Positions 1 through 64,000 of a stretch of DNA of 64,000 bases are shown piece after piece. Each line of letters starts with the position of its first letter. The stretch's first letter is position 1. The translations under genes were made by a program, and so were the position numbers. The stretch spans positions 27,792,347 through 27,856,346 of the forward strand of contig OX344753.2 of assembly GCA_947034885.2 (NCBI GenBank), written 5' to 3'. The notes under the pieces were generated by a model that ran no database searches, was not told the origin of the DNA, and was given only the letters and a program-made list of their open reading frames with translations. This stretch comes from Thuidium tamariscinum. Taxonomy: Eukaryota > Streptophyta > Bryopsida > Hypnales > Thuidiaceae.

Positions 1-2
1 AT

Positions 3-1208
3 CCACTTGACCAACGGGATGAAGGTGACGAGGACAATGACATGGACAATTTGTATGACGAAACGTACCGTAGTCCTAGTCCAATGAATGGTGGGTGGAG
101 AGGCAATAATACAAGCATCTATGACTTTCACTCCGATGAGGAGAATGATGGGTACGGTGAAGATGAACCTCGTATAGCAAGATACGTGGATGGATCCGGG
201 TTTTTGAATAGCGAATCTATTCTATCGCAGAAGGAGGACGCTTTTGTAGAGATAGCGGAGGCGGATGGGACAACACTTCCCGATGGTGGGGATGGTGGTA
301 CGGATGAAGGCATTCGTATTTGTCAATCTCCATCCACAGGAGGGGTTCAAGAAAAGGATAATGATGAAGAAAATGATGGAGAAAGGGGTTGTACGGACAA
401 TGACGAGGTCCCGATCAATACAATTGCAGTAAAGGAAAATGGTATTGAACGTGTAGAAGAGGCCGAGAGTCCAAGCTTTGGCAATACACTCAAACGTAGA
501 GAAGAGCTCATGCAAGATTCCCCAAAACCACCTCGGAGCGGTGCACCGGGTGCCATATTTGGAACTAGTAGCCAAAATCCGGACGGTTCAAGGAGCTTAG
601 GGCTTGGACATCGGCTTGTTAATGTTGGCAAGGCAAAGCAGCCTTGCATCGAATTTACTGCCACTGTATTATCATCCACCAATGATGATGGAGATGTGAC
701 ATTGGCACAGATGAAACGTAATTTAGCTTTGCACACCGCACCGCCACGATGCAATCTGAAATCAGCAGCCTCTCCACCGCAATCTTCGAGGGCCACAAAC
801 ATAATCGTTCATGGATGTCCCCAGGCAGTGAAATTAGAGGTCAAAGTAGGCAATGAAGGTAATAAAAAAAGACCTATGCAGCCTTTCGCGGTTTCACCAG
901 TGAAGAAATTGAATGCAGGTAGAACCCCCCTTCATACATGCCTACCTGTTGCGAAGAGGAAAATGAAACCGGTCGCGTGTCTAAATTCTAGGGAAGAAAT
1001 GAGCAAAGCCATATTGACAGTAAAAGAGGAATACAAGAAGCCAATCAAGCGAAGGAAAACAAAGAGAAGTAAGCAAGTAGAAGGTGCTGGATCTTCATCA
1101 GATGGTATGGAGAACACATCGAGCGATGAAGACGTAGGATACAAACGAGGATGCGAGAGTAATGGGGCAGAGGTGAAAGGAGATGATGATTATTGTCCTT
1201 CTAATTGA
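3..1208 (+). CDS. 3'-terminal exon of an unrecognised acidic/basic protein gene (partial)
   Basis: The reading frame is open from the left edge of the window to a TGA at 1206-1208, so this is the last exon of a gene that begins outside. The first in-frame ATG is at 42 but need not be the start, because the frame stays open upstream (PLDQRDEGDEDND before the Met). The N-terminal half is acidic and rich in Asp, Glu and Gly. The C-terminal third is basic, with a KKPIKRRKTKRSKQ cluster that looks like a nuclear localisation signal, followed by a Ser/Asp-rich tail ending DDDYCPSN. No catalytic domain is visible and I do not recognise the family. The composition suggests a nuclear or chromatin-associated protein, or the tail of a transposon-encoded protein. 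A polyadenylation-type AATAAA lies at 1287-1292, about 80 bases past the stop. Confidence 0.6.
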   Translation, partial: PLDQRDEGDEDNDMDNLYDETYRSPSPMNGGWRGNNTSIYDFHSDEENDGYGEDEPRIARYVDGSGFLNSESILSQKEDAFVEIAEADGTTLPDGGDGGTDEGIRICQSPSTGGVQEKDNDEENDGERGCTDNDEVPINTIAVKENGIERVEEAESPSFGNTLKRREELMQDSPKPPRSGAPGAIFGTSSQNPDGSRSLGLGHRLVNVGKAKQPCIEFTATVLSSTNDDGDVTLAQMKRNLALHTAPPRCNLKSAASPPQSSRATNIIVHGCPQAVKLEVKVGNEGNKKRPMQPFAVSPVKKLNAGRTPLHTCLPVAKRKMKPVACLNSREEMSKAILTVKEEYKKPIKRRKTKRSKQVEGAGSSSDGMENTSSDEDVGYKRGCESNGAEVKGDDDYCPSN

Positions 1209-1286
1209 AGGGATGTAAGCTTAGGGCTTTAGATGCTCATATATACCAAGAGTAGGTGATTACCATTTGTTGTTGAGGAAGACTTT

Positions 1287-1292
1287 AATAAA
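1287..1292 (+). terminator. AATAAA polyadenylation signal
   Basis: A canonical AATAAA lies about 80 bases downstream of the TGA of the preceding exon, a normal distance for a plant 3' UTR. Position is the only support. Confidence 0.4.
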
Positions 1293-1359
1293 CAAGGTTT
1301 GTTTTTGTCTTTCATGAATGGTACAACATCTTTGCTAAATCAAAGTATTGGACATCAAA

Positions 1360-1426
1360 TGCAATATCAATGTTTAAATGTGCGCCTAAGGGATTGTAGT
1401 TTCACGAATGGGAATCGAAGAAAACC
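1360..1426 (+). repeat. Degenerate minisatellite unit flanking the TTAA elements
   Basis: The phrase 'aaatgtttaaatgtg' followed by 'aaggg(g)ttgtaggttcacgaa' occurs here, twice more in 2375-2510 and once after 3461. It is the local host sequence into which the two TTAA elements were inserted. Its core contains TTAA, which would be a suitable target. Confidence 0.5.
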
Positions 1427-2374
1427 TAAACCCCTAAAGTTCCATGACTATGTATTCCCCAAAAACGCTCGAAAACTACCATTTCTAGTACAACTACCAA
1501 TTTCCTTGATAAAAACATTTTTTGATACATGTAACCATAGGATCTTGTAGTATAGTGTCTACAAAACATGTGGTAAAAATTTCAGAAAATTCCACCATGT
1601 GGATCAAAAGATATAAGCATTCAAATTCCCTTAAACCATTTTTTCAGTCCTGCAAAGAATTGGGCAGCTACACTTCACAAGCTCACTTCTCAAGGAAAAA
1701 ATGTTGAAAATGGTGGTGCCTCTTTGAATTCAGTTTCCTAAACAAGATGGAGATATGCTCAAAAAATTTCATGTCATTTGGAATTGTACAACATATAGGA
1801 AAAAAATAGTAAGTAAAAAGAAGTAGAGAATGATTCATAATACTAAATTGTTAAGAATTTAATTATAGAATTAGAAAATGACAATCCCAATGGTTGTAAT
1901 GTTGTAATAATCAATCTACATCCTAGGGTTTTATTTTTTTACAAAAATATTGAAAATTGAGTGAAATAAACAACTTCAAAGTTTCTTTGATAGTGGAGAA
2001 TCCATTACTGCCCGCAAACGAAAAAACCTCATAACTTTTGACTCTTTGATTGAAATGGAATGATTCAAAGCTTTCCACTTATATATACATGTAGAAAACC
2101 AGTTTAAAATTTTCATTTTTTAAAAAAGTGATTTTTTCTGATCTGCCCGAAGTCCCGAAGACCTGAACTGCCCACTTACCAAAAAAAGCAACATATTAGG
2201 CCATAACTTTTGAGTCATATCTTCAAATGTCATGAAATTTGATACACATGAAGATATTCCTCGCCCTACCTTCTATTAAAATTTCAGCCCAAAATATTCA
2301 AATTTCCAATCACAAGTACTTGCCCAAAATTTCTATACGGCCAAAGAACACATGTTGGTCCTTTAGGGGTTAAA
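1427..2374 (-). mobile_element. TTAA/CCCCTAAAG inverted-repeat element (piggyBac-like MITE), copy 1
   Basis: About 948 bp between a left end reading TAAA-CCCCTAAAG and a right end reading CTTTAGGGG-TTAA. The inside holds no ORF. It matches the copies at 2511-3460 and 27395-28354 in reverse orientation, sharing 'cataacttttga', 'gcagct' and 'gatcttgtag' phrases in reversed order. TTAA target duplication with CCC(C)TA-AAG ends is the known pattern of piggyBac elements; assigning the superfamily is inference because no transposase is present. The left TTAA has changed to TAAA. Confidence 0.6.
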
Positions 2375-2510
2375 ATGTATAAATATTTGCCTAAAACCTA
2401 AGGGGTTGTAGGTTCACAAATCCTAATTCAATTTCAATATTCAAATGTTTAAATGTGTGGTTAAGGGGTTGTAGGTTTATGAATGGGAACCTAAAGAAAC
2501 ATTGAAATGT
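2375..2510 (+). repeat. Two minisatellite units between paired TTAA elements
   Basis: Two copies of 'taaggggttgtaggtt(c/t)a(c/t)(a/g)aa' with the linking 'caaatgtttaaatgtg' fill the gap between the two oppositely oriented TTAA elements. Confidence 0.5.
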
Positions 2511-3460
2511 TTAACCCCTAAACGCCCAAACAGCGTTTTTTGGCAACATAGCAATTTTGGGCAGCTCACTAAGAATGGAGTTTTTATTTTTTTTCTTTGA
2601 AATTCTCATACCACGTGTGTTCGAGGAGTAGCTTTAAGGCCCAACAATTTTCATAACTTTTGACAACATGAATAAAAAGTTATTGCATGATATGTGATTT
2701 CTTTTGCTCGGCGGGCAACCCGGGCAGGTGAAAACTTCTTCAAAAATCACTTTTTCAAAAATTTGAAATTTGAAATTCATTCTTTAGATTTTTATCTACT
2801 TAGAAAGCTTTTAATTATTCCATTTTGATTTGTGAAATGAAAGTTATGGGAGTTTTAGTTTGAAGGTAGTTTGTGGGAAGTTATGGAATCTCTACTCCAA
2901 AATAAACTTTGAAGTCCATTATTTTACTCAATTTTTAATATTTTTGAAAAAGAATAAACACATTAGGTGAAGATTGTCTATTACAACATTACAACCATTG
3001 GGATTGGAAATTTTCAATTTCAAAAATTAATTATTATTATTTTAATATTTTCATTCATTTTCTACCTCTTTCTACTTACTAATTGTTTTCTACATGTTGT
3101 AGAACTCCAAATGATTTGAAATTTTTTAGGCATGTAGCTTACTTGACTAAAAGAATGAATCGAAAGAGTAACAACCATTTTGGACTTTTTTTCATACAAA
3201 AGTGAACTACTGAAGTGCAGCTGCCCGGATTTTCGCAGGGACAAAAAAAGCATTTTTGACAATTCAAACACTATTATCTTGCAATCTATACGGTGGAAAT
3301 TTCTGAAATTTTTTCCACATATTCTCAAACTAGTTTACTATAAGATCCTACGGTTACATTTGTCTTAAAATGTTTTTAAAAAAAGATTTTGCTGTTGTAC
3401 TAGAAGTGGCAGTTTTGAAGTGTTTTTGGCAAAACATAGTCAAATACATTTAGGGGTTAA
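2511..3460 (+). mobile_element. TTAA/CCCCTAAA inverted-repeat element (piggyBac-like MITE), copy 2
   Basis: 950 bp, beginning TTAACCCCTAAACGCCC and ending ATTTAGGGGTTAA. Both TTAA target copies are intact. It is colinear with 27395-28354 (shared 'gggcagctcact', 'gagtagctttaaggcccaacaattttcataacttttga', 'cttggcgggc'-type phrases). No ORF is present. It is reversed relative to copy 1, so the pair forms a kilobase-scale inverted repeat with a 136 bp spacer. Confidence 0.7.
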
Positions 3461-3539
3461 ATATTCCCTTAGGACGTTGTAGGTACACGAACCTGAATCC
3501 CAATAAATATGTGAATGTTAAAGAACACTATGAACCCCC

Positions 3540-3862
3540 CTAAGACCCGAGGTCGAGGGTTCAAAAATAAAAAGGGGTCCGTCTAAAGCCGTCCGCCGTC
3601 CGCCCATTCCCCCGCCCCGTCTGCCATCCCGTCCGCCAACGCACCGCCCGTTCGCCCATTCCGCCGTCCCGTCCGCCACTCCGTCCTCCCGTCCGCCATC
3701 GTGTCCGCCTGTCGATCCTCCCGTCCGCCAAAATTCCCGCCGTCCGCCACAATACACCCCGTCCGCCGGGAAAAACGCCATCCGCCACGGTAATTTGGCC
3801 GTCCGCACGTCCGCTGCAGCCCGCTGCGTCCGGACGTCCGGATTTTGGGCGTAATTTCCCAA
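3540..3862. repeat. GTCCG/GTCCGCC-rich low-complexity block
   Basis: About 300 bases of near-continuous 'gtccgcc', 'cccgtccgcc' and 'ggacgtccgg' units in otherwise AT-rich surroundings. Open frames through it translate to low-complexity Gly-Arg-Thr-Asp strings and are not genes. It abuts the 3' side of the LINE ORF1 fragment. A related block lies at 38002-38592. Confidence 0.6.
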
Positions 3863-5250
3863 AAGATGTAGAGTCCGCACAACCCTGGAGCGGGAGGCTG
3901 GTTGGAATGCTAGTGGGGATGTCGCTCCCTGTTGTATTCGGCCGGGGCAGCGTATCGATCTGCGAAATGGGAGCAGCATGTGTAGGAGGTTGATGTGTCG
4001 AAGCCGAGTGAAGAGTATGCTTTAAGTATACTTGCCCTTTGGGATTGTGTCGTTGGAGATCGCCCCCCTTCCGAGTCAATGTGGAATCCTGAGGGTGATC
4101 TACGTCCATCGCCGTTGGCCTAGTAGGTCTTCGGCTTTTTGTCTCCATGTTCGGTGTTGGGGATCGGCGGGACCTTGTCTTGGAAGGCTTGAGGCGTTGC
4201 TTGTATGTTTTGTTGGTTTTATATGAAACCAGGGTGAAACCGTCCTCATTGGGGGAGTTCGGAGAAGGCGAAGAGTCACCGGATCCGTCTCCGTAGTATG
4301 GGACAGATTTGCCGCGGCGTTGTCGTTGCCATGGGTGGTCTGAATGTCCTTTAGGCCGGTACGGTGCTCCTTTGCCGTATCGAGGATCTGGAACCGGGAG
4401 AATCCCTTGTTCAAGGCAGCTATCCTCCTCATGGGACGGGCTCGCACAACGTCGACACGAATAGCCCTCCACTTTGTATTCAATCTGAACTTCTGAGAAT
4501 TGGCCAGTAACCGTAGCCACGACAAGACTAGAAATGTACCCTTGTCCCGGGTCAATGGCAACGCAGAATCTTGGGTCTTCTTTAGGGAATGTGCTCCGAT
4601 CTTCCTCCAGTACGGTGCCCACGATGCCCGCTAAGTTCTTTGCCTCGTGATGGTAGAACTCCAGTGGCAGGTTCTTGAGATTAATCCAATGTGGGATCCC
4701 GAGACCAGCCGGCTTGCAAGGGTTAAATCCTGGAATCCAGCGTTGGAAAATGGCCATTCCAACTCGGAGGCGGCATGGGGACAGAGTCAAGGTCTGCCGG
4801 ACTATGTCCAGCGACTCTAACTTAATAAAATGAAATCCCCCCCCCTGCAACTCTATGCAGTATTATTCTAGTATTAATCAACTCCTCCAACTCATTGAGC
4901 CAGACGTCATGATCTACTGATGGGGAAAGGACTGTCGCGAACCTGACGATAATAATGTGCTGCTTGAGGTAGGCGGATTCCTTCTTGAGCGCCACCATGT
5001 CGAGTGCTGAGGCGGGAACTTCCACACGTTCCCGGACGAGCAGGCCATTCTGGTTTCTGGTCACTCCGGTTGGCAGCGCCTCGTTGTCCTGCTCCTTGTG
5101 TCCTCCCGATTGTGAAACTCGTCTAGAACCCGGTAGATCCGCAGCTGAGACACGACGATGGCCTCTTGAGGATTTTCGTGTTTGTCCGAAATTATTGGAT
5201 CTGAGATCTGGCTCACTGCGCAAGGCCGCGGCATAGTTTGCCACAGACAT
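3863..5250 (-). mobile_element. LINE ORF1 fragment (nucleic-acid-binding protein with CCHC knuckle)
   Basis: Minus-strand frame starting at the Met at 5250 (MSVANYAAALRSEPD). It encodes a plant L1-type ORF1 protein: a basic N-terminus, then a DUF4283-like block (RLRVGMAIFQRWIPGFNPCK, GIPHWINLKNLPLEFY, GYISSLVVATVTGQF), then a C-x2-C-x4-H-x4-C zinc knuckle (CRRCASPSHEEDSC), then a basic Pro/Ser-rich tail. The frame slips once, near 4840, in a run of C: the first part ends ...RVAGGGISFY and the downstream frame resumes at GGGFHFIKLESLDIV. Family function is RNA binding for LINE retrotransposition. The element stops at the GTCCG block and no ORF2 follows, so it is a truncated copy. Bases 5251-5450 are probably its 5' UTR. 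Confidence 0.75.
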
Positions 5251-6187
5251 TGTTAACTACGCTAATCGCTCTTTAGAAACTAGGTTTGGATAAACTGGCA
5301 TTACGCTTGGGTTTATCAATCGCCTGTGCAAATGTGACGCAAACTTAGATAATTCTAACGAACATTGATGGCAATCGATAGTGTATTGTGAAAAATCAGC
5401 TCGAAACCGAGGTGCGGCAGCTCCGTACGGCTCCTGCTCTCACTATCACACATGACCCTCAAAAGTCAGGCCATTTTTTTTCCTCTGGCCTCCCAACCTC
5501 CAGGCTCTCCAGAGCTCTCAGGCCCCTTCCCTCTCCACTCTCTGGAGTCTGGACCTCCCTGCTTCCCCTCGAACTTCCCCTCACCTGGTTCACTCAACCC
5601 GTCCCTTTCTCCTCTCCCCTCTAGACCCCTCTCCTCTGGTCCTCTCAACCTACCAAGCCCTTCTTTCCTTTTATTTATTTTTCCTCCAGTTTCCTTCCTT
5701 CAATCCAAGGCTCTCCCCATCTGTCTCCTTCTCACCTTCCCTTCTTGCCTCCCAAACCCTTGTTTGCAGGCACACACTCATTTTATTTTCATTTTTATTT
5801 TATTTTATTTTAATTAATTTTTTATATATTTATAATTAATTGATTAATTAAATTTTAAGATATAAATACTATCTTTATCTTTATTTCTATCCTTGTCTTT
5901 ATCTTTATCTATATTTTATTTTTACCTTATTATTTTTATTTTTAACTTTTTACATTTTTATTTCATTTTACCTCATCTTTATCTTTACCTTCTTCTTTAT
6001 CTTTTTAATTTAATTTAATTTTTATTTTAGTTTTAATTTAATTTCTTTATCTTTGACTTATCTTTATCTTTAGTTCTTACTTCTTCTTTAGTTCTTTTTT
6101 CAAATCCCTAATTTTTCCCAAAACCCTAATTTCTCCCAAACCTTAATATTCTTCAAGTATTTTTTTTTAATCCTTTTCTTCTACATC
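5251..6187. other. Spacer: probable LINE 5' region, then pyrimidine- and TTTAT-rich leader of the copia element
   Basis: Contains CT-rich low-complexity DNA at 5460-5760, then simple TTTAT/TTTATCTT repeats up to the copia gag start. I found no copy of the 215 bp LTR seen at 15066-15280, so the copia 5' boundary cannot be fixed. Confidence 0.5.
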
Positions 6188-7448
6188 ATGACTACTTCGA
6201 CATCTTCTGTTGCTACATCTACAACTATTCCGGTGGCTGCCACTATTATTGAGCCACCAAGGCTTCAACCTCTTCTTTTTCCACAACTTGCAGTGGATGG
6301 GAGCAATTATCTATTATGGGCGAGGATGGTTAAAGCTCATATATTTGCTGAGGAACTATCAGACACTATTATATTTGACACTACCCCCACTGTAAGTGCC
6401 ACTGTTCCTACTGCTATAGGCTCTACTGAGAATGTTGCTATTCCTGCAACCACTGTTTCTCAAGCCATTTCTTGGAAAGCATTACTTTTGCTTCATCGCC
6501 ATGTTGTCCCCACTTTACAACATCAATATTTAGAGATAGAAAAACCAAATGAGCTTTGGCAAAGGCTCAAATCTCGTTTTGACCATCAGAAAACGATGTT
6601 TCTTCCTAGGGCTCTCCATGATTGGACCCATTTACGAGTGTTGGATTTTCCAACACTCATTGCTTTTAACAATGAATTGTACCGCGTCATATCACAATTG
6701 CGATTGTGTGGTCAATCCATAACCGAGCAAGAAATGATTGAGAAAACTCTCTCAACATTTCCACCAGTTTCTGCTGTACTTACTCAACAGTATAGAAACA
6801 TGAAATTTGAGAATCACTCAGATCTCATGTCTCTATTACTCCTTGCTGAAAAGCAAAATGAGATTCTTCTGCGAAATGCAAAAGCCCGCCCTATTAGGAC
6901 TACAGTCCCTGAGTCTCATGTTGTCAAAATTTCTCATGTCAAACCTAAGACACACGAATTTAAGAAACATCGCTACAAACAGTCAGGTAGTCATAGTCAT
7001 GCGCATAAGAAGAATACTAATTCTTCTACTCAAAACCATGGTAAGCGTCAGTCAGAGACGCGTTCTTGCCACAGATTTGGCAGAGTTGGACATTTGGCAA
7101 ATGTCTGCCGTACATCAGACTATTTTGTCAAGATGTTTCAAGAAAACAAGAAACTTCGCGCTCAGGGTCGTGAAACCCATAATATGGATGCGTCTATGGC
7201 TCCGTTTGGAGCTGAAGACTTTGAAACACATGTTGCTGAGGATACCTCCACTGGTGAGTCTTGTGATGCACTCCTTGACTCTGCAACTACACATACAATT
7301 TTACAGAATAAACAATTTTTTGATGTTGATAATCTCTCAACCTGGCAAACCAGAAATTTAATAACTATGGCTGGATCGAATGTGTTTCGTTTCCAGGAGG
7401 GACCTGCAAAGGTGATTTTGCCTGAGGGTACCACCATAACATGCATGC
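6188..7448 (+). pseudogene. gag: copia gag and start of protease region (fossil)
   Basis: The frame opens at ATG 6188 (MTTSTSSVATS) and shows the copia-type gag pattern: LAVDGSNYLLWARMVKAHI near the N-terminus, ELWQRLKSRFDH in the middle and a zinc-knuckle region at CHRFGRVGHLANVC. It is followed by a protease-type segment around LLDSATTHTIL. The nested element begins at 7449. Treated as part of a dead element. Confidence 0.8.
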
Positions 7449-7499
7449 TGTCGTACGCGCAGTCTAGCAGAAAGCACCTTTATCACACCCAAACGTGAT

Positions 7500-8680
7500 A
7501 ATATGACACGGAATATCATCCCAGGAGATTCCAGACGTTACTAATAGTTGCGTTTTCCGGTTTCTAGGTTTCTCGGATCAAAACACCCCAAGTTACTACT
7601 CTTAATCCGGAATACCAACTTGTCTTCCGAACTCTTTTTCCGGATCCGTCTTTTCTTTCCGAATCCGTCTCTCAACTATGACCGGATTCCTTCCTCGAAT
7701 CCGGATTTCACCTTCACCCGGATCTGTCTTAATCCGGAATCCGGTTCCGTCACTCAATAATCGGTTTTTGATACCCTTGTTTTACCCTCAAGGAGTCCTC
7801 TCTTGATCTTTAGAGGGGTAGGGACTTACCACTCGTAAACCTCACGCTCTCTCCTCTCAAACAAAACACACGAAAACACCAAAATATATCCGGTGTTGTA
7901 TTAGGGCCGGATCTGGATCCTCACAACTTCCCGGATAGCTCTAGGCCAATCCGGTTAGCAGGTCACTCAGGACTACTTCACTCGCCTTTACTACAACGAC
8001 AGATTCGAAAACCCCCAGACCCGAAAGGACGTATTTTCCTAGTTCTTCGGATCGACTCAATGGATGGCAGACCTTCCGATGGACGGAACTTTCCTCTGGC
8101 GGCTGCTTAACTCCGCACGTATCCGCCCCTGCGGTTCTGGAACCTCCTCCTTGTCACTCCTGGACTCACACCGGATCACCGTTCCAGTGAATTAAAGGCT
8201 CCACGCTCAAACTCACGATTCAAGATCCTAACTCTCGGAAGTTGGTTACTCAGTTCGGATTTCAAGTGCCTCAGAATCCGGATTCCTCCTCACCCTTCCC
8301 TCTTGCCTCTCAACACTTCAACGAACACACACCAAGAAGAGACTCAAACACAAGTTAAAGCTAGAATGTCCATCCGCCGGCTCAGATTAAAGAAGGGAAT
8401 GAAAATACAATAGAATATGCACTAGGAGGGAATGACAGGCCAACTAACTTGTCTGCCCCTTAAAAGCCCAAAAACACAATGAAAGTCAAAGCCTAAAAAC
8501 AGAAACGAAATGCCAATAAGGCAAAAGAAAATCCGCAACAACCAATCGGAGCCCAACCGGATTATTCGGAAAGGTCCAGCCAGTTGTTTCTAAAGTTCCG
8601 GATCGGGGCCCACATCCGGGAAATCCGTCTAGGAAACTTCCGTCCCAAAATCTCAAGATCCCACCTAACTACTCAACCCT
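7500..8680. other. Non-coding arm of the nested element
   Basis: No convincing gene. Dense in 'ccggat', 'tccgga' and 'aatccgg' words. Read on the minus strand it would be the 3' non-coding part of the three-ORF unit. Confidence 0.4.
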
Positions 8681-8683
8681 ATC

Positions 8684-9205
8684 CTACTTACGCGCCCGCT
8701 TCGATGTCGTGCCCACGGGCGGAACTGAACTTCTCCGCGTTGCTGCCTTGGGAGGGGGAGCCTTCTTGGTGGCGGATCGGGTCTGCCTCTTCTGAATCGG
8801 AACCGATGGCGTTCCGCTGTCTTCCGTCGAAGTCTCCTCCGAATCCGCCTCGGAGCTTTCCAAATGCTCCACTTCCTGAAATCCGCCCTGCTCCCTAACT
8901 TCATCACGGATGGTGAGGGGCGGATTGTCTTCCTTGTCCAAGTCATCCAGGATGACTGTCTTGCTGCGCGGATCCTTGCCCGGAACCCTATCTGGCTCGT
9001 TCATGTGGGCGAACTTCTCCGGATTCTCCCTGGCCGGATTCGCTAAGGCCTTCATCCGGATCTCGAGGTCGAGCCGTGGTGATGCCCTTTTCTCTTGCGG
9101 ATCCGTAGGTGTGTTGGACGGTCCGGCCGTATTCGGATCCGATCCGAGCTCGCCGAGGTTCTTCACGACCGGTGAGTTTCCGAGTAGCTTCCGATCCGTC
9201 GACAT
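8684..9205 (-). CDS. Nested element ORF C, low-complexity charged protein
   Basis: About 173 aa starting MSTDRKLLGNSPVVKNLGEL at 9205. Acidic central stretch (HLESSEADSEETSTEDSG) and a strongly basic C-terminus (KRQTRSATKKAPPPKAATRR ... TSKRARK). The composition suggests a nucleic-acid-binding tail. No domain is recognised. Confidence 0.4.
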   Translation of the reverse strand: MSTDRKLLGNSPVVKNLGELGSDPNTAGPSNTPTDPQEKRASPRLDLEIRMKALANPARENPEKFAHMNEPDRVPGKDPRSKTVILDDLDKEDNPPLTIRDEVREQGGFQEVEHLESSEADSEETSTEDSGTPSVPIQKRQTRSATKKAPPPKAATRRSSVPPVGTTSKRARK

Positions 9206-9244
9206 CCGTCCTTGCGCTCCGAGGCTGAAGTCCGTAAATACCTG

Positions 9245-9850
9245 CTAGTTGAGCAAGTTCGACAGTCCTTCCCCCAACTCCGGATTGAGCGACCCAATTA
9301 AGGCCCTCATCTCCTTCAGTACCCCTTCCATCTTGGCCTGGTAATCCACCAAGATGGTGATGACCTTTGATCTGGTGACGTGCCCTTCCGTCATCAGCCG
9401 GGCGGAAAACAGTTTCGCCCTCAACACTGTATTCGCCGGCTGGGCCACCAACTCCTGCAGGTTCCGAACCAAAGAGGTGGCCTCCACGATCTTCCCGTTG
9501 GCGACACTGAGATCACTCTCAAGGTACGTCACCGTGCTCTGGAGCCCATTCCGCTCCTCTTCTGCCTTCCGTCGTCCCTCTTCAGCTACCTGGGCCAGAT
9601 CTTCCGCCTGTCGGGTTTGATCCGTCTGGTTCCGGGCCTCGTCCTCCCACTTCCGGATCTCCTCGTCCTTCTTCCGCAACACCTCTTGAGTCGGAAGCCG
9701 GTCGAGGATTTCCGGAATGTCTTCGATCTTCACCGCGCCCAGCTTCGTGACGATCTGCTCGAGTATCGCCTCATACTGGTTGTTGTCCGCGTGTGCCATC
9801 ATGGCGTGACGGATGATGGTGTCGAAGTGGTTCCGCTTCTTCTTCCCCAA
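9245..9850 (-). CDS. Nested element ORF B, predicted coiled-coil protein
   Basis: About 200 aa following ORF A on the same strand. It begins GKKKRNHFDTIIRHAMM and then forms a long charged heptad-like stretch (LRKKDEEIRKWEDEARNQTD, EEGRRKAEEERNGLQSTVTY) typical of a coiled coil. It ends in a Leu-rich tail (IGSLNPELGEGLSNLLN). The initiation codon is uncertain: the first codon of the open stretch is TTG. Function is unknown; a self-assembling, gag-like role is only a guess. Confidence 0.45.
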   Translation of the reverse strand: MGKKKRNHFDTIIRHAMMAHADNNQYEAILEQIVTKLGAVKIEDIPEILDRLPTQEVLRKKDEEIRKWEDEARNQTDQTRQAEDLAQVAEEGRRKAEEERNGLQSTVTYLESDLSVANGKIVEATSLVRNLQELVAQPANTVLRAKLFSARLMTEGHVTRSKVITILVDYQAKMEGVLKEMRALIGSLNPELGEGLSNLLN

Positions 9851-9946
9851 GGTCGATCCGGGTGGATCCGGGTCTGGGTGTCCCCTCTTATCCGGCGTCG
9901 TGGACTTCTTCCGTTCCGGTTTCCGTTCCGGCTGACTGGCCAGCTT

Positions 9947-10720
9947 CTACTCTTCCGGGTCCTCGTCCATCCGCTCGTCCTCTGGGTCCTCCGGCTCCTT
10001 CTCCAACTCATCCGTCAAGCCGTACTTGAGGATCTGCTCTCCTGTCTCATAGCGGAGGAGTTCCGGGCCACTCAGCACATCATGGTGGTGGTACAGGTGG
10101 AAGAGATAGCCGCTGATAGTGCTGGTCTTCTCCCGTCCCACATGCTCGGCTAGCCGATTAACTACCCACTGGAGGACTATACCCCAGTTGACTATCCGCT
10201 TCTCAAAACACCCGAAGATGGTGTTTGCTACCGTCACGGTGACACGGGTAGGCTTTTCCGGATAGAGGATGGGAATCAAGAATTCCAACATCCGTCTATG
10301 CCGGTCGTTGGTGCAATCCGGAACTGAGTATCCGTCCTTAGGGTGGGGCGGATTCCGGAACTTGTTAACACCAAACTTGTCCATCCGGGGAGCTAGACCT
10401 AATCCGATTTTATCAAAACCGTATACATTCGCCCAGATATCCGACGTCCAGGCACTCGGTCTACCCCTCATTGTGAGTTCGTACTGATTCGGAACTCCCG
10501 AGAGGATTTCCTGTACCATCTCGTCACTCTTCACACTCCACGGGCGCCGGATCAATCCATGACACCCTAGGAAGACTAAATCATCCTCTAACTCCTTCCG
10601 ATGCTGTGGATCGGAAGGAATGACTGGCGAAATTGCCTTGGCCGTCACTACCGCCCGCTTCGGATTGGAGGAACTCGCCATCTCTCCACCCGAGTCGGAA
10701 CTTGTCGGTGCGGTCAGCAC
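9947..10720 (-). CDS. Nested element ORF A, unrecognised ~257 aa protein
   Basis: Open from an ATG at 10720 (MLTAPTSSDSGG); a second Met at about 10681 (MASSSNPKRAVV) is an equally good start. The middle is a folded-looking domain with LVFLGCHGLIRRPW, RPSAWTSDIWANVYGFDKIG, RRMLEFLIPILYPEKPTRVT, VNWGIVLQWVVNRLAEHV and ISGYLFHLYHHHDV. The C-terminus is acidic (EKEPEDPEDERMDEDPEE). I do not recognise a catalytic motif. Its position, first in a three-ORF set inside a transposed segment, fits a structural or DNA-binding protein of the element. No known family is claimed. Confidence 0.5.
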   Translation of the reverse strand: MLTAPTSSDSGGEMASSSNPKRAVVTAKAISPVIPSDPQHRKELEDDLVFLGCHGLIRRPWSVKSDEMVQEILSGVPNQYELTMRGRPSAWTSDIWANVYGFDKIGLGLAPRMDKFGVNKFRNPPHPKDGYSVPDCTNDRHRRMLEFLIPILYPEKPTRVTVTVANTIFGCFEKRIVNWGIVLQWVVNRLAEHVGREKTSTISGYLFHLYHHHDVLSGPELLRYETGEQILKYGLTDELEKEPEDPEDERMDEDPEE

Positions 10721-11280
10721 CGACCCTGAACTAAACCCGGAACCGATCTCTACTGCTCACCACTCTTTCTCTCTCTATACGCGCTCCAAAACCTGCACAC
10801 AAGCCGTACCTCGATTTTCCAAATCGAAAAGGAAAAATGAAGTGGAGAGGAGGGGTTTATATACCAGTCGGTACCCTGCGTTCCTAGTTCCCCTCGGAAC
10901 GGCGCGACGTTCCCCGGCCGTTACGCTAGCTTCCGTAGGTCGGCGGCGTAGACTTGTAGGTGCTAACCATCCGGAACTACCTCGGATCCGTCTTTAGGTA
11001 TACCGGATCCGCCTTCGAAAATATCGGATCCGTCTTTCCAAGTTCCGTCTTCTGGAAAGTTCCGTTCCGGATACTGTGGAATCCGGATCCGGAAACTTAT
11101 GCCCATAGACTGGAAATTCACCTTGGTCAATCCGGTTCAGACGGATCCCAAGGGAAGAAGACTCTAATTGTCTTCTTTTCGCCATATCTAACCCTAAAAT
11201 TTTGAAAAATTGAGCTTACTCTATATACTATCTTCCTATTTTACTTGCATGATATTTCCGGACTGCGACACATGCATGCT

Positions 11281-12400
11281 ATGTTTTCTCCCTCTTCGCC
11301 TCGAAGCCTGATGAGCTATCGAGATATCCGCACCAATGGTTTCCATCTCTCGATCAAAATTCTAGATAGGCGAGAGGCTTTGGTTTTTGTACAGAATAAT
11401 AAAGTAGTAGAAACAGCCTTTGCTGCGGCAAGTGGCTTGTATCGGATTCCAATCCGACCACCAAATGTATCTACTTTTGCTTTATCTTCTTCTTATAATA
11501 AAACTTCACTGTGGCATGGAAGACTGGGTCATCCAGGCTCTACTTTATTTCGTAAAATTCTTCCATGTGTTCTTGGTCATAATTTACAGCCAGCTGATGT
11601 AAATTCTATGACATTATGCCAAGCATGTGTACAAGGCAAATTGATTCCCATACCATCTCTATGGAATTTGCCTAGTGAATTACCACCAATGCTTTCGAGG
11701 CTACATGGTGATATTTGTGGTCCTATAACACCTATGTCTGGACCATTTTGATATTTTTTGATTTTGGTTGATGCCTCAGGCAGACAATCTCATGTTTCTC
11801 TACTTTCAACTCAAAATTTGGCTTTTTCTAATTTACTTTCGATGTTGATCCGATTCAAGGCTCATTTTCCCGATCATCCTATCAAGACACTTCGGATGGA
11901 TAATGCCCAAGAATTTCGGTCCAAATCTTTCGAAGATTACTGTATTGCCACTGGGATTGATTTGACATATTCAATTCCATATGAACATGCCCAAAATGGA
12001 TTGGCAGAGTCTTTTATCAAGCGCATTCAGCTTATAACAAGACCTTTATTATTACATGCAAATTTGCCTGCATACATGTAAGAACATGCAGTTCTCCATG
12101 CTACAACTCTAATTCGACTTCGTCCTTCATCCGTAGAGATTGCTTCTTCACAAGAGCTTCTTTCAAGACGTGTTCCAAATGTTTCTCATTTACGAGTATT
12201 TGGATGCCACGTTTGGGTTCCAAATGCAGAACCTCAACGTCATACTATTGGCACTCATCGCCAAGAAGGTATATATGTGGGATTTGACTCTCCAAGCATT
12301 ATTCGTTACATCAACCCTTCTACTGGTACATTACTCCGTGCACGTTTTGCCAATTGTCGATTTGAAGAAGATGTATTTCCATCTTTAAAAGGAGGAGAAT
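11281..12400 (+). pseudogene. copia integrase region (fossil)
   Basis: Resumes the copia polyprotein after the nested insertion. Visible integrase landmarks are the GAG-pre-integrase type SLWHGRLGHPGSTLF segment, LHGDICGPI and TLRMDNAQEF. The region is broken and is treated as part of the dead element. Confidence 0.75.
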
Positions 12401-14532
12401 CTACTCAAGAGACTTCTACTAGTCTTATTTTACGAACACCTCAAACATTTATATCAAATCCTGATCCACGAACATCTTTGGCTGAAAATGAAGTTGCCAA
12501 AATTTTACATTTACAAAAGATTGCGGATCAAACACCTGATGGTTTTAATGATGCTCCAAGGATCACTAAAACTCCATTGAATGAGGCTCGAAATCTTCCT
12601 GCTCGAGTTTTTGTATCAGAAACCACAACCATTGCTACTCCTCAATCTATTGGTAAATGGACTCGTGGACCAGGCAAGCAACCACGCAAACGCAAGACTA
12701 TTATTGATGTTGTTTCTTCTCTACCCACAGCAACCACTTCCAATTTTATTCAACCATCTACTTCTCAAGAAATTATGTCTAATTCAAACACAGGATTGTC
12801 TGTGATGTATTGTGGTATTGGTGATATATGGCATAGAGCAAACATCGACATCGATGAACCATTCATTTCTATGATTGTCGAAAATCTTTCTTGCGAAAAA
12901 GATGACCCCGAACCACGTACAATTGAAGATGCTATGCGTCGCCCTGATTGGCTCAAGTGGAAAGCTGCTATTGAAGAGGAGTATGTTTCTTTGAAAAAGC
13001 GACAAGTCTTTGGACCTATCGTGTATAATCTTAATTCACGACCTCTTGGATACAAATTAGTTTTTGTACGCAAACGAAATGACAAAGGTGAGATTATTTG
13101 CTACAAAGTTCGTCTTGTTGCTCAAGGATACACACAAAAATTTGGCATTGATTATGATATTACGTATTCACCAGTTATGGATACTATTATTTTTCGTTAT
13201 CTCCTTGGAATGGCAGTCCACACTATCCTTGAGATGATCCTTATGGACGTCGTTACTGCTTACTTATATGGTTCACTTCATACCAATATTTATATGAAAG
13301 TCCCCCCTGGCCTTGAATCTACAACTCCAAGCACCACTATTCCAGGCAAACATCGTGGCGTTAAATTACAACGTGCACTGTATAGTCTTAAACAATCTGG
13401 ACGCATGTGGTACCAACGCTTACAGCAATTTCTTATTGCAAATGGCTTTATTAATAATTCATTACTTCCATGTCTCTTTATTAAACGAGACAAAGATGAT
13501 TTTGTCATCATTGCAGTTTATGTTGATGATTTAAACCTAGTGGGTACCAAATCTGCATTAACTGCAACTACTCAACTACTTATTTGAGAGTTTGAAATGA
13601 AATTATTTGGCAATACTACCTTCTGTATTGGTTTGCAAGTTCATCATTTGAAAGATAATAGTATTTTTCTTTCTCAAACAACCTACATCAACCGAATCTT
13701 AAAAAGATTCAACATGTTTGATGCATATCCTCTGTCAACACCTATGGGCGATCGCAGTTCTCAAGGTGAAGACCCTTACCGTCCTTGCGAGGAGGAGGAG
13801 GAAACACTGAGTGAAAATTATCCATACCTCGCTGCGATCGAAGCACTTTTATACTTGACTACGTCTACAAGACTTGATATTTCATTTGCAGTCAGTGTTC
13901 TTGCAAGGCATAGTGCTCGACCTACACTTCGACATTGGAATGGCATCAAACACCTTTTCCGTTATTTGAAAGGAACTGAAGACTTGGGACTACACTATAC
14001 TCGATCACTTGATCCAACATTAGTTGGATATGCTGATGCAGGATATAGATCTGATCCTGCGACATCTAAATCTCAAACATGCTATGTATTCTTGCGACAT
14101 GGAGCTACAATGTCTTGGAAATCTGTAAAGCAAACGATTATTGCCACATCATCTAACCATGCAGAAATTGTTGTTTTACATGAAGCATCTCGTGAATGTA
14201 TTTGGTTGAAATCGATTGACAAGTTCATTCGAACGAACTGCGGATTATTTTATGATAATTCTCCAATTGTTTTATATGAAGACAATAGTGCTTGTGTTAC
14301 TCAAATGCAAGCAGGTTTTATTAAAGGCGATCGTACAAAACATATTGATCCAAAGTATTTCACCTTTACTAATGACTTAATTATAGACAAAGTACTTGAA
14401 GTTAAGAAAATTGCATCAGCAGATAATCTTGCTGATCTTTTTACCAAGGCTCTTCCATCAACTACTCATCGTCAACTTGTCCATGGCATTGGAATGCGGC
14501 GACTTAGTAGTTTAGAACAAGAAATTCAATAG
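12401..14532 (+). pseudogene. pol: copia reverse transcriptase and RNase H (fossil)
   Basis: Reverse transcriptase landmarks are AMRRPDWLKWKAAIEEEY, MDVVTAYLYGSL and the active-site block FVIIAVYVDDLNLVG. RNase H follows, with YADAGY, SSNHAEI and LYEDNSACV, ending near HGIGMRRLSSLEQEIQ. The order is typical of Ty1/copia. Broken, part of the same fossil. Confidence 0.8.
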
Positions 14533-14754
14533 TTTTTCTTTACAAAGTTTATTGATCCTTTTTAATTCACTTCCATAGATTTTTCCCACTGGGTTTTACT
14601 ATGAGATTGGATTGATAAAGGAGTTGTACTCTTTTTCCTTCATCTGTGGTTTTGTCCTTAAAATATATTAAGGTTTACCCAGCTAAGGTTTTAACGAGGC
14701 AACATTTATAAACTTTTACAAAATTTTCATATAGAAAAAGGTGGGGTCGTGGTG

Positions 14755-15000
14755 AGAACCACGGTTTAGGTTTCAATGCTGGAGCTTGTTACCATCTTGG
14801 GGTGCCCTGCATCTTGTCACATCACAGCTCAGGGGTAGGGTAGCGGGTCGGCTGTTATTCCTGCCTCACTAGCGATGCCAAGCCGCGAGTTTCCCGGATC
14901 AGTCGACGAAGCCGACGGGTATCGAACCTCGGACCGATCGGTTGACCACCGACGTATGAAACCAGCCGACCAAGTCCACGACTTGGCGACAGTGACTGGT
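14755..15000 (-). mobile_element. tRNA-derived SINE
   Basis: On the minus strand there is an RNA polymerase III A-box-like TTGGTCGGCTGG (14962-14973) followed about 34 bases later by a canonical B box GGTTCGATACC (14918-14928). The body, about 150 bases long, then contains no ORF. This is the architecture of a tRNA-derived SINE. It lies between copia RNase H and the 3' LTR, so it inserted into the copia 3' non-coding region. I could not define target duplications; both ends are approximate. Confidence 0.6.
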
Positions 15001-15065
15001 TTTTATTTGATCTTATAGCCTTTATCGATTAGTACTTCACCATTATTATGTTGAGCGAGGAGGAG

Positions 15066-15280
15066 TGTTAAGATATGTAGTGTGAACGCTCACCATACTG
15101 GTGAGTGACACGTAGCTTAGGGAATCATTCTTGTCCAATGGGAGAAGGGAACTATTCATTGTCTCTCTCCCTTCTCCCCTTGTATATACCACCAACTTAT
15201 TATGAAGACACTTAGTTCTTTGAGTATACTTTGGTGTTGATTGTTGCTTTGCTATTTTGTTTAGTATTCTATTCTCAACA
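15066..15280 (+). repeat. 3' LTR of the copia fossil
   Basis: 215 bp from TGTTAAGATATGTAG to ATTCTCAACA, with short inverted ends TGTT...AACA. It contains a 'tgtatatacc' TATA-like element at about 15180 and lies downstream of RNase H at the expected place, after a purine-rich tract (gagcgaggaggag). Confidence 0.7.
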
Positions 15281-16723
15281 GTTTTTTCCCCAAAGGTGAG
15301 TGGTGACTCTTGCCTACCTTAGTAAAGTGACGGGAATAGCCAGGTTCTATTCCCTGCCTGCCTGCGGCTGGTTCTCCTGGTCTGCTTCCTTTTCGGCGAG
15401 TTCGGTCAGTCTCTCTTTTGGCTTCATCATCAATCCTTCATTCTGCCTCCTGGATGGATGTTCCTGCCTCCGGGGCCTTGAAGAGGACGAGGCGGTCTGG
15501 AACTTCAGTTCTTCAGCAATGAATCCCACTTGCATTGCAGGACAGGAAATCCATGTCACCAAGTGGGATCAGCAGGGCAAAACTTGGGTTATTCAATTCA
15601 GGGGAAAAACTAAAAAAGATTTCTAAGGGAGGAGGCTCGAAAACCGCTCAAGCTCCAAAACTGCTCACCTTCTTAAATGTATATTTGTAGTACATGGTAC
15701 TTTTTTTATCTTTACAGTAATGTACAACTAGTGAACATTTGAGGGGGTGGGCAGATTTAGAGCCCTATGCCATATTGACTTCAGAAATTCATAACTAATT
15801 CTACAGAACTCCAAAAAATATGAAACGACTTGGGTTAGATGCTTATTCAAGCTGTCTTTCAAGAAAAATTCACTAGAAAATACTTCAAGATGTTTGACCT
15901 GCCGCAAATTTTGTTCCAGCCCTTAGATGGTTAGTTTATGGACCTCCTCCCTTACTTTGTGCCGCATTTGAATATGTGCGTAGCCTTGGCTCATTAATTT
16001 GGCATCTATGATTGCAAATATTAAGTTAGAACTTGCAAAAATAATAATGTGAAAAAAATTAAAAAATTAAGTATTTCCCCAAGGGAAATACAGCTCACTT
16101 GTCGCACTTTGTGGGACGGGTTTAATGGCCTCCATTTTCATTTGTCCTAGTGTGCCTTCTACCATTGCTACAATCAAAATAAAAGTAATGGTAATGCTCT
16201 AATTTTTTATCATGCAAATTTTGAACTTCAATAGTATATGCCTAAGCATCACAAACAAAGTCCATGCACCCCTCTTCATAGAGGACTTTCCAATGGTACA
16301 AAAGATACACAGTCTAGGCTAGGAGATCTCATTGTAACAAACTTACAAAACAAACAACCTGTAGGAAGCAATCCATTCTTAATCACAATCTCATTACGGC
16401 AAGGTAGGATGGTCTACTTCCCATTAGTAATGATACAATATGATAAAGAATAGGATTCTTGCTTGGTAAGGTGACAATTGGCAATGAAGCCACCTCAATT
16501 GATGTTCCAATTTTTTATGATAGTTATGAAGTACTCTTGATTTTCCTACTCACCCTTTGTTGGAAATGGGATGACGTTACAAACTACTATATTTTTTTTT
16601 TTTTTTTTTTTGAACCTCACAAACTACTATCTTCAATATAAGATGAACTGAACCTTCAATTCAACAATTTACGATAATTTTGTTCTGTGAAAACAAATCT
16701 AGAAACCTTCCTTAGGCTAACTA
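15281..16723. other. Spacer with a dispersed ~150 bp repeat
   Basis: No supported gene. The stretch 15782-15935 ('aattcataactaattc...gaaacgacttgggttaga...agcccttagatg') is repeated as a diverged direct copy at 16962-17115, inside the mariner-like MITE that follows. This suggests a second, degraded copy of that MITE here. A 20-base T run lies near 16590-16610. Confidence 0.45.
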
Positions 16724-17132
16724 AGGTAGTCGGCTCTAAAATGGAACAGGCATTAAGAATGGACCCTATAGAAGGTTGTAAAATGGACAATTGGTGGTTC
16801 TTAAATGGACCTCCACATTCATTGAATGAATCAAGAAAAGATGCATTGGGAATAGTGAGAGCCAATCATGCTCTTTGCTTTTCCATCTTTCTTTAGAAAT
16901 TGCAAGTGAACCATTCATGGAAGACCTAGAGACATAAAATAGGGGCCTACAACACATCTCCTTTGAAAATTCATAACTAATTCAAAAATGCGTCAAAAAT
17001 TATGAAACCACTTGTGTTAGATTCCTCTTCAATTTCTCTTTCTCCTAAAAATGGACTAAAATATTTCATTCAAGTAAATACATGAAAAAAAGGGACCAGC
17101 CCTTAGATGCTCCATTACAGAGCCGACTACCT
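16724..17132. mobile_element. Mariner-like MITE with TA target duplication
   Basis: 409 bp bounded by TA on both sides, with inverted ends AGGTAGTCGGCTCTAAAATGG and, on the other strand, AGGTAGTCGGCTCTGTAATGG. No ORF. TA duplication plus short inverted ends fits Tc1/mariner-derived MITEs. It shares the AGGTAG start with the element at 23944-24206. Confidence 0.7.
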
Positions 17133-17528
17133 TACTTCTGCAGACGGGACAATTTCACCATTTCAAGAAACCCGCCCTGCAATGACTTCAGTGGTCAGAT
17201 GGCGGGGTTGCCTCCCTTGCCTCACCTGCAGGTGTGGATGGGCAGGGAGAACTGACCCCCTCACTTGACCACTCGAGTAAAATGCTGTAATTTTATATTT
17301 TTCACACAAATTTTTTTTTCAAATTTTGCATTCATATTTGGGATCAGAGACCCCAAATGAACTAAGTAGGGGTGAAGAAAGTAGGGGTGATCACGGCTCA
17401 AACTAGGAGGCTTTTTGTTTGGATTGCCCCTCTAGTAAAACTTGGGAAGATCAAGCGAGGGGGCCAATTCACCCCACCGTGTAGATTTGCAAAGACACCC
17501 ACCGCGAGAGATGGATGGAATGGCTGCA
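17133..17528. other. Spacer, nothing recognised
   Basis: About 400 bases of unremarkable mixed-composition sequence without a credible ORF, RNA or repeat. Confidence 0.4.
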
Positions 17529-17757
17529 TTAACCCCTAAATGACGAGCCGGTGGCCGTGGAATTGAGGAATTTTGATACCGTGGGAATCATGGGTTCAAA
17601 AAAATCTAAAAACACACGTTGGAAGTCAAAGAATTGTAGAAGATCTTCCTTTTCCACCCCTAATTCTGAGGATGAATGATTGCAATTCTGTCCTACATTG
17701 AAAGATTCCCTGAAGTTCATCGACCAGAAAATGGCTTGCGCGTCGTTTAAGGGTCAA
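17529..17757 (+). mobile_element. Short TTAA inverted-repeat element (second TTAA family), copy 1
   Basis: 229 bp from TTAACCCCTAAATGACGAG to TCGTTTAAGGGTCAA; the right target copy has changed from TTAA to TCAA. The interior ('gaagatcttccttttccaccccta') matches the copy at 20149-20378 in inverted orientation. Too short to code for anything. Confidence 0.6.
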
Positions 17758-17976
17758 GGGAGAGGCACCCAATGGCGTCCTTGTACCCAATGCCGTCCGT
17801 TTCTAAGTCAGTCATTCATTCTAGAACAGAAATGTAGTGGGACTATAGAATGCTTATTGTTTTAGGTCAAAAGAAATAAGCCATGTACTGCCTTCCTACA
17901 TTTTTTTGCTTGGAATGATTGTCTGCTGTAGAAACGGACGGCATTGGGTCCAGGGACGCCATTGGGTGCCTCTCCC
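17758..17976. mobile_element. Fold-back MITE with ~48 bp arms
   Basis: The left arm GGGAGAGGCACCCAATGGCG, continuing through 'cccaatgccgtccgtttcta', is mirrored by the right arm ending CCATTGGGTGCCTCTCCC. Arms are about 48 bp around a ~120 bp loop. It directly abuts the short TTAA element. Target duplication is not clear. Confidence 0.65.
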
Positions 17977-17984
17977 TTAGTTGC

Positions 17985-19980
17985 CAATTCCAGTGACGGA
18001 GCCATCATTGAGTGCCGTGGAATTGTTGCGATTCACGGTGGGACTGTGCGAAAGACGGGCCGGGCCGGGCCTCACCTCGCCTCCCGGGCTTTGTCCGTGG
18101 GCCGCCCGGCTATGTGAATCCTGCGGAGGGTCGCCCCTGGGAGGATGAAACCCATTCTTAGGGTGGTGTTTTACTGAGAACCGCCCCGAGGGGCTGAATA
18201 CACGCCCAAAGGGCAGAAATAACGCCCGGAGGCAAGACAGCACTGAGCCACAGCCCGAAGGCGGGGAGAACGAACTTGAGAACCGGCCGACCGGTCACCA
18301 CAGGGGCAGGGACGGACCCGGGTCACGCCCAAAGGCAGGGCCGGACCGAGGAACAGAAAGCAACAAAAGAACCAAACAAAGGCACCAACAACACTAATCT
18401 CTTGTTAACTCAAAGTAAATTTGACTAAAAGTATCCTGCATCTCTAAGTCAATAACCGGGAAGTGATGGTCATCAAGCGCGTCCTCCGTGACCTCCGTCC
18501 CTTCCGTTCTTCTGTCCTTGTTGTTGATTGAATTAGGTCTTCGGTGAGGGGGGGCTTGCTCGTGGTCGATCTCCCGCATTATCTGGCTAAGAATGTGCTC
18601 GGCTTGTGACTCCGATCGTCTTCTTCTTTGTGATGTGCCTCTTGCCTCCAGGCTCGCCGTGTTCTACTGGTTGTCGTCTTCGAAGTCGCCGATGTTGTCC
18701 TCCGTCGTAGATTCCTCCTCAATCTCGGGCGTTGTGGGCGAGCCTTGATTGTCCTGCTCTAATTCTCCTGGGGTCTGGTCTTGGGCACTCTGTGATCTGT
18801 GGGTGGCCGGCGGAGTGTGTTGGATGATGGGGATTTGTTGCGTGTTGACAACTACCGTCGGCCTCCTGGCAAGCTCCTGTGGTAAGTATTCCTCCTCTGG
18901 TATGAATCTCCAGCTCGGAGTGTCTTGTATAGTGCAGAAGGCGTCTGTGTGGGTCCATGTGGCGGTGAAGGTGTCCCGTCGTTGTTGATAGATGGTAGTC
19001 GCTGGAGCCAGTCTACTCACCTCCCTCCACGCTGCAATCCCAATTTGAATTGTTGTCCTCCATGCTGTGTTCAGTGCTGTGCCTAGGTGAAAAGGCTGAT
19101 TGTTTAAAACCCTGTTGCATCTCTGGCACCATATCGCCCTTAGAATGAGACACCTCAGTATATTCCACGGGGTTTCCCTTGTAACCTGACACTTTGCTCC
19201 GAATTTTCTGTTTGTTAGGTCTCCCCTTGTTAGTGTAGCTCCCTCCAAAATGTCCGCTGGTGTGTGGTGTAACTCCTCGAGGTTGTATTTTCTTCTTAGC
19301 TTGTTGAACTGCACCCATGTCCGTTTTATCGCCTCGCAGTCGATGAAGGCATGTCTTGTCGTTTCTGTCGGGGCCAGCATACATAATTTGCAATCTCCCT
19401 CCTGGTTGATTTTCTCCAACCAACTGCCCAGAGGTAGTCCTTCTGAATGTAGTAACCACAAGAATGTGCAGACTTTCCTAGGGATCCAGGGATGCTAGAT
19501 CGTGGCGTAGACTTCCTTGCGCTGGAGCTCCGTTAGTCCCTTGTTACGTAGCTTGGTCTCAAAATGTGTCGGAATGATCTTGTTTTGTACCCCTATCCTA
19601 TACCCTCTCTTGGTGGTGTAGTCGAAGATGTGTGTTGAGGATGCTTGATCGAGTGACTCCCATCTCCACTTTGCTGGGTCCCAATTCAACTCCTCTAGCT
19701 TGTGTGGTTGGTGGAGCCATACCTCCTTGTCTCTGTCCATGGGGTGAGGTGGATTGAATCCAATTATTTCTGCTCCTTTCTTGTGAATTACTGCGGAGGG
19801 TCGCCCCTGGGAAATAATGCAACGCCCAGCCAGCGGTCGCTTTCCCAGTTCTCTTGTCATGCAAAGAACTAAGTTAAACGGGAAACCGGATGGGAGCCCG
19901 GGCGCCAGAGCAGGGCAGCAGGCCCCCGCCCCGTCCTCGGGTCTCACTTTTAGATAGGACAAAGTAGGACAATCACTTTA
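17985..19980 (-). mobile_element. 5'-truncated LINE, ORF2 tail plus 3' region
   Basis: The coding remnant 18664-19962 reads on the minus strand. Its centre carries the reverse-transcriptase zinc-binding pattern C-x2-C...H-x5-C (CKLCMLAPTETTRHAFIDC), after IPRKVCTFLWLLHSEGLPLG. The C-terminus is acidic (TTEDNIGDFEDDNQ). One in-frame TAG (19495-19497) splits it between VYATI and HPWIPRKVC. Upstream of about 19980 the rest of ORF2 is missing. Downstream GC-rich DNA (17985-18660) is its likely 3' region. 'tgcggagggtcgcccctggga' occurs both there (18122) and in the ORF (19792). Confidence 0.7.
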
Positions 19981-20148
19981 AAGTGATGAAGCTCAACAAA
20001 TGACACGCTGCATGAGGTTGTTCTACTAAATTGTCAGTCGTCTTGTATTGCGGGTTTGGAGACCATTTTTTACTGGGGCTCAACTTAGTCAGTAGAGCAT
20101 TTGCAAGACTAAATGTACGGATTCCAACATTTTTTATTTTTTATTTTC

Positions 20149-20378
20149 TTAACCCTTGAACGACACCGCAATGTTTGGTGTCCGTTGAATGACAAAGAAT
20201 CTTTCCTTCTAGGACAGAAATGCAACTTTTCATCCTTGGTATTGGGGGTGGAAAGGGAAGATTTTCTACAGTACTTTGACTTCCAATGCGTATGTTTAGC
20301 TTTTTCAAAGTAGGTGATGTCACACGGTATCAAAATGCATGGTTTCCACGGCCACCAGTCCGTCCTTCAAGGACTAAA
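20149..20378 (-). mobile_element. Short TTAA inverted-repeat element (second TTAA family), copy 2
   Basis: About 230 bp, beginning TTAACCCTTGAACGACACCG and ending near GTCCTTCAAGGACTAA. It is an inverted copy of 17529-17757 (shared 'aggacagaaatgcaa', 'gggtggaaagggaagat'). The two copies flank the LINE fragment in opposite orientation. Confidence 0.55.
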
Positions 20379-20763
20379 CAAATGTAACGGAATTTTCATT
20401 ACAAAGGGTTACAGGGTGACTATACAGTCACTGCTTGTCAAGACGGAGGATCACAAAAAAGTCAGATCCACTTATAAAACAGACCCCTTAAAAATATTAA
20501 ATATCAAATATATTAAAAAAATTTAAAAAGCCAAACCTCGAAGGCCATGTCTTTGTTCCCACAGGAGATTATTTACCATGACAATGTGAGATACTTTTGC
20601 AACAATATATTTGTTTTAATGCTTGAATTCGAATTTTCTAGCACACATTGAAATTCCTTTATATGGCAGTAACTTCATTTGAGAGGGGAAAATAACTAAG
20701 TTAATTCTATTGACTATTGAATGGAAAGAGAAAGAGACATTGAAAGACAAGTCATTGTCCTAG
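20379..20763. other. Spacer, nothing recognised
   Basis: AT-rich, no credible ORF or repeat structure. Confidence 0.4.
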
Positions 20764-21600
20764 TTAACCCTTTAAATTCTTGGACTATGTTTTCACCAAA
20801 AATGTTCCAAAATTATCATTTCTAGTACAAGTGTAAAATTTTAGAAAAAGAAACATTTTTGGACACATGTTACTAATTTACTATAGATTTTGTAATTTGT
20901 TCACTTAAAATTCTTCTGGTGTCCTTGGAAGAAACCAAGTAGCTACACTTTACAAGCTCACATTTGTATGAAAAAATGTTCAAAATGGTGGTGTTTCTTT
21001 AGATTCACTCTTCAAGACAAATTGGCCACATGCTTCAAATTTTTAGATTATTTAGAATTGTACAACGTATAGGAAAAAAAATAGTAAGTAAAAAGAAGTC
21101 AAAAAATGATACAAGACACTTAATTGTTAAGAATTTATTTATGAAATTAAAAAATGTAAATTCCAATAGTTGCAATGTTGTTATAAACAATCACATACAT
21201 GTTATGATTTTAATTTTTCAAAAAAATATTGAATATCAAGTAATATAAAAGGCTTCAAGTTTATTTTAAAGCACAAAATCCATAACTACTTGCAAACAAA
21301 ATGGAATGACTCAAAACTTTCCAAGTATATATAAATGTATAAAATGATTCAAGTTTTTGTTTTTGTGAAAAGAGATTTTTTATATTAGTGTGAATTATCC
21401 ATTTATAGAAAAAATAACATATAAGGCCATAATTTTTTATTCATATTTTCAAATGTCTTGAATTTTGTGCACATGGAAGATATTCTTCATCTTCACCTTC
21501 TATTAAAGTTTTGGCCTAAAATATGGAAACCTCCGGTCTTATGTACTAGCCTAAAATTGTTATGTTGCCAAATTTGGCAAGCTAGTCTTTTAGGGGTTAA
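20764..21600 (-). mobile_element. TTAA/CCCCTAAAG element (piggyBac-like MITE), copy 3
   Basis: 837 bp from TTAACCCTTTAAATTCTTGG to CTTTTAGGGGTTAA. Colinear with copy 1 (same order of 'ccaaaattatcatttctagtacaa', 'aattgtacaacatatagga', 'ggccataa'), but shorter and more diverged. Confidence 0.6.
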
Positions 21601-23100
21601 CGCTTTGAAATCATGACATTCATTTGCCTTTGGAGTGTTCTAAAGGCAAATAAAAACATCTTCACTATCATACTAGATTTACCAACATCATTGCCTACTT
21701 GGTTTAGGTTCTTTACATATACAAAGATTAGAATCTATATATGAACCTCCACTTTATAGTCAACTTCCAAATCTTAAAGATATTGACTTGGCAACAATTG
21801 TATCATATGCAACAAAACGCACTTCATATTTTGAAAAAAGTTAGTTGTTTTCATATTTATTGCATCATCAAAATGAAAAAAAACATATAAAACCAAACAA
21901 TTGTACTAGAGTTGATTGGAAAAAGTTTGCAATTTAGTAGAAATACTATTGTTAGGTAGAAAAATGCCTTGAAAATTTGAATTTCTTTATCCTAAATCAA
22001 TTTCAATTGAAACAAAAAAGAAAGATGAATACAAAAGGAGAAAACAAAAAATGTAATAGATATTAGATGCACTTGTGTGAATTTATGTGTGTTTCATTTA
22101 ATATATAAATTTATCATATATAAAACAATGAAAATTTAGAGAATTTAGTTATTATATTGATGTTTCTTTACGGAGCATTGGTTTTCATTTATGTATAATC
22201 CTATTTGAACACATGTTTTTTTTGTACAACTAAAATGACAATTTTTATTGCAATACTTAATATTTCCTTCACACTTCACTATATGATTTCATTTATTTTC
22301 ACTTCATTTTAGATAATTTCATATCCTATATAAAATTAAATATCCTAATAAATATATAAAACAACAATAAAATAAGAGCATTTACCATCAAATTAAAATA
22401 TATACAATGCATCAAAAATTGTTTAGAATTTTTTGTATTTTTATTTTGCATAATATTAAAGATTTATTTAATTGTTTTAAAATTAATAATCTGTTATATA
22501 AAGTGAATTTATGAAAGTTTGAGTTATGAACAACTTGAATGTATAGCCTTGCATACATATACAAGTAATTTTGTGATTTACCTATGTATTTTTTTAATTT
22601 TTAATTTTAAAAATAATTTATCCATAATCCAATTTATTAAGACAAAATTCAATTGAAAACTTATAATTTTCACACTTAAAAACCAAATGTGCAAAACAAC
22701 TTTCAATTGATGCATTTCTACTCATTGAGAGCTTTTTGGCGGTGCCAAATTGCAAAGAATGACATCAAAAACTCTTAAACTCTGATTTTTATAATTTGAT
22801 TTAATTTATAGTCTTAAACATTGCTCACAAATTCATCATATGTCCAAAAGAAATAATATGTCTTCAATACAACCATCATTGAGTTGAGCTCTTTAATCGT
22901 ATAAAGAAAATGACCAATGAAGGCAATGCTAGGAATATTTCAACGTTCCATACAAAATAAATTAGAATAAAAGTTATCATTGTATTATTACTTTGTTTTT
23001 AATCAACTTTTACTTTGCACACGTAAGTAAATTTAAAGGGTGCATAGTCTTGATTAAGAATGAATCAAGGGATCAAACTCTCTTCTTGAAGGTGTTGATA
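21601..23100. other. AT-rich spacer, nothing recognised
   Basis: About 1.5 kb of very AT-rich DNA with no supported gene, RNA or terminal-repeat structure. Confidence 0.4.
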
Positions 23101-23139
23101 TTAAAGTTTTGTATTTGATTGATTTCAAAGATCTTTTTT

Positions 23140-23440
23140 TTTCCTCTTCCCCTCCTTTTTTCCCTTTCCCCCTCCCCTTGCCCTCTTTTTGCCTTTTTAT
23201 CTAGGAGTAGGCCCCGGCGGCGCCCCCACCCCGGCCAGGCCTTCACATCACATGGTCCTAGCTTTCCCATCCCATTGGCTGACGGGCCCAGGGGGACCGA
23301 GCCCGGCCCGGCCACTAAAGAAAGCCACGAGAGGAAAGGAAAAAGGGCCCGGCCCTGCAGGCAATGCTGACGGGTTCTGCAGATTATTGATTCGTTCCCC
23401 TCATCCCAGCCAGGCCTTCAGCTTAAAATAACTTCCTCAA
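23140..23440. other. GC-rich island with polypyrimidine start
   Basis: 'ttcccctcc...' pyrimidine tract followed by 'ggccccggcggcgcccccaccccggcc' type GC-rich DNA within AT-rich surroundings. Both strands show short low-complexity frames only. It may be a piece of an LTR or 3' region of an unidentified element; no call is possible. Confidence 0.35.
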
Positions 23441-23943
23441 GGAAAAAGGGACGCTCAAAAGGGGTGAGAGAATCACCCACTCATTCTTTAATAAAAAAAA
23501 GAAAGGGGAGAAAAATCATTCATTGAGTAGGAAAGAAAAAAAAAGAAAAAATAGGATACAATGATAGGATGCCTAGTCTACCGTAGGAAGGGCGGACCGT
23601 AGGGGTACCTTATCTGCAAAAAACAGGGGAACTAGACATTGATATCCCTTGGAAAATTATCAATACTTGGATATTTTTTATTTTTTATTTAAATTCATTT
23701 TTAATTTTTAATTGATTTGGAAAAAAGGAGACAATGGCTAACGTCCTAGGCTGAAGAGAATGAAAAAATGAGAACATCAGTCACGGTCCCACTGCTGGGA
23801 AAGGGAAGGACATAACTTAGCACAGTGCATTGCCACACTTTGTGTCATTGTGCACCCAGAAAGATTTTAAGTTTTTTCTTTTTTTAATTTTCTTTTTGAC
23901 ACAAATGAAACGGAAATTTCATTGCAAGAAGTAACAATACATA
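23441..23943. other. Spacer, nothing recognised
   Basis: A- and G-rich simple sequence ('gaaagaaaaaaaaagaaaaaa') and unassigned DNA; no ORF of note. Confidence 0.35.
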
Positions 23944-24206
23944 AGGTAGGTACACCCAAAAGCGCCACTTATTCATACTGAGCCTAGTTCCTGCTATTAA
24001 TTAGTTCAAATTTTTATGTAGTCTTGTTGGCAAGTGAAAGCATGTTCCAACGCACCAAAGAACGCAGGATTTGGATACCGTATGCAAAAGTTATTAACAA
24101 TCAAAGTCTGTTTCATCTACAGTATGTGAATATGACTCATTTCGGAAATGTATGTGCACTGTAGAGGGTGCTTTTAGGAACAGGGCGCTTTTGGATGTAT
24201 CTACCT
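23944..24206. mobile_element. Mariner-like MITE with TA target duplication
   Basis: 263 bp flanked by TA. The inverted ends AGGTAGGTACACCCAAAAGC and, reversed, AGGTAGATACATCCAAAAGC (then GCC in both) match at 21 of 23 positions. No ORF. Confidence 0.7.
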
Positions 24207-24689
24207 TACCAACCAGCCACAAGTGGCCTAGCATGGCAGACCCAAAGACAACCAAGATTTTAAGTTCTTAAATTGAAAATTTTACATTATTCCACCTCCC
24301 CTCCCCCCTCTTGTAATATTCAGAGGCCAATTTCTTTGACAATCCATATGAGACAATTCATCTTGTATTTGTATTTGTATCCATATCCATATGTCTGTAA
24401 TTATATGCAACACTATATTTGTATATCTATAATTGTATGCAATACAACATCTTTATCCAATATTCTTACGGTATCTATATTCGTATTCAGATTTGAATGG
24501 ATCAAATTAAATTTCATGAAGATCAGTGGTTTGTGATTTTTGGTGAAATCAATGATATTTTGGAAGGTAAGCAATTTTTTAAGAAAATCAAGAGCCTTTA
24601 ATTTTTTGGAGAGAGGGGGGGGACTAATCAATCGACCAAGAGTGACAGCCACTTTTTAGCACATTGCATTGTGTAATTGAATTGAAGAT

Positions 24690-24960
24690 GTAGGTTTAGT
24701 TCCTATAGAACCATTTGTCCCCTAGGAGACAAATGAAAGTTTACGTAGGTTTTTATGATCTCAATTTTAGGCTCAATATTTTTTGTATTTGGTTGAAGGT
24801 AGAAAAACATTTTAGCATTTTGGAAATATAATTCTTGATTCCAATCAATGTCAAAGAGCAAAAATTACGCAAATTTTTGCCACAATGTATTATAATTTTA
24901 GTTTTCCAAACAAAATAATAATTAAAAAAAATTATACAAAAATTTTAAATAATAATTTAA
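24690..24960 (+). mobile_element. Degenerate left part of a TTAA/CCCCTAAAG element
   Basis: 'tttagttcctatagaaccatttgtcccctaggagacaaatg' matches the left end of the copies at 25287 and 34731 (phrases 'ggaccacttgtcccc', 'ttggtgcttggaagcaaaag'). The TIR is mutated and no right end is found. Confidence 0.4.
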
Positions 24961-25286
24961 AAAAAAATTAACATAGAAATTTTGACTATGCAAAATGATT
25001 TGTTTTGTTTCATTTGGATAAGTAGCGAGAAAGTTATGGTGCATTGAACAAGGAATAAAAAGAAAGGTTTGCTATAAATGAGTTGGAGAATCATTCATTC
25101 ATAAGAAAGAAATACTATGGTATGCCTACCATAGTCAATACATGTAGGTAGTGTTGCATTCAAAAGCAATGTCACTATAAATTGAGGAAAGTAGTACAAT
25201 ATACATTGATATTAAAAATAATTTTGACAAAAAGAGTAATCTATACATTTATATAATTTTATTTTGACAAAATGAATGATGCAAGT

Positions 25287-25690
25287 TTAACCCCTAAAGG
25301 ACCACTTGTCCCCTTGGAGGACAAATAGGAGATGGAAGTTTGGGTAGGTTCGTAGGATTTTAGTTTTAAGCTTGATATTTAGGATTTTCTTGGAAGATAG
25401 AAAAATAAATTAGCTTTCATCAAATATAAATTTTTTAATTGGTGCCTAGGAGCAAAAGTTTTGTGTTTTGTGCCACAATAAGCACTAATTCTTAGTTTGT
25501 CAAATAGAGAAATTAGACGACGAAACTTGAAACAAAAAAATTTTTTAATAGAAAGTATTTTGGTCTACATGGAAATTTTTGTTTTGTTTCATTTGGATAT
25601 TAAGTGATGAGAAAGTTATAGAACAATTTGTTTTGTAGGCAATCAAATCATCTTTTTGAAAAATAAACCTATAGGATTTTTTTAATTTTT
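25287..25690 (+). mobile_element. Left part of a TTAA/CCCCTAAAG element, copy 4
   Basis: Starts TTAACCCCTAAAGGACC and follows the 34731 copy for about 400 bases ('aattggtgcctaggagcaaaagtt', 'gagaaagttat'). Similarity then fades and no right terminus is seen. Confidence 0.5.
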
Positions 25691-26101
25691 TAATTTTAAT
25701 TTTTTTTAAACAAAAAGTACCATGGGATAAAGTTTGATTGTTGGAACAATCTCACTATAATTATGATTAGTGTCTTCAATTTTGTCATAGAGCTATGAAC
25801 AATCTAGTTTTTCCCTCCAAATATGTCCTAGCTAGCCCATGCTACTTAATAATTTATTAAAGGATAAAAATCACCATGTTCGGGGGGGATTTTTAGCCTA
25901 GACTTTCAAATCAATTCTTTGTGATAATTTTTAAAAATTCAAACTACATAGTGCAAAATATTAAAGTTAAGAAGATTCAAAGTCTTATCGTTCTAATCAC
26001 CAAACATTGTTTTCTTCAATTTAAATGCAAATATCTATGAGACCAAAGTTCTTAAAATATCTTCGACACATTCTTACACTAGATTAGAACAAGATCCTAC
26101 A

Positions 26102-26455
26102 AGTAACCCCTAAAGCCTTAAATTGCATTATTTGGCATCATATTGATTTCAGGTACTTCTTACAAATAGAATTTGTTTGTTTTTTCTTTGAAAATTCACA
26201 AAAGATTTTCCTAAAGAGTATCTTTAAGGCCCAATAATTTTCATAATTTTTGACTACATGGATAAATAGTCATGGTATGATATGTAGTTTTCATTGCTCA
26301 ACGTGCTGCTAAAAAAACTTCCTTAAAAAATTTGAAATTGGTATATCTATAAGAAAAGATTTGAATGACTCCATTTTGATTAATTAAATGAAAGTTATGA
26401 GGAGTTTTAATTTTGGATAGTTTGCAGGTAGTTAGAGAATCTTTGTAGGCACCTT
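26102..26455 (+). mobile_element. Left half of a TTAA/CCCCTAAAG element, copy 5
   Basis: Starts (g)TAACCCCTAAAGCC and is colinear with copy 2 through 'agtatctttaaggcccaataattttcataa' and 'gaaagttatgaggagttttaatttt'. It then ends abruptly, so the right half is missing. Confidence 0.5.
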
Positions 26456-27394
26456 GTATCTTTTTAATTTTTACAATTTGTCTTTTACTGTGAAAAAATA
26501 TTAGTAAACTTTCAGTTTTGGCTAATTGAAGTAAGATAATACACTAATGGTTATAGCAATTCCATAGTTAGTAAAGGATAACTATTAATCATAGGCTGTT
26601 AACTAATTGTTTTGCATTAGTGAAGATAACTCGTCAACTGGTAGTTCAGGCGGTTTCTCCTCTCTCTCTCTCTCGCAGCATATAGTCTGACAAATTGTAG
26701 TTTTTTCCCACTCTCTCGGTCTTCTCTGTCTTCATTTCCGTTTTTAGTCAAATTGTTTCTAGTTATAATGATGAACTCCTTCAAATTTTAATATAAGTAT
26801 ATTTTAGGAATTGTTTGTGTTTGTGTGTGTGCTTAGTGATTGGACTTGTGGTGGTTTGGGGTGGAGGTGTTTACCATTTGTCTTGTTGTATATCAAGTGA
26901 TTGGATTTTGTGGAAATTTGGTGTGTGATTGTGTATGTTTGGGTGACCAGTTGATTTTGTATATTGGTGTGTGTGTGTGTGTGGAAACAAGTTGTTAATT
27001 TATTTCATATATGTTATTTTTCAGTGATTGGATTATTGTCTATTTGTTGTATTGGATAAATTGGTTAATAACTTTTGGTGTATAAATTGGAGAATATAAT
27101 TTTAACAATTTGTCTGTGTGTATGTGTGATTCCACAAGAAATTTGTTATAGAATTTGGGAATATTGTAGGGAGTACCAACAAATTGTTTATATGAACATT
27201 TTCATTTGTGAATGTGATTTGTCCTGGAGTGTTGGACTTACCGATTCAAGGAGTGGAGTTAGTTTGTGTATGTGAATGGAGAATTGTTATGGAAAGAAGC
27301 TAGATGTGATGGCAACCAACAAGTAGTCGGAGCAAAAGAGGAGATGCTGCGAAAGAGGACCTTTAGCGGAGACAATAGAAGATCTAACAACTAG
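26456..27394. other. Start of an AT-rich field with recurring ACAAATTGT/ACTAATTGTT motifs
   Basis: No gene. Contains a CT microsatellite (about 26660) and GT repeats (about 26820 and 26970), and the first of the recurring 'ac(a/t)aattgt' words that continue beyond the TTAA element that follows. Confidence 0.4.
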
Positions 27395-28354
27395 TTAACC
27401 CCTAAAGCCCTAAACAACGTTTTTTGAGATTATAAAATTTTTGGGCAGCTCACTATGGATGGAGTTTGTTTGTTTTTTCTTTGAAATTTTGATACAATGT
27501 GTGCCCAAGGAGTAGCTTTAAGGCCCGACAATTTTCATAACTTTTGACTTCACGGTTAAAAAGTTATGGCAAGATATGTTGTTTTCTTTACTTGGCGGGC
27601 AGCCTAGGTAGCTGAAAAAACTTCTTCCAAAAAACTTTTTCCTTAAAAGTGAAATTTCAAATTGGTTCTTTAGATTTATACAGCCATGGGAAACTTTGAA
27701 TCAATCCATTCCAATCAATGAGTCAAAAGTTATGAAGATTTTGAGTTTGGGGTAGTTTGCGGCCAGTTATAGAATCTTTATAGTCCAAAAAAAGTTTGAA
27801 ATTCTTCATTTAATTCAATTTTTCATATTTTTGGAAAAAAATAAAAACAGAAGATGTAGATTATCTATTACAACATTTTAACCATTGAGATTGAAAATGT
27901 TCAATTCCATGAATAAAATGTTTACAATTTAGTATTTTGGCCCATTTTTTACTTCTTTCTACTTACTTATTTTTTCCTATATGTTGTACAATTCCAAATG
28001 GTTTGAAATTTTTTGAGAATGTAGCCAACTTTCATTGGATTATGAATTCAAAGAGTAACCACCATTTTGAATTTTTTTTCACACAAATGTGACCTTGTGA
28101 AGTGCAGCTGCCCGGATTTTTGCAGGGATAAAAAAACAATTTTTGTCAATTCAAATGCTTATATCTTGCAATCCACACGGTAAAAATTCCTGAAAATTTT
28201 TCAACATGTTTACAAACCACCTTACTACAAGATCCTACGATTACATGAGTCAAAAATGTGTTTTAAAAAAAAATTGCACTTGTATTAGAAATGGAAGTTT
28301 TGGAGCATTTTTGGTGAAAACATAGTCAAAAACTGAAAAACCTTTAGGGGTTAA
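27395..28354 (+). mobile_element. TTAA/CCCCTAAAG element (piggyBac-like MITE), copy 6, best preserved
   Basis: 960 bp including intact TTAA on both sides: TTAACCCCTAAAGCCC ... ACCTTTAGGGGTTAA. Colinear over its length with 2511-3460. No ORF. This copy defines the family ends most clearly. Confidence 0.75.
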
Positions 28355-30261
28355 GCTTTCTTTGTGAGATCAAGCCACAAGTAGTTTTGGTGAGCTCTTT
28401 GATTACTACTTGTTTTATAAATTTCTATTGATTATATGGTGGAACTATTGGTTATATTTTGAAGTTATATAAGGTTAATTAAATTGATATTGAAAACTCG
28501 TTGATTACAAATAGTCATAATAGAATGTTATGATCGATTAAGTTGGAAACGGATTCTAATCAACTAGTAGTTATATCAATGGAAATATTTTGACTAAAGT
28601 AAACAAATTAGGAACATTATATGTTGAATTTGTGTTGTTTTGGAAATTCTATTGATATAATCTCATGTAAAGTCATTTAACAAATTGTTCAATTGAATGA
28701 GAGTATTATGAATGGTATTAATCTTTAAACATGAACAAATTGTGCATTACTGCATTAAATGAAAAATATTTGTTTTGGAGGTTAATAATTAACATACGAA
28801 ATTGAATTGCAACATATTATGTTTATACTACTAATTGTTCTTATGATTATGACTAATTGTTTTGGTCTAATGGATGTGGTTAACTCCAAGACCTAAACAA
28901 ATTGTGTGTTATCGTGTTTATTTAAAACTATTTGTCCTAGATATTGTTAATTAATATACAAAACAATTTGTATTATAATATGCTTATATCAATTGATTGT
29001 TTTGTATGAAACTGACTAATTGTAGTGGTTCCTGGTTTGTGTATGAAATCTTGGAGATATCTACATCAACAATTAGTTGGAAGATAATTAACTTGTGTTG
29101 ATATGTTAAATCTTGGTTTTATTTTTGTGAATTAGAATTAGTCAGTTTGTATGGAAATTATTAGTTTATAAAGTACTAAGTATTGGAGTTAATTATAGAC
29201 TAATTGTTGCAATGGGTTTGGAATCAATTGTATAGTATATGGATTATTAAAGATTGATTATTTAATTATAGAGCTTGTATTTTACAGTGGCAAACAAATT
29301 GTAAATCGAATGGTTTGAAAGTCAAAATTCATGCTAACCATTTGTTCTAAAATTTGCATTTGAAGTCAATTCATAGATATGGGCCATACAAACTAGTTGT
29401 TTAGTGGGTACTATCATTATAAACAATTTGTCGGAATTGATCGACTTTAACAAATTAGTTATTTGATAAGGGCTGTATAAACAAGTGCTAAAATAGAGAT
29501 GATGGATTAGGTTTCTTAGATATGGTTGTTGGGTAGGAAGATTTGGTTTTGGTATGAGATTGTGTCTAAAACAAATTGTTTTCAATTTGGTGTTTAGTAT
29601 TTGGCCTTGGTAAGGTTTAATTTCAACTACTTGTTGTGAATTGGAAATTAGAAGACTATTTGTGAATAATACCTTAATGGGATTCTTTAACCAATGATTG
29701 TGAAGTTGTATAGATAAATAAAGGAGCTTGCATTATACACTCATGTCCTGCATTTAAATAGTGACAAATTGTTTTTAGATAGGACAGGGACTATTTCCTT
29801 GAGCATCCTAATTTAGTAATTTGAATAGCTAAATAGTGACAATAACAATTTATTTGGTTAAAACAATTACCAGTAATTAATGAACCATGTGTAACTCAAT
29901 TGATGATATATATAATATTATATTTAAATTGCATTTAAGTCTAGATCATGCATGACAAATTGTTGGTCTACACAACTAATTGTTTATAGAAGTTGAGCCA
30001 CACATTAGTCTAGGACTAAGACTGCATTCATGTGTCCATAGCATTATTAAGGACTGGCCAACAAATTTGTATACTTAGGAATAAGAGTGAATACTAATTG
30101 TTAGAATTTTAAGTGTTATTAACGTGTATTTCCTATTCCATTTCCAATTACATGTGACTTTAGCCACAATACGTTAGACTATTTGATCATTCCCCTAGAT
30201 TTAAACCCCTATACTATAGTCCTGGGTTTTGTAGGATTTAGACAAAATTTAGACTACAATC
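28355..30261. repeat. Field of dispersed ACAAATTGT/ACTAATTGTT motifs
   Basis: No gene. Over about 1.8 kb, words of the form AC(A/T)AATTGT or their complement recur roughly every 50-80 bases, scattered rather than in tandem. Together with 26456-27394 this makes a continuous field, interrupted only by the TTAA element. Confidence 0.4.
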
Positions 30262-30823
30262 TCTCTTCTACAAAAAACTTTAAATATCTTTATTTAATTC
30301 AATTTTTAATAATTTTGAAAAAAATAAAACATTAGCTAAATTTTCTTTTATTAAAATATTACAACCATTGGGATTGGAATTTTTCATTTCCATAAATAAA
30401 TTTTTTACAATTTAACTTTAAAAATTATTTTCTACTTCTTTCTATTTATTATTTCTCTTCCTATATAATGTACAATTTCAAATGGTTTGAAATTTTTTGT
30501 ACATATAGACAACTTGCTTTGAAGAATGAATTCAAAGAGTAACCACCAATTTTAACATTTTTTATACACATGTGACCTTTTGAAGTGTAGCTGTTTGGAT
30601 TTTTGATGGCATAAGAGAAGGATTTTTGACAATTCAAATGCCAATATCTTGCAATCTACACAATAAAAATTTCTGAATTTTTTTCACACCTTTTCAAATT
30701 ACCTTCTAACAAGATTTGATGGTTATTTATGTCAAAAAAAATTCTAAAATTTTGCACTCATATTAAAAATCACAATTTTGGAGCATTTAAGATGAAATCA
30801 TAGTCAAAAACCTTTAGGGGTGT
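30262..30823 (+). mobile_element. Right half of a TTAA/CCCCTAAAG element, copy 7
   Basis: Colinear with the right half of 27395-28354 ('ttcaatttttaataattttgaaaaaaataaaaca', 'tttgaagtgtagctg') and ends AACCTTTAGGGGT. The left half and final TTAA are missing. Confidence 0.5.
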
Positions 30824-33312
30824 ATATGTGGAAGAAACAATTTCATTTTTTTCTTGTCTTTGTATTAAAAAGACAATTTTGCCTTGGTTCACTAGGGTTT
30901 AATTGGTAAATACTGTGCAACTTGCTACTAGAATAAAAAAAATGAATTGTATAGGATTAAATAATAGTTTATGCAAAAGTTGTAAAAAACTATTGCTTTT
31001 CTACAGTAGTCAAAAAATATAGAAAATTGTTGAAGAAGGATAATGACCTATTCGTAAAATACCCTTTTAGTATAATAAGTTCGTTCCAAGGGAGATGGTC
31101 AACTAGGAAATCTATGCTAATAGGTTAATTCAATTTGGAATTCCATCACCAAAAACATTATTACAACGACACTACAAACCCAACTTGGATTTGTAATTCT
31201 TTCTCTAAATCAACCCCAATCTTTTTCCAACTCAGCTTTAATCTTTGTAAAATCAACTTGGTGGACTCAACACTTCCAATTAATTTGACACTCTACCAAC
31301 TCAGTTTGGTAACTACAAATTTATTTGTCTTCTTCACAAAGAACCAAGATCACCAATTTGAATCTTACAATATATCTTCATCAAAACACAATTTTGTAAC
31401 TCATCCTCAAATAGGATTTACAATTAAAACCATCACAATACACATGCTTCCATTACACAATAAACCAATTCAATAAAAAGTTTATCTTTCAATTGATTCC
31501 AAATTGGTGATTAAATCACCACTACACATTTAGCATTTACATTCATTTTCTCATCCTACTAGATATCTAACTCACAATCAAATCTTGATTTATCTATTAA
31601 GATCTTTTCATTTTTCCCAATTAGGATTCCATTAAATCACTCTAATTTCTCCAACTAGGCTACACACAATCTCATCTTGAATTGCTTGCCTCTTCTAACA
31701 AACAATCTCTTAAATGTTGGATTCCACAAATCTTTTCATTAAATCACACTTCTCCAAGCTCACTCCCAACTTCGATAACTTCAATTCAAATTTCCATACT
31801 TCTGCACATCAACACACTATCATACACTCGCACATTTTCATCATAAACCCAGTCATTCACACCGATCCAATCTTGAATCAACACAGACATACTTCCCAAC
31901 TAGGAAATTACAAACAAAATCAAAATACCAGCCTCCCCGACTGGGACTCGCACTAGCTTCACTCATTGTGGGTCTAGAAAATGAAGCACAATTTGGAACT
32001 AAAAGGACTCACACTAAGGCGGTTACCAACTTGGGAAAGAAGATCAACTAAAACTAACTACCAAATTGGATTTTAAAAGCCACTCTACAACATGTACAAT
32101 TCTTTAGATGTACTTGACTACATCTAAAAGATATCCAATTTGTTTGGCTTAATACTTCACCCTATTTTCATAACATACCAAATTGGATTCAAGAACTATT
32201 CTTTGACTTGGGACATACTAAACCATACATGGAAACATATTGGGGAAACAATCTACTAGATAGCAAAAAGACTTCAAATAGAATCTAAATCAACAATCAA
32301 AACAACCCACTTGAAACTCAAAAACTACAAATTAATACCCAAAGAACCCCCAAATACTCTCCAATTAGCTCAAAAATTCACAAAACTCCCATCCTAATTG
32401 GTGATCTACAAAAATATATCTCTTTATTTTTGAATTTCAACCGCATAATTTTCTATTTGACTATTATGGAAACATATAGAGCAAAATCCATAAAATTTGA
32501 ATCATGCATACTAATAGTGTATAGCATTTGAGACTAGAATGTTTTTTTTCTATCCAAACCAACAAAATCACTAGATTAGAAATTTTCTAGAGCACATGTT
32601 GCTTAAACTAAATTACTAGCCTTGTCTAAATACCTTTGGCCAAAATAACTTCTCATTTAAGCACTTGACTAAGGGGATCCCTCAAAGCAGGGTGTTTTTT
32701 TGTTTTTCAAACAAATGGAGATGTGGCCTTCCTTTTAAGAAGGTTTTAAGTTGACTGGTTGCTTAAGTTAGGGGGCTTTAATTGAAGGAGGCCAATTTTG
32801 AATGTACCATTTTGAATATGTAATTTTTGTATGCAATTTTGGCTTTGCATGATAGATGAAATGAGGTTTTAGAAGCATGCTGGCAATGGTAAAGATAGCT
32901 TTTATTTTTGTTTGGCAATTTTTGTCACATTTATCCTCATTTTTTTCTATAGGCTTGAAGCTACCCATTTTTTTTGAGGAAATTGGGCATTTAATTGCCT
33001 AAAAAAAATCCTACCTCAAAGGATACATATATTTGCACCTTTAGTTAAATTTAGTTAAATTTAAAAAGATCCATTCAAAATTGACTTTGTAAGACCTATT
33101 TGAATTTCCAAATTGCTCTCTCAACAATTACTTGGTATTTATAGAGGTGAACACATGTAAAATTGCTCATTTTTGACCGTTTTTTTCCAAAACATATTTT
33201 GATCCTTTGAAGTTTAAAATATTAAGATATAGATAATTTCCTCACACATACAACTCAATGCCAAAGAACTTGCAATTTTCTTTTTCTAATTATAAGGATT
33301 AGTTAGTAGAAT

Positions 33313-33372
33313 TAGATATACACATACATACATACATACAATCATACATACAATCATACATACAATCATACA
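33313..33372 (+). repeat. CATA/CAATCATA microsatellite
   Basis: 'catacatacatacaatcatacatacaatcata' simple repeat directly next to the MITE that follows. Confidence 0.7.
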
Positions 33373-33708
33373 TTAGGGGAGATTTGAAGGCATCAAAATC
33401 CCACCAATTTTTTTGAATTCCTGGACTGTAGAAACATGCTACTTCAGAACTCTGACGTAATCAAGACACAACCATGTCAAAAAATGTCAAAAAATATCAA
33501 AAAAATTAAAATTAAAATTATTAAAATTTAAAATAAAATTTTAGGTTTCTTAAAACCTTTTAGAATTTTAGAAATTATTATTTATTTTTTTCAAAAATTC
33601 AAAATTTTTAGCCAATATTGCCGATTTGCAATTTATAGACACTATAGGGAATAAATAGAGGAACAATCTTGAAACAGGCTTATCTTGCCTTCAAATCCCC
33701 TCTAATGT
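33370..33708. mobile_element. MITE with ~22 bp inverted ends
   Basis: Left end ACATTAGGGGAGATTTGAAG; the right end read on the other strand is ACATTAGAGGGGATTTGAAG; both continue GCA. About 340 bp without an ORF. The superfamily is not clear. Confidence 0.6.
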
Positions 33709-34730
33709 ATATGTAGATAAGCTTTGGAGTTAATTTTACAATTAAACAAAACCCAAGGCTAATAGTATGATTCGTTCCTAGGGAGGCTTGTTAAATAGGT
33801 ACTTCTAAATATTCTTAATTGGATCATTGCAATTGTATAGAAAATGAAATCAATTTGTTCCTTAACCGTAAATAATATGTTTTTCCTTACGTTGAATCTA
33901 ATTTCACAATTTGTCACTCCACTCTTAAAGGCCACAAAGGTAAGAATTTCTCCCAATTAATTATATATAATTATTTAATTATTTAATTATTTATTTATCT
34001 TTGTTTTCTTATTTTTAATATTTATTTTCTTTATTTTCAATTCGACTCCACAGCTACAGTCTCCAAATTAGGTCTTTACAGTGTGACACCACAAACTGGC
34101 AGCAAGTTCCAAATTGGCTTTTGAACTAGGTATCACTGGATATGCTTTTGAAACTCTAACTTAGTTTGATTCTTTCCAACTTGTTCTTTTTCTTCCATCG
34201 AAGATCACAAAATCTTCACACTTCGATTAGACTTCTAAACTTATCCACCAAATTGGTCTCATCATTTTCCTCTCAATCAACCCACCAACTTGGAAAATTT
34301 CCAATTATTCAACTTTCTATTTTTCATAAATATCATTTCACTCAAAAATATTTTTTTAAATTAATTCTTTAATTCATACTAACCCATTCGGTAATTCTCT
34401 CCATTACAACACATCTTACAACCATCAACTCCCAATATAAAATATTACAAGCAGTTCCTTTCTAAACTCCAAATCGGAATTCTATTGCAATCAACCATCA
34501 TCAATACAAATTCAAGACATATATGGAAACCACATCAACATTCACAACTATACTTAAACAAATTCCAAATCAAATAAATCATTCAACCATTCATTCTCAC
34601 TCACATACAATTTGGTTTTATAAACTCAATCAATTATAAAGATTGAAAAAACTAATTTGTTTGCATTACAGCAATCATTCATACAAGATAGTTTTTTCTA
34701 TCATATGACTAATTGGTGAACAAATCACCT

Positions 34731-35660
34731 TTAACCCCTAAAGGACTGAAGTCCCCTCGGGGGGCACTTGGAATTTTGGGCAGGCTTGTGTGACTTGAAT
34801 TTTTTATATTATTTTTTGAAACTTTTTTTGAAGATAGGAAATCAGATTAGCTTTCCAAAAATATAATTTTTATTTCAATTGGTGCTTGGAAGCAAAAGTT
34901 ATGCCATTCTATGTCCAAAAAGTAGTTCGCCTAGCAGAAAAAAAAACCACAAAAAAAATTATTTTTTTATTTTTTTATTTTTTTTCTTGAATATTTTGTT
35001 TTGTTCTACATCTGAATCTTTGTTTCATTTTATTTGGACTAATAATGAGAAAGTTATGGACAATCTTGAATTTCGGGCAATCTAAGCACCTTCTTCAGAA
35101 AATAACTTATAGAATTCATTTTTGAATGCAATTTTTCAAATTTTTCAAATTTTCTTTTTTGATAGGGTTTAGGATGTTTGCAAGAACAAGCTCACCATTG
35201 GGATCATGGTTTTTCAATTCCATATTAAAGTTATTAACAACTTAGTGTTTTGTTCAATCTTGGACCTACTTTTACTTAACAATTTTTTAATGAATGAAAA
35301 TCAAGTAGTAGTTTTTTTTTTAAAATTTCCCTAATTCCCAACTCAAATGTTCAACATAAAAAATTTTAACTTCATGGTCCATAGTGCAAAAAAATTCAAC
35401 AAATGGCAATCAAAGTCATCTAAAATTGCAAGTCAGAGTTCAAAAACTTTTTTTTCCAACTTTGAATGCTAATATCTTCCAATCGGTACAGTCAAACTTT
35501 ATGAAATTTTTACCATATGATCTCAAACAAGTAATTTAAAAGATCCTATGGTTAGATTCTAATAAAATTATTATTTTTTATTTTTTTGGGAGGAAGTAGC
35601 AAACATGGCAGTTTTGAGTGGTTTTCAAGCCAGAAAATGCCTCAATCCTTTAGGGGTTAA
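34731..35660 (+). mobile_element. TTAA/CCCCTAAAG element (piggyBac-like MITE), copy 8
   Basis: 930 bp, TTAACCCCTAAAGGACTGAAG ... CCTTTAGGGGTTAA, with both TTAA copies intact. It belongs to the subgroup with 'ggacca(c)ttgtcccc' after the TIR. It is the best reference for the copy split by the solo LTR at 38678. Confidence 0.7.
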
Positions 35661-35794
35661 ATATTGATCAAATTTTCAATTCTCACAGATCTAATTCATA
35701 GCTAAATTGGTCTTATAATTTAGACTATACAAGTTTATAATTTAGCCTTCTAATCTTCTCCTAATTGAATCTTAAAAATTAATCTCTACAGGAC

Positions 35795-37992
35795 TGTGAG
35801 CGATTCTATCTCCACCCTTGAGCTAAAAGTTTATCACACAAATTCTATGTCTAATCAAGTAATTCTCCCTAATTGGGTGTTCAAAGAGTGCCTTCCAAGC
35901 AATGAACTCTTTAAATGACGTCTTCTGAGTACTAATTTTACTACTAGGTTTTGTTGTTAATTCAAGCCTTTATGGTAGATGGTCCTAATTCTATTTTGAA
36001 AATTAACTAATCTATTCTACCTTGTCGATTGAAAGTGTGCCTAATCCTAATTCCAAGCATTCGATAAAAAGAAACTTAGTAATAAAACAATGAGAATAAA
36101 AATCAAATGGAATCGGTTTACCTCCTCCGCGTAAATCTCCATAGTCCCATCGTCAAACATCATCATGTGAAGATAGTCTCCCACAACCTCGCCATTGAAA
36201 TCATCACAGCTCTCCATCTAATTCATCATAATTCTCAATTCGTTGGGAAATTAAATCTATCTTGGAAAAACAACTAATGGTGATATGGCTCTAAGTTAAT
36301 CACGTATTTCCTTTTATACCTAAATTCCTGGTAATTGGAAAAATATTGCAAATCAACTTAGTCTACCTATTTAATTAAGCCCCTAGCAAATAATCTATTC
36401 TAACATCAATGGGAATTTAATTTAATCGTTAGTTTTTTGTTTTGTTAGTTTTTTGTTTTAAATTAATATTTAAATTTGAATTAGGAAATAATCTAGAATT
36501 CTAACCAAATCTTGTCAAATCTTAATTGATTTTTGAATTTCCATTAATTCTTAAAGAAATTGGTTGTCAATTTGTCTTTTTTCTTTCGACTTATTAGGTG
36601 AATTAAATTATTTTAAATAAAAAATTATCATCAAATCTTTTTAAATCTAATTAATTTTTGAATTTTTGTTAATTCCTTAAAAATTTGGTTGTCAATTTGT
36701 TTTTTTCTTCTTGGCTTATTAGGCCTAATAAAAGAAAACTAACAAAATCCAAACTTCCGAGGGCTCTAATTAATAACTAACTACCAAAGAATGTAGAACA
36801 TTCCTCAAGAATAAAAGCCAATTCAATAGTAAGATTCTAAAACAATGATTTTAAAATTGTCAAGGTAAGGAATATGGTACCTTGTTTAATAGTGAGATTC
36901 TTTGAAAATTGATTGTTTATTGTTAATTCCGTCACATGGTTGTCTCCCCGTAATCCTATTCCTCTTAATCCCTTCTTTTTCTCTCAATCTTGCATTTGCG
37001 TTTTTGCAATGTTTAGTGGAGAAGTTGACCATGGAGTTTTGAGTGAATGGAGCTTCTATGATGGAATTATCAAAGTTACAAAGATTGGATTTTTGATGTA
37101 AAATCAAAAGCGGTAGTGGATGTTTAATTCTGCATCTTTTGAATTTTAATTAAAATCCAATTTTTGTAATATCAATTTCCAAACCCAATTTTGTGTGAGA
37201 AACACTTACTTGTTTTGTTGTGTGTCTTTTTTTTGTGTTTTGTTTTCCGAGCTGCTTGTTCGCTCCTAAACTACTTGCTGAGGCCCCCGGCTCCGAGCTG
37301 CCTGCTAACGAGCCTCGGCTGGTGGCTAAAGCCCGATGCCACATGGCGAGGCGCCACTGGCTGGGATCCGAACCGGTCTTGCTGGTTCAGTCGAGCTGGT
37401 CTTTGTTGGTTTAGTTGAGTTGGTCGTGCTGGTTCGGTACGAGATGGTCTTGTTGGTTCAGTGCAAGCTGGTCAGACCACACTTGGTTGGATCTCTCCTT
37501 TTTTTTGGTTTTTGGTTACTAACTAATCTAACTACTAGTTCTAAATTTTGGAGTCTAATAATCTAATTTCTTTTTGGGAACCTCAAGGTACATAATGTCC
37601 TATCCACGAGGAAAATGGAAAACTAAGGATGTTGGGAAGTGGTTGGAAATGCAAAATACGGGTGACGTGGGAGTTGTACTTAGGACTTTAAAGCCTGCCT
37701 AATCATTAACTACAATAATATCTTGGAAATCATGAAATTTCTAAGATAGTTGGAAGCCTTTTTCCGTGGCCACCTTGGATTTGGAATATGAATCAAATTG
37801 ATCCCCAAATTTTATAGTTGAAATTTGTGGGGGTTCAAAGTTTCGCCGTATAGAAATCAGTCAATAGTATTTTGGAGACTTTATTTGCAAAAATGAGGTA
37901 CACATAACAGTGTTGAACCGAACTTTCACTTTAAATCCTCAAAATCTCTCGGTATTTCAAGATTTTGCTGCCAAAGGAGGTACACATGACCA
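35795..37992 (-). mobile_element. Partial solo LTR of the 4 kb LTR family, copy A
   Basis: Begins TGTGAGCGATTCTATC and is colinear with the first 2.1 kb of copy C (56216-60143), in the same orientation. Read on the LTR's own minus strand this is its 3' part. Similarity ends sharply at about 37992, where the GTCCG block begins, so the promoter-side part is missing. It appears more diverged than copies B and C are from each other. It contains the 96-nt conserved open stretch (36122-36217). Confidence 0.7.
36122..36217 (-). CDS. LTR-embedded conserved short exon, copy A
   Basis: 32 codons from ATG to a GAG|GTAAAC splice-donor-like junction, beginning MESCDDFNGEVVG and ending MEIYAEE. Same length, without gaps, as in copies B and C. 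Preceded directly by ATG-AAT-TAG, a one-codon upstream ORF. Most differences from copy B are synonymous. Described only as a conserved segment of an old LTR. Confidence 0.4.
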
Positions 37993-38001
37993 GGGATGAC
38001 G

Positions 38002-38592
38002 AGACGTCTGGACGTCCATGGGATGTGGACGCTACCCCTCGGACGTCTTTTGACATTTGAATTTTTTTTTGACATACGTCCAGCGGACGGGCGACCAGAC
38101 AGCCATACGGACGGCCTTTTAGTAAGACGGAAGGTGGACGGGTAGTCGGTCGGACTACAGACGGGAGGTAGGATAGCGGTCAGTCAAATTGCGGATGGGC
38201 GGTCGGTCAGACTGCGGACGGAAGGCGGGACGGCGGTCGGTCGAAGTGCGGATGGGCGGACAGATTGCGGACAGCAAACCAGTCCATTGGTAGGAAGTGC
38301 GGACGGCACCCCCACGCGTCCGCCCGCCTTACTGTCCGAAGTCTGCAGTCCGCACTCCGTCCGCAGTCCGTAGTCCGTCCGCAGTTCGCAGCCCGTCCCC
38401 AGTCCGTCCGCTGTCCGCAGTCCATCTACAGTTTCTCCGCTTGTCTGACCTAGATCCACCCGCCTCGGAAGGGCCATCCAATTGGAGTCCATCTGCGAGC
38501 CCTAGCCGTCCGCCCTACCTGTTTGCATCGTCGGGGCCGTCCGAGTAGCGGTCGACACGACCCGTCTGCCCGTTGGCGTCTCGGCGATTCGG
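38002..38592. repeat. GTCCG/GGACG-rich block, second copy
   Basis: About 590 bases rich in 'gtccgcagtccg', 'gacggacgg' and 'ggacgtcc', like 3540-3862. It lies exactly between the truncated end of LTR copy A and the start of a TTAA element. ORFs through it are low-complexity shadows. Confidence 0.55.
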
Positions 38593-38598
38593 GGGGTA

Positions 38599-38677
38599 TT
38601 AATCCCTAAAAGCCCATTGTTCCTTTGGGGGACTATTTGGAGTTCGGGCAAGCTCCGATGAATTGATTTTTGGTGAC
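38599..38677 (+). mobile_element. Left piece of a TTAA element split by solo LTR copy B
   Basis: Starts TTAATCCCTAAAAGCCC and runs to the GTGAC target copy. The sequence continues at 46574 ('ttctttggaaactttctta...'), matching the uninterrupted order seen in 34731-35660. Confidence 0.6.
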
Positions 38678-40054
38678 TGTGAGCCCTCGAGATGGCACTT
38701 AGGACTCTGGGTCCATTTTTCGCAATTAAATAGCGAAAATTAGTTAAAATATTCAAGAAAAAGACATAAAAAGAGTGTTGAGGGAGTTTTGGTGTCAGTC
38801 TATGCCAAAATGGCAGAAAACCAACTTAGATGGTGGAAAATTCCTAATGCTAGAAATTTGAATCATTCTAAGTCTCCAAAGCAAGTATATGTGAAGAAAT
38901 AGTAATTCCGAGAGAAATAAGGAATAGAGAGTTAGTCAGTCCTAGCAATTGTCTGTGCAAAGTCAACCTTTTAAGGATGCACACGACATACTGACTAAGC
39001 TAAAAGAGTCTACTACAAGCGTGGGAGAGTTACCAGGGCTTAAGTTCAATTTTGGAACAAATTGGATTTAAAGGTAAAACCACTACAACGGATTTGGAGA
39101 ATTCGAATTTCACGAGACAAAAGATGGAGGATTGGAGATTGAAGACTACAGAGAGGTGTTCCAAGGGTAGGAACATGCCAGGAGCGAACAAGAATCAAAC
39201 AATTGTCCAAGATTCCCGGGCATCGGGAATTAAATTGTCCAATTGGGCAAAGTAATTCCAAATTGCTAAAATTAGAAAGGTGCAAGGTTGCATGGGACTT
39301 ACACCAAGAATCTAGGAGTGCCCTAGATGTTACCCAATTTATTTCGGATTTTTCCGAAATTCCACGTTGACTCCATGAGAAGTCAACCGCACATAGAAAT
39401 GTTCGTAAAATCATAGAAATTACGTATGATGCGGTAAAATCTCACTAAAAATTAGGATAGGTTTTTGTGTGCTTAATAAGCGCCCGGTCAAGTTTGAAGA
39501 CATTCCGACATTCCCAACTACCAAAACCGGCATCGACATCGAAATTCACTAGAAGTTACAAGTTGGCGGCGGGTTGACTGGCATATCAAGAGTGAATGAT
39601 GTCCGATTGTCGCAAATAAGGAGTCATTCCTTACTCTCACGGACATTCCTAACGACCCTGGCCTGACAGATTCATCAAAATGCGCAAATCCTAAAAGTTA
39701 GATTTTTGACTTTTAATTGGAGTTACTGTAATTCCAATTTGGGCGCGCAAATGGCCTAGGAGTGAGGGGTTAGGGGTCCCTTAGGCTAATTGGGGTCTTC
39801 TGAAGACAATGGCGCAGACGGTTTTCCGTTTCGAGTTGTTCCCTAAAAGATAGAGAGGGTCAGCTCTTAGTTTGACTTTTTAATCGTTAATTGCGGTTAA
39901 TTAGAAGTGATTTTGGAAATATCTCTTGGAAAATCAAAGATTGGATTTGGTCAAGATCTCTTTCTTGCGTAAAAAGCCATCTTTGGGCTAAAGAAAGACA
40001 ATTTTCGAAATGACTTTGGATTAATTTGCAAAATATCTACGTAAATTAGGGTTA

Positions 40055-42045
40055 CATTACAAAAAAAAGCAGGGTTTAAATGACTACGATATATGACTGC
40101 TACGCAGTCATTTAGGCCAAAAACGACTATGCCGTGACTTGGGGTCCAGAAGTCATTGTGGACAAGTCACGACCTACAGTGACTGCTACTATATTATCAC
40201 ATACTTGGATGAAAAAGGAATGACAAGGTCTACGTGGCACTTGTGATTTTCAGGCAATTGTTCAAAAATTGTGGGCAGTTGCCTATTCCACTCCAAAATT
40301 TTGGAGAAGTAGCACGACATCAGCAAATTCCAGAGTCACTTTGCAGTCACTATGGAGTCATTTGCAAGTTCGAGTACTGCTGACGTGGACATCCACGTCA
40401 GAGTCATGTGGAAGTCACTATAAAGTCATTATGTAGTCATTTTGATATTATGAAAAATCCGTACTTTGCTGACGTCAAAGTCACTGTGAAGTCATTATTT
40501 AGTCATTTTGCAGTTATAATGTAATTTGAGTATTGATGACGTGGAAATCCACATCAGAGTCACATAGAAGTCACTACAAAGTCATTATGTAGTCATTTTG
40601 GTATTATGAATAATTCGTACGTTGTTGATGTTAGAGTCACTGTGAAGTCATTATTTAGTCATTTTGCAGTTGTAATGTAGTCACTATACAAAGATGTTAA
40701 ATGCAATTTTTTTGTAGCAATGTGTGCAAAAGAAATATGTTAATAATTATATGGGAAGTAGTCACTCCACAGTCATATAAGAATACATTCAGAATTTTGC
40801 AACAATACACCATACACAATAATTTTGTATTGCACAATATATCACATACAATACACCATACACAATTCATACAATACAATACACCATATGCCATACACCA
40901 TTCACCATATACTGTACACCATACACCATATGCCATGCATTATTCCATGTATTTTAGTGTGTGAGTATGAATAGAAGAAATGTCAAGCCTTCTATAGAAG
41001 TAGGATAGTAGTTGGCAAGACAAAGCTTGTGGGATATGTGAAACACAGGAATTGCATTACAAATAATATTTTGAACCTCATTGAGGCATAGTATATTAAT
41101 TTTTTTCAAAAAACTTTGAACTAATGAAAGTTAGAAGATCATTGTCACTTTCACCTCCAAAATTTTTTTTTGGATTTTGAGCCTTAATTCAAAAATTATA
41201 GACAAGTTTGCTAGAAGGTTTGAAAAGAATTGACATAGAAAGAGTACTAGACTTTTGAATAGTTGTTTCGCAGTCACACGAAGTCATTTTGTAGTAGAAC
41301 CAGAGTGGTGATGTTGTCATTTTGTAGTAGAAACAAAGTGAAAAAATGTGACTTAATAATTACTATTGGGTCCTTTCTAAAGACCTTAGTGTATATTTAT
41401 TGATATTCTTTATATTTTAAATGTAAATTATATGAAGTGTTCAAAACTAGTGCAATGACAATGGCACACATTTCTAGAAGTATTGGTGGCATATTGATAG
41501 GAATTTAAATAAATCATAGAAATGGACCCTAAAGAAAAAAAATATTATACACGAATAAAGAAAAAGACCACCAACAATGCATCATTTCACAATAAAATTA
41601 TAAAACAAAAGAAGTCTTGTATTCTAAAAAAAGATGTTTAAGAAGAAATGAATAAGATAAACCTAGGGGAAGCACTCCATGTATTTATATTGTTAGCAAA
41701 CCACATGTAGTAAAGACTTTAGACCCTCTACTTCTTGAATATTGATGCAATGGTCAACAAAATGTATTTTCAATAAGTATTTGAGTTGGACTACATGTCA
41801 ATATGAGTCATTTCCCTTCATTTCTCAATCTTCTTCAAAGTCGTATTATATATTATTTGAAGTGAAAGTTTTCAACAATAGAAATCTAAGATTATTATCA
41901 ATCAAAGTTGACATTTATAAGTTGAATTTACCATTAGGAATAATTCTGGCTCTAAAAAAGGCTGCAAGTTTTGTACCCCCATGGTGCAAATCTATATATA
42001 CATATGTATACATATATACATACATATATATATATATATACACAC

Positions 42046-42118
<73 letters not shown>

Positions 42119-43808
42119 TGTATACATATACATATATATATATTTATTTATTTTTTAATAATTTTGAATCTAACAAGGTATTACTAGTCCCGTGTCAACA
42201 CTACATGAGATTGATAATTGATAAATATTTTTAAAAATATTTTAATTTCTTTATCAATTTTTTCATTTTTTCTTTTGGAACTGCACCATGGAGGTGCTCA
42301 AAATGAATTCTTAATAGCCTCTTTTAGGGTTGAAATTTTTCCTAATGAGTTTATTAAAAAATTAATAAGAGATTAAAAACTTATTTTATTGCATATGATA
42401 TACAAAATCTCCTAAGAATTATCTACTTAAGAAAAAAATCAGGAATAAAAAATTAGAAAGAATAAAAGATAACCTAAGGTATGCAACTCTTGTATTATAT
42501 ATGTATATATGTATGTATGTATGTATATGTATATATATGTCTATATATATAATAGTGTGTATGTGTGCAAAAGTCATTGGTGTTAAAACAATTGCTTTTG
42601 TAAAATTATATTGAATTTATAAAGATCAAGTTAAAAAAAGACCAAATTATAAAAAATTAAATGTAGAAAATTTTGGAGAGTGTACTTATTAATAAAAATT
42701 CACAATGTATATGAAGAATTGAAACACCTATGAATAATTTTAAAAATTTGACTACAAGAAATCCCACCTAGTTAATATTAAATTTTTTTAAAAAATCTAA
42801 AATATTGGATACCTTATTCTATGATACATATTTTAGAAAAACTCATATAATTAGTTTTTAAATACTTTAATAGTCCTCAAAAAATATTAATTTTATGTAC
42901 GTAATTACATTTTTGAATTTCTTGTTAAAAATGATATAAGAATTTTCTACATTTAAACAAATTACATCCCTTGAGATTGGACTAAAGTGCATTTATTTAT
43001 AAGTGATTGTAAGTAGGGCCATATACTATAGGAGTTGCACACCCAAGAAGATAACTTATTTACTTAAGAAAGATATTAGAGTGTGAGTGTTGAAAGATTC
43101 TAAAGGGCCGTTGCAAGAAACATAGTGCATTTTTTTAGAGCATTTTAGCATTAAACACTTTTTTCAACAAATTTTCCTATCTGTTTTTCCTACAAAAAAA
43201 TCTTAATTTGGCTTAAAAAAACATTGAAGTCATTTTGAAGTCACACAATAGTCATAGACAGTGGCGTTGTAGTCATAAAAAAAGATTGAAGTCCACGTCA
43301 GCAAATTGTCCTATCCATTTTTTCTACAAAAAAAATCTTGATTTGGCTTAAAAAACATTTAAGTCATTTTGAAGTCACACAATAGTCATAGACAGTGGCA
43401 TTGTAGTCATAAAAAAAGACTGAAGTCCACGTTAGCAAATTGTCTTATTCATTTTTTTTACAAAAATCTTGATTTGGCTAAAAAAAAACATTTAAGTCAT
43501 TTTGGAGTCACACAATAGTCATGTGCAGTCATTGTTAATGACTTCAATATCCATATTGGATGCCTCTCACTTCCCTTTAATATTGTCAATGTCATCTTGA
43601 ATGAATAGTTGTAGTAAATGTCACACTTCATCACTGCTTCATCCGCAAGTCGTTCAAAATGACTGAAAAATGACTTAAACACTTAGATAGTGCAACCTTG
43701 GTGCAATTATAGGATTTGTAGTCATTCTTTAGTTGTTCCGGACATCTAGTCATTTTGCAATTTGCAGTCACTTCGCGCAGTCATTTAGGACAGGGTTTTT
43801 TTGTAGTG
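40055..43808 (+). mobile_element. CACTA (En/Spm) non-autonomous transposon inside LTR copy B
   Basis: Left end CATTACAAAAAAAAGCAGGG; right end on the other strand CACTACAAAAAAACCCTGTC. The 3-bp duplication TTA lies on both sides (40052-40054 and 43809-43811). Subterminal regions at both ends are packed with AAATGACT / AGTCATTT / GCAGTCA words, as CACTA elements carry for transposase binding. No transposase ORF is present. The empty site is preserved in LTR copy C, where a single TTA is found (58766-58768). Confidence 0.85.
41990..42150. repeat. TA/CA microsatellite inside the CACTA element
   Basis: Long 'tatatacatata', '(ca)n' and '(ta)n' runs. Open frames through it (Tyr-Ile-His repeats) are artefacts. 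Confidence 0.8.
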
Positions 43809-43997
43809 TTAATTCCAAAATATTTTGGGTTAAGATCTTGGATTTGATTTGGCCAAGATTTCTTTGACAAAATGGGGATGTTTTTAGAAATTTCCACCAT
43901 TAAACAACTAATATTTTGGAATTACATTAGGGTAGTTTAGGGTAGGAAGTAACAAAGTGTTTTCACCGGCAATTACCGAGAGGGGCCCGGCCACGGG

Positions 43998-44005
43998 TAT
44001 ATAAG
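43998..44005 (+). promoter_or_regulatory. TATA box of solo LTR copy B
   Basis: TATATAAG within 'cgggtatataagggccccc'. Its distance from the LTR start, with the CACTA element excluded, is about 1,563 bases. The matching box in copy C lies 1,564 bases from its start. Conserved position and sequence support an LTR promoter. Confidence 0.6.
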
Positions 44006-44699
44006 GGCCCCCCTCGAGGTTGTCAGTACCCTTATTTCTCGCACCGACACTTTGTTTCCTCATTCTTGTGCTACCGACATAGTCGGAGCACTTCTTGAAC
44101 CAAAATTCTTGGCCAAGTCTTGTTTAAGTTTTATTGTTGAACATTGAAGGATTAGGGCCCTTCAAGTGATTCTTTCTCTTCTTTCTATTGTGAAAAGGCT
44201 AAGCCTTAACCTTGGATACAACTACCTCGTGGAAATTTCATGTATTGAGTACCAAAGTTCGGTTTAAACACTGTCATGTGTACCTCCTTTGGTGGCAAAA
44301 TCTTGAAATACTAAGACATTCTAAGAATTTAAAGTGAAAGTTCGGTTAAAACACTGTCATGTGTACCTCTTTTTACGATTAAAGTTCTTAAAATACTATT
44401 GTGGAATCCGCATACGGCGGAGCTATAAATCTCCCAATTGTCTACTAATCCAGAGAAAGGGAAGTGAGGCAAGGCCCGAACCATTCCAATACTCCATGCT
44501 TACAAAAGCTGGCAATCAAAATCCTTGATGCCTAAGGAGTTTTCATCACCCCCTTGCTTCCATACCAGTTCTCTTGGGCTATGCTTATAAGCAACTCAGT
44601 TAAGGATTAGCCTAGTACCAAACACTAACCCAACCATTATTTGATCAAACAGAATATAGTTTATCACATTATTTAGGACCAAAATACCCCAATTTAGTT

Positions 44700-45060
44700 C
44701 CAAAAGGACCAGCATACCGATCTAGTTAAGGCAGACCAGCATACCGATCCAGTTAAGGCACCAGCATACCGATCAGTCAAGGCACCAGCGTACCGATCAG
44801 TCAAGGCACCAGCGTACCGATCAGTCAAGGCAGGGCGTTCAGAACCCCCCTCCCCGAGCAGTCACGCCCTGCCATGTGGCGAGCGCCGACGTGTCTAGTT
44901 GCGGGGGGTTAGCCCAACCACGCTCCGCCACGTGGCGCCGGCAGGATGGGTGGGGGCTCGGTGGACAGAGCCCAGAGCGGACAGAGCCTGGGGAGAGAGC
45001 CCGGAGCGGACAGAGCCTGGGGAGGGAGCTCGGTGGACAAACTGTGGGGGACTCCAACAC
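44700..45060 (+). repeat. Minisatellite and GC-rich variable region in LTR copy B
   Basis: About five tandem copies of a ~26 bp unit 'accagc(a/g)taccgatcagtcaaggc' (44700-44830), followed by a GC-rich stretch with repeats of 'cggacagagcctggggag'. Copies A (37270-37480) and C (57680-57960) have different GC-rich repeat strings at the same place, so this is a fast-changing segment of the LTR. Confidence 0.6.
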
Positions 45061-46167
45061 CCCCCCACACTACAACAAAATTCGACATTCTAAAACTCAC
45101 AACTAAGAACACTCTAACTAAAATTTTGTTGTTGTAATCATTCAATTTTTGGTCAAATAAAATAGAGTTGTGAAGGAAACTCACAACTCCCGATTTTAAT
45201 TCTCCACCAAGAATTTAACAATTCCAACAACAAAGAATCTTGGTCAAACTTCCTCTAACACAAAACTCCATAGCCACCATTCTTCTACAAAAATTGCAAA
45301 ACATCTTGGATGTTAAATGAAGGAGGGAAGAAATTAGGAAGATTAAGGCCAACCGTGGGGGATTTAGGATTAAAAAATTCAAATCCAAGGAATATTACTA
45401 TTGCACGAGGTTCTTTATTCCGTAAGAATTGACCTTTGGAATTAAAAATCATTTAAAAAGAATCCTACTATTGAGATTTATTCTTGTTCTTTGGGAATGT
45501 TCTACATTCTTTGGTAGTTAGTTATTAATTAGATTCTTAGAAGATTTGGATTTTGTTGGTTTTGTTTTATTAGGCCTAATAAGCCAAAGGGGAAACCAAC
45601 AAATTGACAACTAATTTCTTCGCAAATTAAGGCAAATTTAAAAATGAATTAGATTTGAAAAGATTTGATGATAGTTTTTTGATTAAAATATTCTAATAAG
45701 CCAAAAAGAAACAAACAAATTGACAACCAATTTCTTTAAGATTAAAATTAATTAGATTTGAAAAGATTTCATGATAGTTTTTTTTATTAAAATATTTTAA
45801 TAAGCCAAAAGAAACAAAACAAATTGACAACCAATTTCTTTAGGATTAAAATAATTTCAAAACTAATTGGATTTGGAAAAGATTTGAAGAAGAAATTCCA
45901 TTCAAATTAATTTAATTCAATTGGAATTCGGTGGAATATCGAATTAGAATTAAAGTAGACAACAAAAGTAGGTAGCTATTAGATTTTTGATGATTTCTTA
46001 GAATAGAACATTGACCCACTAGGTAGACTAATTAAATTGCAGTATTTCTTAATTACCGGGAATTAGGAATTAACAGAATTACGCAATTAAAATAGCACTA
46101 CATAACATTTAATTTCCTTTTTAACCAGAATTAATTGACCAACAACGTGAGAATTATTATGGATTAG

Positions 46168-46263
46168 ATGGAGAGCCGGGATGATTTCGATGGCGAGGTC
46201 GTAGGGGAATATTTACACATGATGATGTTTGACGACGGGACCATGGAGATTTACGCAGAAGAG
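46168..46263 (+). CDS. LTR-embedded conserved short exon, copy B
   Basis: 32 codons beginning MESRDDFDGEVVGEY and ending MEIYAEE, followed by a GTAAAC donor-like site. ATG-GAT-TAG lies directly upstream. Compared with copy C, eight of nine differences are synonymous. Placed about 3.7 kb into the LTR, downstream of the TATA box, so it would be in the transcript leader. No homologous protein family is recognised. It may be an LTR-encoded leader peptide or the first exon of a spliced product. Confidence 0.45.
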
Positions 46264-46573
46264 GTAAACCGCTCGCATTTGATTTTCATTCTCGTTATTT
46301 TATTGTTAAGTTTCTTTTTACCAAATGCTTAGCATTAGATTTAGACAAAACTATAAGATAGAATAGAGTAGGATTGCTTGGCTGAATTTAGAATAGAATA
46401 GAAAGAATTATAACCACGAAATTAGATTAGAAACACTCAAAAGACGTGACTAAAAGAGTTCATTGCTTGGAAGGCTTTCTTTTTTACCCAATTAGAAAGA
46501 AAACTCAATTAGACACAAAACCCGTGTGAAAAACTCTTAGCTTGAGGGTGGAGTTAGGAGCGCTCACAGTGAC

Positions 46574-47130
46574 TTCTTTGGAAACTTTCTTACAAAATAG
46601 GAAAATTGATTACCTTTGTGGAAATATAATTTTTATTTCAATACATGACCCAATGCAAATGTTACTCCACGAAAAGCTCCAATTTATTTCCGGTGGGAAG
46701 TACAATAAATCCACAGAATTTTGAAATTATATTTGAAATTTTTTTTTCTTATAGATTACATTTTCTTCTATGTGAAAAGCTTTGATTCATTCCGCTTAGA
46801 ATAGGTATATGAATGTTATGAACAATCTTGTTTTGGGGGAAGTTTAAGCATCTTTTTGAAAAAATAACTTGTAGGATGCATTTCTAATAGCAATTTTGAC
46901 AATTTTTTAGAGAAAATTGTTTGACAAGCTTAAATTGGCTTACTCAAACAGTCTCACCATCGCAATGAATGTGTTTTGATTCCATCTTAGAGGTTTAGGG
47001 TTTAGTTTTCTTTTCAATCTCGGATCTACTTCTACTTAATAATTTTTAAAAGAATGAAAATCAAACATTTTTGTTTTAATTTTTTTTCCTAGACTACCAA
47101 CTGAATTTTTCTACCCAAAAAATTGGAAAA
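46574..47130 (+). mobile_element. Right piece of the TTAA element split by solo LTR copy B
   Basis: Continues the element begun at 38599: 'tatgaatgttatgaacaatcttgttttgggg' and 'ggatctacttctacttaataattttt' match 34731-35660 in order. The final TIR is missing because the tandem fold-back block starts here. Confidence 0.5.
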
Positions 47131-47145
47131 ATGAAAGCTCAACTA

Positions 47146-48236
47146 TTTTTAATTTGAAATAAAGGATTTAGGCAATCAAAAAAATGTAGAAAAATCCCCA
47201 AGAGTTCAATGATTCTAAAAATTTCCACATAGGTGTTTCTTATCATCTTAAACATACATAAAAAATCTTGAAAAATTTCACACATCCAATCAAAAGTTGT
47301 GCCTAATTTTGTCAACTGTGACTAATGTGACTAATACCCCACAAGGGCATTAGTCACATTAGTCACAATTTGCCAAATCTCCCTAATTACATGCCTTCTC
47401 CAATTTGGAATTGTCCCAAAACTTCCCAACCCTTGGAAAAGGTTCCAAAAAATCACTTCATGAAAAAAAATTGGAAAAATAAGAGCCCAACCATTTTCAA
47501 TTTGAAATAAAGGGTTTAGGCAATCAAAAAATTGTAGAAAAATCCCAAAGTGTCCAATGATTCTAAAAAATTCCACATAGTTGCTTCTTACCATCTTAAG
47601 CATACGTAAAAAATTTTGCAAAATTTCACACATCCAATCAAAATTTGTGCCTAATTTTGTCAATTGTGACTAATGTGACTAATACCCCCCAAGGGCATTA
47701 GTCACATTAGTCACAATTTGCCCAAATCTCCCTAATTACGTGCCTTCTCCAATTTTGAATTGTCCCAAAACTTACCAATACTTGGAAAAGGTCCCAACAA
47801 AGCACTTCATGAAAAAAAATTGGGAAAATAAAAGCCCAACTATTTTCAATTTGAAATAATGAGTTAAATCAATAAAACAATTGTAGAAAAATACCCAAGT
47901 ATCCAATGATCCTAGAAACTTCCACATAGTTGCTTCTTCCCATTTTAAACATATATAGAAAGTCTTGAAAGTTTTTACAAACCCAATCATAAGTTGCGCC
48001 CAACTTAATGAATTGTGACTAATACCCTTTGAGGGCATTAGTCACATTAGTCACAGTTGACAAAATTAGGCACAAATTTTGATTGGATGTGTGAAATTTT
48101 GCAAATTTTTTTACGTGTGCTTAAGATGGTAAGAAGCAACTATGTGGAAGTTTCTAGGATCATTGGATACTTGGGTATTTTTCTACAATTGTTTTATTGA
48201 TTTAACTCATTATTTCAAATTGAAAATAGTTGCAGG
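47146..48236. repeat. ~347 bp tandem repeat with palindromic GTGACTAAT core and terminal fold-back
   Basis: Three units at a spacing of about 347 bases, each containing 'gtgactaatgtgactaataccc' followed at once by its complement 'gggcattagtcacattagtcac'. The last part (about 48050-48236) is an inverted copy of the third unit ('attttgattggatgtgtgaaattttgcaaa', 'aactatgtggaag'). No ORF of note, and the unit is too long for a CRISPR-type array. Confidence 0.65.
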
Positions 48237-49063
48237 GTTGCTAGTAGGCGAGCAGGGGAGCAGGAGCCTATGAGCCTGTGAGCCTGTGAGCGGGAAATTT
48301 ATTTTGAAAAAAATTTGAGTTGACCACCTATGATCGTGGATTTTAGGGTAACAAAAATTAGAGTTTAGTACCTATAATCGTGGACTTTCAACGTTTAGGC
48401 GACGAAGAAGATATAATGTCTATTTCAAAGATGTGACTACAGAAGTCACTTTTTGTTTTCTTCTTCATTTTCTCTTTGCATACACCTATGATCATGGACA
48501 TTGTATACACAAGAGTAGGGATATAAAATCTAATTGTGAGAATCAAAGCACTTAGGTTTATATTGTCGATTAGCTTTAATTTAGAATATTAAATCTTCTT
48601 TATATAGAGATAAATTAAGGAATGTGAAGGCAAAATGAAAACAGCAAAGAACATCTCAAAAATACCCAAACCTTGAAATCACAGAAGGCATTGGAAATAC
48701 TCTAATTTGATGCATCTCATTCACTAAATAAGTCAATCTAGGTGTTGTTGAAAGAAGATTGATTTTGAGATGTATAATGAAGAGAAAGAATTGGATGGTC
48801 AATATGTAAGGGTTTGTCGGATCCGACGGAATTGTACGTGTTGCCTTCTTGCCTCAAAATTTTATTTTATTTTTTTTGTTGGTGTAGGTTTTGGGAGAAC
48901 TAGCAAGAGCCATTGCCTTAGATGTTTTCAAAACAAAAATCAAATAAATAGAAAGAGAAATTTGAGACTTCCAGATGTAGCCATAAAACACACAAATCCA
49001 ATCCAAATCCAATCCAAATAATACACAATAGTAAGATTCAAAAGATTAGTCAATCTCAAGAAT
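48237..49063. other. Spacer: short direct repeats and the gene 3' flank
   Basis: Starts with 'gagcctgtgagcctgtgagcggg', then three loose copies of 'acctat(g/a)atc(g/a)tgga' (48330-48500). Contains a GTCGGATCCGAC palindrome at 48816-48827. Otherwise it is the likely 3' flank of the minus-strand gene that follows. Confidence 0.4.
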
Positions 49064-52000
49064 CTAAGTGGTTGTGGACTCAGTCACTGAATCTGACCCT
49101 GTAGAGGACTCTGAGGACTCCCGTCCCTCAGATGCAGAAGCATCTATAAACTGTAAGACATTGAGGGCGTAAGTGTCTTTGCGTCGTTTTGATTTGGAAC
49201 AACCAAAATTTGCAAAGGCACTTGCCATCTGCTCTGCATACGGTGGTAGCTTGAAAGGCTTCTCTGGACTAACGACAAGCCTTTGATTTTGTTCCATGAC
49301 CTCTTTCAAGATCAATCTACAACCTCTGCAAAAATTGAAGACATTATATTAGTCTTTGCAAATGTGATATGAAGAAAAATAATAAAGAATGAAAGAAGTT
49401 TCCACTTACTTACTGGATTTTCCCTTGCGAACGAACTTGCGAGGCACAATAGGCGCGTCTTGCACATCCACTGTCAAGTCCACTGTTGTCTCGGGGGTTG
49501 GAGCCACTGCCGTTAAGGGTAATGACTTCTTCATGGGCTTCAAAATGGCATTGAAAACATCTTTGTCCCCCTCAAAAGCTAGAATGTTGCGGCCAGTTCC
49601 TCTACAAGCCAAAATGCAAGCACCTAGGGTATTCATGTAAAAAAAATGTGTTAGAGAGGTGACAAAATTGTTACAATGACATAGAAGTGTGAAATATTCA
49701 AACTGAAGACAAACCTGTGGATGCCGTGCAGTCCACAATGACATCGCCTTCATTGCTTGTGGCTTCAAGGAGGAGGGTAAAGAACCTCGGATCTTTTTCA
49801 CGTGGGCCTCTCCATGGCTTCTTCCCATTCATGGAGATGTCATCTGCATGCATGTAATTCATGAGCATGTCATCATTCTCGACATCCACCCCAGCCTTCT
49901 TCATCATCTCAGTATGCTTGAAAACAAATTTGGATTTGTCTTTTGCTTTGAGGTCCTTGACAAGGAGAGTGACTCCAAACTTCTGTGTCTGTACTCTGTA
50001 ACACATATGATACAAGAACATTAGAGATCAATGAACAAAATTTTAAAAGAAAATAGGTGACAAAAACTAAAGCATCTGTGTTGAAATTACCGTCTTTCTG
50101 GTGTCCGTTGGCGAGGTGAGATGCATGCGGTTCATGCCTAGCTAATCTTTCTTCTTCTTGAAGTCAAATGCTTCGCAAACTCCTGCTAGATCTTCCCTGG
50201 ATGCAATGCTGAAGGAGTGAAACACAATGATGCATCCATCATTGTGCAGATGCTCTACTGCAAAGGTGCATGCGGATTGCAAAGCATTAGCTTCTAAATC
50301 CGCATTCCAATTTGGCACCTCCTTTGATGTAAGAGAAATGCCTGGCACAGGCAAGTTCTCTGGACAGTCAATAAAGATGACATCAACACCAACCTTGGAA
50401 TTTGCCACACCTTCAAACATGCGAGTTTTGCCCACTGCCATCTGCAAAAGCACATTTCAATATAATTGCAATATATTAGTATTGCATACTTTTCTACCTT
50501 TCAAAGCAGATTCATAATATTTAGTATAACATTAGGAATTTTAGGGTCACTTCAATAAAAGTCTGAGCTAAAAAAGAAATTACATTTGTCAATATGTTCA
50601 ACTATTTCTAGAGAAAACAAAGCCATATGAATGTAGGTAATGTTGAGTAGGAAAATACAAGACAAAATATCGGTTTAGGTGATTCCGTTGGATCCAATGG
50701 AATTGTAAATTCTGCCTTGTTGTCTTACTAATTTTTTCAAATACAAAAATTCTTCAATACAAAATATAATTGTGGAGCAGAGATAAATTTTTCTTCAATG
50801 TTTCATTATAGCAACTTTGGTACATAGCATTCATATCATTGACAATAAGTAAAATAAATTCTAGCAAAGATGTTCGAAGAGATCACCTTAGCCAAGTACT
50901 TCAAGACCTCGTCATAGGCACCCTGTCTTTTGTCCTCCATATCCATGGCGATGTCTTCAATGCAAATATTAAGGATTAAATCCTCAGTCTCTTGCACATC
51001 ATCATCGGAGAGGACCATGGCTTGTGTCACTCGTGAAATGACATCTTCAGTGAGCTGTGAGATGGTGACTTTCCTTGGTACTCCGCCTTGTGTTTGATCC
51101 ACAGTGGAGGAAGCTAAGACTTGCCCTTTCTCTTCCACTTTCTTCTTTCCCTTGGCCTTAGTCTTTTCTTCCTTCTCCTTCCGGCTTCTTTCTCCGCCTT
51201 CTCGGCCTCTTTCTCCGCCTTCTTTGCTGATTTCTCCGCTTGCTTTTTCTCTTTGGCCTCTACGATGAGTTGATTCTTCACTTCTTTCTTTTGGTCTAGT
51301 GCATCCCTCTTGTTGATGGCCCTCTTCCTGGCATCATCATCCATGCCGATGAACTCGTCAACATCCTCCAAATCTACTACCCCCTTGCCCTCCAATGATG
51401 CCCTGAGCTAAACCTCTGAATTATGGGTGAACTCCAGTGTGCAGTCCAAGTACCAACCCGCACCAGAGAGATGAGCAGTAGTGTAGGTGCGCAATTGATG
51501 TGGGCTGAACATGCATGAACTTGAGTTGCGGTCGAGGAAGCGTGGAAGGAATTGAGGGAGATCCAGTTTTGCAATGGCCCCCTTTGCTTCAAGCTCTAAC
51601 TGGAAGTACCTGTAAATCAATCATAATGAGTTATATGGAGCATTGTTCAATCTCAAAATGAAAGAGTAGGAGCAAAATATATCATAGAAGTTGTAAATTG
51701 CAGTCCTTTGAAGGGTGGAAAAGTAGCCAAGACAATACAAATTCAAGATTTATAATGAAGTAGAAGATGCTATAGAATTTCTATAATTACAAAGTATACA
51801 ATGATACCACCAAATTCCAAGTAGTAAAGAAAATGACATACCGATAAAGGACTCTGCGCACCACAGCGTTAGAGCCTTCGTGAGATGAAAATGTTTGGCC
51901 CTTCTTGAAGTACTTCGAGCCCTTGAAGTAATTCATGAAGCCATGTTCCCAAATCTTCTGCCTCCATCCTTCAATGTACTCTGGTAGCCGCTCTGGTTCC

Positions 52001-53965
52001 GGTTTTACGTTGTAGTCGATGGAAAGGTTGTCTTCCTTTACGATTTTGTCGAAGAACTCCACGACAGCATCTTCTATCTGAAAAATGGGATATAGTCAAA
52101 AAGTTCAGTTGTATTACCAAATATTTTAATGAAATCAACTACCAAGTGTTTTATTATTGAATGAAAGGAATTAGGTTGTGCAAACTTCTAGAATATAAAG
52201 TACCTATAATATTTACGAAAATATATTCTCACTAATAATTTGAGAAACTCATAAACCATTACTACTTAATTATTTATTTTTTGTTTATTTATTTTGAAGT
52301 CATCATAGAGGATCAGGAAATCCCCTAATGCCAAAAGCACTCTTGAAAAGATATTGAACACTTACCCCAGCGTACCAAGTGCACTTCACCAGAAATTGAG
52401 GAAGTAAGAGTTCGGAGACAGGTTTTGGTGGCAACTTCCTTGATTCGCGTGAAAGAGTAGAAGAGTTCCACCATTGAAGTATCTTTGTCTTGTGCTTTGC
52501 AGTCATCTTGCAGGTGGAGACCAACTGGAGCTTCTCCAAAGTCATTTCAGGCACCTCGTAATTGCCCCAATGCTTTTCCACCTACAATAAGACTTCAGTT
52601 AGTTTTTCAATATGGATTTGAACTATCTTTTGAACAAATGAAGTGAAGTTGGTGACTAATTATTGAATTGTACCTCTTTGAGGAAGTCCTCTCTGTTTGC
52701 TGGGTTGGCCACCGCTAGCAATTTAAACATCTTCACCATGGCCGCCTTTGTTCGTTCCCTTGCTCCCAACCTCATTGCTTCGACTGCCTGTAGTGGTACA
52801 CTTCCAATCTCTTGTGTAGCCTCCATGTACCTTCTTACTGTTGCATCTGCAGCTTGTGAAATTTCTTGCTGCACAAAAAACCCAATTAGGTGTGAAGTGA
52901 ATATGGACAATGAATATTTTTTAAAATAAAAATATATTTATCAAAAACAAATTGAAGGAGCTTACCCGGAAGATGAAAGATGTGAAGACCTCGAGTTGAA
53001 TTGAATACCATTTCTTAGTGACCTTGTTCTCAAGGCACCTCTTCCTCTCTGCAGGCCTAAGTAAGGTTGCAAACTTTGCTATGGGTAGCATTCCGTACTT
53101 CTGAATTTGGTACAAGGTGTGTACCAAGTTCGTCTTCATGTGGGAGTCTTCTACAGACCTGCAAACCATTCAATGCGATATAAGCCAAAGATCTAAACTA
53201 CCTCTAAGCAAGTGCAGCATTCTAATTGAATATTTCTGTGAAAAATAAAAACAGTTGGAAAGAAAGAACTTACTTGTTTACGTCATGCATGACTTGCATG
53301 ACAAGTTCATTGCGCCCTCTCGTATCCAACATAATAGAGTCCACACTGCAGTGTTTGTTTGAGTGCTTGGAAATGTAATTCATCCAAGCAACTCGTCTGT
53401 GGTTCCCATCGCAAATGAAGATCTTCAAGTTCTTCAAGAACTGAAGCTCTGGCTTGGACTCGAACTTCTGTTTGAAGACTTCATTCTTCTCCTTCCAAAT
53501 GGGGTCCCAACTGTCCATCTCTTGTTGGGTGAACTCTTCAGTGTTCCCATCTTCGTTTGTAGCTGACACATAGAATACCGCAGCTCCATCTTGGTATCCT
53601 CTTGCTGCAAACCCTTGTTCAAGCTTTGCGATATCAGATGCCAATGCCGGTCTGACCATTGGCATTACCACAAGTCTGCACAACGGAATATGCATACGAA
53701 ATACCTCCTCGGGCTTCATCCGAAGTTGTCCCAAAAGCTTCACAACATCACCTTTTTGAATGTGCCGGAGTTCTTTTTCTGACATCACCTTCTCCTCCTC
53801 ACGGTCTTGAATGACAATCTCCATGTCCTCCTCATCTTCCTCTCCCTCTCCTTTTCCTTCTCCTATTCCTTCTCCTTGTTCAATCTCGGGCTGTTTTGAG
53901 ATTTGAGAGTTTGGAATTCCGAAGATGGTTTCCTCTTCCACGGTTTTGGTAGGGGAGATGTCCAT
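49064..53965 (-). CDS. ParB-like / N4-N6 DNA methyltransferase fusion gene, ten exons
   Basis: Exons, all with GT-AG borders on the minus strand: 53965-53274, 53158-52966, 52868-52674, 52581-52366, 52077-51842, 51609-50887, 50441-50091, 49988(or 49995)-49715, 49623-49410, 49325-49064. Junction phases agree except for one slip inside exon 6. The conceptual product is about 1,120 aa: an acidic N-terminus, a ParB/sulfiredoxin-like domain (about residues 90-230), a mid region of unknown fold, a Lys/Glu-rich linker, and a C-terminal beta-order DNA methylase. The start ATG (MDISPTKTVEEETIFGIPNS) is the first in the frame, about 220 bases after the stop of the neighbour. Exon 6 has an in-frame TAG (51408-51410) and a one-base phase slip near 51190; exon 7 has a TAG (50142-50144). 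The copy may be decaying, or the assembly may be imperfect. The domain calls are strong; activity is not shown. Confidence 0.75.
49410..50441 (-). other. Exons 7-9: permuted (beta-order) N4/N6 DNA methyltransferase domain
   Basis: Motif IV region comes first: GVDVIFIDCPENLPVPG, where active enzymes have (D/S/N)PP(Y/F/W) and this copy has DCPE. It is followed by ALQSACTFAVEHLHNDGCII (the 'lk.gG.l.v' strand). The SAM-binding side follows: KKPWRGPREKDPRFFTLLL then EGDVIVDCTASTGG, CRGTGRNILAFEGDKD. This matches 'kP..ll..li..t..gd.VlDpf.GsG...a....R...g.E.d'. Order IV before I is the beta class of bacterial DNA methyltransferases. Both catalytic signatures are altered, so the domain may have lost or changed its activity. 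Confidence 0.7.
50887..51609 (-). other. Exon 6: linker with coiled, Lys/Glu-rich segment
   Basis: Starts YFQLELEAKGAIAKLDLPQF, includes a Cys/His-poor folded-looking part, an in-frame TAG at 51408-51410, then an acidic part (VVDLEDVDEFIGMDDDARKR). A charged repeat (KKQAEKSAKKAEKEAEKAEK) follows, probably helical. The reading frame shifts near 51190 and resumes as EEKGQVLASSTVDQTQGG. It separates the ParB-like and methylase parts. Confidence 0.55.
53274..53965 (-). other. Exon 1: ParB/sulfiredoxin-like domain
   Basis: Family pattern seen in order: IPLCRLVVMPMVRPALASDI (the strand-helix start, where ParB has a 'np..R' region), then IAKLEQGFAARGYQDGAAVF (ParB 'l..si...G..qp..v'), then IFICDGNHRRVAWMNYI, which matches the ParB signature 'i.dG.hR..A'. 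In bacteria and phages this fold binds DNA and CTP or has nuclease activity, and it is often fused to adenine or cytosine methylases. Here it is preceded by a Glu-rich segment (EGIGEGKGEGEEDEEDMEIV). Binding or catalytic ability is inference. Confidence 0.7.
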
Positions 53966-55202
53966 CTAGGAGTTCAAATTTCAGTGTAAAAAATTCAATA
54001 TTCACAGTAAACAAGAGCAATAGAAATTGCAGTTAAGAAGTTGGTACATTTAAAAGAAAATGCTTTACTTCAAGGGAAAAATCGTACTTGCAAAGGGAGG
54101 TTCAAGCACATTCAAAACACTAAAGTAACCTCAGTGAGGGAAGACCAAGGTATGCCGTTTGCTACTTTTATGATAACAAATCCAACTAATCTATGATCTG
54201 CACATCATCATCCTCATCAGATTCTGAGCTAAGGATGATAACTTCATCAGACTGAAATAAGTCCATGTTCACCACACTCTCCCCTGTATACAAGTCAAAA
54301 AACTCAACACTACTAGAATTTGAAAGCTCCATGTCAGAAGGGCAGTCCATCTCAGAACTGAAAGATGAGAACCACGGACCACCACCCCTATTTCCACTGA
54401 GTACACTTGTTTCAAATGCATCAACAGCTCGCTCTGCAGCATCCATGACGTCATCGAAACTCACCAAGTTTTCATCCACATTGCCTTGGTGCGTGGAGAG
54501 GGTTGCAACAGGTTGTGGAGATTTCTGGGGCTCTGAGGATCCACCAAGGCACCAACTTCCATAGAAAGAGCACTTTGCACTTCAGGACCTTGATTCTTTG
54601 TGGATGAAACCTTCTGTCGTTTGCCCCTTCCTTGGCCACTCTAGACAATGTAGTGCAACAATTTACAATCAATCTTAAAGTCATAATATCATGCAAATTA
54701 AATTTGGCCATTATCCAAATGTATATTATGTCATGAAATTCAAAATAAATAGATTTGATGTTATAGGTAGTACCACAATGATTAAGCTATTTCAATCTTA
54801 AGAAAATTAGGACACTTCTTCAAAAAATTGAATGGATGAGGAATGGCATACTTGTTGCTGCAATTGATCACTGCCTTTAGCAACGCTGGTACCTCCAGTA
54901 GTGGCCTAATCCAAAAGTAATCAAGATCAGAACCTATAGAAAATAGGATTGAAAGATGAAAAGACTTTCAAAAAGTAAAGTAGAAAAATTTGAACTTCAA
55001 TTGAAGGCTTGTAACAAACAAGGCCAGGACTGAAAATATCAACGGCTATATGGAGCTCAAATGATAATAGACATCTATGAAAGGAAACATGGGAGATCGT
55101 GAGTTAAATGATAGAAATGAAGTAAATTGTACAGAAGACTAATTAAGTACTGCCAAAGTCAATTACCCTTGACCTGATTAATTGTGAGAAGAATGCAGAT
55201 TC

Positions 55203-55312
55203 AAAAAAATGGTGAGAATCTGGGGTACCACGAGCTGAGTCAGAAAACCAAGTCGGATCAGACTTGGTTTTCTGACTCAGCTCGTGGTACCCCAGATTCT
55301 CACCATTTTTTT
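55203..55312. repeat. Perfect 52-bp-arm hairpin around GTCGGATCAGAC
   Basis: The arm 'atggtgagaatctggggtac' to 'aaaaccaagtc' is mirrored without mismatch after a 6-base centre. It lies in the first visible intron of the split gene. Shares GGGGTACCACGAG and the central GTCGGATC-GAC with hairpins at 62688 and 62985. Could be a very young fold-back MITE or a small-RNA precursor. Confidence 0.75.
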
Positions 55313-56525
55313 GTCAATGAACGCAAATTTTTTCAAGAAGTGTATACAAATCTTACCATTTGCTCGCTTTCATCAATAACTTCAGAGGTAAGTGGTGAAG
55401 ACAGTTAGTTTTTTGCAAATATTTGAAACTCATTGCGAAATCAATGTCCCCGAATAGTGAGTTATCAACGAGAGTGCTAAGTGCAAACGTCAGCAACAAA
55501 TCCTGATGCTTCAAGTTCTTGACGAAATCAAGTACAGTCAAGTCTACCCACTACAAAAGAAGAGGGGTATAAATGACTGTAGAGGGATGACTCAGAAATG
55601 ACTAAATGTCCGGTTTGACTAAATAGTGACTAGTACCTTTGTAATTGCACCAACCCAGCTAAATTTACATAGTCCTAGTCATTTTTCAGTCATTTTTCAG
55701 TCATGAGTGTGACTAGAAGATGAAGACATGATAGAAAACGAAATTCATCTACATTTTTTCATTCAAATTGCCATCAATAAAAGCACAAAAGGAAGGGAAA
55801 AATCAGCATGGATGCTAGAGTCATTAATGAGTATGACATAGTTATTGATTGTAACTTAATTTCACTACTTCACGACTCAAAAATGACTAAAGGGTTACAA
55901 AAAGGCTAAATTTTCATATTTTAAGCCAAGGATGAGCAGGGCAGCTTGCTGACGTGGATGGAAATTGTTCTAAGACTACTAGAATGTGACTGCGCTTTAC
56001 TACTATGTGACTTTAAAATGACTGCCAAGTCTTTTGTAGGGTCATCTTGTAATTTTTTGCTCTAAAAATGGGCACGATATGACAAACATTGTAGAGCTGA
56101 AAATAATTTAACAACCCTATTTTATACAAGAAAAAATGGTCTAATTTATTTTTCAAGTCTAAAAATAATTCTTTATTGAAAGTTCATTTTTCTTCATTAT
56201 TGATGCAATGGTCATTGTGAGCGCTCCTAACTCCACCCTCGAGCTAAGAGTTTTTCACACGGGTCTTGTGTCTAATTGAGTTTTCTTTCTAATTGGGTGA
56301 AAAAGAAAGCCTTCTAAGCAATGAACTCTTTTAGTCACGTTTTAAAGTGTCCTTTAATCTAAGTTGGGGTTGTAAATTTATCTATTCTATTCTAAAAGTC
56401 AACCAAACAATCCTACTCTACTCTATTCTGGCAATTGATATTTCCTAAATCTAATTCCAAGCATTTGGCAAAAAGAAGCTTAATAGTAAAACAATGAGAA
56501 TGAAAATCAAATGTGAGCGGTTTAC

Positions 56526-56621
56526 CTCTTTTGCGTAAATCTCCATAGTCCCGTCGTCGAACATCATCATGTGCAAATACTCTCCCACAACCTCGCCATC
56601 GAAATCATCCCGACTCTCCAT
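56526..56621 (-). CDS. LTR-embedded conserved short exon, copy C
   Basis: Exactly 96 nt like copies A and B, beginning MESRDDFDGEVVGEY and ending MEIYAKE before a GTAAAC donor-like site. Preceded by ATG-GAT-TAG. One amino-acid difference from copy B against eight silent differences. Confidence 0.45.
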
Positions 56622-58571
56622 CTAATCCATAATAATTCTCACGGTTGTTGGTCAATTAATTTTATCCTGCTTAAAAAGAACTAAATGTTATGTAGTGTTA
56701 ATTGAATTGCGTAATTCCGATAATTCCTAAGTTCCCGGTAATTAGGAAATACTGCAATTTAATTAGTCTACCAAAATTGTTAAGGTTCTAAAGAATTCAA
56801 TGGAAATCTAATAATTCACTATTTGTTGTTTTAGTTTTTTTATTTAATCCTAAAATTAAAATCCCAATTGCATTTAAAATAATTTGGATGGAAATTCCCT
56901 TCAAATCTTTTCAAATCCAATTGATTTTCGAAATTGTTTTAATTCTAACGAAATTAGTTGTCAATTTGTTTGTTTCCCTTTTGGCCTATTAGAATATTTT
57001 AATAAAAAAAACTATCATCAAATCTTTTCAAATCTAATTAATTTTAAATTTGCATTAGTTTGTAAGAAAATTAGTTGTCAATTTGTTTGTTTCCCTTTTG
57101 GCCTATTAGAATATTTTAATAAAAAAAACTATCATCAAATCTTTTCAAATCTAATTAATTTTAAATTTGCATTAGTTTGTAAGGAAATTAGTTGTCAATT
57201 TGTTGGTTTCCTTTTTGGCTTATTAGGCCTAATAAAACAAAACCAACAAAATCCAAACCTTCTAAGAATCTAATTAAGAACTACCGACCAAAGAATGTAG
57301 AACATACTCCCTAGAATAAATGCCAATTCAATAGTAAGATTCTAAAACAATTAGTTTTAAAAGGGTGTGGGGTCAATGTTGAGAATAAAGAATTAGTTTT
57401 CAATAGTAAGATTCTTAAGAAATTGATTTTTTAATGGGTAATCCTTCACAAATCCTTCCTCAACCTTCTTTCTTCCATCCTTGCGCTCTCATTTCATTCT
57501 AATGCTTCGTTGCGAGTTTTGTAGAGAGTTTTGGCTATGGCGGTTGAGAGATGCTTATGAAGGTGATGAGGATTTTTTGATACCCCAAGAATAGATTTTT
57601 ATCAAAATTTGACAAAATGGTTTGTGGCTCCAACTGCCAAACCAACTTGATTTTGGAAAAAATCAATTTTTGTGAGTATTGACACTTACTGTCTGCCTGG
57701 CTCCGAACTGGCTTACTGCCTGGCTCCGAACTGCTACTGCCTGGCTCCGAACTGCTGCTGCCTGGCTCCGAACTGGCCGCCCCTTCCCCCACGTGGCGAG
57801 GCGCGGTTGGGGGACCCCTTCCCGCTTGCCCCGTCACCCCTACCTCCGAACTGGCTGCTGCCTAGCTCTCCGAACTGGCTTCTGCCTAGGCTCCGAACTG
57901 GCTTGCTGCTTGGGCTCTCCGAACTGGCTTGCTTGCCTAATTCTTTGGCTTATAAAGGTGGGTTAGGCTTCCCTTATTTTCTAATTTTTGTCAAATAATG
58001 GGGATATTTGATGAAATTATGCCACCCACTTAGTGGGTAAAGGAAAGTGCTTAGTTCAATGGGAGTTTAACGCAATGGATGTTTAACCTTAATTGTACAA
58101 GGTTTTACACTTTAATAATTCCTAGTTCTCAGAGGGTCAAAGCTTCGCCGTATCTTGTTGGTTTCGTAACACGTAGTCCGTCAATGGTATTTTGGGAATT
58201 TTATTCGCAAAAGGAGGTACACATGACAGTGTTTAACCGAACTTTCATTTTAAATTCTCAAAATTTCTTAGTATTTCAAAATCTTGCTGCCAAAGGAAGT
58301 ACACATGACAGTGTTTAAACCGAACTTTGGTGCTTAATGTTGAAATTTCACACACGTTATCCAAGCGAAATGTTGATGCTAAGTTCCAAGTGCCAAGTGA
58401 GAAATGAAAGAAAGATAGTTGAAGGGGCCCTAAGCCTTCACAACTTCAAAACAATACAAAACTTGGCCAAAGTCTTTTGGTCCAAGTGGTGCTCCAACTA
58501 TGTTGGTAGCACGTGGAAAGAACAAAGTGTCGGTATCAGAAATGAGGGTACTGGCAACCTCGAGGGGGGCC

Positions 58572-58579
58572 CTTATATA
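58572..58579 (-). promoter_or_regulatory. TATA box of solo LTR copy C
   Basis: Reads TATATAAG on the minus strand, 1,564 bases from the LTR start at 60143, the same offset as in copy B. Confidence 0.6.
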
Positions 58580-60519
58580 CCCGTGGCTGGGCCCCTCTCG
58601 GTAATTGCCGGTGAAAACACTTTGTTACTTTCTATCCTAAACTACCCTAATGTAATTCCAAAATATTAGTTGTTTAATGGTGGAAATTTCTAAAAACATC
58701 CCCATTTTGTCAAAGAAATCTTGGCCAAATCAAATCCAAGATCTTAACCCAAAATATTTTGGAATTAACTCTAATCTACGTAGATATTTTGCAAATTAAT
58801 CCAAAGTCATTTCGAAAATTGTCTTTCTTTAGCCCAAAGATGGCTTTTTACACAAGAAAGAGATCTTGACCAAATCCAATCTTTGATTTTCCAAGAGATA
58901 TTTCCAAAATCACTTCTAATTAACTGCAATTAACGATTAAAAAGTCAAACTAAGAGCTGACCCTCTCTATCTTTTAGGGAACAACTCGAAACGAAAAATC
59001 GTCTGCGCCATTGTCTTCAGAAGACCCCAATTAGCCTAAGGGACCCCTTACCCCTCACTCCTAGGCCATTTGCGCGCCCAAATTGGAATTACGGTAATTC
59101 CAATTAAAAGTCAAAAATCTAACTTTTAGGATTTGCGCATTTTGATGAATCTGTCAGGCCAGGGTTGTTAGGAATGTCCGTGAGAGTAAGGAATGACTCC
59201 TTATTTGCGACAATCGGACATCATTCGCTCCTGATATGCCGGTCAACCCGCCGCCAACTTGTAACTTCCAGTGAATTTCGATGTCGATGCCGGTTTTGGT
59301 AGTTGGGAATGCTGGAATGTCTTCAAACTTGACCGGGCGCTTATTAAGCACACAAAAACCTATCCTAATTTTTAGTGAGATTTTACCGCATCATACGTAA
59401 TTTCTATGATTTTACGAACATTTCTATGTGCGGTTGACTTCCCATGGAGTCAACGTGGAATTTCGGAAAAATCCGAAATAAATTGGGTAACATCTAGGGT
59501 ACTCCTAGATTCTTGGTGTAAGTCCCACGCCACCTTGCACCTTTCTAATTTTAGTAATTTTGGAATTACATTGCCCAATTGGACAATCTAATTCCCGATG
59601 CCCGAGAATCTTGGACAATTGTTTGATTCTTATTCGCTCCTGGCATGCTCCTACCCTTGGAACACCTCTTTGTAGTCTTCAATCTCCAATCCTCCATCTT
59701 TTGTCTTGTGAACTTTGAACTCTCCAAATCCATTGTAGTGGTTTTACCTTTAAATCTAATTTATTCCAAAATTGAACTTAAGCCCTGGTAACTCTCCCAC
59801 GTTCGTAGTAGACTCTTTTAGCTTAGTCAGTATGTCTTATGCATCCTTAAAAGGTTGACTTTGCACAGACATTCGCTAGGACTGACTAACTCTCTATTCC
59901 TTATTTCTCTCGGAATTACTAATTCTTCACATATACTTGCTTTGGAGACTTAGAATGATTCAAATTTCTAGTATTAGGAATTTTCCACCATCTAAGTTGG
60001 TTTTCCACCATTTTGGCATAGATTGACACCAAAACTCCCTCAACACTCTTTTTATGTCTTTTTCTTGAATATTTTGACTAATTTTCGCCATTTAATCGCG
60101 AAAAATGGACCCAAAGTCCTGAGTGCCATCTCGAGGGCTCACAGTCATCTAAATGAATCCTCAAGAAATATTTGAATTTTTAATTGTGCCATTTTAGTTC
60201 ATTTCTCAATTTATTCTAGAAATCATTTCATACATTATTTGAATTAGGCATATAGTGTATGGTGTATGGTGTATGATGCTGGTTTGAATTTTTGAATTTT
60301 GAAAAAAAAAATTAAATTTTTTTTTTCCAAAAAACTTCAGTATGTACTAAAGAGCAAAAAAATGATTTAAAATAATATTTTAAAAATATTTAATAATTAA
60401 TTAAAATTAATAAAAAAACAGTATTTTCTGACGTGGCAGTCGCTCGACCACATCAGCATCGCGTTCCCAGAGTTCCCAATGCGTTCCCAACGTTTGGAAA
60501 CTCACAGTCTTGTAAACTA

Positions 60520-60690
60520 GCTAGAAATCCTCTTATGAAATGGGGGGATAAATGACTTGTTCACAATGACTGCACCAACAACAATGACTGCAAAATAGTC
60601 ATTTTGTAGTCATTTTGTAGTCATTATTGCCAATGTAATCATTGTAGACAAGTCATTTAATTTATCCCCCTATTTTCTTGTAGTAAAGAC
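60520..60690. repeat. CACTA-type subterminal block
   Basis: Holds 'ggggggataaatgacttg', several 'caatgactgca' and 'agtcattttgtagtcatt' words, and ends 'tttatccccctattttcttgtagta', close to a CACTA right end. Probably a remnant of a nested or duplicated CACTA terminus inside the larger element. Confidence 0.45.
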
Positions 60691-62372
60691 AATATGCTAA
60701 TATAGACAACAATCATTTCAAAATTACTAGAATGCAAGTATACTCATCTGATTTATGATTTCTTAACACTCATATCCTAATAACTTTCTTGAGCTAATAA
60801 CTTTTCTTTTAGTCTTTCCAATAATTCTACTCCTTGTTTATTTTCTTCATTTTCTTTTTAAAAAAAATTTCAATACAATACTTTTGTCTTTTTTTTGGAA
60901 ATGATGCATTACAAGTGGCCTTTGTCTTTGTTAGCATTAAAAAAAAATTCTTCTTTAGGATCCATTTGTATGATTTGTTTAAACTCCTATCTATATGCCA
61001 TTATGCCAATAATGACTTTTGAAAATTTGTGCCATTGTCAATGAACTACTTTTGAACACTTCATATGCCTTACACTTGAATTACTAAATGTCCCAATAAA
61101 CATACAGTAAGATATTTAGATGAATTCAATCACATTTGTTAAGTTCCATTTTTTCCTTGTGCAAATACCACCACCACTACTTTAGTTTTACTACAAAATG
61201 ACTTCCTGCAACTGCCAAATGACTTCATGTAACTACCAAATGACTTCCTGTAACTACCAAATGACTACTCAATACTTTTGAACTACTACACAACTACTCT
61301 ACTACTACTTTGGCACCTTGTGTCAATCCTTTTCAAACCTTTTAGCAAATTTTATTTATAACTTTTGATTAGAGGCTTAAAATCTAAAACAAATTTTTGG
61401 AGATGAAAGTGAGATTGATTCCCCAACTTTAATTAGTTCAAAGTTTTTTGAAAAAAGTTAGTCTACTATGCCTCAATGAGGTTAAAAATATGACTTGTAA
61501 TGCAATTCCTGCGTTTTACATATCCCACAAGCTTTGTCTTGCCTACTACTATCCTTCCTCTATAAAAGGCTTGTCATTTTATCTAATTGTATCCACATAT
61601 TAAGTGGATTTTGAAATGATGTATGGCATATTCTACATGATATATTATATATAATGAATTGTATATGTTGTATGGTGTATTGCATGTGTATGGTGTATGG
61701 TGTATCATTGTGCAACTTTGAATGCATTCATATGTGACTGTTGAATGACTACTTTAGAGAAGGAAGACATAACTAAAATATAACTCTCCCTAAAGCAAAA
61801 ATGTCTCAAAAATGACTAAGATGCAACTTCAGAACCCCCTTATTATTAAGTGCCACGTGTCAGAGACCCCGCCCTTAAACGTAACTATATCACAACTGGA
61901 ATATGACTTCAGTTTTACTGACATCATTGTCCACGTCAGCATCAGCCAGACTGTCTGACAACTAAATAATGACTGTCTGACAACTGAACACTGACTACCT
62001 GACAACTGAACAATGAATGACACGTCACCAAAACTTCAATTATGCTGCGACTTAGAAATGACTTATAAATTAACCTACGTGGACAACCACGTAGGTGAAA
62101 TTTTCTCAAAAATGGTCAGCTGCCCACCCTTTCACAAAATTTTCAAATAAAATTTCTTTATCCCTTAGATAGATTCATCTACTAGTCATCCAATTTCCAA
62201 ATGGATGGTGATAATACACTCGCAGTCATTTAAAGAATGACTTGTCCACAATGACTGCAGGGCCTAAAGTCATTTTTCAGTCGTCGCGGTCCGAAATGAC
62301 TCATTTTTAGTCATTTTTTGCAGTCATTTATACCCCTATTTTTTTGTAGTGACCGAGATCACCTGTCTGCAA

Positions 62373-62587
62373 CACTAGTAGAAACCCTTGTTTAATGTGA
62401 CGAGGCCTAATTTTTCTTGACGGATTTTGCTAGGCATCAAAAGTAACAACCCGTGTTTTTATGTCAACGTTGATGTTGTGTTAAACGTTTTTGTTGACAT
62501 AAAAACACGGGTTGTTACTTTTGATGCCTAGCAAAATCCATCAAGAAAAATTAGGCTTGTCACATTAAACGGGGGTTTCTACTAGTG
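62373..62587. mobile_element. CACTA-type fold-back MITE with 3-bp duplication CAA
   Basis: Ends CACTAGTAGAAACCC on both strands, flanked by CAA at 62370-62372 and 62588-62590. The body is a near-perfect palindrome ('acaacccgtgtttttatgtc' mirrored). It sits a few bases upstream (in gene sense) of the acceptor of the split exon, so the insertion leaves TTGCAG in place. Confidence 0.8.
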
Positions 62588-62687
62588 CAAGCTTGAAGTG
62601 CCACTCAGCACCCTCCAACTTCATACTGACTGAGTGTTAACTGAAGAACAGGATTGCTAAACATAAAAAAAAATTGCCGATTCCGTG

Positions 62688-62775
62688 GGTACCACGAGGC
62701 ACCGCATAGAAGTAAGTCGGATCCGACGGGGTTTTTTGGCGTGCCTCGTGGTACCCCAAAATCTCAACATTTCAA
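62688..62775. repeat. Imperfect hairpin around GTCGGATCCGAC
   Basis: Left 'gtgggtaccacgaggcacc' and right 'gcctcgtggtaccccaaaat' pair around GTCGGATCCGAC (62716-62727). Same outer motif (GGGTACCACGAG) as the perfect hairpin at 55203, but the inner arms differ. Confidence 0.6.
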
Positions 62776-62984
62776 TAAAAATTCAAAATCAAAACTGATT
62801 TCGGACCTCACCTGTCACGTGAGTCCCCGAAGCGAGTCCAGACTTTTCTAGCTCTCACAGCACCGATCAGTCAGGCGAGACTCATCGCCACGAAGCGGAA
62901 GCGCAAGTTTAAAGTCATGAAGTCCAAAACTTCTGCAATGATCAGCTACTGGATTCTTGCATGATCACATGTGAAGGCTAATTC

Positions 62985-63062
62985 TTGGGTAGTACGAGCC
63001 AGCTTGGAAACCCACGTCGGATCCGACTTGGTTTTGCAAGCTCGCTCGTGCTACCCCAAACA
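62985..63062. repeat. Imperfect hairpin around GTCGGATCCGAC
   Basis: Left 'ttgggtagtacgagccagctt' (first 20 bases cited in part) pairs with 'gctcgctcgtgctacccca' around GTCGGATCCGAC (63016-63027). A third member of the hairpin family, with changed outer sequence. Confidence 0.55.
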
Positions 63063-63164
63063 AGGTGCGTGACGAAGTGACGGAGGCGACGTGACGAACT
63101 CTAGGGCGTGGTGGGTGACAAACTCCAAGGCGTGGGTGGCGCGAGTGGCGCGTCAGTCCCAAAC

Positions 63165-63850
63165 CTCGGGTGTCTAAGTCCTAGTACATGACATTCTATC
63201 TCACTCAGATCTCCTCATCTCAGCTGAAGTCAGACAATCACTCATGAAAGTCCAACGCGCGAAACCATGGTCCATGGCGCTCGTGACAAAGTCCAGGGCG
63301 CGAGTGGCGCGAGAGTCCAGGGTGCGAGTGGCGCATGAGTCCGTGGCGCGTGTGGCGCGTGAGGCCAGGGCGCGAGTCCATGGCGCTCGTGACAAAGTCC
63401 AGGGCGCAAGTGGCACGGCTCTCGTGACAAAGTCCAGGGCACGAGTGGTGTGTCAATCTCAAATCTCGGGTGTCTAAGTACTAGTAAATGACATTCTCTC
63501 TCACTCAGATCTCCTCATCTCAACTAAAGTCAGACAATCACTCATGAAAGTCCAGCGCGTGAGTCCAACGCGCGAGACCATGGCGCCCGTGACAAAGTCT
63601 AGGGTGCGAGTGGCGCGAGAGTCTAGTGGCGCGTGTGGCGCGTGAGGCTAGGGCGCGAGTCCATGGCGCTCATGACAAAGTCCAGGGCGCGAGTCCATGG
63701 CGAGTGGCGCGAGTGGCGCGCCAGTCTCAAATCTCGGGTGTCTAAGTACTAGTTCGTGACATTCTCTCTCACTCAGATCTCCTCATCTCAACTGAAGTCA
63801 GACAATCACTCATGAAAGGCCAAAGCGTGAGCAAGCTTGAAGTGAACTAC
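63165..63850. repeat. GC-rich tandem repeat, units of about 270-300 bp, with inner GGCGCGAGT minisatellite
   Basis: Three long units share 'cgggtgtctaagt' (near 63165, 63465 and 63735) and 'ctcagatctcctcatctca' followed by 'gtcagacaatcactcatg'. Between them run variable numbers of 'gtccagggcgcgagtggcgc' units. ORFs on both strands (HAPLAPWTLS-type strings) are frame shadows of this repeat. Confidence 0.7.
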
Positions 63851-63960
63851 GGGCAATCTTACGAAATCAGTGTTCACCCTTAAACCACAGGACCGGAGTC
63901 TCTTGACTTCGTGCTGCTCACCAGATCCTAAGAATGCAATAAAGTGTGAGGCCAGAATAC

Positions 63961-64000
63961 CTCATTGTGCGCCCCCTTCTCGTCCGGCTTGTCTCCAACT
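63961..64000 (-). other. Possible further upstream exon of the split gene
   Basis: The minus-strand sequence at the window edge is open (VGDKPDEKGAHNE in one frame) and ends at GAG|GTATTC, a possible donor. Very short and at the edge, so only a suggestion. Confidence 0.15.

Follow-up and report, generated by a model that had tools for sequence, protein, structure and literature searches.

The minus-strand gene that occupies positions 49064–53965 of the window (the 64,000-nucleotide stretch of Thuidium tamariscinum contig OX344753.2 analysed here) is best explained as a decayed member of an ancient plant nuclear gene family, rich in introns and composed of pseudo-methyltransferases of ferns or fern relatives, a reading to which we assign a probability of roughly 0.5. 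Because the copy is interrupted, it has the appearance of a decayed member of an odd and little-known family.

The gene is of plant type, with 10 exons separated by nine GT-AG introns (Table 1). Intron phase is consistent across the gene except at the in-frame faults in exons 6 and 7, and G+C content separates the exons (0.45–0.49) from the introns (0.26–0.33). The splice sites, the phase and this compositional contrast uphold the first-pass annotation in its description of a spliced gene with at least nine introns, and the motifs that it quoted are present in exon 1 (ICDGNHRRVAW), exon 7 (DCPE), exon 8 (DCTAST) and exon 9 (CRGTGRNILAFEGD). The exon-1 frame extends for 231 codons from stop to stop, a length that none of 300 single-base shuffles of positions 48001–55000 attained (maximum 203), and its ATG lies immediately 3' of a TAG that is also a possible 3' splice site. 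The acceptor of exon 8 (49989) was picked by phase, the alternative being 49996, and the junction of exons 8 and 9 reads DCTASTG-ACILACRGTG. The predicted protein would comprise ~1,118 residues.

Table 1. Exons of the gene, the candidate region within exon 1 and the neighbouring repeats, in window coordinates
Feature	Positions	Strand	Remarks
Exon 1	53274..53965	-	Residues 1-230; acidic N-terminus, then ParB-like candidate region; open frame; donor GTAAGT
ParB-like candidate stretch	53312..53488	-	Residues 160-218; ICDGNHRRVAW at 53416-53384 is the GxxR-like site
Exon 2	52966..53158	-	From frame and splice sites
Exon 3	52674..52868	-	From frame and splice sites
Exon 4	52366..52581	-	From frame and splice sites
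Exon 5	51842..52077	-	From frame and splice sites
Exon 6	50887..51609	-	From frames and codon score; carries a TAG and a frame change
Exon 7	50091..50441	-	Methyltransferase-like domain begins; motif IV position DCPE at 50369-50358; in-frame TAG
Exon 8	49715..49988	-	Motif X-like PREKDPRFFTLLLE at 49805-49764; DCTAST at 49733-49716, at exon end
Exon 9	49410..49623	-	Remainder of motif-I region, CRGTGRNILAFEGD; acidic residue E978 at 49573-49571
Exon 10	49064..49325	-	Last codon TAG at 49066-49064
LTR-like element (TG...CA)	56216..60143	+	Neighbour, outside the gene; GTCAT on both sides
Second copy of the same LTR-like element	38678..46568	-	Neighbour; holds inserted sequence; GTCAC on both sides

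The protein spliced from exons 7–9 was shown by sequence comparison to be related to the beta-class N6/N4 DNA methyltransferases, enzymes that are usual in bacteria and their viruses. It matches seven PHROG methyltransferase families (E 7e-6 to 3.6e-3) and DpnA (E 4.6e-4), while its exact reverse matched no PHROG family, and it ranks first among 1,007 hmmsearch targets, 1,000 of them shuffles, on both phage methyltransferase profiles. Profile-profile comparison in hhalign aligns it with a methyltransferase at 97% (0 of 60 shuffles), and when 60 rows of a phage tblastn search were sampled evenly, 50 proved to carry a methyltransferase annotation. The motifs follow the order IV - X - I, co-linear with the phage enzymes over residues 19–234 of the exon 7–9 protein, and the acidic residues are retained both in motif I and in the strand that follows it. 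Neither exon 7, which gave no PHROG match, nor exon 8, which found only two PHROG families of unknown function (E 0.2), matches a methyltransferase singly, so the library signal depends on the splice junction. The match to PF01555 (E 8.5e-4, 19.8 bits) lies under the gathering cut-off of 26.7, and the CcrM model scores 18.1, far under its cut-off of 830; among the 44 plasmid records that tblastn found with an E cut-off of 10, not one covered more than 80% of the query. The beta-class methyltransferase relationship proposed for these exons in the first-pass annotation is borne out by the PHROG, DpnA and hhalign results and by the co-linear alignment, with PF01555 matched below its gathering threshold.

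Three faults interrupt the reading of this copy: an in-frame TAG (51410–51408) and a frame change (near 51186–51183, within a lysine/glutamate-rich repeat) in exon 6, and a second in-frame TAG (50144–50142) in exon 7. As read from the assembled sequence, the two stops and the frame change mean that this copy most likely yields no full-length product, and each of the three could be an assembly error. The two TAGs and the frame change had been overlooked in the earlier reading of the DNA. A working gene in Thuidium, in which the faults would be assembly or sequencing errors or would be spliced out unseen, is consistent with exons that are otherwise open, sound splice sites and the G+C contrast, but seems quite unlikely given that there are three faults, two of which are TAG codons, and that the candidate rescues are implausible. 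In exon 6, a candidate 86-nt intron whose removal would clear both faults was rejected on its composition (51% G+C) and its coding-like character in the first frame. Use of a weak donor farther upstream, by which the last part of exon 7 would be spliced out, was rejected because a stretch that aligns with the phage enzymes would go with it. The decoding of TAG as an amino acid was rejected by argument, the last codon of the gene itself being TAG.

The decayed family copy that we favor has relatives found only in maidenhair ferns (Adiantum): P0001 (GOP47_0024647), P0002 (L7F22_023745) and P0003 (L7F22_045304). They are placed in the same family by alignments co-linear with the gene through the N-terminal region, the middle and motif IV, and in P0002 also motif I, although identity is ~20–32%, no function has been named for them, and the three models are incomplete, each in a different place, such that no intact member of the family was seen. 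Singly, the Adiantum proteins have no methyltransferase match in Pfam or PHROGs, and on the phage methyltransferase profiles P0002 comes out below shuffles, in 52nd and 18th place among the 1,007 hmmsearch targets. A four-row profile had no match in the PDB. A protein search with residues 76–600 found no match at E 10 and missed P0001 as well, a sign of how limited that search was.

The beta-class motifs are defined as (D/N/S)PP(Y/F/W) for motif IV, whose aromatic residue in active enzymes packs against the flipped base, and FxGxG for motif I. The Thuidium gene departs from both, with DCPE and DCTASTG, as had been remarked in the first-pass annotation, and the alteration of motif IV recurs in the three Adiantum proteins (DFPT, DFPT and DFPI); motif I, visible in P0002 alone of the three, is likewise altered (EMGCSTA). 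Since none of the four proteins has the motif IV aromatic, and both of those in which motif I is visible have it rewritten, DNA methylation has most likely been lost by intact members of the family. Judged from these motifs, such members would most likely serve as a DNA- or nucleotide-binding scaffold, that is, as pseudo-methyltransferases.

The ParB domain proposed for exon 1 is only suggestive. The 'expected preceding blocks' reported with it do not hold up, as the alignment found spans residues 160–218 only, a helix-like stretch and the GxxR-like site. What speaks for the domain is the profile-profile signal: aligned together with the Adiantum sequences, exon 1 scores 27.2 in hhalign against a narrow ParB profile, where the null maximum is 21.4 and 0 of 200 shuffles reach the score, and 21.5 against a broad profile, where 1 of 150 does, with GNHR sitting in the ParB register of the GxxR P-motif. 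The order of the domains is also that of phage ParB-methyltransferases. The opposing reading holds that exons 7–9 derive from a methyltransferase and exon 1 is unrelated to ParB, GNHRR being a chance resemblance and the gene hence no fusion. It accords with the lack of any significant match to exon 1 in Pfam (including PF02195), PHROGs, NCBIfam, the PDB or phage tblastn (the two PDB matches of exon 1 alone, E 0.13 and 0.29, are at chance level), and with the scores of exon 1 as a single sequence, which 11 and 44 shuffles, in sets of 100, were able to match. A wrong-domain control attains 19.1, and P0003 reads GNHH at the GNHR position, so the arginine is not conserved. In an hmmsearch built from 42 phage ParB domains (43 of 80 viral loci were hand-picked, of which 41 stop-free rows plus L012 were used), exon 1 ranked 446th, among the shuffles, and P0003 200th of the 724 listed. 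It is because of these low ranks that we put a ParB-related exon 1 at an even chance; the absence of any such relationship is credible at a little short of that. The AlphaFold check that had been suggested for exon 1, made with AlphaFold2, returned a model with a pLDDT of 34.3 (32.6 for P0002), both from three-row alignments.

A further possibility is that the gene is the cargo of a mobile element, either a large transposon or the remnant of an integrated virus, whose copies spread and decayed along with it. The window is rich in repeats, the copy is broken, and A. nelumboides has at least two family proteins, on two contigs. Against this, nine introns would be unusual for cargo, no transposase- or capsid-like gene was recognised among the subset of window ORFs tested, and the apparent inverted repeats flanking the gene are LTR-like elements that inserted separately, one on either side, each within a 5-bp target duplication of its own. 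Placement of the gene inside one element with 6-kb inverted ends was rejected on the same grounds, and within the window no element ends sharing one target-site duplication surround the gene (GTCAT versus GTCAC). Mobile cargo is unlikely. Neither Rfam nor ARAGORN gave a hit anywhere in the window.

Under the preferred reading of a decayed pseudo-methyltransferase, the ancestor of the family would be a beta-class DNA methyltransferase of prokaryotic or phage type, perhaps one with a ParB-like N-terminal module, and the family would have gained its long middle of several hundred residues. A phage or bacterial origin of the gene is plausible; one scan of viral contigs confirmed a single stand-alone methyltransferase, and one scan of genome contigs confirmed no relative. 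The role in DNA or chromatin marking suggested in the first-pass annotation is conjectural. The fullest version of this history is quite unlikely: a phage- or bacteria-type ParB-methyltransferase would have entered an ancestor of ferns, or of plants more widely, in the distant past. Its catalytic motifs would then have been lost, nine introns and the long middle acquired, and the protein retained in the plant nucleus as a chromatin factor of the ParB type, a pseudo-methyltransferase bound to DNA and gated by nucleotide. Such a family would have been overlooked because the curated ParB and methyltransferase models fall short at their cut-offs. A 2025 survey searched EukProt with PF02195 at the gathering cut-off and names sulfiredoxin as the commonest eukaryotic form (PMC12704722). 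The present protein, lacking any PF02195 match, would escape a search of that kind, and if a plant did have a ParB-like fold distinct from sulfiredoxin, this would stand out against the survey. Among the matches listed in the open-licence literature (titles and the starts of abstracts), no plant ParB-methyltransferase fusion is described.

The gene shares with the beta-class enzymes (PF01555; DpnA, MboIIA, CcrM; stand-alone phage enzymes such as Lactococcus phage AM1 gp030) the co-linear order IV - X - I and the acidic residues, but has DCPE where they have DPPY and DCTASTG where they have DPFxGSG, and it is spliced, carries several hundred extra residues and falls below the curated cut-offs. 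The phage ParB-methyltransferase fusions (Staphylococcus phage Lacachita UVD33307.1 and relatives) resemble it in pairing an N-terminal site, here a ParB-like candidate, with a C-terminal methyltransferase; the Lacachita protein has 499 residues and both Pfam domains above cut-off, whereas the moss gene would encode more than twice that length across introns, with a ParB region that is not significant by hmmsearch. Bacterial-type amino-methyltransferases are rare in eukaryotes. Two comparable cases are MpDN4MT1 of Marchantia and N4CMT of bdelloid rotifers, reported as 4mC enzymes acquired independently from bacteria (PMC12344493). By those descriptions both are set apart from the present gene in being reported as active, in contrast to the rewritten motifs found here, and a fern-lineage family with the same type of domain would represent another outcome, in which the domain was kept without its chemistry.

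The ten-exon locus on the minus strand, running from 53965 to 49064, is a real gene, as the first-pass annotation had proposed, and the motifs quoted there were found where it had placed them. All nine introns of the model (84–445 nt) are GT-AG, phase is kept across them apart from faults in exons 6 and 7, and G+C is 0.45–0.49 in the exons versus 0.26–0.33 in the introns. Exon 1 has an open frame of 231 codons; when the bases of the region were shuffled 300 times, no frame exceeded 203. The TAG directly before its ATG might serve as a 3' splice site, so further exons upstream are possible.

The window copy of the gene is broken. Exon 6 carries an in-frame TAG (51410–51408) and a change of frame near 51186–51183, and exon 7 has an in-frame TAG of its own (50144–50142). 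As far as 51186, a codon score trained on the gene's other exons prefers the first frame of exon 6, with +0.14, +0.40 and +0.41 bits per codon in three stretches; past that point it prefers the shifted frame (+0.38), a switch indicating that the frame change is real in the window sequence. A rescue intron in exon 6 was discarded because it would be 51% G+C and coding-like. For any single fault an assembly error is a possible source; that the faults are few, with good splice sites and exons that are open elsewhere, suggests that loss of function was recent.

The inverted repeats that flank the gene come from one LTR-like element, present in two copies, each bounded by a clean 5-bp target duplication (GTCAT in one case, GTCAC in the other). 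These are separate insertions and were therefore rejected as the ends of a gene-carrying element. Upstream of the gene, the open frames terminate in an acidic stretch that has two hydrophobic cores (VIILSSESDEDDDVQIID) and resembles SUMO-interaction motifs; no Pfam match was found in 54189–54581 (-). The frame that reaches the edge of the window, with an acidic part followed by a basic one, had no Pfam match at E 0.1 and may represent a host gene's 3' end.

Features surrounding the gene (window positions)
Feature	Position	Strand	Remarks
LTR-like element, TG...CA ends	56216-60143	+	GTCAT both sides; undisturbed copy, about 3.9 kb
LTR-like element, same kind, second copy	46568-38678	-	GTCAC both sides; extra sequence inserted inside
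LTR-like element, third, partial match	35795 onward	+	
Copia remnant	6092-14529	+	RVT_2, gag pre-integrase, SH3 domains (Pfam)
LINE-like pieces	3564-4862 and 18667-19494	-	DUF4283, zf-RVT (Pfam)
Tandem repeat just downstream of gene	47117-48232		349 bp, 2.6 copies; inverted partial copy adjoining
Palindrome upstream of gene	55202-55313		112 bp, near-perfect; similar sequence at 62667-62772
Open frames upstream of gene	54186-54640	-	broken by apparent frame change
Open frame at window edge	3-1205	+	401 codons

The proposed relationship of exons 7–9 to beta-class DNA methyltransferases is borne out by their spliced protein, which matched seven PHROG methyltransferase families (E 7e-6 to 3.6e-3; none for its exact reverse), DpnA in the PDB (E 4.6e-4), PF01555 (E 8.5e-4; 19.8 bits, under the gathering score of 26.7) and the CcrM model (E 9.9e-4, far under the model cut-off). 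A tblastn search of 50,697 phage records returned 481 at E ≤10, every one below 60% identity; 50 of 60 rows sampled evenly from these were annotated as methyltransferases and 10 were hypothetical or unannotated, and the best-covering matches spanned query residues 19–234. In hhalign comparisons the probability was 97% against 11 stand-alone phage enzymes taken as a profile and 14% against the methyltransferase portion of the phage ParB fusions, each score being reached by 0/60 column shuffles. The domain is judged real but altered.

Among the candidates scored by protein searches (at most 8,000 in each; one such search missed even P0001), the related proteins seen were three, all from Adiantum. 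P0001 (GOP47_0024647, A. capillus-veneris) was found at E 2.2e-9, with 31% identity across 12% of the query. P0002 (L7F22_023745) and P0003 (L7F22_045304), both of A. nelumboides, were found by a profile search, and their E-values rest mainly on P0001 because the profile contained it. All three can be aligned co-linearly to the window protein (identity about 20–32%) and read DFPT, DFPT and DFPI at motif IV. Motif I is EMGCSTA in P0002; a profile of P0002 and P0001 places this stretch on the same phage-template columns with low probability (5%), above 60/60 shuffles, and P0002 alone ranks below shuffles in hmmsearch. The ParB-like site reads EGNHH in P0003, and P0001 is without this stretch. 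The three models are incomplete, each in different places, so that an intact family member was not seen.

The ParB-like domain read into exon 1 fared less evenly. Exon 1 had no significant match in Pfam, PHROGs, NCBIfam or the PDB, nor any tblastn match in phages. The phage comparison set was built from the ParB-methyltransferase of Lacachita, UVD33307.1 (PMC10286716; Pfam ParB_N 2.6e-6, N6_N4_Mtase 1.7e-29), and its relatives; a profile of 42 ParB domains from this set, used in hmmsearch, placed exon 1 446th and P0003 200th of 724 listed targets, among shuffles. Support came from profile-profile comparison, in which exon 1, P0001 and P0003 together scored 27.2 against phage ParB (null maximum 21.4, 0/200) and 21.5 against a broader 24 ParB domains (reached by 1/150), with GNHRR aligned onto the GxxR motif; wrong-domain controls scored 12.8–19.1, not far under these values. 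Smaller inputs did less well: on the narrow and the broad ParB profile, shuffles reached the score of exon 1 alone in 11/100 and 44/100 cases, that of P0003 alone in 2/100 and 24/100, and that of the pair in 0/100 and 2/100. Taken together, the odds that exon 1 is related to ParB are roughly even.

None of the four proteins has the motif IV aromatic residue, and the two in which motif I is visible have it rewritten; intact family members are therefore most likely not methyltransferases. By analogy with ParB-fold proteins, which are reported to bind CTP, ATP or GTP (PMC12704722), they may instead serve as a scaffold that binds DNA or nucleotides. A phage or bacterial origin is suggested by the domain type and not by a donor: scans with the four-protein alignment, limited as negatives by their two short patterns near motif IV, confirmed 0 of 37 pattern matches in genome contigs and 1 of 51 in viral contigs, the latter a stand-alone methyltransferase with DCPY at motif IV.

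Among known systems, the ParB fold with an N6_N4 methyltransferase is described as a phage pattern and sulfiredoxin as the commonest ParB-fold form in eukaryotes (PMC12704722). A Bacillus cereus ParB-methylase is reported to have nicking activity (PMC5512222), and 4mC enzymes are described in Marchantia and bdelloids (PMC8566409, PMC12344493), including the bdelloid N4CMT (PMC8885841). Compared with the phage methyltransferases, both catalytic motifs of the window protein are altered, as had been noted from the sequence, with DCPE in place of DPPY at motif IV and DCTASTG in place of DPFxGSG at motif I; two acidic residues, D955 and E978, are retained in common with them.
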